A stretch of 64,000 bases of DNA from Limonium bicolor. Lineage: Eukaryota; Streptophyta; Magnoliopsida; Caryophyllales; Plumbaginaceae. The notes under the pieces are model-generated. The model saw nothing but the letters and a program-made list of their open reading frames with translations. It was not told the origin of the DNA and searched no databases. The position numbers and the translations under genes are program-made. The DNA lies in NCBI GenBank assembly GCA_023374045.1, contig CM041779.1, positions 267,726,131 through 267,790,130 of the forward strand, given 5' to 3'. Positions 1 through 64,000 of this stretch are shown piece after piece (positions within the stretch are counted from its first letter, which is position 1; every line of letters begins with the position of its first letter).

Positions 1-2329
1 ACCGGCAAAGTTTATGGATCTGATGAACCGCTTGTTCCGGGAGCAGCTGGACAAGTCGGTTGTGGTTTTTATTGACGACATTTTGATATATTCAAAGTCT
101 AAGGATGAGCATGAGGAACATCTGAGGAGGGTATTGGAAATATTGAGAGAGAACCAGCTATATGCTAAGTTCTCCAAATGTGAGTTTTGGCTTGACCAGG
201 TCTCTTTCCTAGGTCATGTCATCTCAGATGCTGGGATCGCAGTGGATCCAGCAAAGATTGATGCCGTACGTACTTGGCCAAGGCCGAAGACTGTTACCGA
301 CATCTGGAGCTTTCTCGGTCTGGCAGGTTACTACAAGAGGTTTGTTAGGGATTTCAGCAAGGTCGCGAAACCGATGACCAGTCTGATGAAGAAGGACGCA
401 CCATTCTTGTGGACAGTTGACTGTGAGAGATCATTTCAGCGCTTGAAGGACTCACTGACCACTGCACCGGTTCTGACCATTCCAGACGGTACAGAGGGCT
501 TTGAGGTTTATTGTGATGCATCCGGCAGAGGGCTGGGTTGCGTGCTCATGCAACATGGCAAGGTGGTGGCATATGCCTCACGCCAGTTGAAGAAACATGA
601 GGAGAACTACCCCATACATGATTTAGAGCTGGGAGTTGTAGTCTTCGCTTTGAAGATATGGCGCCACTACTTATATGGGGTTAGTGTCACGATCTACACC
701 GATCAAAAGAGTTTGAAATACATATTCACTCAGAAGGAGTTAAATCTTCGATAGAGGAGATGGTTAGAGTTTCTGAAAGACTATGACATTGACCTCCAAT
801 ACAAAGAAGGGAAGGCCAATGTTGTAGCAGATGCCCTGAGCCGTCGAGCACACTCACTCCATTCGCTAGTTTCTTTCTCCAGCTTGGTTGATGAGGTGCG
901 AGAGGCTCAGAGGACAAATGAGTACATGAGGGAGGTCAGACAGAAGCTGACAGATGGTACCTTTGAGAGTCAGAAATACGACTTCAGACTTCATGATGAT
1001 GATCTGATCAGACTTAAGGGCCGGTTATGCATACCACGAGGCAACACGGATCTGAAAGACCGTATACTTAGAGAATCACACTGTTCTTCAGTTTCCATCC
1101 ATCCGGGAGCCTCTAAAATGTATAAAGACATGAAGAGATACTTCTGGTGGTCGGGGATGAAGACAGATGTTACCGAGTTCGTCTTGAGGTGTCTCACATG
1201 CCAGAAGGTGAAATTCGAGCACCGACGACCGGGCGGAATGGTACAGTCGATGCCAGTTCCGGAGTGGAAGTTCCATGATATCTCCATGGACTTCGTAGTT
1301 GGGCTTCCACCTGCTAGGGGAGGTCTCAACATGATATGGGTGGTGGTGGATCGCCTTACCAAAGTAGCCCGATTCATACCGATGAAGGATACTTGGAAGG
1401 TGACCAAATTAGCTGAGTTATTTGAGAAAGAAATCATGAGACATCACGGCATACCAAAGACCATAGTGTCAGATAGAGATACCAGATTCCTTTCAAGGTA
1501 CTGGAGGGCTACCAGAGAAGCATTGGGTACAGAACTCAAGCTGAGTACCGCGTTCCATCCTCAGACAGATGGTCAGACTGAGCGTACTATTCAGACACTC
1601 GAGGACATGCTAAGAGCATGTGCCTTAGACTTCCAGGGCAGTTGGATTGACAGATTACATCTGATCAAGTTTTCATACAACAACAGCTATCACGCGTCGA
1701 TCAAGATGGCACCTTTTCAAGCGTTGTACGGTAGACCATGTCGTACACCGCTTTGCTGGGATGAGTCGAGTGAGACGGTCATTATAGGACCAGAGTACTT
1801 AGAACAAGTTAAGGCTGAAGTTCAGCAAATCAGGGAGAACATGAAAGCTGCTCAAGATAGGCAGAAGTCGTATGCTGATGTTCGACGACGGGACCTGGAG
1901 TTCGCAGTGGGCGACCAGGTATTTCTGCGAGTTTCACCGATGAAGGGTGTATTCAGGTTTGGACAGAAGGGCAAATTAAGCCCGAAATTTGTTGGTCCTT
2001 ATGAGATTACGGAGCGGGTGGGCCCGGTTGCTTACAGGTTGAATTTACCTGCTGAGCTGGGTAAAGTGCATGATGTTTTTCATGTTTCACAGCTAAAGAA
2101 ATACATGCACCACCCCTCCCATGTGTTAGAACCTGAGAGGTTGACCTTAGAACCGAATATGAGATCCGTGGAGACTCCTCAGAGAATCTTGGACAGTAAG
2201 ACTAGGGACACTCGCCACAAGTCAGTGCGACTGGTGAAGGTTCTCTGGTCTAACCAGGATGTCGAAGAGGCCACGTGGGAATTAGAGGATAAGATGAGGG
2301 CGAAGTACCCTTCTTTGTTTACTGACTAG
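1..2329 (+). pseudogene. Element A: Ty3/gypsy (Tekay-type) pol, 3' part, one nonsense codon
   Basis: This is the C-terminal part of a gypsy pol polyprotein; the 5' part lies outside the window. In order it reads reverse transcriptase from just before the catalytic FIDDILIY (about 80-105), the thumb and RNase H ([12 protein letters not shown] near 515-550), then integrase with an HHCC zinc module (ending CLTCQK near 1190), a core with D (SMDF), D (VSDRDTRF) and E (TDGQTERTIQT), and a chromodomain-like tail ([14 protein letters not shown]). The frame is continuous except for TAG at 752-754, where element F has a glutamine codon; a C-to-T change explains it. The protein ends at TAG 2327-2329. 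The polyprotein would make cDNA and integrate it. The family call rests on domain order, tail and long LTR. Confidence 0.93.
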
Positions 2330-2624
2330 ATCGTCTGTATAGGGTACGGGGCGTACCCCCCTTTTTAAGGGGGGTAGAGCTTCCTCGCTTTATGTTGTCG
2401 TTTGTTTGGTTGTTTAAGGTGTGAATTTGTGTAAGTTGCTACACTTCGGTGTAAGTTTGAGTTATGTATAATACTTATGTATTGTATTTGAGGTTGACCT
2501 TTGAGTCTTGAGATGTGCGAATGTGAATATAAGATGTGGTGTTAAGATTAAGAGAATTGTGTACCGTGAATGGTTAAGCACATGTGTGAACTTTGAGGAC
2601 AAAGTTCTTTTAAGGGGGGTAGAT
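2330..2624 (+). other. Element A 3' untranslated region with two polypurine tracts
   Basis: Non-coding stretch between the pol stop and the 3' LTR. The functional polypurine tract abuts the LTR at 2608-2624 (TTTTAAGGGGGGTAGAT). A near-identical tract sits upstream at 2363-2378, preceded by a C run that can pair with it (CCCCCC...GGGGGG). Element F repeats this arrangement. Confidence 0.85.
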
Positions 2625-4964
2625 TGAAATACCCCAAACTTAGATATGGTGTTTAAATGATAAACTAAGATATAAGGAGGCTAAATAATGCCTTAGAAAC
2701 ATTAAGAAACATTTCTAATCAAAGAAAATATAAGGAAACACCAAAAGAGCAGTTTTAGCAAAAACGTGCTCTAAACTTGGAGAGACATGGGAGAGTACCC
2801 AAATATTGTTCTAAGACCTTAGTAATATCCTAATGGTCATTTTAAATCAATTACCAAAGAAAACCAAGCTTGAAAACTAGTTAAAACACAAAATGTGCTT
2901 TAAGGAGTCTTAAAGCACGTTTTTGAAAAATTGTCTTGTAAATGAGTTTTGAATGGCTAAATGTCCATCATTACTCCTTAATTAACATGTGTACTATATA
3001 GTATCACATTTGGAAGTCTATATCAATGAGAAATCAAAAATTTCACAACAATGTGCCTTGTTTTGGTGAATAGTGAATTAATTAAGCTAGTTTATAACAT
3101 AAGTCTACATAAGTGAGACATTTGGTCAACAAAGACTTAAGTACCCTCATTATTAAAAGGGGCTGGTTTCTTAGGAGGTGAGTCACCACCTTCATGAGTT
3201 ATTAAGCAATTAAGAAAGCAAATAAGACTTATAAAGCAAAAAGTACTATTTACCTTTTAACATAAATATCACATTTTACTTACCTTTCTCCTCATCTCCT
3301 CATTTCTTCTTGTTTCCCACGGTTTCTTCAAGCTCTCTCCCTTCTCCATTAACGTGAAGAACAACTCCATGCTAGCTCCATCTAGCCTTGCCCACATCTT
3401 GCTCATTTTAGCTCCAAATCCAAAACAAAATACATATTCTTCTTAGTTAGCTCAAGCTCCTTCTTTCTATCTTTTCAAAACTTCAAGAGCTTCATTTTGG
3501 TGACAAGCCAAACCACCATTGGAGGAGGAAATTCAAGTTTGGAGACTCCATTGGCTTCTCCATTCTCTTAAGGTAAAGAAAGTGTAAGAAAATCTAGGTT
3601 TCCACCATTTTCTTCACATGAACGAAAATTAGTACTCATGGGACTCCATTTGAATGCCTTGTTCTAGCTTGTTTCTACTCTTCAAAGGAGAGAGGAGGTC
3701 CTTCTTGCTTCATATCCAAGCTTGTCTTGAGGAACTAAGGTAAAGCAATCAATTCAAAACCTTAAAACACATTTTGACCTAGGTTTTATTCCTTAAGGTA
3801 AGTGTGTTGTTTAGTGCTCATTAGAGTTATTGGATATTGGTTAGAACATTGGCAAGGAGATACACATTGGTGACCGAGATTGAACAAAGAAAGACCTAAG
3901 GAAGAAAGCTTTTAAACTTGTAAAGGAACAAGGTAAATTACTTACCTTAAGGTGTTTTATTGTTTAAGGGAATGGGATCTAGATATGTGATGAGTTTAGT
4001 AGAGTGTTTACATTAGAAATGGGTTATATATAACCTAGGAGAAACAATGACTATGCTTGTGAACTTGTGACTAAGGAGCAAATGAGAAAAAGAGATAGTT
4101 TAAGAATATCAAGGTGAAATACAAGAAGCATTTTATTTCAATGGGAGCCTTGTTGTGTGTATTCGCAGGTTGAAGGCAAATATATGAGGAAATTCAGTGG
4201 TTAAGATTATTGTCATTTAAGGGCCTAAGTGCCAAGCATTTTGAGCTTAAGCAATATATGATGATGTGGTGAAGTTTTAGTGTAAATTGTGTGTTAAGGT
4301 GTTGTGATGAGAATTTGTGTGGTATTGGTTGTTTGATGGAGAAAAACCATGTGTTAGGAGGTACTGTATACTAGAGAACCCATGGCAAAATTTAAAGGAG
4401 AGCTTAAGTGTTTAAGATATTCTAAGGGAATTTAATGACTAAGGAAGTACTAGGATGTTCTATAGGTTGTCTTGATGAAAAAGGGTGAAGTTAAGGTGTT
4501 CTAATGACTTATAATGACTTAGGTATCACCATGGAGGATTTAGGAATCAAGAGAATGTATTTGAGTATTTAGGACTTAGGCAAATGTTGGTAAACAACTA
4601 GGAAGGAAATAATGTGTTGATGGATGGAAGTTTAAGTTGTGAAGGAACATTAAGTAAATGCATAAGAGTTTTAGATAGTGAAAGATGCTTGGGAGATGAT
4701 GTTATAGTGGTGAGGAAAACACTTGGCATAGTGGTTACATTAGGTATGAACCACCACCTAGAAACCTAGAGGAAAGCATTACAAGTGTTAGCATTATTAC
4801 AAGGAAAAATGTATAATGATTAAGGTGAATCTTGGTGAATGATTTAATGTGTTTGGAGGATGCTCTAAGGTGGGTTTAAGGGTCTAAATGATGTTAGAAC
4901 ACATTGGATGGCTTGAGGAAAGGTTTAGTGAAGATTTGGCAAAGTTTGGGCATGTTTTGGTGGC

Positions 4965-5297
4965 GTCCGACCCAGGGGTCCGACCCAAGTTTGGGTCGGA
5001 CGGCCTTTGTTTAACGCCAGGGAAAGGTTCTGGAATGGTCCGACCCAGAGGTCTTGGGTCGGACATGGGTCGAACGGGTGAGTTTTAGAGGGCAAATAAG
5101 TTTCTGGAATGGTCCGACCCAGTTGGTTGGGTCGGACGTGGGTCGGACATGGGAGGTTTTAGAAGACGGAAAGTTTCTGGAATGGTCCGACCCAGTTGGT
5201 TGGGTCGAACGTGGGTCGGACATGTAGGGTTTTTCAAACCCGAAAGTTACTGGAATGGTCCGACCCAGAGGGTGGGTCGGACGGTGGGTCGGACGGC
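4965..5297. repeat. Hairpin tandem array in LTR A (about 73-bp period)
   Basis: Several units start with TTCTGGAATGG (5028, 5102, 5175 and, with one change, 5247). Each carries the inverted repeat GTCCGACCCA...TGGGTCGGAC with a short loop, often followed by another TGGGTCGGAC. The unit at 5112-5137 is a perfect 10-bp palindrome with a 6-base loop. LTR J has the same layout with different arms. Confidence 0.9.
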
Positions 5298-6340
5298 CCT
5301 TAACACTTAAAAAAAATGAAATTTTGAATTCTAAGAATGGTAATAGGTAATGAGGTATACCTTTGGTAGGGTGGTAATGATTGTGACCCTAAGAACTTAA
5401 GGGCTTAAGTTAAGTTAAGTTAAGTATAAATATTGATGTTTAAAGTTAAGCTTGTAAGCTAAGTGGCAAAGACTTGAGAGGTTATTGAATGGGAATCTTA
5501 AGAGACTAAGTGAGTTAAGCAAGATGCAAATAACTAATGACCTAAAAATGAATGAATGTTTTAGGTTTATGAATCGGGACCCCGAAGAAGGTTAAACAAA
5601 CAACGATCGACGGTGAACGGTACAATCCTTCTTGTGACCTGCTTGCTAACGAGGTGTCCCTCGGTTTGTGTGCTATCTGTTTAATTGCTATGACTAAAAC
5701 AAGATAAAGCATGCAACCGGTTATATTGTTCTCGTTGTGTTTGTGTTGTCTTTACACTAACCCGCGAGACTTGAAATTGCTACTAACCAAGTTTAGTACT
5801 TACTGAGTTAAGAATAAGAGTTAAGTTTGGTGGTTGTTGGTTAATGCCCGTTAAGGCTTAGCTAGCACATGATGATTAAGATTTCTACTAACTGGAACTT
5901 GAGTGAGGAAACCCGGGACCGATCTCCGGTCATGCATGCTAAGGAAAAAGGGGGACGGTATCTGAATCAGATCCGCCCTCCGCTTAAGGACTTGTCTTCG
6001 GACTTGTAGCCTAGGGCCAGTTGCCGACTCAGCTACGCTGGACTCCCGTCCAGAGTAGGTGGCATTAAGATGGTGTGGTGGGATCACCTAAATCCCAGGT
6101 TCGAATTAAGCTACAACCAATCCCTTCCAGGAAAGGTTTGTATACTGAGATTAAGATTAAGATTAAGATTAAGGTAAGGTAAGGAACTGAGATTAAGGAA
6201 TGAGGACTAAGGAGGGGGTTACTAACCCACTTGATAAGGGAACGCTTGAGTCGTTCATTGTTTGTGAACTATATATGTTCATCTGTGGTTATTGTTATTA
6301 CACTTCATATTATGCTTGTGTATGTAATCAAATTCCATGC

Positions 6341-6440
6341 TATCGACAATTAGTCGTCGTAGCCCCGTTAGCTTGGGGGCCATGAGAGGGTGTACCAGCA
6401 TTCGTGCTGACCCCCTCGGGGGCTATTTTTACACTTGCAG
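6341..6440 (+). promoter_or_regulatory. Conserved stem-loop block in LTR A
   Basis: Two adjacent hairpins: CAGCA-TTCG-TGCTG at 6396-6409 and CCCCC/GGGGG around 6411-6422. A pyrimidine-rich tract and TTGCAG follow, ending at 6440. Related blocks occur at the same relative place in LTRs B, F and J with different stem sequences. The function is unknown; an RNA structure in the R/U5 leader is an inference. Confidence 0.55.
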
Positions 6441-6772
6441 GTAAGAGACCCATGAGGACGCACTACGAGAGTAGGAGCGGTTATACTTAGGGTGGGATGT
6501 TTATTTTGAGTTCGGGTTGCGCTTGTGCACTCGACTGTTTATAGTTAAACTGAAGTAAGGTTGAGATTATGTTTAAGATACTTGTACTCGGTTGGTTGTG
6601 GTATTGAGGTTGGTGATGTTTTGAGATGGTTAAGTGTTGTAAATGTTAAGACCGGTATATTCTATCGATCAGACCGTGGCAAGGTCCAGGTGTTGTTTAT
6701 TTCCGCTGCGACGTGTTCGATTAAGTGTTCAGTTTTGCGATAACCACGAATGGCTTTGGATGGGGTGTTACA

Positions 6773-8491
6773 ATTTGGAGCTATAGTGTATTTTTAAAAT
6801 AAAGTTAAGGGGAGAATTAACTAACATGTGACCAATAAATGTCATTGATAAAATTATAAGTTACTATGTCATTTGGACAATGGTAAAACATGTAACATAA
6901 ATGGTACATGAATATATAGTTATAAACATTAAAGGATTTAAAGATAAGTCAAAAGGAATAACAAATAAGTTATACATCCAATCATGAGGTAATTAAAAGA
7001 AATTACCACACAATATAAGTCTTATAAATTAGGACTACATGTTTTGGAAATATATAAATACCTTAAATAATAATATGGAAAAGAGGTTAAAGAAACTACC
7101 TAAGTATAAAGAAATAAACCTCACGTGAAATAACGAATATGAAATCGTTTCATGAATCAATGAAATTATTATACGAGAGTTACATAAATTAACACTCTCG
7201 GATTAATCCTATCCTAGGACATTGTTTGACCAGACGTTGACCGGGAACTAAACAAGTACAGTCTACGGTGAACGGTATGAGATTCTTGCAACCTGTTTGC
7301 TACCGGATTACACCGGCTTGTGTGCTATCTGTTGTTTGAAATAATGACCAAGATAATTGCATGTAAGATGTTGTATTACTCTTGTGCACTATTATGTTGC
7401 TTTGCTTGCGTGAATGATACTAACTATAACGTGTATGTCCCACGCATACAACACTACATTACCAGTGGATTAAATACCTGCGATTTATCATACCGAGAAC
7501 TTGTACTCAAGTTTCTCACTAACTTCACTTTATAACAAACGTCGTTATCCTAAACGTGATAATCGACAATACACATTGTGTTCTTGATTAACGTCCTTAT
7601 GTGACATCTAACAAATTCTATACTACGAGAAGCGAGGAGCCCAGTTGGATCTGGCCATGCATGCTACTGGAGCTGTACCTGTCACAGGTCGTCTCTTATA
7701 CAATTTACGTCGCGACGGGAGTTTTGGGTGCACTATGTCACTCACCGGCGGCGTACCGGAACAGTACAAGTGGGGAGGAAGACTTCATTCCTCTCGAGGG
7801 TTCGATTCCCACCTTTCTAAAGTACAGGAGTTAACTACGTTATCTTCTGAGGGACTAATTACCCAACCTTTCTCTTTAACGAGGTCACTATACCTTCACT
7901 ATATTGACATACTCATATATACCTGTCAGTCCCACCGTGTGGACCCGACTATTATCAAATGATTACAGTTCACCTAACTTGACCTTCTGAAGTCTTGTTT
8001 TATGTGACATGGTTATCCTTGTATGGACACTTGTTATTATCATACTATGCTTGTTTACAGCTTTATAAAAATGAACTGCATGTATTCGACAAAGTAGTTG
8101 GTGTGGCCCGGTAGCCGATGGGCTGCACGTCTTCCATACCAGCATTGTTTGCTGAGCCCCTTTGGGGGCATCCCCATTTTTCAGGTACCTGAAGTTGAGA
8201 AGATTACCACACCGAGTGTAGGTGGGGTAGATTCAAGCAATGGGAGTCTCCTACTAGTTATTTGTTTTACTTAATTATTGTACCTTGAGTTTGATTCCTA
8301 GTATCTCGGATTGTATTCGTATTCGGACCGTAACTTTTGGAGATTTGTTTTTGGAGTTAGCCTTGTTGGTCACAAGGGTGGCCAACGGCATTGTAATACC
8401 GCCCGGTTATTGTATTTTATTCCGCTGCAGTTTATGTTTTATTGGGAGTGATCATCGCACAGGTTATTGGATTTCGGGTTGGGGTGTTACA
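6773..8491 (+). repeat. Element B: truncated Tekay-type LTR (3' part)
   Basis: This ends GGGGTGTTACA at 8491 and carries the same landmarks as other Tekay-type LTRs: a GTGTGCTATCTGTT region near 7320 and the stem-loop block near 8085-8183. It has no TGAAAT start and begins abruptly at the end of LTR A. Element A probably inserted into this LTR, or a deletion joined them. No internal region follows, so it is an LTR fragment. The short frames here look incidental. Confidence 0.75.
8085..8183 (+). promoter_or_regulatory. Conserved stem-loop block in LTR B
   Basis: CAGCA and TGCTG arms (8140-8154), then AGCCCC/GGGGGC arms, then ATTTTTCAG ending at 8183. Same order as in LTRs A, F and J. Confidence 0.5.
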
Positions 8492-8930
8492 AAGAATGTC
8501 GATCCCTAGTGACTTGTATAGAAAATCAGTCCTAGCCTTTGGTAATTGCCTAAACTAAATAGGGGGAAAATGAGTATAAGTTCAAATTAAGAAAACTACC
8601 TAACAATCTAATCTAAATGATATTTACAATGATCCATCCCAGATTCGAAATGATCAACATCATAAAAACACGTATGACCACCAAGGAAAAGAATAAATTT
8701 CGAATTAGCCAACTTTTGAAAGTGCCGGATATCATGCCAGACATAATGCGCATGGCATATTCAAGAACCTTGATTGTGCCGGACGTATGGTACCCGACAT
8801 GCTACCCGGCATATTCAAAATGTCAAGTTACTTTTTCCAGTTCGAAGCCGAAACAAAGCACTCCCTATTCATTATCAAAACTAGCAAATCTCTTGACAAT
8901 CAACGACCCGAAAAGGGGAGAATAACATGG
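8492..8930 (-). repeat. Element C: LTR fragment, left half
   Basis: Left part of a minus-strand LTR split by element D; it rejoins at 15258. Both halves carry GTGCCGGAC/GTGCCGGAT-like motifs with TGCC..GGCA inverted arms. The left border abuts LTR B and has no recognisable TG...CA end, so this side may be truncated. No gene is seen. Confidence 0.45.
8926..8930. repeat. Target-site duplication CATGG of element D, left copy
   Basis: CATGG immediately precedes TGTGAGCCTCG; the matching copy follows the other end at 15258-15262. Confidence 0.85.
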
Positions 8931-10166
8931 TGTGAGCCTCGATTTTAAACCCTATCCTATGTGGATTAAGTTGATTAGGATCTAATCGGGTTTTAGGTCC
9001 ACTTATAACCTAAGATTAATAACTATGTCATATAACAATGATTATTAAAACCTAAGCTAGCTCACTGGAACCTATTATGAGTCGCCACCTAATTTTGACC
9101 TAGATTAAATTAGGAAAGGAGAGTTCAGGTTCGGGGGCTTGATATTCGACTTAATTAGGGTTCAATTACTTTCATTACCCTTAGAAGTCGTTTTTCCTCT
9201 ACTTAGTTTAATTACGGCTTATTACGAGTCGTTTTAACTTAAGTGCGCGAGCTTCTGTTTTTTTGTGTTTTTTAGCATTTTTTGACAGAAAATTAAAATA
9301 AAATTAAAGATTCCTAAACTAGGGTTTCAGAGGCAGAATTAGGTCAAATTTTGTTTCCGTCCGTGGCTACGGACCTAATGTCCGAACCCACGGACCCTAG
9401 TTAACCTATGTGAACATAAAAGTCGAATTAAATAGAAAACACAATTTTGCAAGGTTCGGGGCCACGGACAGGATGTCCGTGGGCCCGGACATTATTTTAG
9501 AAAGCCTAAATTTTGAATTTTTAAAAAAATCCCGCCGCCGTCCGTGGGCGTCCGGGCTTACGGACAGGGAGTCCGGGACCCCGGACATGACGTCCGTGGG
9601 TGCGGACCGCCCTCGGACGGCGGCGTTGAGGCTGTTCCCGAAGGTGTTTTTGGCTCAAATTTTATGGGTGTATAGCCTGAAAGATGTACAAGACGTTAGT
9701 GATTGAAAGTTTTCAATTTGAAATCGAATTTAATGCGAAACTTAACGAACAAGTTAGAAGGCAGAAACACAAACAAACCTTAATTCAGAAGCAAGGAAAA
9801 TCAATTTGGTTAGCAATTTCAACCAGAATCGTATTTTAACCAGAAGGGTTAGAGAATTTGGTTTTTACCCTGTTTTGATTTCGATAACTTGTTGTTCCTT
9901 CACGTCGGGAATCTCTGAAAGCTTCGTTGGTGGCCGATCCGGTTCGACTTTGACCCGAGCTTCTGACCTCTTCTTCCTTGTGTTGTTAAGCACGTTTTGG
10001 TTCTGTATTTGTGGTGTTTTGATGCTTGGAAGTTGAATGAGAGAAGAAAGAATGTGTTTTTGGTGATTTTGGGATGATTTCGGTAGAGTTTCGGTGTTGG
10101 GAGTGTTGAAAACGTGGGAGGCAAGTAGACGGCTGTGTTTTCTGACTATGAAGATCATCTACCTTG
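8931..10166 (-). repeat. Element D 3' LTR, truncated
   Basis: Matches 13219-14453 nearly base for base, from TGTGAGCCTCG to the ATCATCTACCTTG shared segment, then unrelated sequence begins. It includes a cluster of GTCCG/CGGAC inverted repeats at about 9356-9622. The terminal U3 part is missing. Confidence 0.85.
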
Positions 10167-11346
10167 TCTTGAAGTCGTCTAGCTGCTTTGTGCTGACGTT
10201 GTTTTCGAGCTTCTGGACTTGGACTTTTGTCCTTCACACCATTTCTCTTTTCTTTGTCATTTGAATTTCTTCGAGGCACTTCGGGATTGCCTTTTTGTTT
10301 TATCCTTTCTTGACTTTGCCTTCGGGGTTCTCGTGTTTCCTGGCTTTGGGCTTCGAGAGCTATTTTGATGTGAGCTCTTTTGATCCTGTGTCACTCTGGG
10401 ACCATTTGCGGATCGCTTCGTCATGCTGATAGTAACATTGCTTCTTTGGACTGATGAGAATGTTATCTGAGAGTCGGGCTCCTCGCTTCCTTTGGTCACT
10501 GGGTCGGACATTCATCATTGGCTGGATTATTTTGTGGAGCTCATAATATTGAAAAAGGGATATACGAAAGGCTCTACGGGGGTGCCTAGGGTTTAATGAT
10601 AGGGTTTACAAGCTTTTGGCTATGTGGTGCTGTACCTAGGTGCTTCGTCATCCTTGATAGTTGTGTATCTATTCTTTGTTACTTTTCGCAGATCTAAGAG
10701 TAAATTTACAAATTATCTCCTTCGGTCGGAGTTATGCCGTTTACCTCACCTTTGAACGTGGTCTCACCGGAGTCGTGTAAAAATGACACGCTCGTTCGCT
10801 CATGGTTTTTCCGCTCAAGACACTCTCGTGAATTTCACCCAGAGACTAGTTCACACGTTTGAACAAAAGATTCGAAGACAATGATTCTAAACTCAGATTG
10901 CCCCTAGTATTGATTTGGGGTTTGTGACAACAGTTTGATAGATGTGGGCCTTCAACCTCATTGTGGGTTGTTTGGATATTATGTGGTGAGTTGTGGTGTT
11001 TGGTTAGGCATGTTCAAATTTTTAGAAACAAGAGACAAGCCGTTCCATCGCATAGTCAGAAAATGATTACTTCGTGAGTGCTCTTTTTTTAAGTTTTTTC
11101 GAATAAACGAATGATGCTTTATACAAAAATTATGAAAACGGAACTATGTTTTATTCAACAAAAAGAATAATGTTGGAAATTACAAACTCAGGAAAACTAC
11201 CGAAAATGATTCAAGGGATCTAACTACTACAAAAGTTGAAAGACAACTAATCAAGAAAAGAAATGCATTTAATGAGAAAAACACTAAAAAAAACAACATT
11301 TCTGATGATGCCGGGGCACGCGTGCTCTGCGCTCTCCACCATGTTC
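10167..11346 (-). other. Element D internal remnant, no gene recognised
   Basis: Sequence between the shortened LTR and the gag stop. On the minus strand there are short Lys/Arg/Ser-rich frames (10257-10511) that I cannot assign. It probably derives from the region after gag or before the 3' LTR, rearranged by the deletion that removed pol. Confidence 0.4.
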
Positions 11347-12090
11347 TTAGAATTGGAACCCTTGGTCAATCAGATCCTGGATTCTGTGTTGTAGGGCTCT
11401 GCAGTGGTTAGTGTCGTGACCGGGCAGCTGATGAAAGTGACAAAATTGATTAAGATCCTTCCCCAAATGAGTAGTTCCTGGCCTTAGGGCGAGCAGTTGC
11501 ATCGGATATCTTCCTCGAAGCTCTTCAAGTGCTTGTCTTGGTGTTTAGCCGATGTCTGTAAACTCTCTCTGTCGAGAACTCCGTCGGGATGGTTCTACTG
11601 TCCTAACGCTCCAACCAGGTCCTCTTGACTGTCGATCACTGTCTTCCTCATGTTGCCTGGTTCTCTTACGGGTGCAGCTTTGGATGCAAGTTGCTGCTCC
11701 TGGTTGTCTGATCACTTTCCTGAGTTCTGTAGCAATTTCTTTGACATTCCCCTCCGATCCTCGGACCCTAATGGAGCCAACTTCAATGCAGTCATAAAGG
11801 GTGTTGAGAAGCCTGTCCACTAACTCATCCCGAGCTTGACGTTCGGACTCGAGGGAAAGAGCCTTTGCTTTCAACTCTTTGATAACAGCAACGTAGTTAG
11901 ATTCCACGGCATCCATGGCAGCACTATGCCTCTGCTCCATGGCTTCAATGGTGGCCATGTGCTTTTGTTCCAAAATTGCGAGTTGGGCTTCCATGTCGAT
12001 TGGACCGTACTTAGGACTTGAGTCTACCCTGTTTCCAAGGTGTCTATTATTAGCTAACAAAAGGAAGTGGGCTGAAACATGATGCTTCAC
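11347..12090 (-). pseudogene. Element D gag remnant: coiled coil plus CHHC finger
   Basis: The frame runs 12090 to 11547 (181 codons), is interrupted by TAA at 11545-11547, and continues in the same frame to TAA at 11347-11349. The N-terminal half has a Glu/Gln/Ala-rich segment with heptad-like spacing (EQKHMATIEAMEQRHSAA), likely a coiled coil. The read-through part carries CHFHQLPGHDTNHC, a C-x2-H-x4-H-x4-C finger, followed by CRALQHRIQDLI. That finger type is characteristic of Tat/Athila gag proteins and packages RNA. About 250 codons is short for gag, so a central part is probably lost. Confidence 0.7.
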
Positions 12091-13198
12091 AAGATAGATC
12101 GAAACAGACTTAGGCTGAAAGCAAGTGGGCCAGGATACCCAGAGAATGAGGTGTTTGGGCTGGAGTATCTTATGAACTGGAACTTGGGCTGAAACCTAGA
12201 CAGATGGCTTTGATTGGGCATGAGAGGTGACACCTAGATCTAGGGTTTGGGGCTAGGGCCCGAATAAGGAGTTTACCTAGTTTAGAATGAGCCCTTGGGC
12301 CGGAATGTGTTTGGGCCTGGAGTAAAGCACATGGGCTGGAATGGTCCCTAAACCAAATGGGCCTAACTTTCTTTGGACTAGAGAAGATGGTTGCTAAGCA
12401 GAAAAACATTTTATTTTTCAGAACTTGTGGGTTATTTCAAGTCCAGGTGGATTTCCTTTTTTTTGGGCCTAGAACTAATTGGATAATTCAAATTGGGCCA
12501 GAAGAGAAATCACCTAAGTCTAAGCTTTTGGGCCGAAGCCCGAACGACTCACATGTTAAACCAAACAGGGCCTCTGGGCCGCAAACAAGTAGAGCCGCCA
12601 ATTCGGTTGGGCTAGGTTAATGTAGGAGAAGTTCCTATCAATCTCTAGGCTAGGTAATGGGCCGATCATACAAGCAAACAAGGCCCACACAAATTCAACA
12701 TGTCCTCACTTGACGGTTAAATCAATTTGGGTATGGATTGATCCGGAGAGGTGCTTGGGGCTTGGGCCCAGGTCGCCACAAAGGAATAGGGCTAGCACGC
12801 TATTCTCTTTGGGTTTCCCCACTTTTTTCACATCACCTAAAGGTGTGCATCTACGGTCGGGTCTTTGACTGACCAAACAATGGGCTAGGTAAGGACACTG
12901 CCAGGAAAACGCTTGGGGCTAAGGCCCAGGTATTAAGGGGATGTGGTTGGAGGACATCCTCCTCTTTTCCCCCGCTTATTCACATCACCTAAAAGGTGTG
13001 AGTCCCTGACAGGGGACCCTCAAACGGGTCCCGGGGTAAAATCGGTTTGTGTGGACCCTCGCTCTCATATGATGCAAAGGTGCAGCAAATTAAAGTGCGC
13101 ATGAAAGTAAACAAACAGAGTAATAAAGCCATAAATAAACATTTTCGAGTTAAGCCCTCTTTCTTAAAATTAAAACAAGTTAAAATTAAGAAGTTTGT
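12091..13198 (-). other. Element D 5' leader
   Basis: Non-coding region between PBS and gag on the minus strand. On the plus strand it is dense in GGGCC/TTGGGC words with no long frame. It is probably the untranslated leader. Confidence 0.5.
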
Positions 13199-13215
13199 CC
13201 CCAGTAGAGTCGCCA
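13199..13215 (-). promoter_or_regulatory. Element D primer binding site, tRNA-Arg type
   Basis: On the minus strand this reads TGGCGACTCTACTGGGG, three bases after the LTR end. It matches the tRNA-Arg PBS known from Ogre/Tat elements and fixes the orientation. Confidence 0.8.
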
Positions 13216-13218
13216 GTC

Positions 13219-15257
13219 TGTGAGCCTCGATTTTAAACCCTATCCTATGTGGATTAAGTTGATTAGGATCTAATCGGGTTTTAGGTCCACTTATAACCTA
13301 AGATTAATAACTATGTCATATAACAATAATTATTAAAACCTAAGCTAGCTCACTGGAACCTATTATGAGTCGCCACCTAATTTTGACCTAGATTAAATTA
13401 GGAAAGGAGAGTTCGGGTTCGGGGGCTTGATATTCGACTTAATTAGGGTTCAATTACTTTCATTACCCTTAGAAGTCGTTTTTCCTCTACTTAGTTTAAT
13501 TACGGCTTATTACGAGTCGTTTTAACTTAAGTGCGCGAGCTTCTGTTTTTTTGTGTTTTTTAGCATTTTTTGACAGAAAATTAAATAAAATTAAAGATTC
13601 CTAAACTAGGGTTTCAGAGGCAGAATTAGGCCAAATTTTGTTTCCGTCCGTGGCTACGGACCTAATGTCCGAACCCACGGACCCTAGTTAACCTATGTGA
13701 ACATAAAAGTCGAATTAAACAGAAAACACAATTTTGCAAGGTCCGGGGCCACGGACAGGATGTCCGTGGGCCTGGACATTATTTTAGAAAACCTAAATTT
13801 TGAATTTTTAAAAAAATCCCGCCGCCGTCCGTGGGCGTCCGGGCTTACGGACAGGGAGTCCGGGACCCCGGACATGACGTCCGTGGGTGCGGACCGCCCT
13901 CGGACGGCGGCGTTGAGGCTGTTCCCGAAGGTGTTTTTGGCTCAAATTTTATGGGTGTGTAGCCTGAAAGATGTACAAGACGTTAGTGATTGAAAGTTTT
14001 CAATTTGAAATCGAATTTAATGCGAAACTTAACGAACAAGTTAGAAGGCAGAAACACAAACAAACCTTAATTCAGAAGCAAGGAAAAATCAATTCGGTTA
14101 GAAATTTCAACCATAATCGTATTTTGACCAGAAGGGTTAGAGAATTTGGTTTTTACCCTGTTTTGATTTCGAAAACTTGTTGTTCCTTCACATCGGGAAT
14201 CTCTGAAAGCTTCGTTGGTGGCCGATCCGGTTCGACTTTGACCCGAGCTTCTGACCTCTTCTTCCTTGTGTTGTTAAGCACGTTTTGGTTCTGTATTTGT
14301 GGTGTTTTGATGCTTGGAAGTTCAATGAGATAAGAAAGAATGTGTTTTTGGTGATTTTGGGATGATTTCGGTAGAGTTTCGGTGTTGGGAGTGTTGAAAA
14401 CGTGGGAGGCAAGTAGACGGCTGTGTTTTCTGACTATGGGGATCATCTACCTTGCCCTAGGTCGTTTTTTGGAAGGCCTTTTATAGAAAGAGCATGGCCA
14501 AGTTGATAGAACAGTATTTTTATCTAAAACCTTGATTTTGTGCTCTAAGAGAATCTGATTTTTTAAAATATGTTGCAAGCCGATAAAAATTATGAAAATT
14601 TAACTGAATGTAAAGAATGATTTTTAGGAATTTTGAGAGTTGGAATCGAGTTATTTTGATAAATAACCGATTAGATAAAAATCTCACAATCTGGAATCTC
14701 CCAAAATTCATAACTTATTATTGGAAAGTCGAAATTACGAAAGTCCAACGGCATTAGTCTCTAATAATCATCCTCTACCTTGTGTTAAAATGTCATGACA
14801 TTTTGTTTTGATTTCGGTATTTTCCAGAGGAGAGAGAAAATTGCAAAAATGATTGAATTTCTCTTTTAAATTTTGGGATAAGGTTTCCAATAAAATAATT
14901 TCAGGTTTATGACTGTATGTAGTCATGGTAACCATGTGACAATTTTATTTTAATTTTGGAAACCTTTTAATTTCTATTTTGAGGCTATTTCATGTGTTAA
15001 TTATTAAAGAAATTAGCTTATAATATGAATTAAAAGCTAAATTTCCAGAATAAATATTATCAGAGAATCATGAAATACCTTTCATAATGACTATGATATT
15101 TGGAAGTGTTTGGAGATAATAAACAAGTCATATGAAAATAGAAAATCCCGATAATGTCCTTGGAAAATCCCGCCTTGGTGCTTTTCGACCCCTTTTGCCC
15201 TTTGTAACACGTATGCCTTAGAGACTACTCCGGGGGGTTGAAATTTTGGGTATAACA
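13219..15257 (-). repeat. Element D 5' LTR (2,039 bp)
   Basis: Plus-strand ends are TGTGAGCC... and ...GGGTATAACA, that is TG...CA ends, followed by CATGG at 15258-15262. It carries the GTCCG inverted-repeat cluster at about 13645-13910. Short frames inside are duplicated in the other LTR only because the LTRs are copies. Confidence 0.88.
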
Positions 15258-15262
15258 CATGG
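15258..15262. repeat. Target-site duplication CATGG of element D, right copy
   Basis: Matches 8926-8930 exactly and marks where element C sequence resumes. Confidence 0.85.
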
Positions 15263-16180
15263 TAAATTCCAAATCTTAAATTTCATCTTCTAAATTGAAA
15301 AAGACAAATGGAAAGACCACTTAGAATTCCTCAACCATTCTGCCTTTGTTTTGGTGAACAAATTCAGAATTTGAAGTAAATGGAAGGAGAAGCAACTTCA
15401 TTCCAATTGCAAGAAACTCAAAATTCCAAGTTGAAACTTATAACTTTTATTGAATGATCATAGTGTGCTTACACAGATAACCATTCCAAATCAGAAACCA
15501 CTAAGGATTCTAATGCATCCTCTACTTAAATGGAAGAAGAACAACAAATGGAGAAGGAGAATGGTCTTAGCCTTAACCCGATGAAAATTTCTTCTTCTCC
15601 TTGTAAATGATGCAAGATCTTCCTCTAGCAGCACTTCGGGACGATTTTGAGGATTTTTGAGTGTGGAAGTATGTAGAATGATGATGGCCACAAATGCAAC
15701 TCTCGGCCTCCTTTTATAGAAATAAAAAATCCTTGTGCCGTATGTCTTGCTGGGTCTATGTGATCCAGCATATCTTTTAAAAACGTGTGCAAACTGTAAC
15801 GGTCGAAACCGCCAGGGCGTGAAAAGTCACATGTGCCGGACAGGGATGCCTGGCACCATACCCAGAACTAGTTAATTTACTAACAGTAAATAACCACTAT
15901 CTTTTGGCGAATAGGCGCGTCTTTTTCTTGTGCCGACTACAGAACATCCGGCACCATGCCCGGCCTGACTTCTTCTTGCTTCGCATTTGTGCCGTGCATG
16001 AGGGATCCTGCAAGACTTAGTTTCTGATGTAGAATTTCTCTCCTTGCATGGAGAACGCACAAAACATAAGTCTAAACATATAAAATCATTTTACATACAA
16101 AATAACGTAAATCTAACCTTAATTTAACTAATATTACTACAAATCTAGCTTATAAAATATGATAAGTCTACGGCTTATCA
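15258..16180 (-). repeat. Element C: LTR, right half
   Basis: Continues the LTR split by D. On the minus strand the LTR starts TGATAAGCCGTAG at 16180, directly after a purine tract. Several TGTGCCGGAC / GTGCCGACT / CCGGCACC motifs occur at 15830-15990. With the left half the LTR is about 1.36 kb. The placement as an Athila-like LTR is inferred from the TGATAA start and the flanking motif. Confidence 0.45.
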
Positions 16181-17012
16181 AGGCCCTACACTTACCGTTT
16201 GCTAGTCCTCGAGTAAAATTAAATCAGGAAAGGTAACCACTTGTGCACAAAACAAATAATCACAATAATGACAATGAGATAATTCTTTCCTAACTACCTG
16301 ACTCTCATTCATAAGCATCACTTAATCTTTCTTATTCCATCAATAATATACTAGTGGGTATAAAGTAAAACATTCAATAAAAAAATGGATCAGAGACTCA
16401 TGGGCTATTTTGCATCTCTCTTTTTTCCGGTTTCCAACCTTCAGCTCTATTTCTCAAGAGTTTATGAAAGTGGCCAAGACCCTCATCAATGGTTTTTATG
16501 GTTCAGCCCTATTTTTCAGGGGTTTCTGAATCTAACCATGATTTTTTTGCATTAAGGAACGGGGAATTTAGGAGAAAAATAAACGGAAAAACTCTCGTTT
16601 ATTGCTTTTATTCTGAGGCAATCTTGCAACCTCATAATGCTTCATCTTTTTGTTCTTTTAAAGAAGATTTTTTTTCTTGTTTCTTGAAGCATTTTTCTTT
16701 TTTTTTCTTTTCTTTTTCCTTTTTCATACATCACCCCTATCTAAGATATTCACCCACAAGAATTGAACTATTTTGAAAAGGAAGAAAAAAATATTACCCA
16801 AAAGTAGATCAAGGACAAAAATAGAAGTAAGGTCATATACTCATGTTAACAAAAAGAATCACGGAGTGAGAATTGATATCTAAAGGTCATTAGAAAGCTT
16901 ACCTCTTGAGAGAACAAATATTTAGCCTTCCCTAATGTAAACTTAATCAAAGACATGCAAAAAGCTGAGTAGAAGGTTAATAAACTTAAAACTCATTATA
17001 TTGAATAAACTA
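16181..17012 (-). other. Element C 3' internal tail, non-coding
   Basis: On the minus strand the part next to the LTR reads GACTAGCAAACGGTAAGTG then TAGGGCCT, a purine-rich tract resembling the 3' end of Athila-like elements. The rest holds T/C-rich runs (16640-16725) and AT-rich DNA. No credible protein is encoded. Confidence 0.4.
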
Positions 17013-17094
17013 GACAGGCAATGACACGTTAGCGTAGACATGCAGACACCTATAAAACCCATAGAAAGCCAAACATGGCCCTGACACCACTAAA

Positions 17095-19299
17095 TGCAAC
17101 GACCCCAAAACCATACTAGGAGTTAGGGATGTTACACGCCGCGTATCTATTACCTATTAACGCAAGGCTCTAACACATAACCCAAAATAGATGCAAAATA
17201 CACTTTATAAACTAAATCCAAAGATTACAATGCTTAAATATTTAGTACAAAGCAGAAGCAAGCTAAAGTACAAAGCTAAACAAAATACAAAGACGCTAAT
17301 CCACATCTACAAAAGCAGAAGGAAAAGTGAAACTGAAGGCAAAACAGAATCTTCGAACAAGGGCTAGACCTGTAAATCAGACGGAAATAGGGGTGAACCA
17401 AACTATAGCTCAGCAAGTGATAAACTTCATCAGCTGAGCATGCTCAAAACATATACTGAACATATACATATACATAACTTTAACATAATAGGTCAAAAGT
17501 TGAAGCAAAAATCAGATAAGGGAAGAAGCTTTGCCAAATCAGGTAAAAAGCATAGACAAAGCTTAACAAAACTGAGGTGGGACACTAGACACCAGCTGAC
17601 ACATCAGAAGGACTCACATAAGGTCCTATGGATCCGAAGATCCCACATCAGAAGCCGTAGAGACAGCTATGGACGCGTTGGTCACTAAACATCCAAGGGA
17701 ACCTGAGAGAGAGAACAGAAGGGAACCCGAGGGAATAGCAGAAGGAATTCCTGTGCAGCATGCTACGGGATAGCCCGACCCGACTATCCAAGGCTCAGAA
17801 GCTAAACATCTAGGTCCCAAAACAGAAGCTTTGTGAAACCGAGCAAAAGCCTTAATAGAACAGAGCAGAGCGGAAAGCAGAATGTTATCAAAACATATCA
17901 GAAGCCTTAACAAAACAGAAGTCGTAAACCGACTAACACATACAAAAGCTAAACCGTAAACAGAAGTTCAAATGCCCCATTAGAGCAATACTGAGATCGG
18001 AAACATAATGGCGGTTTTCAGAATGTAAAACTCATATTCACAAGCTAAAACACATTCCAATAGCTAGTACACACTGAAAGGAAACCAACGCCACAAACGA
18101 CACTCAAAATAGAGCTAAAACTCAAAAGTTACGCAAAGCAGACATGTGTCTAGACATTTGTCTGACCTTGCATATCTGGACACACGCCGAGGACAAAACC
18201 AATAAACGTCTGGACATCTGTCTGGACTTACATGTCCAGAGAAAGACCGTAAATCAGCAAATAGGTGCGTCCAAACTTGTGTCCGGGCTTGCATGTTCGG
18301 ACACAAGTTGAACAGAAACCCGGAACTCGTCCTCGCCACGTCCGGACATACATGTTTAGACGCGAGTCCGTACAGCACACAAAACACATCGAGATGAGCC
18401 TGTCCGAATCCACGTTCCGGACACTGTAAAACCTCCAGAATTCAATGTCAAATGCAGAGCAAATCCATGGCTAAAATCTTCCATAATTTATACATAATTA
18501 ATCATAGCAAAGTAGCACAACAAAAACACATTTCCACGAGGTTTTGGCACATCAAAATGCAAACTAAAATCAGTCAGAAACATCACAATCAGAAATTTAA
18601 ACAAACATATACGAAAGCGAACAAAACCGGAATCCCCGTGGTTGAACACACCCACCCGAATCCATTAACCACCTACCTCACATCCGATGCTACGCAATCT
18701 CTGCGGACCCAACAATCACTCTCCTTGAAAACTCCACTCGAATCGACCAACATCGAACTGAACACCTCCTGAATTGAAAATGAAATCTAGAAAGAAGAGG
18801 GGATGAACTGAATGAGGAAATGAAATTAGAATTCTCGAATCTTACTGGATGATCGAACACAAGAAGACCCCAATTCCCACGACCCGAAACCAAAGATCAA
18901 TCGGCCAAGAAATTGGCTAGAGAATGATGGAAGTTGAGGGAAGAAGGAAGAGCGCAAAGGGAGAAAGAGAGCACGGGAAAACTGACGAGATGAAAGCTAG
19001 GAAAAAGAGGGAAATAAAAGAGTAAAGTAGAAATCCCTTTATTACTAACTAGTAAAGAAATAATAAAAAAACGAAAAATTAAAAGAGCTAATATTAATAA
19101 TCCCTCCCTTACTAGTAATTATATATTGAAAGAAGAATGGACAAAGTAATTCCCTTCTCACAATATGAATACAAAAGAAGGCAAATAACATTATGGACGA
19201 ACTAACATATGAGCAACATACTATGAACTCCCTTTTACGGAACCTGAACAAAATAAATTTGAATGAAACAAAATAAATTAAAAAAACTGGGTCATAACA
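17095..19299 (-). repeat. Array E, LTR 1 (2,205 bp)
   Basis: Plus-strand ends are TGCAACGACCCC and GGGTCATAACA, next to a degenerate PBS complement on the left and a C-rich polypurine complement on the right (19300-19315). It contains TCCGGAC/GTCCGGA repeats at about 18140-18425. Confidence 0.85.
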
Positions 19300-21047
19300 A
19301 TATACCCCCCTTAAAATGAATTTCATCCTCAAAATTCCACGAAACCTGGAATAGGAACAAGGGCACACCATGTGCTGGCATATTACTGACACCCAGGCAT
19401 ACAAAGGAACCTCATAGATCAAAAGGTTAACCTGCACAGGGAGTTGACACTTAGAGCAGAACCCTCAAACTAATAGATGGACAGAAGGATGAACAGAAGA
19501 TGACTAACACACAGCTACATAGATGGAACACTCTCACATCTCAGAACTCACATCTCACAGAGCTGACTCTTATTACTGAACCGACTCACATGCTAGGAAC
19601 ACATAACAAAAGATAACTGAAAACTAAGCTTGAAAGAACATGAGCCACTCTCCCCAAAGCTAAATCTCAGGACTCGCTAGCAGAAGGACAAAGCAGAAGG
19701 TTGTTGAAGGCTACGCGTGAAAGAAGCTGAACACACTCAACCTACCGCTAACTGACTAACAGAAGACACAAAGCAGAACTCTCTACCACTTTGCGTAGGG
19801 CACGAGAAGTAGCACACATACATCAAAGGAGCTCGTATTCAAGGAACCCACACTCAGAACAAAACTCACAACTGGTAAACTGACAGAAAGACAAAGCAAA
19901 AGATCACTTACACATCTCGACAACTCTCTCTTCAAGAGCTAGCACACATAACTTACTAGCAGATCCACTGATTGAAAGAACGAAGCAGAAGATTACAACA
20001 CCCACTTAGCCTTAAAGGGAACAAAAGAGACACACTCAAATCACAGGAGCTCTTTCTTTTAGAGCTAGCACACCCTGAACGAACTGGATCACTCACTAAC
20101 AGAAGGGACGAAACAAAAGACTAACTGAGGAATGCAAACATATGCACCACAAGTGTAGAAGCCCTATTAACACTAAAACCTACTGAAGGGGTCTTAACTC
20201 CGAAAGCTTGGACTCACAAGGAGTAAACACTTGGTCCTCATAAGAAGATTCACTAACAAAATGAGCAAAACAATAGATGATAGGTGGCTGATCTTGAAGG
20301 AACTTGAGCAACACTCAAACTTACTGATGACTAACTGACAGGTGGAACACAATGAAGACTACAAAAGCTCAGGCTAGAGGCACAAAAGAAACTCTTAACT
20401 CCCTCAGAAGATGTCCTATCCAAAGGACCAAACACCTACAAGCTCTCACCACAACTCACTCAGAACCAAAACACAATTTACACTCCGGATCACACATCAA
20501 ACCCTTCATAACTCACATCTCGGACCGAACTCACAAACCTAACCTCATATCTAAAACGCATAACTCACATACTAAGCTCACACCTAGCCAGATCACACAA
20601 CTGAAACACTTCAGAATCGAAGTCATAACTTACCACCTGAGCCAACTCATCTGAACTAACCTACATCTCACAACCCGAACACGTCTCATTAACTCTCCTC
20701 CCAGAACACCATGCAAACTCACAACCCGAGCACACATCTCTAAAAAAACAGGACTCACATTTGGTCATCCTTTTCCAAAGGACCCAACTCCCTCAGGCTC
20801 AGACTCAAAGCACATAAAGCATACAGACAAACAGATACTACGCTTTCGCTGCACTACTCTGATAATGGGCAACCATAGGGCAAACGAATAAAACTGACTC
20901 CAGATATCAATCAAATCAGAGAGTAGGTAGTAGACAAATCATGCACCAAACAACACACAACACGTAACAGGCAATGACATGATAGCGTAGACATGCGGAC
21001 ACCCATAAAACCCAAATAAAGCCAAACCTGGCTCTGATACCACTAAA
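19300..21047 (-). other. Array E, internal region 1 (non-coding)
   Basis: Runs from the polypurine tract (19300-19315) to the PBS (complement of TGGTATCAGAGCC, 21029-21043). It has low complexity, with recurring ACTCACA, AGCTAGCACAC and ACAGAAG words. The longest frame (20352-20654) lacks motifs and is not preserved in the sister copies. No gag or pol remnant is visible. Confidence 0.75.
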
Positions 21048-21652
21048 TGCAATGACCCCAAAACCACCCTAGGAGTCAGGGACATTACACACTGCGTATC
21101 TATTACCTAATAACGCAAGGCTCTAACACATACTGAAACAGATGAAAAATACACTTTATAAACTGAATCTAAAGATTACAATGCTTAAGCATTTAGTACA
21201 GAGCGGAAGCAAGCTAAAGTACAAAGCTGAACACACTACAAAGACGCCAAGCCACAACTACAAAAGTAGAAGGAAAAGTGAAACTAAAGGCAAAGCAGAA
21301 TCTTCGAACAAGGGTTAAACCTGCAAATCGACAGAAATAGGGGTGAGCCAAACTATAGCTCAGCAGGTGATAAACTTCATCAGCTGAGCATGCTCAAAAC
21401 CTATACTGAACATATACATATACATAGCTTTAACAAAACAGGTCAAAGGTCGAAGCAAAAATCAGACAGGGGAAGAAGCTTTCCCAAATCAGATACAGAG
21501 TAGAGATAGAGCTTAACAAAACCGAGGTGGGACACTAGACACCAGCTGACTCATCCAAAGGGCTCACATAACATCCTATGGATCTGCAGATCCCACATCA
21601 GAAGCCGTGGAGGCAGTTATGGACCCGTCGGTCATTAAACATCCAAGGGACC

Positions 21653-21708
<56 letters not shown>

Positions 21709-23301
21709 AGGGAATCCGAGGGAATAACAGAAGGAATTCCTACGCAGCATGCTACGGGACAGCCCAACCCAAGTATCCAAGGCTCAGAAGCTAAACTTCT
21801 AGGTCCCAAAACAGAAGCTTTGCAAAACCGAGCAAAAGTCTTAATAGAATAGAGCAGAGCGGAAATCAGGATGTTATAAAAAAATATTAGAAGCCTTAAC
21901 AAAACAGAAGTCGTAAACCGACTAACACATACAAATGCCAAACCGTAAACAGAAGTTCAAACGCTCATTTAGAGCAATAACGAGATCGGAAACATAATGG
22001 CAGTTTTCAGAATGTAAAACTCTTATTCACAACATTCCAATAGCAAGTAAACACTGAAAAGAAACCAACACAACAAACGACACTCAAAACGGAGCTAAAA
22101 CGTAAAAGTTACGCAAAACAGACCTGTGTCCAGACATGTGTCCGACCTTGCATGTCCTGACACACGCCGAGGACAAGGCCAACAAACGTTCGGACATCTG
22201 TCCGGACTTACATGTCTGGACAAAGTCTGTAAATCAGCAAATAGGTGCGTCTGAACTTGTGTCAGGGCTTGCATGTTCGGACACAAGTCAAATAGAAACC
22301 CGGAACTCGTCCTCGCCATGTCCGGACATACATGCCCGGATGCAAGTCCGTACACCACACATAACACAGCGAGATGAACCTGTCCTAAGCCACATCCGGA
22401 CTTACATGTCCGGATGCAAGTCCGGTCACTCTAAAAACTGCAGAATTCAATGTCGAATGCAGACCAAATCCATGGCTAATATCTTCCACAATTTATACAT
22501 ATTTAATCATAGTAAAGTAGCACAATGAAAACACATTTCCATGGGGTTTTGGTAGATCAAAACACAAACTAAAATCAGTCAGAAACATCATAATCAGAAA
22601 ATTAACACAAACATATACGGAAGCGAACAAAACCGGAATCCAGGTGGTTGAACACACCCACCCGAATCAATTTACCACCTACCTCACATCCGACGCTACG
22701 CAATCTCTACGGATCCGACTATCACACTCCTAGAAAATTCCACTCGAATCGCCCGACATCGAACTGAACACCTCCAGAATCGAAAATGAAATCAGGAACG
22801 AAGAGGGGATGAACTGAACGAGGAAATGAAATCAAAATTTTTGAATCTTACCTGATGATCGAGCACATGAAGACCCCAATTCCGATGACCCAAAACCAAC
22901 GATCAATCGGCCAAGAAATTGACTAGAGAATGATGGAAGTTGAGGGAAGAATGAAGAGTGCAAAGGGAGAAATAGAGCACGGGAAAACTGACGAGATGAA
23001 AGCCATGAAAGAGAGGGAATTAAAAGAGTAAAATAGAAATCCCTTTATTACTAACTAGTAAAGAAATAATAAAAAAAGGAAAAAAGAGTGAATATTAATA
23101 ATCCCTCCCTTACTAGTAATTATATATCGAAAGATGAATGAACAAAGTAATTCCCTTCGTACAATATGAATACAAAAGAAGGCAAATAACATTATGGACG
23201 AACTAACAAAGGAGCAACATACTATGAACTCCCTTTTGCGGAACCTGAACAAAAATAAATTAGAATGAAACAAAATAAATACAAAAAACTAGGGCATAAC
23301 A
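21048..23301 (-). repeat. Array E, LTR 2 (2,254 bp)
   Basis: Same ends as LTR 1. Much of the extra length is a GA dinucleotide expansion at 21655-21704, where LTRs 1 and 3 have only a few GA units. Confidence 0.85.
21655..21704. repeat. (GA)25 microsatellite in LTR 2
   Basis: Fifty bases of uninterrupted GA. The corresponding place in LTRs 1 and 3 reads CCTGAGAGAGAGAACAG, so the expansion happened after the array formed. Confidence 0.95.
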
Positions 23302-24706
23302 ATATAGCCCCCTGAAAATGAATTTCGTCCTCAAAATTCCACGAAACCTGGAATAGGAACAAAGGCACACCATGTGTTGGCATATTACTGACACCTAGGC
23401 ATACAAAGGAACCTCGCAGATTGAAAGGTTAACCCGCATAGGGAGTTGACACTCAGAGCAGCAGCCTCAAGCTGATAGACGGACAAAAGGACGGGCAGAA
23501 GGTGACAAGCACACAGCTACACAGATGGAACGCTCTCACATCTCACAAAGCTTACTCTTAGAACTGAACTAGCTCACAGGCTAGGAACAAGTAACAAAAG
23601 ATAACTGAAAACTAAGCCTGAAAAAACTGGAGCCACTCTCCCCAAGCTAAATCTCTGGACTCGTTAGCTGAACGACAAAGCAGAAGGTTGCTGAAGGCTA
23701 CGCGTGAAAGCAGCTGAAAACACTCAACCTACCGCTAACTGACTGACAGAAGACACAAAGCAGATGTCTCTACCACTTTGAGTGGGGCACGAGAAGAAGC
23801 ACACATACATCTTAGGAGCTTGCATTCAAGGAACCCGCACTTAGAGCAGAACTCACAACTGTTTACCCGACAGAAGGGCAAATCAGAAGATCACTTACAC
23901 ATTTCAGAAGCTCTCTCTTCAAGAGCTACCACACATAACTTACTAGCAGATCCACTGACAGAAAGAACGAAGCAGAAGATTACACACACTCACTTAGCTC
24001 TAAGGGCAACAAAAAAGACACACTCAAATCACAGGAGCTCTAGCTTCAAGAGCTAGCACTCCTTGAACGAACTGGATCACTCACTAACAAAATGGACGAA
24101 ACAAAAGACTAACTGAGGAATACAAACATACGCACCACAAGTGTAGAAGCCCTACAAACACTAAATCCTACTGACAGGATCTCAACTCCGAAAGCTCGGA
24201 CTCACAAGGAGCTAACACTTGGTCTCATAAGAAGATTCACTAATAAAATGAGCAAAGCAATAGATTACAGGTGGCTGATCTTGAAGGAAACTGAGCAGCA
24301 CTTAAACTTACTGATGACTGACTGATGGGTGGAACACAAGGAAGACTACTAAAGCTCAGCCTAGAGGCACAAAAGAAACGCTCAACTCCCTCAAAAGACG
24401 TCATATCCAAAGGACCAAACATCTACAAGCTCTCACCACAACTCACTCAGAACCAAAACACAATTTACACTCCGGATCACACATCAAACCCTTCATAACT
24501 CACATCCCGCACCGAACTCACAAACCTAACCTCATATCTAAAACGTATAACTCACAGACTAAGCTCACACCTAGCCGGATCACACAACTGAAACACTCCA
24601 GAATCGACGTCATAAATTACCACTTGAGCCAACTCATCCGAACTCACCTACATCTCACAGCCCGAACACGTCTCACTAACTCTCCTCCCAGAACACCATG
24701 CAAACT

Positions 24707-24711
24707 CACAA
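24707..24711. repeat. Target-site duplication CACAA of element F, left copy
   Basis: CACAA directly before TGAAATACC. The uninterrupted sequence of the sister unit (20710-20735) has a single copy at this site. Confidence 0.9.
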
Positions 24712-27184
24712 TGAAATACCCCAAACCTTAATATATTGATGAAATATCTAATTATAATAAAATAAGGCTATAACATGCCTTAGAAACATTAGAAAAGAGT
24801 TAAACAACAATGTGCACAAAAAAACATACCTTAAGCGTTTAAACCAAAAACGCACCTTAGAGCACGAAAATGTGCTTTAAGGAAAAATGTGCCTTAAGCA
24901 TTTATACATGGAACTAAAAGGCTAATGAGCCTAAATACCAATAAGAAGTAAGGGAACAACAATAAAATGGTCATAGGAACCATTACGTGTACACACAAAT
25001 TAAGTATACAAGTCCACACAAAAACCGGTACTAAACTGACGAAAGTCAAGGAGAAACCACTAAACGACTTGGTTTAAATTGGAATGAGCAACATGCTATT
25101 TCACGAACAAAGTTTCTAAAGGTTGTAAATGTACTAAGAAACATTTAAACTAGCCAAAACAAATTGCAAAATCAATGTGAACCCGGAAGCACATAAAATG
25201 CGTTTTAAGGCATTTTTGGCTATGTAACATACCAAACACATGGTATAAGTCATTAGGAACGAGTTTAATTCATCAAATGTTACATTAATACAAGGTAAAA
25301 CAAAAAAATCAGATCAAAGAGGGATAGGGCTTCCGACTTGGGGGGTGAGTCACCAAGGCTATATTTGCTTTTAAATTCACTATTTCAACTACCAAGACTT
25401 TCATTAATTGCCAAAGCATCTGTCCCCTTAGTGAATCATTAATCAAAATCTTACCTGTCAAATGACAGCTTCCAAGGTTGTAGCTCATCCTCTCTTTGAA
25501 GAAACAACACAAAAAAACTCCATGTTCTTAGATTTGAGCCTTAAAGAACACCTTTCCTTGCACAAATCATAACTTTCTCGTCCTAGCTCCAAATCACAAG
25601 ATAGATAGCTCGTTGGAAACCTCTCTTGAAGAGATTTACAAACATAGCTCATGAGCCCCAAGATTCTCAGGAAAAACCACTAAGAAGTGCCTTTGATTCT
25701 CGAGGTAAAACATTGCCTTCTTGAAAACTTCTTATTCTTTGGTTTTTGTTACAGCCGATTGGCATGGGATACTAACCCATCTTATTCTCCATCTTGTTGT
25801 ATAATTTTGGGGACAATTCCTTTAGCAAGTTGCTGGAAAATTTCTAAGGAATTCAAGCTTAAATATTAAGCTAAAAGGCTAATATACAAGGTAAACTCTA
25901 CAACTACCTATTTCATGGTTCTAAATGTTGATCTATATATGATCTAACCTATTGTATACCTTGTTTATAATTTCCGATTTTGTTAGGTGTTAGATTTAAT
26001 TTTTGGCACCTAAAATGTTAATATTTTGTAAATCTAAAATTAGATTTATAACCCTTATGATATAAGCTTTAATATAAGCTATCATAATATATAAGAAAAG
26101 TTCATATACTATGATTTAAGAGGTGGCCAAAAATTAAGAGAGTTTATATGAGTTAGGAAAATTATATAACTAAGTTAAATTAAAGGAATTAGTATATTTA
26201 AGAGTAATATGTAAAATTTGAGAAGTTTTAGCTATATATAATAATTGCCGAAAATATATATGAGTTTTTATGAAATTTATGTAGTTTGGATGATGAGAAA
26301 ATAATTGTAGAATTAAGTTTACAATTTATAAAGAGTTTATAAGTGTTACTAGAATTTATAAGGTTTTTGGTATATTTAAAGTTAATAAAAGATAGTATAT
26401 GTATACTACCACTTTAGTTAATTAAATCTGGTGATTTAGAGATGTTTAAAATGATTTTTGATGTTCAAAAATGTGTAGGAAAATTAGTTACGAAAATTAG
26501 AAATTAATTAGAGTTAAATTGGTTAATAAATGACTTAGGATAAAAGAAAAGACCACAAGGGTAAAATGGTAATTTCCGTGGTCAAATGTGGTCAAACATG
26601 TTCAAACATGGTCAATGACAGTTTGTAAAATGTTTAGAGGAGCGAATAAAATTTGTAGCAAAAGATTAGATATTAAAAGGATAAAGGAATAAAAAGTTAA
26701 GTTAAATTAACTTTAGGGGTAATATTGTAATTAATGGAAAGTTAGGGGGGTTTGACCATAAAAGACAGGTCAAACTTGGATATATTTTGGTAAATGACCA
26801 AAAGTATAAATAAAAATAAATTAAGTAAGACTTTGGAAGAAATTAGAAATAAAAATAACAAGTTTAGAACTTATTATGAATAAAATAGAGATTAAGAGAA
26901 AACTATGGGTAAGTAATGTAAATAACACATTTTTTATGTGTTTAAAAGGTTAAGGAAATTAAATTAAGAATTTAGAAACAAGTTGTAAAAGAAACAGAGT
27001 TAAGACGGGGTTAAACGAGACCCGTATATAACTTAAGGTATACGAGGGGTATACCCGTAATTTAATAAGTATAGGAGAAATCATTACTTAAGGTATTTTA
27101 ATGAAAATACAAGTTATATTGGGAAAAGAAATAAATACGTATGATACGGGTATCATACAGACGTATACGAAAAATTTTAGTGTA

Positions 27185-27450
27185 CATGAATAGTACTCGT
27201 ATACATGAATAGTAAATACATATACATGAATAGTAAATACGTATAAATGAATAGTAAATACGTATACATGAATTGTAAATACGTATAAATGAATAGTAAA
27301 TACGTATACATGAATAGTAACTACGTATATATGAATAGTCAAATACGAGACGTATACATGAATAGTAAAATACGTATACGTGAATAGTTAAATACGTATA
27401 CGTGAATAGTAAAATACATATTCGTGAATAGTAAAATATGGTGAATAGTG
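27185..27450. repeat. About 21-bp minisatellite in the F 5' LTR
   Basis: About a dozen units of roughly TGAATAGTAAATACGTATACA, variable at a few positions. The 3' LTR has a matching array at 37550-37840. Tyr/Ile/Cys-rich frames on the opposite strand are translations of the repeat. Confidence 0.9.
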
Positions 27451-28332
27451 AAAATACGAAAATTAAGTTATTTAACCACACCACCCTAATGAACTATAGG
27501 GGTGGAGTAAGGTGACCAAAATAGTCAAGACGTCATCTGGGAGTGGACGAACGTCGATAGGCTAAGGTATGGGATTCTTGTAGCTTGTTTGCTAAAGAGG
27601 ACTACCTCGGTTTGTGTGCTATGTGTTATTGTGATACGACCAAACGGGATTAAGCATTAAACAAATTTACTGTATTGTTGATGTGTGTCCATTGCACACC
27701 AACACGACTTGATTCAGAGCTTGTTCATTAACTACGTTTAGTGACAAATGTATAAGGTTACAATACTCCAAGTTGTTAGTAGGTTAATACCGAGAGAGGT
27801 TTAACTAACCAATTGTCAATGAGACTTCAACTAACTGGAACTTGTGAGGAGAGGAATCCGGGACTAACTCCGGTCATGCATGTTTAGGATAGGAGGTCGG
27901 CATCTGTATCAGATCTGTCTTCCGCCTTGGGTCGACAAACTGACCCGGCCATCTCGAATGAACAGTTCGAGATGGGAGGCAAATTCAGGAGGCGCAGGAG
28001 GGTCAAGCCTACACCCCTCATAACTTAAGAATTAATGTTTATTAAACCAGTGGAGCTAATAACTCATTGGCTAGGGTTACTTTGACCCAACAAAAATAAA
28101 TATATCAGTTAGAGAACACCAGTTCTTTTAGGAGAATGGTTGACACTTATAAGGTATGGTCAAACACGAGAACTAAACAATTATCAGGCCTCAGGAGTTA
28201 GGAATCTAACTTACTCATTGATGGGCGTCCATTACGACGTTTGATTTATTTGAGTTGTGAGTGTTTCACATAAATATGTTGTTGTTATTGTACTTCTTAT
28301 TATTATTTGTATGAATAATCAACTGCATGTAT

Positions 28333-28432
28333 ACGACAAAGTAGTCGTGTGTAGCCTGTTAGCTTGTGGGCTGCATGTTTTCTGTACCAGCCATGTGCTG
28401 AGCCCCTTGGGGCCTGTGATTTAAACTTTGTA
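28333..28432 (+). promoter_or_regulatory. Conserved stem-loop block in the F 5' LTR
   Basis: Contains ACGACAAAGTAGTCG, then CAGCC-ATGT-GCTG, then GCCCC-TT-GGGGC, then a T-rich stretch ending in TTTGTAG (28432). The 3' LTR copy ends in TTTGCAG at 38550. Confidence 0.55.
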
Positions 28433-28789
28433 GGTAGGTGCCAGACGAGGACCCAACCTGAGAGTAGGAGTGGGTAGAGCATTAAGGGTTTAATTTGCAT
28501 TACAAGTGTGCCTGTACACTCGCTTTATAAACTGTGGTAGTAAGTTGTAATAATAGGAGAGATACTTCAGACTCGGTATTGTATTTTGTTTTAAGACTTT
28601 GTACGCACTTATGTTCGGTACACTCGGGTCCATCAGACCGTAGCTTGACACTGGAATAAGCCTAGTTAGTCACGTGGGTGACTGACGGTGGTAACACCAA
28701 CTTTTAGTATTTTCTTCCGCTGTGTTGTAATATTGTTGCAGGTTTGTTATGTGATGGTTCAGGTTTAGCAGTTGGGGTGTTACAAAAAG

Positions 28790-28801
28790 TGGTATCAGAG
28801 C
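28790..28801 (+). promoter_or_regulatory. Element F primer binding site (tRNA-iMet)
   Basis: TGGTATCAGAGC, five bases after the LTR end. It is complementary to the 3' end of initiator tRNA-Met and matches the PBS of J and, in reverse, of array E. Confidence 0.92.
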
Positions 28802-29009
28802 GTAGTTACGCTCTGATGACTAGAGTTACCGAACTAGAGTAGGTACCGAGTTAAAGAAATAGTCATGGGTTTGGGTGTGAGATAGTAGTGTAGCTGAGTC
28901 TGATAAGCCACCAATAAGGGTGGAGTATCTTACTGTTTAGAGGATGTTATAAACGCTTTAACCAAAGCCTTTGTAATCACGAGCTTACTGTGCATTTATA
29001 CTTATTCAG
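28802..29009 (+). other. Element F leader before gag
   Basis: About 200 bases between the PBS and the gag ATG with no credible frame. Confidence 0.7.
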
Positions 29010-30403
29010 ATGTCAGGAAGAAGAGGACGAGGCCGAGGCCGTGGCGAAGAAGGAGATCAGGCTGCTGAGATCCCGGGTGCACAGACGATAGTGGAGATCG
29101 TTGCTGCCGCCCTGGGGCACATGGGCTATCAGCCCGGTGCAGGACCGCCTGCTCCACCACCACAGCCTCGGGAGCCAAACTGGGTGAAGAGTCTCGCTGA
29201 CCTTCGACCCCCACCGTTTAGAGGGGAGACAGACCCCACCAAACTTGAGTCGTACATCTCAGAGCTGGAGACTACCTTCGAGACTCTTGATATACCTGCG
29301 GGAGCCAAGGTAAGACTTGCTGCGTTTTACCTGAAGGATGTGGCGGGCGATTGGTGGAAGCTAGTTAGGGCCGAACATGTGGCCAACCCCAACTTCGGCT
29401 GGGAGCAGTACGTGGCCTTGCTGAGAGCCAAGTACTACCCCACCCATGTCCAGACCAAGAAGCGTTTAGAGTTGGACGCGCTGAAGCAGACTGACAAGAT
29501 GACGGTGGACGACTACTATTCTCAGTTCACCGCTCTTATCCGTCTTCTACCAGGATTGGTATATTCAGACCAGATTCTGGTTGACCGCTTCTATGGCGGG
29601 CTGAGTCACCGACTACGCTATGGCATGGGCCCGACAAGCTATACTACCTTGCAGGTAAAGAAAGTTAAGACAAGTTTAAATGAATGAACGTTATATTAAA
29701 ATGAATGTGAGACTGATATTTTTTAAGAGCAGGAGTGCTATCATGCCGCTGCTAAAGTTGAAATCACCGTCCAGCTGAGGGACGAAGATCAGGCACTGAA
29801 GAGAAAAGTTGTTGGAAATAGCTCTGACAATCAGGGGCAGGGGACAGAAGAAAGGTAAGTACCAGCCCCCACCCAGAAAGGCTCAAAGGGTAACCAACCT
29901 AAGGCTGCTGAAGAGCCACAAAGCAAACCTACAGCTACGCATAGCAGCGAAGCCTCTGCGCTCGCCTGCACCAAAGGGTAACAAGTAACTCCTTAAATTG
30001 AGTTAGCAGTCAGATATCAACCTTGAAATTCAATTACTAATGTTGTAAGCAAACAGGTATCGAGACCGGCAAGGGGACCGGCGGGGGATATAAGTGCCGC
30101 TACAACTGTCGTAGGTGCAACCAAGACCACCCTGGAGTTGATTGTGAAGGCAATAAGGTGGAGTGCAATTTCTGTGGTGTATTCGGACACCGAGCTTTCG
30201 AATGTTTCAGAAACCCCGAGAGTAAAGCCTATAGACCTGGGTGGAAGGCCAAGGGCAAGGGCGTGGCCGCTCCGAATCCTGGAACCGACGGTCCAAAGGA
30301 CACGCCAGCTGCTAACAGGGACCCCGGGTTGTCCAGCGATCAGGGCCGCCTGCACTACATATGGTGGACCGGGAAGACGAGGCTGAACCCTCATCGAGAC
30401 CAG
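29010..30403 (+). pseudogene. Element F gag, intron-containing and partly decayed
   Basis: Exon 1 starts at ATG 29010 with a basic Gly/Arg N-terminus (MSGRRGRGRGRG), then the retrotransposon gag domain (WWKLVRAE, LLRAKYYP) to codon CAG at 29652-29654. An apparent 78-nt intron (29655-29732) follows, then an exon beginning GAG TGC. That exon has TAA at 29856-29858 and stays open to about 29980; a second gap (about 29981-30050) looks intron-like but I cannot fix its borders. The last part has a CCHC knuckle, CNFCGVFGHRAFEC, at about 30162-30203. A 2-nt shift near 30357-30362 precedes the donor at 30403. Gag would form the particle and bind RNA. Confidence 0.8.
29655..29732 (+). other. Predicted phase-0 intron in gag of F (78 nt)
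   Basis: GTAAAG donor after CAG, AAGAGCAG acceptor before GAG. Read straight through, the frame hits TGA. Element J has an equivalent GT...AG interruption between the same CAG and GAG codons. Confidence 0.7.
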
Positions 30404-30566
30404 GTACCACTACAACCTATTAGGGAGAAAACTGTATGCTTATCGCATTTCATGCATGAATTAGTGATTTATGTTTTGAGTGAGTTTCTAGTTAGTTAAT
30501 TAGAACTCATGTAGATTTTAAAACCTTATTCAACATTTGTTCCAATACCTTCAACACCTAGCTTAG

Positions 30567-31261
30567 AAGAGACCGACCTAAAGGTTCACGAATTCCCAAG
30601 GGAGCAGTGTCAGGTCATCCGGCCTGGTATGATCTTATTAAAAGGATACCTGTCACCAAAGGCACAAATCGCCATCATCAGGAGATGTAGCCAGCTAGGA
30701 GTGGGACCGGGAGGTTTCTATACACCGGAATACCCTGGAGGATCGAGAATGAAGCTAAGAATGATGTGCTTGGGTAAGGACTGGAACCCTTACACCAACA
30801 CTTACCAAAAGACGAGAGCAGTGGATGGAACAACACCACCAGAGTTACCTGAGGAGTATCATACGGTTAATACACAAGCCGTAGGGATTGCTCAACAACT
30901 TGAAGCAGATCCAATCCCGAACCTTGAAGCAGACCTCTGCATTATCAACTTCTACGAAAAGGAGGGACGACTTGGACAACACCAAGATAAAGACGAGATA
31001 GCAAAGTCTCTTAACCGAGGGATACCCGTAGTGTCTTGGTCCATTGGAGACGACGCCGAATTCCTATATGGCGAGCAGAAGCGCGCAAACCAAGCCCAGA
31101 AAGTGGTACTTAAGTCAGGAGATATTCTAATCATGGGTGGAAAATCGAGAATGCTGTATCACGGTATCAAGAGGATTAAGTTGAATACGGCACCATCGAC
31201 GGTAATCAATGCCACACACATGAGACCGAGACGCCTGAACTTAACCTTTAGGAAGTACTAG
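30567..31261 (+). CDS. AlkB-type Fe(II)/2-oxoglutarate dioxygenase (ALKBH1-like) inside element F
   Basis: Open from the predicted acceptor to TAG at 31259-31261; the first internal ATG is 30629 (210 aa from there, against 216 for E. coli AlkB). Numbering from that Met: an N-terminal ALKBH1-like stretch LGVGPGGFYTPEY, then MMCLGKDWNP; N107-x-Y109 with iron ligands H118 and D120 (NFYEKEGRLGQHQD) at the same spacing as in AlkB; PVVSWSIGD; GDILIMGGKSR; third ligand H178 (YHG); and RLNLTFR (R202, N204, T206, R208), the 2-oxoglutarate-binding signature. Family members oxidatively remove methyl groups from DNA or RNA. Homology-like sequence extends upstream of Met 30629 (VIRPGM), supporting an exon start at about 30567. 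There are no stops or frameshifts, unlike the neighbouring gag and pol. It looks like a captured, intronless host cDNA. Confidence 0.9.
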
Positions 31262-31393
31262 CCATGTAATACACTGAAGTATTGTAATAGAAAACTCATA
31301 ATGTAAAAGGATGGTTTAAATAATATCAGTGCTGATTACTCATTTTCGACTCGTATTATACCATCAATACTTATGATCCTTATGAATACATAG
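31262..31393 (+). other. Tail of the predicted intron after AlkB
   Basis: AT-rich, stop-filled sequence from the AlkB stop to the acceptor at 31393. No further motif is seen. Confidence 0.5.
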
Positions 31394-34300
31394 GTTGTGG
31401 ATTCGGTTCGAAAGGTGCATTAAGCTTACTCATAGAGGCACAGGCCGATGAGAGCGGCACTATCCTCACGGGTACCTTTCCGATCAATGGCGTTGATGTA
31501 TCAGTACTATTCGACTCAGGGGCCTCGCATACCTTCGTCTCATCATCATTTGCAAGGAGGTTGGGGCTAGACACTGACGAGCTGCCAGACTTCACGGTTA
31601 CGCTCCCGTCTAAGGAGAAGGTTCGATGCACTCGCTACTATCGAGCAGCCACTATACGAATTAGGGGAGAAGACTTTCCTATCACCTTGATTGAGTTTAG
31701 AGATTTAGGGTTTGATGTTATATTCGGGATGAACTGGTTAGAGCGGCACAAGGGTCGTATCCTCTGCGCCGAGCACTGACTGCTACTCAGGAGTCCATCT
31801 GGGGTTACTATATCATACCGCCAGAGACCTAGAGAGCCTTCAACCAAGATCATCACCGCTATGGCCATGTGTCGACAGCTGAGAAAGAAGAAAGAAGTGT
31901 ACCTTTGCTATGTTCAGGATATAGAGAGAGATTCAGAGTTCGACCCCAAAGTACCAGTGGTGTCGGAGTTTCCCGACCTCTTTCCAAGGGAACTACCCGG
32001 CATGCCACCACCACGGGAGGTAGAGTTCACCATCGAGCTGCTACCAGGAACCGGACCGATAGCCAAGGCGCCTTACCGCATGGCTCCAGCTGAGATGAAT
32101 GAATTGAAAGAACAGTTGAGAGACCTGCTCGACAAAGGGTTTGTGCGGCCTAGTGTATCACCATGGGGAGCGCCAGTACTCTTCGTGAAGAAGAAGGATG
32201 GCAGTCTCCGCCTCTGCATCGACTATAGGGAGTTGAATACTGTTACTATAAAGAACAAGTATCCGCTACCACGCATAGATGATTTATTTGATCAATTGAA
32301 AGGGGTATCTGTGTTCTCCAAGATTGATCTCAGATCAGGGTATCATCAGATTCCTGTTAGAGAGAAGATATTAGAAGACGGCATTCCGGACGAGATATGG
32401 CCACTACGATTTACAGTGATGCCGTTTGGTTTGTCGAACGCACCGGCGATATTTATGGATTTGATGAACCGTTTGTTCAGGGAACAGTTGGACAAGTCAG
32501 TTGTGGTCTTCATCGATGATATACTCATATATTCAGGGTCGAGAGGTGAACATGAAAGTCACTTGAGACAAGTTTTAGAGATACTAAGGGAGAACCAGCT
32601 TTATGCTAAGTTCTCCAAGTGCGAGTTTTGGCTTGACCAGGTCTCTTTCCTTGCATGTCATCTCAGATGCTGGGATCTCAGTGGATCCAGCAAAGATTGA
32701 CGCGTGCGCACCTGGCCAAGGCCGAAGTCAGTTACCGACATCAGGAGTTTCCTCGGCTTGGCAGGTTATTAGGAGATTTGTTAAGGACTTTTCTAAGGTC
32801 AGCAAGCCAATGACCAGTTTGATGAAGAAGGATGCACCGTTTGTATGGACAGATGACTGTGAGAGTTCATTTCAGAGCTTGAAGGACTCATTGACTTCTG
32901 CACCTGTTCTGACTATCCCAACGGTACAGAGGGATTTGAGGTATATTGTGACGCATCAGGTAGGGGATTGGGTTGTGTACTCATGCAGCATGGCAAGGTA
33001 GTTGCTTATGCCTCTCGCCAGCTGAAGAAACATGAGGAAAACTACCCCACACATGATCTTGAGTTAGGAGCTGTAGTCTTCACCCTGAAGATATGGCTCC
33101 ATTATTTATACGGGGTTAGTTTGATAGTTTACACCGACCATAAAAGCTTGAAGTACATATTCACTCAGAAGGAGTTGAATATGAGACAGAGAAGATGGTT
33201 AGAGTTCCTGAAGAACTACAACATTGACCTCCAGTACAATGAAGGGAAGGCCAATGTTGTAGCTGATGCTCTGAGTCGTCGAGCACACTCGCTTCATGCC
33301 ATGGTTGCTAGTTCCAGCTTGATTGACGAGGTGCGAGAGGCTCAGCAGAGCGATTCGTATATGATGGAGATTAGACAGAAGCTGATAGAGGGTACATTCG
33401 AGAGCCAGAAATATGACTTCGAGTTACATGATGATGATCTGATCAGATGGAAGGGCCGATTATGCATTCCTCGCAGCAGCACTGAGCTGAAGGAGCGCAT
33501 TCTACGAGAGTCACACTGTTCTTCTGTTTCTATTCATCTAGGAGCTTCGAAAATGTATAAAGACATGAAGCGTTACTTCTGGTGGACTGGGATGAAGAGT
33601 GACGTTACTGAGTTTGTAGTGAGGTGCCTAACTTGCCAGAAGGTAAAGTTCGAGCACAGGCGACCTGGAGGCATGGTTCAATCAATGCCAGTTCCAGAGT
33701 GGAAGTTTCATGATATCTCGATGGATTTCGTGGTTGGACTCCCACCTACCAGGGGAGGTCTGAACATGATATAGGTTGTAGTTGATCGCCTGACCAAGGT
33801 AGCCCGATTCATACCGATGAAGGACACTTGGAAGGTAACGAAGCTTGCTGAGCTGTTCGATAAGGAGATCATGAGACACCACGGAGTACCTAAGACCATA
33901 GTATCTGACAGAGACATCAGGTTCCTTCAAGATACTGGAAAACTACACGGGAAGCGCTGGGTACAGAACTGAAGCTGAGTACCGCGTTCCACCCTCAGAC
34001 AGATGGTCAGACTGAGCGTACGATTCAGACACTTGAGGACATGTTACGAGCATGTGCCTTCGACTTCCAGAGCAGTTGGATTGATAAGTTGCATCTGATC
34101 GAGTTCTCATACAATAATAGCTATCATGCTACGATCAAGATGGCACCTTTCCAGGCATTGTACGGCAGACCATGTCGCACACCACTATGTTGGGATGAGT
34201 CAAGTGAAGCGGTTATTATAGGACCGGAGTACTTAGAGCAAGTTCAGGCTGAGGTTCAGCAAATTTGAGAGAATATGAAGGCAGCCCAGGATAGACAGAA

Positions 34301-34763
34301 GTCGTATGCTGATGCGCGACGATGAGACTTAGAGTTCTCTGTGAACGATCAGGTATTTCTACGGGTTTCGCCAATGAAGGGAATATTTAGATTTGGACAA
34401 AAGGGCAAGTTGAGCCCAAAGTTTGTAGGTCCATATACCATTACGGAGCGGGTGGGCCCAGCTGCTTACAGGTTAAACCTACCTGGTGAGCTGGGTAAAG
34501 TGCATGATGTTTTCCACGTCTCACAGCTTAAGAAATACATGCACCACCCCTCCCATGTTTTGCAGGCCGAACAGCTAACCATAGAGCCAACCATGAGATC
34601 AGTAGAGACCCCTCAGAGGATTCTGGATACGAAGACTAGGGACACTCGCCACAAGTCAGTAAGACTGGTGAAGGTTCTCTGGTCCAACCAGGACGTCGAG
34701 GAGGCTACTTGGGAGTTAGAGGATAAGATGCGAGCGAAGTACCCTTCGCTCTTTTCAGACTAG
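31394..34763 (+). pseudogene. Element F pol: protease, RT, RNase H, integrase, chromodomain-like tail
   Basis: Protease has LFDSGASHTFV (about 31509-31541) and ends at TGA 31777-31779. RT runs in the same frame ([13 protein letters not shown], then FIDDILIY at about 32512-32532). Near 32365-32410 two opposite indels replace a conserved RT segment with a short out-of-frame stretch. Several frameshifts follow at 32650-32960, then RNase H and integrase with the zinc module, the D/D/E residues, TAG at 33772-33774, a frameshift near 33928, TGA at 34266-34268 and another near 34324. The tail has VRLVKVLW and EEATWE and ends at TAG 34761-34763. It cannot make a full polyprotein. Confidence 0.93.
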
Positions 34764-35071
34764 ATTTCTTGTAAGGGTACGGGGCATACCCTTTTTAAGG
34801 GGGGTAGAGCCTCTTTGCTTTTGAGTTTGTAAGCAAACAATCACATAGTGTTGATTGTTGTTTGTTGCTTACTTAGTGTTAAGTATGTATCATACTTTAT
34901 GACAGACCTTATGAGTCTGAACCTTAATAAAAGTGACAGACATTATGAGTCAGAAAGCGTATATAATGTTGTGTGATCTATGTGATTTTGTATGTGAAGT
35001 TACCTGTGTATTCTAAGAGATATTAGATGCATAGGAACTTTGGGGACAAAGTTCTTTTAAGGGGGGTAGAT
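34764..35071 (+). other. Element F 3' untranslated region with two polypurine tracts
   Basis: The tract at 35055-35071 (TTTTAAGGGGGGTAGAT) primes against the LTR; a second at 34793-34808 lies about 260 bp upstream. The arrangement matches element A. Confidence 0.85.
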
Positions 35072-38000
35072 TGAAATACCCCAAACCTTAATATATTGAT
35101 GAACTATCTAATTATAATAAAATAAGGCTATAACATGCCTTAGAAACATTAGAAAAGAGTTAAACAACAATGTACACAAAAAAACATACCTTAAGCGTTT
35201 AAACCAAAAACACACCTTAGAGCACGAAAATGTGCTTTAAGGAAAAATGTGCCTTAAGCATTTATACATGGAACTAAAAGGCTAATGAGCCTAAATACCA
35301 ATAAGGAGTAAGGTAACAACAATAAAATGGCCATAGGAACCATTACGTGTACACACAAATTAAGTATACAAGTCCACACAAAAACCGGTACTAAACTGAC
35401 GAAAGTCAAGGAGAAACCACTAAACGACTTGGTTTAAATTGGAATGAGCAACATGCTATTTCACGAACAAAGTTTCTAAAGGTTGTAAATGTACTAAGAA
35501 CACATTTAAACTAGCCAAAACAAATTGCAAAATCAATGTGAACCCGGAAGCACATAAAATGTGTTTTAAGGCATTTTTGGCTATGTAACATAACAAACAC
35601 ATGGTATAAGTCATTAGGAACGAGTTTAATTCATCAAATGTTACATCAATACAAGATAAAACAAAAAAATCAGATCAAAAGAGGGATAGGGCTGCCGACT
35701 TGGGGGGTGAGTCACCAAGGCTATATTTGCTTTTAAATTCACTATTTCAACTACCAAGACTTTCATTAATTGCAAAAGCATCTTGTCCCCTTAGTGGATC
35801 ATTAATCAGACTCTTATGTGTCAAATAAGAGCTTCCAAGGTCGTAGCTCATCCTCTCTTTGAAGAAACAACACAAAAAAACTCCATGTTCTTAGATTTGA
35901 GCCTTAAAGAACACCTTTCCTTGCATAAATCATAACTTTCTCGTCCTAGCTCCAAATCACAAGATTGATAGCTCGTAGGAAACCTCTCTTGAAGAGATTT
36001 ACAACCATAGCTCATGAGCCCCAAGATTCCCAGGAAAAACCACTAAGAAGTGCCTTTGATTCTCGAGTTAAAACATTGCCTTCTTGAAAACTTCTTATTC
36101 TTTGGTTTTCATTACAGCCGATTGGCATGGGATACTAACCCATCTTATTCTCCATCTTGTTGTATAATTTTGGGGACAATTCCTTTAGCAAGTTGCTGGC
36201 AAAATTTCTAAGGAATTCAAGCTTAAATGTTAAGCTAAAAGGCTAATATACAAGGTAAACTCTACAACTACCTATTTCATGGTTCTAAATGTTGATCTAT
36301 ATATGATCTAACCTATTGTATACCTTGTTTATAATTGCCGATTTTGTTAGGTGTTAGATTTAATTTTTGGCACCTAAAATGTTAATATTTTGTAAATCTA
36401 AAATTAGATTTATAACCCTTATGATATAAGCATTAATATAAGCTATCATAATATATAAGAAAAGTTCATATACTATGATTTAAGAGGTGGCCGAAAATTA
36501 AGAGAGTTTATATGAGTTAGGATAATTATATAACTAAGTTAAATTAAAGGAATTAGTATATTTAAGAGTAATATATAAAATTTGAGAAGTTTTAGCTATA
36601 TATAATAATTTCCGAAAATATATATGAGTTTTTATGAAATTTATGTAGTTTGGATGATGAGAAAATAATTGTAGAATTAAGTTTAAAATTTATAAAGAGT
36701 TTATAAGTGTTACTAGAATTTATAAGGTTTTTGGTATATTTAAAGTTAATAAAAAATAGTATATGTATACTACAACTTTAGGTAATTAAATCTGTTGATT
36801 AAGAGATGTTTAAAATGATTTTTGATGTTCAAAAATTTGTTGGAAAATTAGTTACGAAAATTAGAAATTAATTAGAGTTAAATTGGTTAATAAATGACTT
36901 AGGATAAAAGAAAAGACCACAAGGGTAAAATGGTAATTTCCGTGGTCAAACGTGGTCAAACGTGTTCAAACTTGGTCAATGACAGTTTGTAAAATGTTTA
37001 GAGGAGCTAGAATAAAATTTGTAGCAAAAGATTAGATATTAAAAGGATAAAGGAATAAAAAGTTAAGTTAAATTAACTTTAGGGGTAATATTGTAATTAA
37101 TGGAAAGTTAGGGGGTTTGACCATAAAAGACTGGTCAAACTTGGATATATTTTGGTAAATGACCAAAAGTATAAAAGAAATTAATTAAGTAAGACTTTGG
37201 AAGAAATTAGAAATAAAAATAACAAGTTTAGAACTTATTATGAATAAAATAGAGATTAAGAGAAAACTATGGGTAAGTAATGTAAATAACACATTTTTTA
37301 TGTGTTTAAAAGGTTAAGGAAATTAAATTAAGAATTTAGAAACAAGTTGTAAAAGAAACAGAGTTAAGACGGGGTTAAACGAGACCCGTATATAACTTAA
37401 GGTATACGAGGGGTATACCCGTAATTTAATAAGTATCGGAGAAATCATTACTTAAGGTATTTTAATGAAAATACAAGTTATATTGGGAAAAGAAATAAAT
37501 ACGTATGATACGGGGTATCATACAGACGTATACAAAAATTTTTAGTGTACATGAATAGTACTCATATACGTGAATAACATACGTACACATGAATAGTAAA
37601 TACTTATACATGAATAGTAAATACGTACAAATGAATAGTAAATACGTATACATGAATAGTAAATACATATAAATGAATAGTAAATACATATACATGAATA
37701 GTAACTACGTATTTATGAATAGTCAAATACGAGACATATACATGAATAGTAAAATACGTATACGCGAATAGTAAAATACGTATACATGAATAATATAATA
37801 CGTATACGTGAATAGTAAAATACGGTGAATAGTGAATATACGAAAATTAAGTTATTTAACCACGCCGTCTTAATGAACTATAGGGTCAGAGTAAGGTGAC
37901 CAGAATAGTCGAGACGTCATCTGGGAGTGGACAAACGTCGATAGGCTAAGGTATGGGATTCTTGTAGCTTATTTGCTAACGAGGACTAAGCATTAAACCG

Positions 38001-38901
38001 ATTTACTGTATTGTTGTTGTGTGTCCATTGCACACTAACACGACTTGATTCAGAGCTTGTTCATTAACTATGTTTAGTGACAAATGTATAAGGTTACGAA
38101 TACTCCAAGTTGTTAGTAGGTTAATACCGAGAGAGGTTAAACTAACCAATTGTCAATGAGACTTCAACTAACTAGAACTTGTGAGGAGAGGAATCCGGGA
38201 CTATCTCCGGTCATGCATGTTTAGGATAGGAGGTCGGCATCTGTATCAGATCTGTCTTCCGCCTTGACCCGACAAACTGACACGAGAACTAAACAATTCT
38301 CAGGCCTCAGGAGTTAGGAATCTAACTTACTCATTGATGGGCGTCCATTACGACGTTCGATTTATTTGAGTTGTGAGTGTTTCACATAAATATGTTGTTG
38401 TTATTGTACTTCTTATTATTATTTGTATGAATAATCATCTGCATGTATACGACAAAGTAGTCGTGTGTAGCTCTGTTAGCTTGTGGGCAGCACGTTTTCT
38501 GTACCAGCCATGTGGTGAGCCCCTTGGGGCCTGTGATTTAAACTTTGCAGGTAGGTGCCAGACGAGGACCCAACCTGAGAGTAGGAGTGGGTAGAGCACT
38601 AAGGGTGTAATTTGCATTACGAGTGTGCCTGTACACTCGCTTTATAAACTGTGGTAGTAAGCTGTAATAATAGGAGAGATACTACAGACTTGGTATTGTA
38701 TTTTGTTTTAAGACTTTGTACGCACTTATGTTCGCTACACTCGGGTCCATCAGACCGTAGCTTGAGACTGGAATAAGCCTAGTTAGTCACGTGGGTGACT
38801 GATGGCGGTAACACTAACTTTTAGTATTTTCTTCCGTTGCGTTGTAATATTGTTGGAGGTTTGTTATGTGATGGTTCAGGTTTAGCAGTTGGGGTGTTAC
38901 A
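35072..38901 (+). repeat. Element F 3' LTR (3,830 bp)
   Basis: TGAAATACCCC to GGGGTGTTACA, followed by CACAA (38902-38906). Compared with the 5' LTR it has scattered substitutions, its own minisatellite copy (37550-37840) and deletions, including about 30 bp near 37985 and about 200 bp near 38280. Confidence 0.92.
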
Positions 38902-38906
38902 CACAA
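38902..38906. repeat. Target-site duplication CACAA of element F, right copy
   Basis: Matches 24707-24711; array E sequence resumes here. Confidence 0.9.
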
Positions 38907-40625
38907 CCTGAGCACACATCTCTAAAAAAATAGGACTCACATTCGGCCATCCTTTTCCGAAGGACCCGACTCCCTCAGACTCAGACTCAAAGCACAGAAA
39001 GCTTACAAACAAATAGACACTACGCTTCCGCTGCATTACTTCTACAGTGGACAACCACAGAGCAAACACATACAACTGACTCTAGATATCAATCAAAGCA
39101 GAGAGCAGGTAGCAGACAAATCATGCACTAGGCAACACAGAACACGTAACAGGCAATGACACGGAAGCGTAGACATGCAGACACCCACAAAACCCAAAGA
39201 AAGCCAAACTTGGCTCTGATACCACTAAATGTAACGACCCCAAAACCACTTTAGGAATCAGGGACGTTACACACCGAGTATCTATTACCTAATAATGTAA
39301 GGCTCTAACACATATCCCGAAACTGATACAAAATACTCTTTATAAACTGAATCCAAAGATTATAATGCTTAAACATTTATTACAGAGCGGAAGCAAGCTA
39401 AAGTACAAAGCTGAACAAAACACAAAGACGCCAAGCCACAACTACAAAAGCAGAAGGAAAAGTGAATCTGAAGGCAAAGCAAAATCTTCGAACAAGGGCT
39501 AGACCTGTAAATCAGACGACAATAGTGGTGAGCCAAACTATAGCTCAGCGGGTGATAAACTTCATCAGCTGAGCATGCTCAAAACATATAATGAACATAT
39601 ACATATACATAGCTTTAACTAAACAGGTCAAAGGTCAAAGCAAAAATGAGACTGGGGAAGAAGCTTTCCCAAATCAGATATAGAGCAGAGACAGAGGTTA
39701 ACAAAACCGAGGTGGGACACTAGACACCAGCTAACACATCAGAAGGACTCACATAACATCCTATGGATCCGAAGATCCCACATCCGAAGCCGTAGAGATA
39801 GCTATGGACCCGTCGGTCACTAGATATCCAAGGGACCCTGAGAGAGAGAACAGAAGGGAACCCGAGGGAATAACAGAAGGAATTCCCGCGTAGCATACTA
39901 CGGGATAGCCCGACCCGACTATCCAAGGCTCTGAGGCTAAACATCTAGGTCCCAAAACAGAAGCTTTACAAAACCAAGCAAAAGCCTCAATAGAACAGAG
40001 CAGAGTGGAAAGCCGAATGTTATCAAAACATATCAGAAGCATTATCAAAATAGAAGTCGTAAACCAACTAACACATACAAAAGCCAAACCGTAAACAGAA
40101 GTTCAAACGCTCCTTTAGAGCAATACCGAGATCGGAAACATAATGGCAGTTTTCAGAATGTTAAACTCATATTCACAAGATAAAACACATTCCAATAGCT
40201 AGTACACACTTGTAGGAAACCAATGCCACAAACGACACTCAAAACTGAGCTAAAACTAAAAAGTTACGTAAAACAGACTTGTGTCCGGACATGCGTCCGA
40301 CCTTGCATGTCCAGACACACGCCAAGGACAAAACCAACAAATGTACGAACATCTGTCCAGACTTACATGTCCAGACAAAGTCCACAAATCAGCAAATAGG
40401 TGCGTCTAAACTTGTGTCCGGGCTTGCATGTTCGGACACAAGTTGAACAGAAACCTGGAACTCATCCTCGCCGAACGTACACCACACAGAACTCAGCGAG
40501 ATGAACCTGTCTAAAGCCACGTCCGGACTTATATGTCCAGACGCTAGTCCGGACACTGTAAAACTGCAGAATTCAATGTCGAATGCAGAGCAAATCCATG
40601 GCTAAAATCTTCCACAATTTATACA

Positions 40626-40630
40626 TAATT
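40626..40630. repeat. Target-site duplication TAATT of solo LTR G, left copy
   Basis: The intact sister sequence (18490-18503) has TACATAATTAATC; here TAATT borders the insertion and recurs at 55121-55125. Confidence 0.88.
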
Positions 40631-41254
40631 TGTAACACCCCTACTCTAATCGGCTCTTAATCATCTTACTTAACATTATAATCGCAGCGGTAATCTTAAT
40701 ACTTGAACTACTGGTGTCACCGTTCTCACTCGTCCATACGAGTAATGACGTGCTTACTGACATATTCTTAAATACGAAACAATTTCCCACAGTGACAACA
40801 AGAGATAGATCTAACCTTCCCAAACCAATATAAAATACATTCACAGTGAGCGTTCTAAGTATCCCAATCCTATACACGTTTCTAAGTTCGTATCAAAATG
40901 CAACAGTGCATATTTTAAACAACTGTAATTAAACTACCCAGCGCGTCCCTCTCTTTGCCGACACCGGAAGCTGCATACCTGCAAAAATGGTTGTTTGTGG
41001 TAAGGAATCAGCCCCTGCTGAGTATGTTACTACATGACCGTCATGCCCCCTCAGACCCTCAGTTAATTGGTCGAGAGCATGCAATTCATTTTCATGCAAG
41101 TAGTTTAATATAAAACTGTAAAGCAACAATATATATTGCAATAAATTCAATTAAGAACAAGCCCCCGGCTTCACACATCGCATCGTAACAACCACTAAAA
41201 GCGTATAACGCTTATACGTGTACAAGACCCTATTTCAACAAACACTTGATAGTT

Positions 41255-41440
41255 CATAACTGAGTACGGCGACTCACTCGACCAACGATCCACAATAATC
41301 CACTCACGAGCACAGCGACTCGACTCAAGCAGTTCACCAAACAGACAAGAGTACAACGACTCAATCAAACCAATTCATAACACACAATATGAGTACAGTG
41401 ACTCGCCTCAACCAATCCACCAACATACCACACATAACCA
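41255..41440. repeat. Short tandem array in solo LTR G
   Basis: About four diverged units of 45-60 bp, each with GAGTACRGCGACTC-like and CAACCAATCCAC-like words. Confidence 0.6.
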
Positions 41441-44400
41441 CCAAGCATAACCAATGAACAACAAGGCGAAAACAACGAGAATTATAAACGAGTATAAATT
41501 CTCGTCTTTGGCATGCAAGCCCAAATAATGTACGCCTAATGTACATGCTAATATAGTCGTTCGTAATTGTTCAGTCATGTCTAATGACAACGTCTCATTA
41601 GAACGACGTGTCTCTAAGTTACTCATCATCTATGGCGAGTCACCCACGGCAGTAGCCACTCCAGCGGTAGAGTCTCCGACCTACGAACCATCTGTAGTTC
41701 GTTGGAATTTATCCAGATACTTACGGCTACCATACGGTATCCTAGTATCGTTAATGGATCACCGTTCACAACAAGAGCCACATCCCCTTGATAAACTTAC
41801 TTAGTCCATCGCATAGTTCTACTATTCTTCTTAACACAGTAGACTAAGGTCATTAGTCCAATCCCGAGTATGTCGACTCGGGATCCAGTGTTAGATACGA
41901 GAGCGGCGTTAAACAGGCCAATGCTCCGTATATAAGTCTCGGATAATATATGTATATATCTTATTATCCTAATGCTACAACGTTTTTACTTACGTTCCTT
42001 ATATCACACATATAAGATAGCATCATTGCCGCTAGTTCGTTTTATAATATGTTCATATATACGAACGGTACTATTATCGTACAACAGTATTAATAAGGCA
42101 ACATTAATACACAACTCAAGCATATTAATTCACACAAGCAGACATTCAATCTTATCACAGATTTTCACACAATGTCTGAACTGAGGAAATCCTCAGAGAC
42201 AATCAAGCCACATAAATAACATACCGTTCACCCTGAAAGTATTATAGTGGAGTATGATCCAGCTAGATCCGATGCTCCTCGTGTCGTCTCTAACAATCTA
42301 TCAATATGCATCACACTATGCATCAGCATCTCATACTAACAATACACTACGGCACCCCGTACCGTTACTAACCCATCCCGGTTTATTCCCCGTTGCTAAC
42401 TGATAACGTTTGTCGGGTTTTCGGTTTGACTCGGGATTAGGAAAGACGTTATACCTCATGCGTGGTTACGTCGAGTATATTAATATACTTAACTTTAAAC
42501 GTCTATTATCGCATGTAATTTAATACACATTTGTATATTATAGCTTGTCACTATATTGCATGTATAATCTTAATCGTTTATTATACATCTCACCTTAGTA
42601 TTTATTTTCCTAAGGTTTGTTTTTCCAAGTTTTAATGTGGTATAATTCATATGTAAAAATACTTTGAATTATATAAATCCTCATTTTCCATGTATACTCC
42701 TAACATTAGAATTTCCATATCTAATGTTTGTAATTCTTCTCTCCTTATCTTATATCATTTTAATTATGATCATATATGGTTATTGAACCACATTATATTT
42801 TTCCACATCATAACATATATTTATTTATATACATGTATTATGAGACCATTTATTATATGGTAAATCTTTATAATATATTCATTCTCTTTTAACGAATATT
42901 TCTTATATTACAAATGTTATAACCTTCATAACATTGAAAACCATATTATAAATTTTTGTTCTAAAATTCCCATTATTTTCGAACAGCACTCTTGCTCTCT
43001 TAATTATTTACAAAATCCACCACACCATTTATATAATGTTATATTATAGTTATATAACACATATTATGACATTTATGTCATTAAAACAATTATAACCTAT
43101 AGTTATAATTTGTTATAAATTACCAAATGGACCATAGTATTTTCGGTTTCATTAAATTCCACCATACTTTCAGATTTACAAATCATTCCCAAATTATATT
43201 CCATTGTCACACTTATAATATATACCTTATATTATAATCCTTAAACCTTATCATAAATATAACCTATTGTTTTAAAGGTTTATAATTACCGAACAGACCC
43301 TAGGGTCTGTTTAAATTAAATTCTTTCCACCTAACTTTGTATAATTACCAAATCCCCCCAATTTATAATACATAGTTTCCTTATGTCATCAAAACCATAT
43401 ATTATACATATATCTTTATAAAGCCTTATATATAACTCTAAAAATCACCAAACTATACCAAAAGGTTATAAACATCATTCCTACTCTTATATTTTCAATA
43501 TTTACGGTTTCCACCATATATGTTACCTATATGTAACAATGATATAAAATATCATATATTATACTTATAAAATCCATATTAACTCCAAACTTAACCAAAT
43601 AAATTCCTAAAAATTCCTAGTACCCCTTAGGTGTATAAAATACCATTTCATACCCAAAACTTTCGGTAATCACACATATACCCATGTGTTATGTAATTTT
43701 TACATTTTAATACATAACTTAGTATAATTTGATAATTAAATTAATAAATCATCAAATCTGGTCAAAGTCTTTTGCTTGGTCAATGTTTGACTTCCAAACA
43801 TTTTAACCCTACTTCCACGGTAATTACATAGATTACCCCTAACTTTCCAATATTTGCAATTTCACCCAAACTTATATAATCTTATAATTTTATATAAATT
43901 CATTTAAACTTCCAATTTTTGGCTTTATTAATATATAGCCCCCAAGTTTAATTTATTTACACTAAAACCCCAATAATATGCGGTAATGCATATTTAGCAC
44001 CTAAACTTAATTAAAAGCTTATAAATGCATAAATAAAATGGCCTAAAGTACATGGCCTTATTACAAACATTGGCTTATAAAATAAATTACACATAAATGT
44101 CCAAAAGTACTATAAACTCTCGGCCCTTACCATATTTCTTTATTTACCAATTTTCCACATAATGTCTTAAATTTGACAATTATGCTTATTAATTAGTTAT
44201 ATAAATTTATTAAACCATTCCTTAACCACCTAAGGTCAAAATAAGACCTTAATTAACCATTCACTCTCGGCACAATATATATACATATGTATAAACACAT
44301 ATTAATATACCAAGTGAAGGTTTAAGTGATTTATACCTTGTTTTGTTTGGCCACGCCCAGCTTAGGATAAAATTTCCACAGCATTATTTACATGTTTTCA

Positions 44401-45495
44401 AACAGCAATTAAGGCATGATTAGTCTCCAAGCAAGATCTAACCATAAGAAGTGTTTAATGTCAATTTTCAAGGTAAAATTTACCTCAAAATACCAAGGTA
44501 AATAAGGTTGGTCACGGCCTGTTTTTACAGTAGGCAAAGAGTGTTAAAAGAGCTACTAAAACCAAGCTTTAAACTGGTATAACTCAGATTAGAAGATGGC
44601 TAATTTTTACCTTGTTTAAAATGCCTAAAATGGTGTTTTAGGCTTGAATCTGGTTATACTTCGAAGCTCTTGATGTACCAACTGAATAAGTATGTTAAGA
44701 TGAAGATTATAAGCTTAGAAACAAAGTTTCACAGCCGAATTTGAAGGGAATCAAAAGATATGTGCTTAAAGCACATTTTTACCTTAAAGGATGATTTTTG
44801 TGTTCTAAGCTCCAAGAACCCCTACCAACGAATTTGAACTCTTACTCTAACATCCACACACTGATATTGAGCCATGGGAATAGTATATAAGTTAGCTCAT
44901 AAGATAGCCCTTGAAGAAAGGAAGAAAATGAGCTATTTTATGCCTTAAACCATTACCTTAGGTGAATTTGGTTGGTTTCCTTGCTAGATAGCTTCAAAGC
45001 TCAACAATGGTGAGATTGGGAGCATGTGAGCTCGGATGGGACAGAAGGAAGGAGCAAGGAGTCGTTGGAGACAAGAGATAAGGGAGGAATAATGAAGAAA
45101 ATAAGGAAAAGGTAAGTTAAAGTATTAATTTCTTATTAAATGGAAAAGTAACACTCCACTAAGTCTCCTTTTGTCAATAATTCAGTTCAATCAGGCTCCC
45201 CCTGTCTTGTGGCTGTCGAATCTATGGAATCCAAGGGGTCAACTTTGACCTCTTGACCATTCTTGGTCAACGTTGACTCAAACGGGCCCCATTTTAGGGT
45301 TTTATTAATATTTTAATATTAAATTTGTAAAAATTTGTAAATTTCTGGAAATAAATTCCTAATATGTTATAATATGATATATTAGCATATTTATAGGTAA
45401 TTATAACCTTTAAGCCCATTTAAAAGCCAATTTAGAAGGCAATTACACAAAAACGTGCTTTAAGGAATTTTAGTGCACATTTTGAGTCGCAGGGT

Positions 45496-45500
45496 GTTTC
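45496..45500. repeat. Target-site duplication GTTTC of element H, left copy
   Basis: GTTTC before TGTTAGTGCTG; matches 54704-54708. Confidence 0.92.
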
Positions 45501-46074
45501 TGTTAGTGCTGTTTTGATCGGCAAACTCAGTTTCAAACTGACAAGTACAAAAAGACCAATCCCTGAAGACGCGGTCAGTCCTAAACCGAGAGAGCAAAGA
45601 GAGAAGATAGAAGATATTAAGTAAGATTTTATCTATCTATTAAAGATAAATAAAATCTTCAATAGCGATATGTAACTCAACAACTCGATATCTATAAAGG
45701 GAGCGGAGATACTAGGGTTAGAAGTTAAGGTTTTACAAATTAGAAAAACCGAGTGGGAAACACGGGAAACACAAGAGGGATTCTTATGTGAGGCGATTCG
45801 CAGCAATTATAATATCAATCTGGTTTATAACCTGAAGCTGTTCACGGGGTAGAACTTCAGGGGCTGGGAATTGTGGGATAGTCGCTACTAGACGTGAGCT
45901 GAGTAATAGTACTCGTGATAACATTAGGGAGTGCAAGTTGTACGTGATTAACTTGTATCAGGTGTGATACGTGCTTTAATATTAAAGTCAGTTAAGTTCT
46001 TTAGTATTTCCAATTCTCTGTTCTTCATCAGTCCGATACTAAGACGCATTGTACACCAGCGGTAGGATTCTACA
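45501..46074 (+). repeat. Element H 5' LTR (574 bp)
   Basis: TGTTAGTGCTG to GGATTCTACA. It differs from 54130-54703 at three positions by eye: in ATTCGCAG, CCTGAAGC and TGTACACC. Confidence 0.95.
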
Positions 46075-46076
46075 AT

Positions 46077-46088
46077 TGGTATCAGAGC
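46077..46088 (+). promoter_or_regulatory. Element H primer binding site (tRNA-iMet)
   Basis: TGGTATCAGAGC two bases after the LTR. Confidence 0.92.
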
Positions 46089-46132
46089 AAGGTTACCCTC
46101 ATTTTGAAGAAACTTCTTCAGGGTAGATCGAG

Positions 46133-47874
46133 ATGAATTCCTACAACGTCAAACCTCCTAAGTTGACGAAGTTCAACTACACCAGCTGGTGTGAACAGAT
46201 GGAAGATCAACTGATATCCATCGACCTACAATTATGGGACGTGGTCACTGATGGCGACCTAAAACCCAAGTTCGAGGATAACGGAGTTACCAAGGAGAAA
46301 CCTAGGGCCAGCTGGAGTGAAAGCGACAACAAGATGATCAGTAAGAACAGACAAGCACGAAGGGTTATAATGTCATCGTTGTCAGACTCAGACCAACAAA
46401 AGGTGTTGGGACTGCGCACCGCTAAAGAAGTATGGGAGTTCCTCAAAACCGCATATGCGGGAACTGATTCAGTGAAAAAGGCTAAAGGAAAGCAGCTTAA
46501 AAGACAGCTTGATAATTTCAAGATGTCAGACAGTGAGACCATATCTGAGACACTGGAGAGATTCGAAAGATTTTGTGTGAGCTCAAGGCTGTCGGGGTGA
46601 CTCTTGACAATGATGTGGTGAATGAGAGATTTCTGGATAGTCTCGATAAAGACTGGCTGAACTTTGCCACATTGTTGGAGACCACGAAGGATTTGTCAAA
46701 ATTATCTTTTGAAGAGATGGGCTCAGAACTGACAGTATACGAGGGAAAGATGAGAGGGGAACTGGCAATTCCAGGGGTGAATAAAGACCTGGCACTGAAG
46801 GCCAACAAAGTATCAAATGATAAAGAGAAGGAAAGTGGGAATACTGATGAGGATGAGGAGATTACCATGATTGCCAATGGAATTAGGAAGATATTCGGAG
46901 GAAAGCGAGGGTCGGGGTCTAGATTTGATAAAACCAAAGTCAAGAAAGACCAGATCATATGCTTTAGGTGCAATAAACCGGGACATGTGGTCAAAGATTG
47001 CACATTAAAACCGAAAGAAAATTTTCATGACAAAGTCAAGAAGTTTACTGAAGCGGCAGCTGCAGCTTGGGGGCAAGACGTCTCAGACACAGACTCAGAA
47101 ACAGAAGAAACAGCTGAAGTGTGCATGACGGTCGTGGTCGAGGAAGATGAAGAAGTAAGCGCAGCATCAGACAAGGATTACTGTATGATGGCTAGTGAAG
47201 ACTGGAAGAAGGTACTTGAAGCAGATGAGGTAAGTCCTGAACTCGTTGAAAGTGCTTTCAATTCCTTATCTAAAAAGGAAATCTTTAACTTACTAACTAC
47301 TGCTGTTGTTAAAATTAAACTGCTTGAATCTAAGTTGTCTAAATTAGAGGTGCCTAAGGAACCTGTCGTGGAAAACCAAGTTAAAAAATTCCCTCAAATC
47401 AAGTTTGTAAAACCCTTGGTAGAAAGGATTGAATGTTTACCTGAATGGGCACAAATTGAGTTTAGGTCTCTTCAGAAAGGCTGTGAGAATACGAAGAAAG
47501 AAAATGAAATTTTGACAAACAAGTTGTCAGGAATCTCTAGAGAAAAAGAAATAGATTCCCATCAGAATCCAGTTTGGTATACAGGAAAAGCCGATCTAAC
47601 ACAAATGTTGACTGGAAAGAAAAGAGTAGAAACATCAAACTCATCAAATATATATAAAACTCCTAGTTCTCAAAACTCTAGAACTAAGTATTTTTGTCAG
47701 TTTTGTCATAAGCATGGTCATAGTATAGGGTTTTGTAGAGCCTTGAACTCTAGACATACCTCTCGTACATCCAGAGTCCATTCCCAGTATAGAACTGACC
47801 AAATCAGAGACAGTTCTTCGTATCGAAAGAAAACCACGATTAGACAGGTTTGGGTACCTAAAACTAACAAGTAA
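46133..47874 (+). pseudogene. Element H gag, one frameshift
   Basis: Starts at ATG 46133 (MNSYNVKPPKLTKFNYTSW) with the copia gag fold (TAKEVWEFLKTAY). A one-base frameshift near 46573-46590, in a TTTT run, moves the frame. The rest runs to TAA 47872-47874. There are two CCHC knuckles: CFRCNKPGHVVKDC (about 46960-47001) and CQFCHKHGHSIGFC (about 47695-47736). An acidic linker and a Lys/Leu-rich, coiled-coil-like stretch lie between them. Total length is about 580 codons, long for copia gag and in line with SIRE elements. Confidence 0.87.
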
Positions 47875-47888
47875 TTACTTGATCATAG

Positions 47889-50800
47889 GCACTAACAGCA
47901 CAACACGACAATTGGTGGCTGATGGACAGCGGCTGTTCAAGACATATGAGTGGTGATAGAAGAAAATTTAATACTCTAGTTGAACAACGAGGAGGTAAAG
48001 TAACCTTTGGCAACAATGGGAAAGGTAGAATAATCGGAATTGGGACAATTGGAAAAGAACATTGCATTGATAAAGTTAGTCTGGTAGAGGGCCTCAGTCA
48101 TGATCTACTTAGCGTCTCACAAGTTTGTGATAAGGTCCATCCGAGGTTGTGTTTGATTCTAACGGTTTTCAGATACGTAACAAGGCAACACAGGAAGTTT
48201 TGCTCCAAGGTTGTAGAGTAGGCAATCTCTACATGGTAGACGTTAGTGATCAGAATGATTTATCATGTCTCACGGTCAACGAGGAGGACGCATTGCTGTG
48301 GCATCGAAGGCTGGGGCATGCACATCATCGGTTAATCAATAAACTCAGGATAAAGGGTTTGGTGCATGGACTGCCAGAAAAGAAACTTGATCATAGCACG
48401 ATTTGTCAAGATTGTGCCTTGAATAAGCTTACACATGTTTCACACAAGTCTAAGGGTATGGTCAGCAGCAAAAATTCTAGATCTACTACACATGGATCTA
48501 ATGGGGCCTATGAGAGTACGAAGTAGGTCTGGAAAGAGATACGTTTTGGTGGTTGTCGATGACTACTCAAGGTATACTTGGACTATTCTGCTTCATCACA
48601 AGGATCAGGCTTTTAATGAGATCAAGAACCTGATCTTACAACTTCAGACTCAAACTGAGAGTACGGTAAAATGCATACGTACTGACCAGGGAACAGAATT
48701 CCTTAATCAGAGAATGTCTCAGTTCAGTACTGATACTGGAATAACCCATACTTACTCTGCAGCCAGAACACCCCAGCAGAATGGTGTTGTAGAACGCAAG
48801 AATAGGACTCTCCAGGAGATGGCTCGTACTATGCTGAACAGCAGTGGACTTTCATCTAGCTTTTGGGGGGGAAGCTATCAATTCTGCTTGCTACATACTC
48901 AACAGAGCTCTTATCCGACCCATACTACTTAAGACCCTTACGAATTGTTCAAAGGACGTAAACCATCTATTACACATCTTAGAGTGTTTGGATGCACATG
49001 TTATATTCATAACAATGGGAAAAATCGATTGGGAAAATTCGATAAGAGAAGTGATATTGGAGTTTTCCTTGGTTACGCTATGAAGAGCAAGGCATATCGG
49101 GTTTTCAACAAACGGACTCTTGTGGTAGAAGAATCCACAAATGTAAAGTTTGATGAGAACAATTTTGGAGGAAGGTCAAGCCAAGGAACAGTCGAGGATC
49201 TATTTCAGGCTAAAGATGGAATCGCTTCACTTGACGATAGTTCAGGAGGTGATTCAGAAGAAGAACTTACTCAAGCTGAAACATTACCTCCATCAGCTCC
49301 GAACTCAGAACAGCCTCCGACTGTACCAATCGACACTAATGCTTCACAACGACAGTCAACAGAAGCACCTCATCGCTTGACGGCTAGGAATGCTCCAGGC
49401 ATTGACATCACAAACATTCTGTCAGACTTGGACACAGGAGTAAGAACTCGATCTACCACACAAAACTTCTGCGCCTTCTTTGGTTTTGTTTCTACAACAG
49501 AACCTAAAACTGTGAAAGAAGCATTGGAGGATGAGAGCTGGATCAATGCCATGCATGAGGAGCTGAATGAGTTTGTGCGGAATGATGTGTGGGAACTTGT
49601 CGTTAAACCAAAAGATCAAAATATTATTGGAACCAAGTGGGTCTATAGGAATAAGCTTGACTCAGAAGGGCACATTTCAAGGAACAAGGCACGATTGGTG
49701 GCCAAAGGTTACAACCAACAAGAAGGCTTGGATTTCGATGAAACCTACGCTCCAGTTGCACGCCTTGAGGCTATCCGACTTCTCATTGCGTTTGCCACAT
49801 TACACAAATTCACTCTTTATCAAATGGATGTGAAGTGTGCATTCTTGAATGGACATCTCAAAGAAGAAGTATACGTTTCTCAGCCTCCTGGTTTTGTTGA
49901 TCCAGAGAAACCTGATTATGTGTTTCGATTAAAGAAAGCTCTATATGGTCTCAAGCAAGCGCCAAGGGCCTGGTATGAGCGGCTCACTTCCTTTCTTTTA
50001 CAACAAGATTTTAAACGGGGAAAGGTGGATCGCACGTTGTTCATCAAAGAAAACGGGGCAGACAAGCTGTTGGTACAGATCTATGTCGATGACATTGTTT
50101 TTGGTTCTACCATTCAGTCTGACACAAGGGTTTGCTTCTATGATGACCAAAGAATTTCAAATGAGTATATGGGTGAGCTCACCTTCTTTCTCGGACTCCA
50201 GATTAGGCAGACAGATGGGACGTACATCAGTCAGACAAAGTATACACTTGAGCTTTTAACCAAATATAAATTCCATGAGAGCAAGCCAATGCTCACGCCA
50301 ATGTCTACTACTCTCAGACTAGGTCTGGAACCCGATGCAGAGTCCACGGATCCCACGGTTTATAGAGGAATGATTGGTTCCCTCCTCTATCTTACAGCTA
50401 GTAGACCAGATATCATGCAAAGTGTCTGTTCTGTGCACGATTTCAGGCTCATCCAAAAGTACCCCATGTCAAGGCCGTGAAACGCATATTTCGTTATCTT
50501 CAGGGGACATCCTCACTAGGTTTATTGTACACCGCAGAATCACTACCTACTCTTGCTACTTACACGGATGCTGACTTTGGAGGATCTCTTACTGATAGAA
50601 AGAGCACCACGGGTACTGCGCAGTTCTTCGGATCAAATCTGGTCGCATGGTCGTCAAGGAAACAAGCATCTGTTGCTCTGTCCACAACTGAGGCTGAATA
50701 TGTAGCTGTGCTGCTTGTTGTGCACAAATCCTGTGGTTACATAGACAACTTGAAGACTATGGTCTCTCTTTTATACCCGTCCCAATCTATTGTGACAACA

Positions 50801-51016
50801 CAAGTACTATGAGCTTACAAAGAATCCTGTTCATCACTCAAGGTCCAAACATATAGATATTCGTCATCACTTTATTCGAGATCATGTTGAACACGGCACC
50901 GTCATTCTACTTCACTGTTCAACAGACAAGCAATTAGCTGACATTTTACCAAGCCCTTACCAAGAGAAATCTTCGAGAAACTTAGGTTTGAAATAGGCAT
51001 GGTTGACACGAAGTGA
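47889..51016 (+). pseudogene. Element H pol: protease, integrase, RT, RNase H with several frameshifts
   Basis: Protease has LMDSGCSRHMSGD (about 47919). Frameshift near 48140. Pre-integrase zinc module WHRRLGHAHH...CQDC. Frameshift at an A run near 48471. Integrase has D (HMDLMGP), D (IRTDQGTEF) and E (PQQNGVVERKNR). Frameshifts follow at a G run (48866-48872) and a C run (about 48931). RT has DVKCAFLNG and IYVDDIVFG (about 50079-50105), then a short out-of-frame patch near 50125-50170. Frameshift near 50455. RNase H has DADFGGSLTDRKSTTG and STTEAEYVA. Two more shifts near 50800 and 50945 precede TGA at 51014-51016. Much of the damage sits in homopolymers. Confidence 0.9.
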
Positions 51017-52113
51017 GAATTTGTTTTCCTATTTCTAGTTTCTTTCCTTCCACAATTTAACATTTTCAGTTTTACACTAAGGTCGTTGTAATTTTTTTTA
51101 GTGTTGAGAATGGTCAAGTCTGTTTCATAACATTGCAACCACAGTTCTTAATGGGTTTTTACATAACCATTTACCATACTTGTGATTAATAAGTTTTGTG
51201 CAAGTCCAAGTAGCTATTCATTTTCTGAGATCATAACTGATATACATCCTAATACCTGGGGAAATAATTTACCCTCCGCTGTCTAACATGGATCATAAGT
51301 CTATATACAGTGCCATGCTTGTATTCATGAATGACCTTGGTTTGAAGGATAGAATGGTGGTATGAACGAGGCAAGAGATTCCGCTGCTCACAGTTTGATA
51401 CTCAACGCTCTAATTTTTAAACCAAAAAGAGAAAGAGAAAACAGCATTGGCCTCTCTTATCTAGCTATTAAGTTTAAGGGTGCCTTATCACCTAACTTCC
51501 TAAGGGCAACTGCTCTGGGCAAGTTGACCCAACGCTGCTACAAAGATAAGGAGTAAAAGTCGAGTTCCTGTTCGTAACATGAAAACACAGAATCTAAAGA
51601 AGGGAATTTTTAAAGAATCAGACTGTGAGTATGAATCTGTGGCGATGAAAGGTTCAGTGGAATAAGACTGTACTTCTTGCCCCTTGTCGATTCAATGGAA
51701 AGTGAAAGAAAGGTGGAACTATTTCGGTAATACAAGTGTGCCACTGCATATGTGCATATATCCATAAACCACGGAGTGTCCACTTTCTCCATTTAGTAGG
51801 TTGTATTATTTGATCTCCTTGGACGCCCCACTAAACAACTTCACTTATTACGGTACATTGTGTTATGCGAAACTTAGTCTAGAACTGAGAAAACATGTTT
51901 CGTAACGGCCTATTCCATTCCCTTCGCTCCATTTTATTTAAAAACATATTTAAAGGAACAACATGATGTCATCTCTCACTGTTACTAAAGACGTTTGATA
52001 TACTTTCTACATTTTCTCTCACTCTCTACTCTCTCTGTTTTACAAACACAATCCTCTCTTCTGGTCATCCTTCTCTGTCTCAAATCGAACTCGAATTCTC
52101 TCTTCTACCGGCT
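51017..52113 (+). promoter_or_regulatory. Element H spacer upstream of the extra gene, possible internal promoter
   Basis: About 1.1 kb without a recognisable protein. The last 180 bases have AT-rich TATTTAAAAACATATTTAAA (about 51937-51956), then a CT-rich leader (52005-52110) and the ATG of the extra gene. That layout resembles a plant core promoter and 5' leader. This is inference only. Confidence 0.35.
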
Positions 52114-53486
52114 ATGGACTCCTTCGACCATCTCATCGTCGACGAAAATGTACGCCCACTGGCTATGGAGAAGCCAATTGAACGAGAAGTTTCGCAGCCC
52201 ATTCATGATTCTACCTCAAAACCCTCTCCGGATGTAAACTCTCCAAACCCTAATGCAGAAGCCACGAAGCTCAGTGGCAGCGCTTCCTCGGCGACCCCGA
52301 CTGAAGAGGACCTCCAATCTCCACCTATGAATCCCACCAGACGTGGACTGCGAGATCGCTCCAAGAAACCGCCATCTACACCTGGGTATACCTCTGCACC
52401 GTCCTCGAAGCGCAAGGTTGCAAGCTCTTCTGCTCAACAATCCCGGTCTCCGAAGCGCAAGAAGTCTGTGGGTAAACTTCTGTCCAAAGCTAAGGCAAAG
52501 GAATTTAATCTTGAAAGATCACAAAATCCAAGTCGTGCTTACCCTCAGAAGCCAGTCTTCGGCCGTGCCTCCTCGAATCGGATATTGTCCCTGGTAAGCT
52601 GATAGACTGTGACTGGCTGGAGAATAACTCGTTAGAGTCTTTAGGTGATGCCTTACGTTTCCAAGGTTGGGATAAATTGCTTAAGTCTGAGACTGTATAT
52701 TACCCCGAATATCTGTTTCCCTTTATTCAAAATATGGAATTTCTATCTCCCTTTGAATTCAAGACTGAAGTTGCTGGCAAGAAAATGATAATTTCACCTG
52801 CATGGCTTGCTATGATGTTAGAAGTTCCCCTAGACGGTCTGGCTGAGTTTAATTCCCAGAAAATTGAGGTAGCGCCCCATACCGAGGTAGTCGATCATTT
52901 TGCCTTGGCACGCGTGAGTTCTAGACTCAAGCACTACCCACAGCGGGATTTAGCAGTTTTGCCTCGTCTGTTACATATGATCACCTATCAATGTCTTCTT
53001 CCAAGGTCTGATATGAGAGATAAGGTTACACCAGCGGATCTTGCGGTCATGTGGTGTCTTGATAGGAAGATACATCTATCTCTGCCTAGGATGATTATTT
53101 CCCATCTGAGGAGTGTCATTAACAGCTCCAAGCCGTCAATTCCTTATCCGTTCTGGCTGACGAAGGTGCTCAAGTATCATCAGATTTCTCTGGAAGATGC
53201 CTTCTTCATCCCCGCTCAACCAACGAGCTATCTCGCTTTGGCCACTCTTTCCAAGATGGGCATGGAACTCTCTGAGTCAGGCTGGCAACTTAAACAAGTA
53301 GGTCAACACACCGCCAAGACTGAGAACCAGGCTGTTCAGGATCCCATGCTGCACTCTCTGATCCAGTCAGTTCTAGACTCAGTTCAGGCTTTGGAGAAGC
53401 GAGTAATGGCACACTTGGCGAGGCTGGAAGATAAGCTAGATGTTCTTATGCCGGTGCCAGATTCTGAATCTTCTGAGAAAGTTTAA
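52114..53486 (+). pseudogene. Element H extra 3' gene (plant-transposon-protein-like), one frameshift
   Basis: ATG at 52114 opens a low-complexity Ser/Pro/Lys-rich N-terminus with nuclear-localisation-like SPKRKKS and SSKRKV. The frame shifts once near 52565-52575 and then runs to TAA 53484-53486, so the ancestor was about 458 codons. After the shift come IVPGKLIDCDWL, LRFQGWDKLL and YYPEYLFPFI, then VAGKKMIISPAWL. This pattern resembles the 'putative plant transposon protein' family found as an extra frame in plant retroelements. The C-terminus (ALEKRVMAHLARLEDKLDVL) looks like a coiled coil. SIRE elements carry an env-like frame here, but I see no membrane segment. Function unknown. Confidence 0.65.
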
Positions 53487-53928
53487 TGATTGTTTGTGTC
53501 TGTAATTAGCTCTTGCGTTTGTTAGACATTGGTCTTTTTGATGAGGCAAAAGGGGGAAGGTGTTTAGAAGTCTTTGAACTGTTCTTGAATGTTTGGATTT
53601 TTGTTCTTAACTGTTCTTGATTCCGATGATTCTGTATTGGTACTTGAATTGTGGTGGATGGCAAAACTACAATCTTTTCTGTGATTAGCATGTACTGGCT
53701 TCGCAATACTAGCCACATTTTGGATATACTAATGCTACAGTTCTACCTTTCGCTTAACAGCATTCTTGAATATTGTTTATGCTAAGTCTTTCCTCTAACG
53801 CTTACAAATCTCTGTTTCACTATTACTTCAATTTCTTTTATGAATCACTTTACGCTTGAAAGGTTGTGAGTGTTATACAAAGTACAGGATTAACTGGAAG
53901 ACATGCGAAATTAAGGGGGAACGGTTTT
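53487..53928 (+). other. Element H 3' non-coding region
   Basis: No credible frame. It has purine tracts AAAAGGGGGAAGG (about 53548) and TTAAGGGGGAACGG (about 53911). Confidence 0.6.
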
Positions 53929-54096
53929 ATGCAAAGCCATCTGGGCACAAGACTCAGGGGGAATCAATCCAAGCTGTTCAAGTTATGCAAAGCCATCTGG
54001 GCACAAGACTCAGGGGGAATCAATCCAAGCTGTTCAAGTTATGCAAAGCCATCGGGGCACAAGACTCAGGGGGAATCAATCCAAGCTGTTCAAGAC
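53929..54096. repeat. 56-bp direct repeat, three copies, near the element H polypurine tract
   Basis: Units start at 53929, 53985 and 54041 with ATGCAAAGCCATC and each holds GACTCAGGGGGAATC. Copies 1 and 2 are identical; copy 3 has CGGGG for CTGGG and diverges at its end. Confidence 0.95.
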
Positions 54097-54114
54097 TTCA
54101 ATGGTTTGCCGCAT

Positions 54115-54129
54115 CAAAAAGGGGGAAAC
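54115..54129 (+). promoter_or_regulatory. Element H polypurine tract
   Basis: AAAAAGGGGGAAAC abutting the 3' LTR; primes plus-strand synthesis. Confidence 0.88.
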
Positions 54130-54703
54130 TGTTAGTGCTGTTTTGATCGGCAAACTCAGTTTCAAACTGACAAGTACAAAAAGACCAATCCCTGAAGACG
54201 CGGTCAGTCCTAAACCGAGAGAGCAAAGAGAGAAGATAGAAGATATTAAGTAAGATTTTATCTATCTATTAAAGATAAATAAAATCTTCAATAGCGATAT
54301 GTAACTCAACAACTCGATATCTATAAAGGGAGCGGAGATACTAGGGTTAGAAGTTAAGGTTTTACAAATTAGAAAAACCGAGTGGGAAACACGGGAAACA
54401 CAAGAGGGATTCTTATGTGAGGCGATTCACAGCAATTATAATATCAATCTGGTTTATAACCTGTAGCTGTTCACGGGGTAGAACTTCAGGGGCTGGGAAT
54501 TGTGGGATAGTCGCTACTAGACGTGAGCTGAGTAATAGTACTCGTGATAACATTAGGGAGTGCAAGTTGTACGTGATTAACTTGTATCAGGTGTGATACG
54601 TGCTTTAATATTAAAGTCAGTTAAGTTCTTTAGTATTTCCAATTCTCTGTTCTTCATCAGTCCGATACTAAGACGCATTGTATACCAGCGGTAGGATTCT
54701 ACA
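54130..54703 (+). repeat. Element H 3' LTR (574 bp)
   Basis: Same length and ends as the 5' LTR, with three substitutions. Confidence 0.95.
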
Positions 54704-54708
54704 GTTTC
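54704..54708. repeat. Target-site duplication GTTTC of element H, right copy
   Basis: Matches 45496-45500; solo LTR G resumes here. Confidence 0.92.
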
Positions 54709-55120
54709 TGAGCTCTATATTCTTTGAGAATTGTTTTTTTGTGTTCCTTACATGATATTTGATCATGGTATCCAATTTTATATCATTTAGAGGTCATTAG
54801 ACCTTTAAGGTTCCCTTAGAGCACATTTTTGCCCTACTTGACCTTGAAGCATGAAAATGCTTGTTCTTTGTGTTGGAGTGTTGTCCAACAATTGTAATAT
54901 GTTTAGTAATGTGTTAATAAGCTTAGGACAAAATTTTTAGGTCCTAAGTAGTTCATTTGGGTATTTATTTACCCTAAACAGTCAAAGGGTGCAAAGTCTT
55001 GCTTTGTGTTGACCACTGTTGTTCTCAGTTGACACATTACTAGATCATTAGTAGATGTTTAGTCCATCTTAGATCATTAGTAGATCATTTAATTAAGTTT
55101 TTAAGGTTAGGGGTATTTCA

Positions 55121-55125
55121 TAATT
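55121..55125. repeat. Target-site duplication TAATT of solo LTR G, right copy
   Basis: Matches 40626-40630; array E LTR 3 resumes here. Confidence 0.88.
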
Positions 55126-55925
55126 AATCATAGCAAAGTAACACAACAAAAACACATTTCCATGGGTTTTGGCAAATCAAAACGCAAACTAAAATTAGTT
55201 AGAAACATCATAATCAGAAAATTAAACAAACATATACATAAGCGAAAAAACTGGGATCCCCGTGGTTGAATACACCCACCCAAATCCATTCACCACCTAC
55301 CTCATATCCGATGCTACGCAATCTCTGCGGACCCGACAATCACTCTCCTTGAAAACTCCACTCGAATCGACCTACATCGAACTAAACACCTTCGGAATCG
55401 AACACGAAATCAGGAACGAAGAGGGGATGAACTGAACGAGGAAATGAAACCAGAATTCTCGAATCTTAACGGATGATCGAACACAAGAAGACCCCAATTC
55501 CCACGACCCAAAACCAATGATCAATCAGCCAAAAAGTTGGCTAGAGAGTGATGAAAGTTGAGGGAAGAAGGATGAGCGCAAAGGGAGAAAGAGAGCACGT
55601 GAAAACTGAGGAGATGAATGCCAGAAAAGAAAGGGAATTAAAAGAGTAAAATAGAAATCCCTTTATTACTAACTAGAAAAGAAATAATCAAAAAAAAGGA
55701 AAAATAAAAAGAGCTAATATTAATAATCCCTCCCTAACTAGTAATTATATATCAAAAGAAGAACGGACAAAGTGATTCCCTTCTCACAATATGAATACAA
55801 AAGAAGGCAAATAACATTATGGACGAACTAACATAGAAGCAACATACTATGAACTCCCTTTTACGGAACCTGAACAAAATAAATTAGAATGAAACAAAAT
55901 AAATAAAATAAACTGGGGCATAACA

Positions 55926-57222
55926 ATATACCCCCCTTAAAATGAATTTTGTCTCGAAATTCAATGAAACCGGAATAGGAACACAGGCACACCATGTGCT
56001 GGCATATTACTGACACTGAGGCATACAAAGGAACCTCATAGATCGAAAGGTTAACCCGCACAGGGAGTTGACACTCAGAGCAGAACCCTCAAACTGATAG
56101 ATGGACAGAAGGACGAGCAGAAGATGACTAGCACACAGCTACACAGATGGAACACTCTCACATCTCAGAACTCACATCTCATAGAGCTTACTCTTAGAAC
56201 TGAACTAGCTCATAGGCTAGGAACACGTAACAAAAGATAACTGAAAACTAAGCTTTGAAGAACTGGAGCCACTCCCCCCATAGCTAAATCTTAGGACTCG
56301 CTAGCAGAAGGACGAAGTAGAAGGTTGCTGAAGGCTACGCGTGAAAGAAGCTAAACATACTCAACCTACCGCTAACTGACTGACATAAGACACAAAGCTG
56401 AACACATACATCTTAGGAGCTCACATTCAAGGAACCCACACTCAGAACAGAACTCGCAACTGGCAACCTGAATGAAGGGAAAGTAGAAGATCACTTACAT
56501 ATCTCGGAAGCTCTTTCTTCAAGAGCTAGCACACATAACTTACTAGCAGATCCACTGACAGAAAGAACGAAGTAGAACATTAAACACACTCACATAGCCT
56601 TAAGGGTAACAAAAGAGACACACTCAAATCACAGGAGCTCTATCTTCAAGAGCTAGCACACCCTGAACGAACCGAATCACTCACTAACAGAAGGGACGAA
56701 ACAAAAGACTAACTGAGGAATGCAAACATATGCACCACAACTGTAGAAGCCCTACGAACACTAAAACCACCTGAGGGGAACACAAGGAAGACTACTAAAG
56801 CTCAGCCTAGAGGCACAAAAGAAACACTTAACTCCCTCAGAAGACGTCCTATCCAAAGGACCAAACACCTACAAGCTCTCACCATAACTCACTCAGAACC
56901 AAAACACAATTTACACTCCGAATCACATATCAAACCCTTCATAACTCACATCCCGCACCGAACTCACAAACCCAACCTTATATCTAAAATGCAGAACTCA
57001 CAGACTAAGCTCACACCTAGCCGGATCACACAACTGAAACACTCTAGAATCCACGTCACAACTTACCACCTGATGAGCCTACTCATCCAAACTCACCTAC
57101 ATCTCATAGACCGAACACGTCTCACTAACTCACCTCCCAGAACACCACACAAACTCACAACCTGAGCACACATCTCTAACAAAATACAACTCACATTCGG
57201 CCATCCTTTTCCAAAGGACCAA
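55926..57222 (-). other. Array E, internal region 3, truncated
   Basis: Starts with the polypurine complement (55926-55945) and aligns with internal regions 1 and 2 until CCTTTTCCAAAGGACC, where copia sequence begins. The PBS end is missing. It is non-coding. Confidence 0.78.
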
Positions 57223-59204
57223 CTGACGTACTCAAGTTCAAGAAATCTGATGAAGATAAAGAACTTGGATTTGATCTAGTTGATCAGGATCACACAGATA
57301 ATCCCAAAGATGAGTCACCGACTGAAAAGAACTTGCCCAACAGATCAGCGATAGGTCAACAACAGGTTGACGAAGGAAACAATGATGTCGAGGATCCTCT
57401 ATCTCCATTAACCATTCATCAATCTCGTGCTTTGTACAAAAATCATCCATTGGAGAATATCATATCAGACATATGCAAAGGAACTCAGACAAGAGCACAA
57501 ACTCGAGATCTTCTAGCCTTCTCAACTATAGTCTCACCCATCGAGCCCAAGAACGTCAAGGAAGATCTTCGAGACTCAGACTGGATCAATGCAATGCAAG
57601 AAGAACTAAACCAGTTTGAAAGATGCAAAGTCTGGTATCTTGTGCCTCGTCCTACTCATCAAGGAGTACTTGGTACAAAATGGGTCTTTAGAAATAAGCT
57701 GAATGAAATGGGAGAGTTGTCTGAAACAAAGCTCGTCTGGTAGCTCAAGGATATCGTCAACAAGAAGGAATAGACTTGCAAGAAGCCTTCACTCCATTAG
57801 CAAGGATGGAATCTATCAGATTACTAATTGCATTTGCTGCACACAAAGGAATCAAACTCTTCCAACTTGACATCAAGAGTGCCTTCCTAGATAGGTACGT
57901 CAAAGTGGAAGTGTATGTTGAGCAACCTCCAGGTTTTGAGACAAAAGAAGGAAAAGACATGGTACTCAAACTTGACAAAGCTCTTTACGGGCTCAAACAA
58001 GCACCAAGATCATGGTATGATCACCTGTCCTCCTATTTATTGGAAAACCACTTTAAAAGAGGTAAAGTAGATAAAACTCTATTTATTTAAAATAACAAAA
58101 GAGATTTCCTAATTGTGCAAGTATATGATGATATAATTTTTGGAGCCTCTAATGAGAAATATTGTAAAAAGTTTTAAGCATTGATGAAAAAGGAATTTGA
58201 GATGAGTGATCTGGGAAAATTGAAGTTCTTCCAAGGACTTCAAGTCAAGCAGAATGATGAAGGGACCATCATATCCCAAGAGAAGTACCTAAAAGACTTG
58301 CTGAAGAGATTTGGAATGGAGGAATGTAAAACGTTTGACACACTAATGGCAGTTGGCACTAAGATGGGTATCATGAGTGGTGACCGACCGGTCGACCAGT
58401 GATCTTATAGAGAGATTATTGGTTCTCTACTATACTTAACTGCTAGTAGACCTGACATCCTGTATAGCGTTTGCTTATGTGCCAGGTTTCAAGCAGATCC
58501 AAGAGAAAGTCACCTCACAGCTGTAAAAATAACCCTACGTTACTTAAAAGGAACTATGAATCTTGGTCTCTTTTATCCTAAGTTCAATAACTGTAACATT
58601 ATAGGATTTTTAAATGCAGACTATGGAGGATCTATCACCGATAGAAAGAGCACTTCAGGGACAGCATTCTTTGTTGGGTCATGTCTGATTGCATGGGGAT
58701 CAAAGAAACAACAAAGTGTTGTAATCTCAACAGCTGAATCTGAATACATTGCCGCGGCAAGCTGCTGTGCTCAACTCCTATGGCTTCAACAACAAATTGG
58801 TGATTATGGCGTCAAAACAGGTACTTTACCAATTATGTGTGATAATACAAGTGCCATCTCTATTTCCAAAAATCATGTGCATCATTCTCGTACCAAACAT
58901 ATTGACATTTGACATCATTTTCTTAGAGATTGTTGTGAAAAATAATTAGTTGGTTTAAAGTATATTTCTATTGAGGACCAACTAGCTGACATCTTTACTA
59001 AGCCATTAAGTTGAGAAAGGTTTACTAATATTTTGTTCATGATCTTGGAATGATATTCATTATTAATCACAGTTAAACTACTTTTTATTTCCCACGATCG
59101 GTCAACGACATGTGAACAATACCTGTTATATTGTCATTCAGTAGTCAACGATCAGTTTAATACATAGAAAACATGTCAAACGACTACTTGAAGCAGATAT
59201 GTCA
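57223..59204 (+). pseudogene. Element I: SIRE-like copia pol fragment (RT and RNase H)
   Basis: Begins in the linker before RT and runs through RT and RNase H to LADIFTKPL (about 58985), then about 190 bases of non-coding tail up to LTR J. RT signatures are [24 protein letters not shown] and a catalytic box that lacks one residue: QVYDDIIFG where IYVDDIVFG stands in element H. RNase H has NADYGGSITDRKSTSG and STAESEYIAA. Frameshift near 57742, TAA at 58088-58090, TAA near 58176, TGA near 58401 and TGA near 58910 show decay. No LTR, gag or integrase remains. It is related to H but clearly more diverged. Confidence 0.88.
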
Positions 59205-61307
59205 TGAAATACCCAAACCTTAGTATGTTGTTTAAACATTAAAATATGATAATAAGGCTAAAAAGTGCCTTATAAACATTAATGAACAATTTAAACCGTG
59301 GGAAACACAAATAAATACCTTAAAGACAATATGGGCGAAAATGTGCTCTAAGCTTGAAATAAGTTTGGTTAAGACCTAATAAGCTTACCAAGACCTTATT
59401 TATATGTTAATGAACATATTAAACCAATTACCAAAGAAAACCAAGCTTGAAAACAAGTTAAAACACAAAATGTGCTTTAAGGAGTCTTAAAGCACATTTT
59501 TGAAAAATTGTCTTGTAAATGGGTTTTGAATGGCTAAATGTCCATCATTATTCTTTAATTAACATGTGTACTACTTAGTATCACATTAGGAAGTCTAAAT
59601 CAATGGGAAATCAAAAATTTCACAATTATGTGCCTTGTTTAGTGAATAGTAACCAAATTGTGCTAGTTTATAACATAAGTCAATATAAGTGATTTAATTG
59701 GTCAACAAAGACCAAAACACCCCTAAGTACTTAATGGGGGCCGGTTTTTATAAGGGTGAGTCATCCCCTTTGTTAGTTTAATAAGTAAGTAAAGTAATAA
59801 AGTACGTTATTATTTACTTTTTACTTAAATATCTTAAAAACTAGCTTGTTTCTCACATTCTCTTCATTCTCTTGCTTTCCCACCTTCTCCAACCTCTCTT
59901 ATTCCTCTCATTCTCAGTTTGCTACAGCGCCACACATACCACCATCTTCAATCTCTTATATCTCCTAGCTCCATTTACCAAATCAAATTCTAAGACCATC
60001 ATTCTCTTAATCTCATCAAGCACTTCAACCTTGTCTTCTCAAAATTCCAAGAGCTCCATTTCAGGGCCAAGAGGAATCTCCATGGGAAGAGCTTGAGCTC
60101 ATCTTTTCATGCTTTGTTGATCACCTTTACTTCAAGGTAAGGAAAAACCAAGAAAAACAACATTTCTTCCATGTTTTAGTGTTGGCCGAAAATCACCTCT
60201 TCATGGTGTTTTCTCTTGCTTTGTTTTAGCTTCATTTTAATCATTCAAGGACTTGGTGGAGTCCTCTCTTGACACTTATTCAAACTCTCTTCCATTTCCA
60301 AGGTAAAACAACTATCTTAATGTTTTAAGACAATATATAACTTAGGGTTTATAATGAGTTTAAGCATGAAGCTTGAATGCTCATTACATTGCTTGTATAT
60401 TGATTAGAAGTTGACAAGCAATCAAGACCTTGCCGGTTTTAATCAAAGAGGGAGCAAGGAGAAGTAAGTGAGAAAGTTGTGAAGGAAAAGAGGTAAATGG
60501 CTAACCTAATGTAGTTTGATGCATCAGGAAAAATGAGCTTATGTTGCTTATTAAAACTACCTAAAGAGCCAATGGTGAATGAGTTAGTAAAAGCTCTCAA
60601 AGATAGTATTAAAGGACATATATGATGTTGAGTGTATTTGCAGGTCAAAGGCAATATATACTTGTGGAAATTCAGTGTTTAAGGTTTATGCAATTTAAGG
60701 GCCTAAGAGCCATGTTATTTAAGGGCCTAAGTGCCAAGCAATTTAAATTATGCATTATATTGTGATGTAGTGTAATTGGATGAATTTTTGTGTATAAGAA
60801 TGTTCTTGGTGGATTTAAGTGTTCTTGGATGTTTAATGGTGAAAACTATGTGTTTTGGTGTAACAAGATGTTAGTAGAACCCATGTCAAAAATTAGGTAA
60901 TGTATAGGAAGTTCTGAGTGTTTTAAATGCGCTTTGGTAAACATGAGGAAATAAGATGTTGTAAGAAAGATGTGTAAACTGGTGGAGAAAATTCTAGAGG
61001 TGGCATAAAGGAGTTTTGGTTAGTGAGAAAAGACATTTGGGAGATGATGTTCTAGTGGTGAGGAAACATTTTGGCATAGTGGTTATTATAGGTATAAAAC
61101 ACCACTTAGAAACCTAGTGAAAAACATTATAAGTGTTAACCTTTTTACAAGAATTTGTGTAATGCTTGAGGAGGGTTTTAGTGGATGATTGAAGGAGTTT
61201 AATGGAGGTCTTAAGGTGTGGTTGAGATGCCCAAATGAGGTTAGAACATACTAGGTTATGTAAGGTGAAGTTTGGAGGCAAATGTGCATTTTTAAACAAG
61301 GGTCTGG

Positions 61308-61625
61308 AACAGACCGACCTTGGGGACCGGACCTGCAAGGTCGGTCGAGCCCAGTTTACCCTGCCAGAAATAGTCTCTGTAATGGACCGACCTTGGGGAC
61401 CGGACTTGCAAGGTCGGTCGGGCTTGAGTTTTTGGTATGGATTAAGTCTCTAGAATAGACCGACCTTGGGACCGGACTTGCAAGGTCGGTCATGGCTGAA
61501 TTTTTGTACGGGAAATTGTTTCTGGAAGGGACCGACCTTAGGGGCCGAACTTGCAAGGTCGGTCGTAGTGTAAATTTTCAACCCGTAAGTCACTGGAATG
61601 GACCGACCTTGGGTAAGGTCGGTCG
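61308..61625. repeat. Hairpin tandem array in LTR J (about 70-bp period)
   Basis: Five units with GACCGACCTT...AAGGTCGGTC arms around a GGGGACCGGACTTGC-like loop, separated by CTGGAATGG-like spacers. Layout and spacer match LTR A, but the arm sequence differs. Confidence 0.9.
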
Positions 61626-62514
61626 ACCCAAAACTTAAAAAAAACAAAAACAAACAAAGAGTGGCTTAAGTAGTTAACTCTAGGGGGTACAATGAAGGTA
61701 ATCATGGGTAAGTTTAGGCATTAAAACTTGTCATGTAATCATGTAAAATGCTTAGTAAAACGGAAATTAAATAAGTTAATTAACCGAGATTATTAATTAT
61801 GTTTAGGGACTACGTTTGGCAGGTCACGTTCGCAGCAAGGACCAAGGTATGGTTTTCTTGCAGTCTGTTGCCTACCGGTTTACAACGGCTTGAGTGTTGT
61901 TTGATTTTCTGTGTGTTTATGACCTTGTAAGACTTAAGTCATGAAACGAGTTTACAGTTGTTAATATTATTGTGATGGTGAGTTGTGGCTCATTTCCCTT
62001 GTGTGTGTCTAACTAGACCTAAATACTTGCTTGTGAATTAACTTATTAAGTTTCAATGATGGGACTACTAACATGTGCTTACGGGGGAAGTGAGGAGTCC
62101 GGTCATTTCGGCCACGCGTGTGAGTATGGGAGTCGATGTCATAACCGGTTTGATTCTCTTTGTATGTTATGGTTGTTTTCCTTTTTGGTTCCAACTTTCC
62201 CTTTAGCTTAACCAAGACTTTTTTACTGACTCACGTCGGGCCATAGGGGCATACTATGTTCGGTGTGCTTGGATTACTATATCCGACGCACCTTGGGGTC
62301 AAGTTATCCGTTCATTCTAACAGGACGGTAACGAGTTATGTAACGAGCTTAGCATGAGTTTGGCGACATTCTCTAAGCTCTCCATGTGATCTAACTATGT
62401 TGGTTCGGTTCCTGAAGGGAATCATTTTGTAATGTTATGTGTTGTTGTGCTATACAATATCTCTTGCTATGCTATATATATATACGTTGTGTGTTAAGAA
62501 TCAACGCCATGTTA

Positions 62515-62617
62515 TCATGACAAGTAGTTGCGCGTATCCCGATAGCCGATGGGCTGCGCGTTAACAATACCAACCAAGGGTTGCTGACCCCCTTGGGGGC
62601 TCCATATTTATTTGTAG
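62515..62617 (+). promoter_or_regulatory. Conserved stem-loop block in LTR J
   Basis: CAACC-AAG-GGTTG (62571-62583), then CCCCC-TT-GGGGG, then a T-rich tract ending in TTTGTAG. The stem keeps pairing while its sequence differs from CAGCA/TGCTG in LTR A. Confidence 0.55.
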
Positions 62618-62999
62618 GATGTTGATCGAAGAAGCGGAGTGGCTGTAGATCTTAGGTCATGAAATACTTTTGGTTATTTTGGATGTTGGGCCCGGGATGA
62701 GTCTGTGCTCCCGTGGCATTATATTTTGGATCCGTTGTTGTTACAGTGGCGGTATATTGACGGCTTATAGTGATGGGTTGTAATTAAATACTCGGTATTG
62801 TATATTATGTATTTATGGTTTTAGTTCTATGCTCGGGAGTCTGATCATCAGACCGGTACAAATTGTATGTATTTTGCCTTGTTAGCCACGTGGGTGGCTA
62901 ACGGCGTGTAACACCAAACCGTTTAGTTATTGTTTTAGTTGTTTATTTCCGCTGCGATTTTGGTTATTGTTAAGTGCGTAGTAGGGGTGTTACAAAAAG

Positions 63000-63011
63000 T
63001 GGTATCAGAGC
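63000..63011 (+). promoter_or_regulatory. Element J primer binding site (tRNA-iMet)
   Basis: TGGTATCAGAGC, five bases after the LTR end. Confidence 0.92.
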
Positions 63012-63213
63012 GAAGTATCGCTCTGATAACTAGAATACCGAGCTTAGGAATATACCGAGTTAGGTAATCTAGCTATAGTCATTGAAGTGAGCAGTTGTGA
63101 GAAGGTTAACCACTAACTAAGTGTGGAAATACCTTAATGTCGGGGACGCGTTACGACCGTTTGAACTGATAAGTGTGCAAGCATAATGCTAATGAATGAC
63201 CATGTGAATATAG
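63012..63213 (+). other. Element J leader before gag
   Basis: About 200 bases without a frame, the same length as in element F. Confidence 0.7.
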
Positions 63214-63900
63214 ATGTCAGGTAGACCACGTGGTGGAGGCCGCGGGCGCGGCACTGGTGATACGGGTGACCAGGGCGAGAACATTACGGCACAGGTTATG
63301 GCTGAGGCAGTGGCAGCCGCCGTAGCCCAGATGGTTCCCCAGTTAGTGGTTGCGATGCAGCAGCAGCAGCAAGGCGGTGCGGACCAACAAGGGCCACAAC
63401 CGCAACCACAGCCACGCGAGACCAACTGGGTCAAAGCGTTGGCAGATCTAAGACCACTGTCATTCCATAGGGAGACCGACCCTAGTAAGCTGGAGGCGTA
63501 TATCTCCGGGCTGAAGACCGCTTTCGAGACCTTGGATGTGCCTGCTAGTGCCAAGGTTCGACTTGCCGCTTACTACCTGAAGGGTTCGGCACAGAGTTGG
63601 TGGAAGTTGGTACGGGAGGGCAGAGTTGCTGACCCTACCTTTCAGTGGAGGGAGTACACGGCTCTGCTACGAGCCAAGTACTACCCGATACATGTGCAAG
63701 AGGCCAAGCGCCTTGAGTTAGACAGTTTGAGACAAGGGGATAAGATGACGGTAGATGAGTACTACTCCGCTTTCATCAGACTTATCCACCTGCTACCAGA
63801 TATGGGTTACTCAGACCAGATACTGGTAAACCGTTTTTACAATGGACTCAGCTATCGTCTACACTACGGAATGGGGCCAACCGGATATACTACTTTGCAG
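63214..63900 (+). CDS. Element J gag, first exon (partial gene)
   Basis: ATG at 63214 with a Gly/Arg-rich N-terminus (MSGRPRGGGRGRG), a short Gln run (QQQQQ, CAG repeats near 63357), then the gag domain (WVKALADLRP, WWKLVREG, LLRAKYYP, YSDQILVNRFYNGLS). It ends at CAG 63898-63900, followed by an apparent intron. No lesions are visible in 229 codons. The gag N-terminal and capsid-like regions form the particle; the zinc knuckle is expected beyond the window. Confidence 0.9.
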
Positions 63901-63997
63901 GTAATGGAACTACAGTGTGTTGTGAATAAGTACGTATAGTGTGTAAATGTGATTGTGAGTTTGGTTTGCGGGGCATAACTAACACCCTAAATAATAG
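63901..63997 (+). other. Predicted phase-0 intron in gag of J (97 nt)
   Basis: GTAATG donor after CAG; AATAATAG acceptor before GAG at 63998; a good branch-point-like ATAACTAAC about 20 bases upstream of the acceptor. Unspliced translation reaches TAG near 63937. Position and phase match the intron of F. Confidence 0.7.
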
Positions 63998-64000
63998 GAG

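Follow-up and report, generated by a model that had tools for sequence, protein, structure and literature searches.

An ALKBH1-type AlkB frame between the gag and protease frames of a Ty3/gypsy retrotransposon in Limonium bicolor

The closest described system is that of the Phalaenopsis Gypsy elements (Gypsy_Pa_2799) – 25.5 kb long and of the Ogre/Tat type – whose ORF2 includes an ALKBH5-like domain found in vitro to bind RNA and to demethylate m6A, a screen of 121 plant genomes having detected no such domain in the others (PMC9289625). The orchid AlkB is spread over its element family, and the case is also named in the accessible part of a 2025 review (PMC12786077). The first-pass annotation of the DNA studied here, which held that no plant LTR element with such a gene had been described, was thus wrong in that general form, the orchid elements having been published in 2022 (PMC9289625). 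Among open-access papers we saw no other LTR case of the ALKBH1 type or in a chromodomain-type element.

AlkB domains are also named in Alphaflexiviridae, Betaflexiviridae and Closteroviridae (PMC9289625). In plant hosts, rice ALKBH1 (OsALKBH1, LOC_Os03g60190; PDB 5xeg/5xoi) removes 6mA from single-stranded DNA, and without it 6mA levels rise in R-loops and in some TE-related genes, as far as the accessible sections of that study go (PMC10469495). Introns, for their part, give more than one product per element in Ogre and in the Ty1/copia element EVADE, according to the accessible part of the review mentioned above (PMC12786077).

The element described here, F, lies in a 64-kb window – the whole stretch of 64,000 nucleotides that was analysed – and, like Gypsy_Pa_2799, is a plant element of the Ty3/gypsy LTR type that has an AlkB-family gene in addition, with the cofactor residues kept. 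However, the orchid elements have dual RNase H domains and their ALKBH5-like domain terminates a separate ORF2 of 565 aa, whereas F, at 14.2 kb, has an ALKBH1-type domain between its zinc-knuckle and protease frames and a chromodomain-like integrase end; no second RNase H domain was matched by Pfam in the F frames scanned. The primer sites differ as well, that of the orchid elements being of the tRNA-Arg type. Set against the orchid Ogre/Tat lineage, known here by its description, F is thus set apart by an AlkB of another subfamily located upstream of protease, by its integrase end, and by its primer site and size, and we read it as a separate capture. Activity on m6A has been found in vitro for the orchid domain; that of the F enzyme is predicted.

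F also resembles the plant RNA viruses, as a mobile or viral genome with its own AlkB, although in viruses the domain stands in a replicase context. Many of the plant ALKBH1 host proteins listed have long N-terminal extensions, while the domain of F follows gag frames in an LTR element. As in Ogre and EVADE, more than one product is proposed for F, whose likely intron would differ from theirs in lying inside gag, after the capsid part, and in a chromodomain-type element.

A discrete insertion and its reading frames

Element F (24712..38901, plus strand; 14,190 bp) is bounded by two LTRs that align with each other, a left one of 4073 bp (24712..28784) and a right one of 3830 bp (35072..38901), with 113 differences over 3802 aligned bases (K2P 0.030). 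Both are flanked by the target-site duplication CACAA (24707..24711 and 38902..38906), and the joined flanks align at 90.5%, over 399 columns and without a gap, to a sister repeat that has no insertion (20525-20923), in which a single CACAA at 20720..20724 marks the empty site. F is therefore one discrete insertion with the AlkB inside it – the boundaries being those that the first-pass annotation had named – and whatever lies between the LTRs arrived with F or arose within it. The primer-binding site TGGTATCAGAGC (28790..28801, plus strand), 3′ of the left LTR, is one that we take to be of the tRNA-Met type; the polypurine tract AAGGGGGG (35059..35066, plus strand) lies 5′ of the right LTR.

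With its LTRs, target-site duplication and gene order gag-PR-RT-RH-INT, F is a Ty3/gypsy element, and its Pfam domains follow the corresponding order: gag, protease, reverse transcriptase, RNase H, integrase zinc-binding, SH3 and a sub-threshold chromodomain. All frames are on the plus strand. The gag capsid exon (29010..29654; PF03732 at 1.9e-16 and PF19259, on an ORF at 28977-29687) is followed by a likely 78-nt intron (29655..29732) and by a frame with two zinc-knuckle-like motifs, recognised by eye and without a Pfam match (30041..30499). The AlkB frame (30515..31261) comes next, between two A+T-rich candidate introns with approximate ends, one 5′ of it (30404..30561; 68% A+T) and one 3′ of its stop (31262..31393; 71%). 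Downstream are the frames for aspartic protease (31336..31779; RVP_2, 6.6e-26), reverse transcriptase (31780..32700; RVT_1, 5.4e-30; interrupted downstream), RNase H with integrase zinc-binding (32863..33774; RT_RNaseH, 1.1e-33; Integrase_H2C2, 1.1e-17), the integrase core (33909..34268; without a Pfam match of its own, recognised by homology to a related element, E, at 92% identity over 113 aa), and the integrase SH3 and chromodomain-like end (34326..34763; SH3_Tf2-1, 1.8e-25). The Chromo score at this end is 23.4 bits, and 22.5 in E, against a Pfam cut-off of 25.1; the long LTRs would presumably hint at the Tekay clade of Chromovirus. In the F copy neither gag nor pol is continuous, both having stops and frame changes.

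Elsewhere in the window, the 3′ part of element E (1-2624), cut before its gag side, holds an open 524-codon RNase H/integrase/chromodomain frame (755-2329), and the 5′ start of another related element, G (62995-64000), comprises a primer site and gag, the window ending before any AlkB region. Direct repeat units of about 4 kb (17014-24711, 38899-40630 and 55119-57224; 87.6% between the first two) seem to form one array, broken up by F and by another block of insertions. An LTR-like pair at 45500-46077 and 54129-54706 (99.3% identical), enclosing a Copia-type RVT_2 frame (48933-50480) and a zinc-knuckle frame (46549-47874), looks like a recent insertion; a plant transposon domain lies at 52515-53486. 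Another LTR-like pair (8931-10166 and 13219-14454; 98.4% identical over 1237 columns) encloses a 216-codon minus-strand frame without a Pfam match.

Identity and relatives of the AlkB

The AlkB frame is open from 30515 to a stop at 31259-31261 (248 codons), its first in-frame ATG being at 30629 (codon 39). The first-pass annotation had placed it at 30567-31261, uninterrupted between gag and protease; its position and stop hold, while the open frame is slightly longer at its 5′ end. A profile search, proposed there as a check, matches the frame to Pfam PF13532 (2OG-FeII_Oxy_2) at 9.6e-46 and 156.9 bits against a cut-off of 31.2, which excludes a chance match. The hallmark residues that had been picked out are there as well: N145-x-Y147, H156-x-D158 and H216 do not vary in an alignment of 48 sequences, R240 and R246 hardly vary, and F retains the metal, 2-oxoglutarate and base-stacking residues.

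The predicted model takes the AlkB fold, confidently from codon 31 onwards, and matches OsALKBH1 at 3.5e-29 and 48% identity, far better than it matches the best viral AlkB (2e-11, 24%). A PDB sequence search taken up to an E value of 1 finds plant ALKBH1 (5xeg) at 3.9e-71 and no ALKBH5 chain. That F AlkB belongs to the ALKBH1-type class, as the first reading had assigned it, is therefore well supported, and it is plausible, as had also been proposed there, that such an enzyme would strip N-methyl groups from the RNA or DNA copies of the element.

As a query, the AlkB found 215 proteins among 360 candidates, and what follows describes the best 120 of these 215. The closest four are all unnamed (P0001, 72%; P0002, 58%; P0003, 70%; P0004, 64%), matches with a specific subfamily name are ALKBH1C/D-like, and named plant ALKBH1 proteins are at most 55% identical – so that the near-identical, recently captured host gene considered in the first-pass annotation was not seen among the database proteins listed. 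In a tree of 47 rows (46 of the 139 fetched proteins and the window's own, without other AlkB subfamilies), F AlkB groups with P0001 and P0003 (100/98), and these with P0004 and P0002 (100/100). The five-member group falls outside 36 rows of which the named ones are all angiosperm (96/94), but topologies that nest it with monocot or legume-type rows withstand the AU test (p-AU 0.155 and 0.161). We infer that the line of elements to which F belongs captured a plant ALKBH1 gene.

Fusions of another kind occur in eight of the proteins retrieved (P0128, P0130-P0132 and P0135-P0138; seven named as liverwort or green-algal, one unnamed), in which an ALKBH1-type domain is joined to PF23134 and, in three of the eight, additionally to PF06221; neither partner was found in angiosperm-named AlkB matches among those listed.

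A second pairing of gag with AlkB is suggested by a search of 1305 candidates with the gag frame of F, in which just one protein, P0139, matched at 1e-10, with 68% identity across 67% of the frame. P0001 and P0139 are each on one ENA contig, and both contigs are given as 26,621 bases; if this equal length means that the contig is the same, it would hold a second, diverged element with gag and AlkB. Among 18 matches of 550-1750 aa none joins AlkB to gag or pol domains, and the window has no second AlkB copy, the related elements E and G being cut by its ends before the AlkB region.

Selection on the AlkB and its likely splicing

Over 209 residues, F AlkB and P0001 share 152, about as good a preservation as that of gag (68%). 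With conserved columns defined from 116 listed relatives (P0005-P0120), the two sequences disagree in 4 of 72 conserved columns and in 53 of 137 others (Fisher 7e-8), and the other five of six AlkB pairs show the same bias away from conserved columns (p from 1.4e-4 to 1.3e-9). In the RNase H, integrase and chromodomain parts, elements E and F have a dN/dS of 0.04-0.07, from which it follows that the family evolved as working elements. Since a related AlkB is likely to stand beside a related gag elsewhere, it is likely that the line leading to F kept its AlkB under purifying selection. An argument from the intact AlkB frame itself was rejected, merely 0.51 nonsense changes being expected since insertion. 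The F copy, in turn, is likely to be decaying: besides its broken gag and pol, it has an AlkB with departures at 11 of 75 conserved columns, among them G239R and, next to the HxD motif, L155Q (against 5 of 72 columns in P0001).

How the AlkB is expressed is suggested by the end of gag. In F, gag coding ends after TTLQ at CAG/GTAAAG (29654/29655), and the gag frame of G (63214..63939, plus strand; 68.6% identical to that of F over 172 aa) ends at TTLQ with CAG/GTAATGG (63900/63901), while P0139 terminates in TTLQVLS. Synonymous sites between the gag frames of F and G are saturated, yet the junction is identical; the sequences after it are unlike each other, with an A+T content of 74% in F and, up to an end assumed at the window edge, 63% in G, against 44% in the exon. 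The simplest reading of a junction common to F, G and P0139 is a conserved gag intron, which is likely and which in F would run from GT to AG.

The AlkB itself is also likely to be reached by splicing from gag exons, as the A+T-rich stretches on either side of it and the lack of an ATG before codon 39, in spite of a confident strand at codons 32-36 of the model, would predict. A full exon model from gag to AlkB was attempted and given up, 351 splice combinations being stop-free and in frame and none clearly best; support is confined to the first gag intron, whose junction is common to three elements.

Possible targets and competing readings

We hold with moderate confidence that the AlkB between the zinc-knuckle and protease frames has been kept under selection, is spliced from gag and demethylates the RNA, cDNA or primer of the element itself. 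Its target, its timing and its link to Gag are what we infer. As its frame follows the zinc knuckles, the AlkB would arise either as a Gag product or beside one, and might travel with Gag and act on single-stranded or RNA:DNA intermediates of the element, clearing 6mA, m1A or m3C, such that reverse transcription and expression would be neither blocked nor marked for silencing.

The primer is a candidate target in light of HIV-1, where m1A58 of the primer tRNA sets the plus-strand stop and its loss lowers infectivity, according to the accessible part of one study (PMC13191261). Given this role and that of ALKBH1 as an m1A58 eraser, erasure could help or harm a tRNA-Met-type-primed element. A narrower proposal is possible but tentative: F would represent a second independent plant retrotransposon line with a demethylase, in this case a Gag-side ALKBH1-type enzyme, made from spliced gag and acting inside the particle, where it would remove m1A58 from the primer tRNA, or else 6mA or alkyl lesions from the RNA:DNA hybrid and from single-stranded cDNA.

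In purified form, human-type ALKBH1 acts on tRNA and chromatin as well, and F AlkB could thus have its target in the host. By this main rival, which we consider rather unlikely, the AlkB would be active and would weaken silencing of the element by removing marks from the RNA, tRNA or chromatin of the host. Rice ALKBH1 has an effect on 6mA in R-loops and on H3K27me3 at host genes (accessible part of PMC10469495), ALKBH1 is cited as a tRNA m1A58 eraser (accessible part of PMC7475180) and the orchid paper leaves both kinds of target open (PMC9289625), but the place of the AlkB frame among gag frames points, if weakly, to action near Gag.

We think it improbable that the AlkB is a one-off, functionless passenger, acquired when F or its close kin captured a host ALKBH1. 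The broken gag and pol and the extra AlkB departures of the F copy would fit such a history, in which an open frame proves little when so few nonsense changes are expected. Differences nonetheless avoid conserved columns in all six pairs tested, a second gag and AlkB pair probably exists, and none of the named plant proteins among the matches listed exceeds 55% identity.

It is very unlikely that the segment persists mainly because it serves as a non-catalytic spacer, or as an exon whose inclusion sets the ratio of gag to pol: the AlkB does have its own stop and A+T-rich candidate introns around it, and splicing control is known in Ogre and EVADE (accessible part of PMC12786077), but a spacer would not need the metal, 2-oxoglutarate and base-stacking residues. 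A viral source has next to no chance and was set aside, for although plant RNA viruses have AlkB domains (PMC9289625) and viral folds do match the model, these are more distant, and the closest solved and database relatives, among the matches listed, are plant ALKBH1 proteins.

To return to an AlkB that acts on the nucleic acids of its own element, confirmation would mean that unrelated plant LTR lineages have twice captured an AlkB enzyme, a different one each time, and that methyl marks on retrotransposon nucleic acids are a recurrent selective pressure. One could then test directly whether the mark that counts is m6A in mRNA (orchid, ALKBH5-like) or 6mA, m1A or m3C in cDNA, hybrids or primer tRNA (ALKBH1-type). 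If a gag intron is indeed conserved in a chromodomain-type element, the short list of spliced plant LTR elements would, moreover, become longer; the exceptions named in the accessible part of the review are Ogre and EVADE (PMC12786077). If the narrower proposal above is true, methyl erasure would be a recurrent weapon of plant retrotransposons, directed at different marks in different lines.
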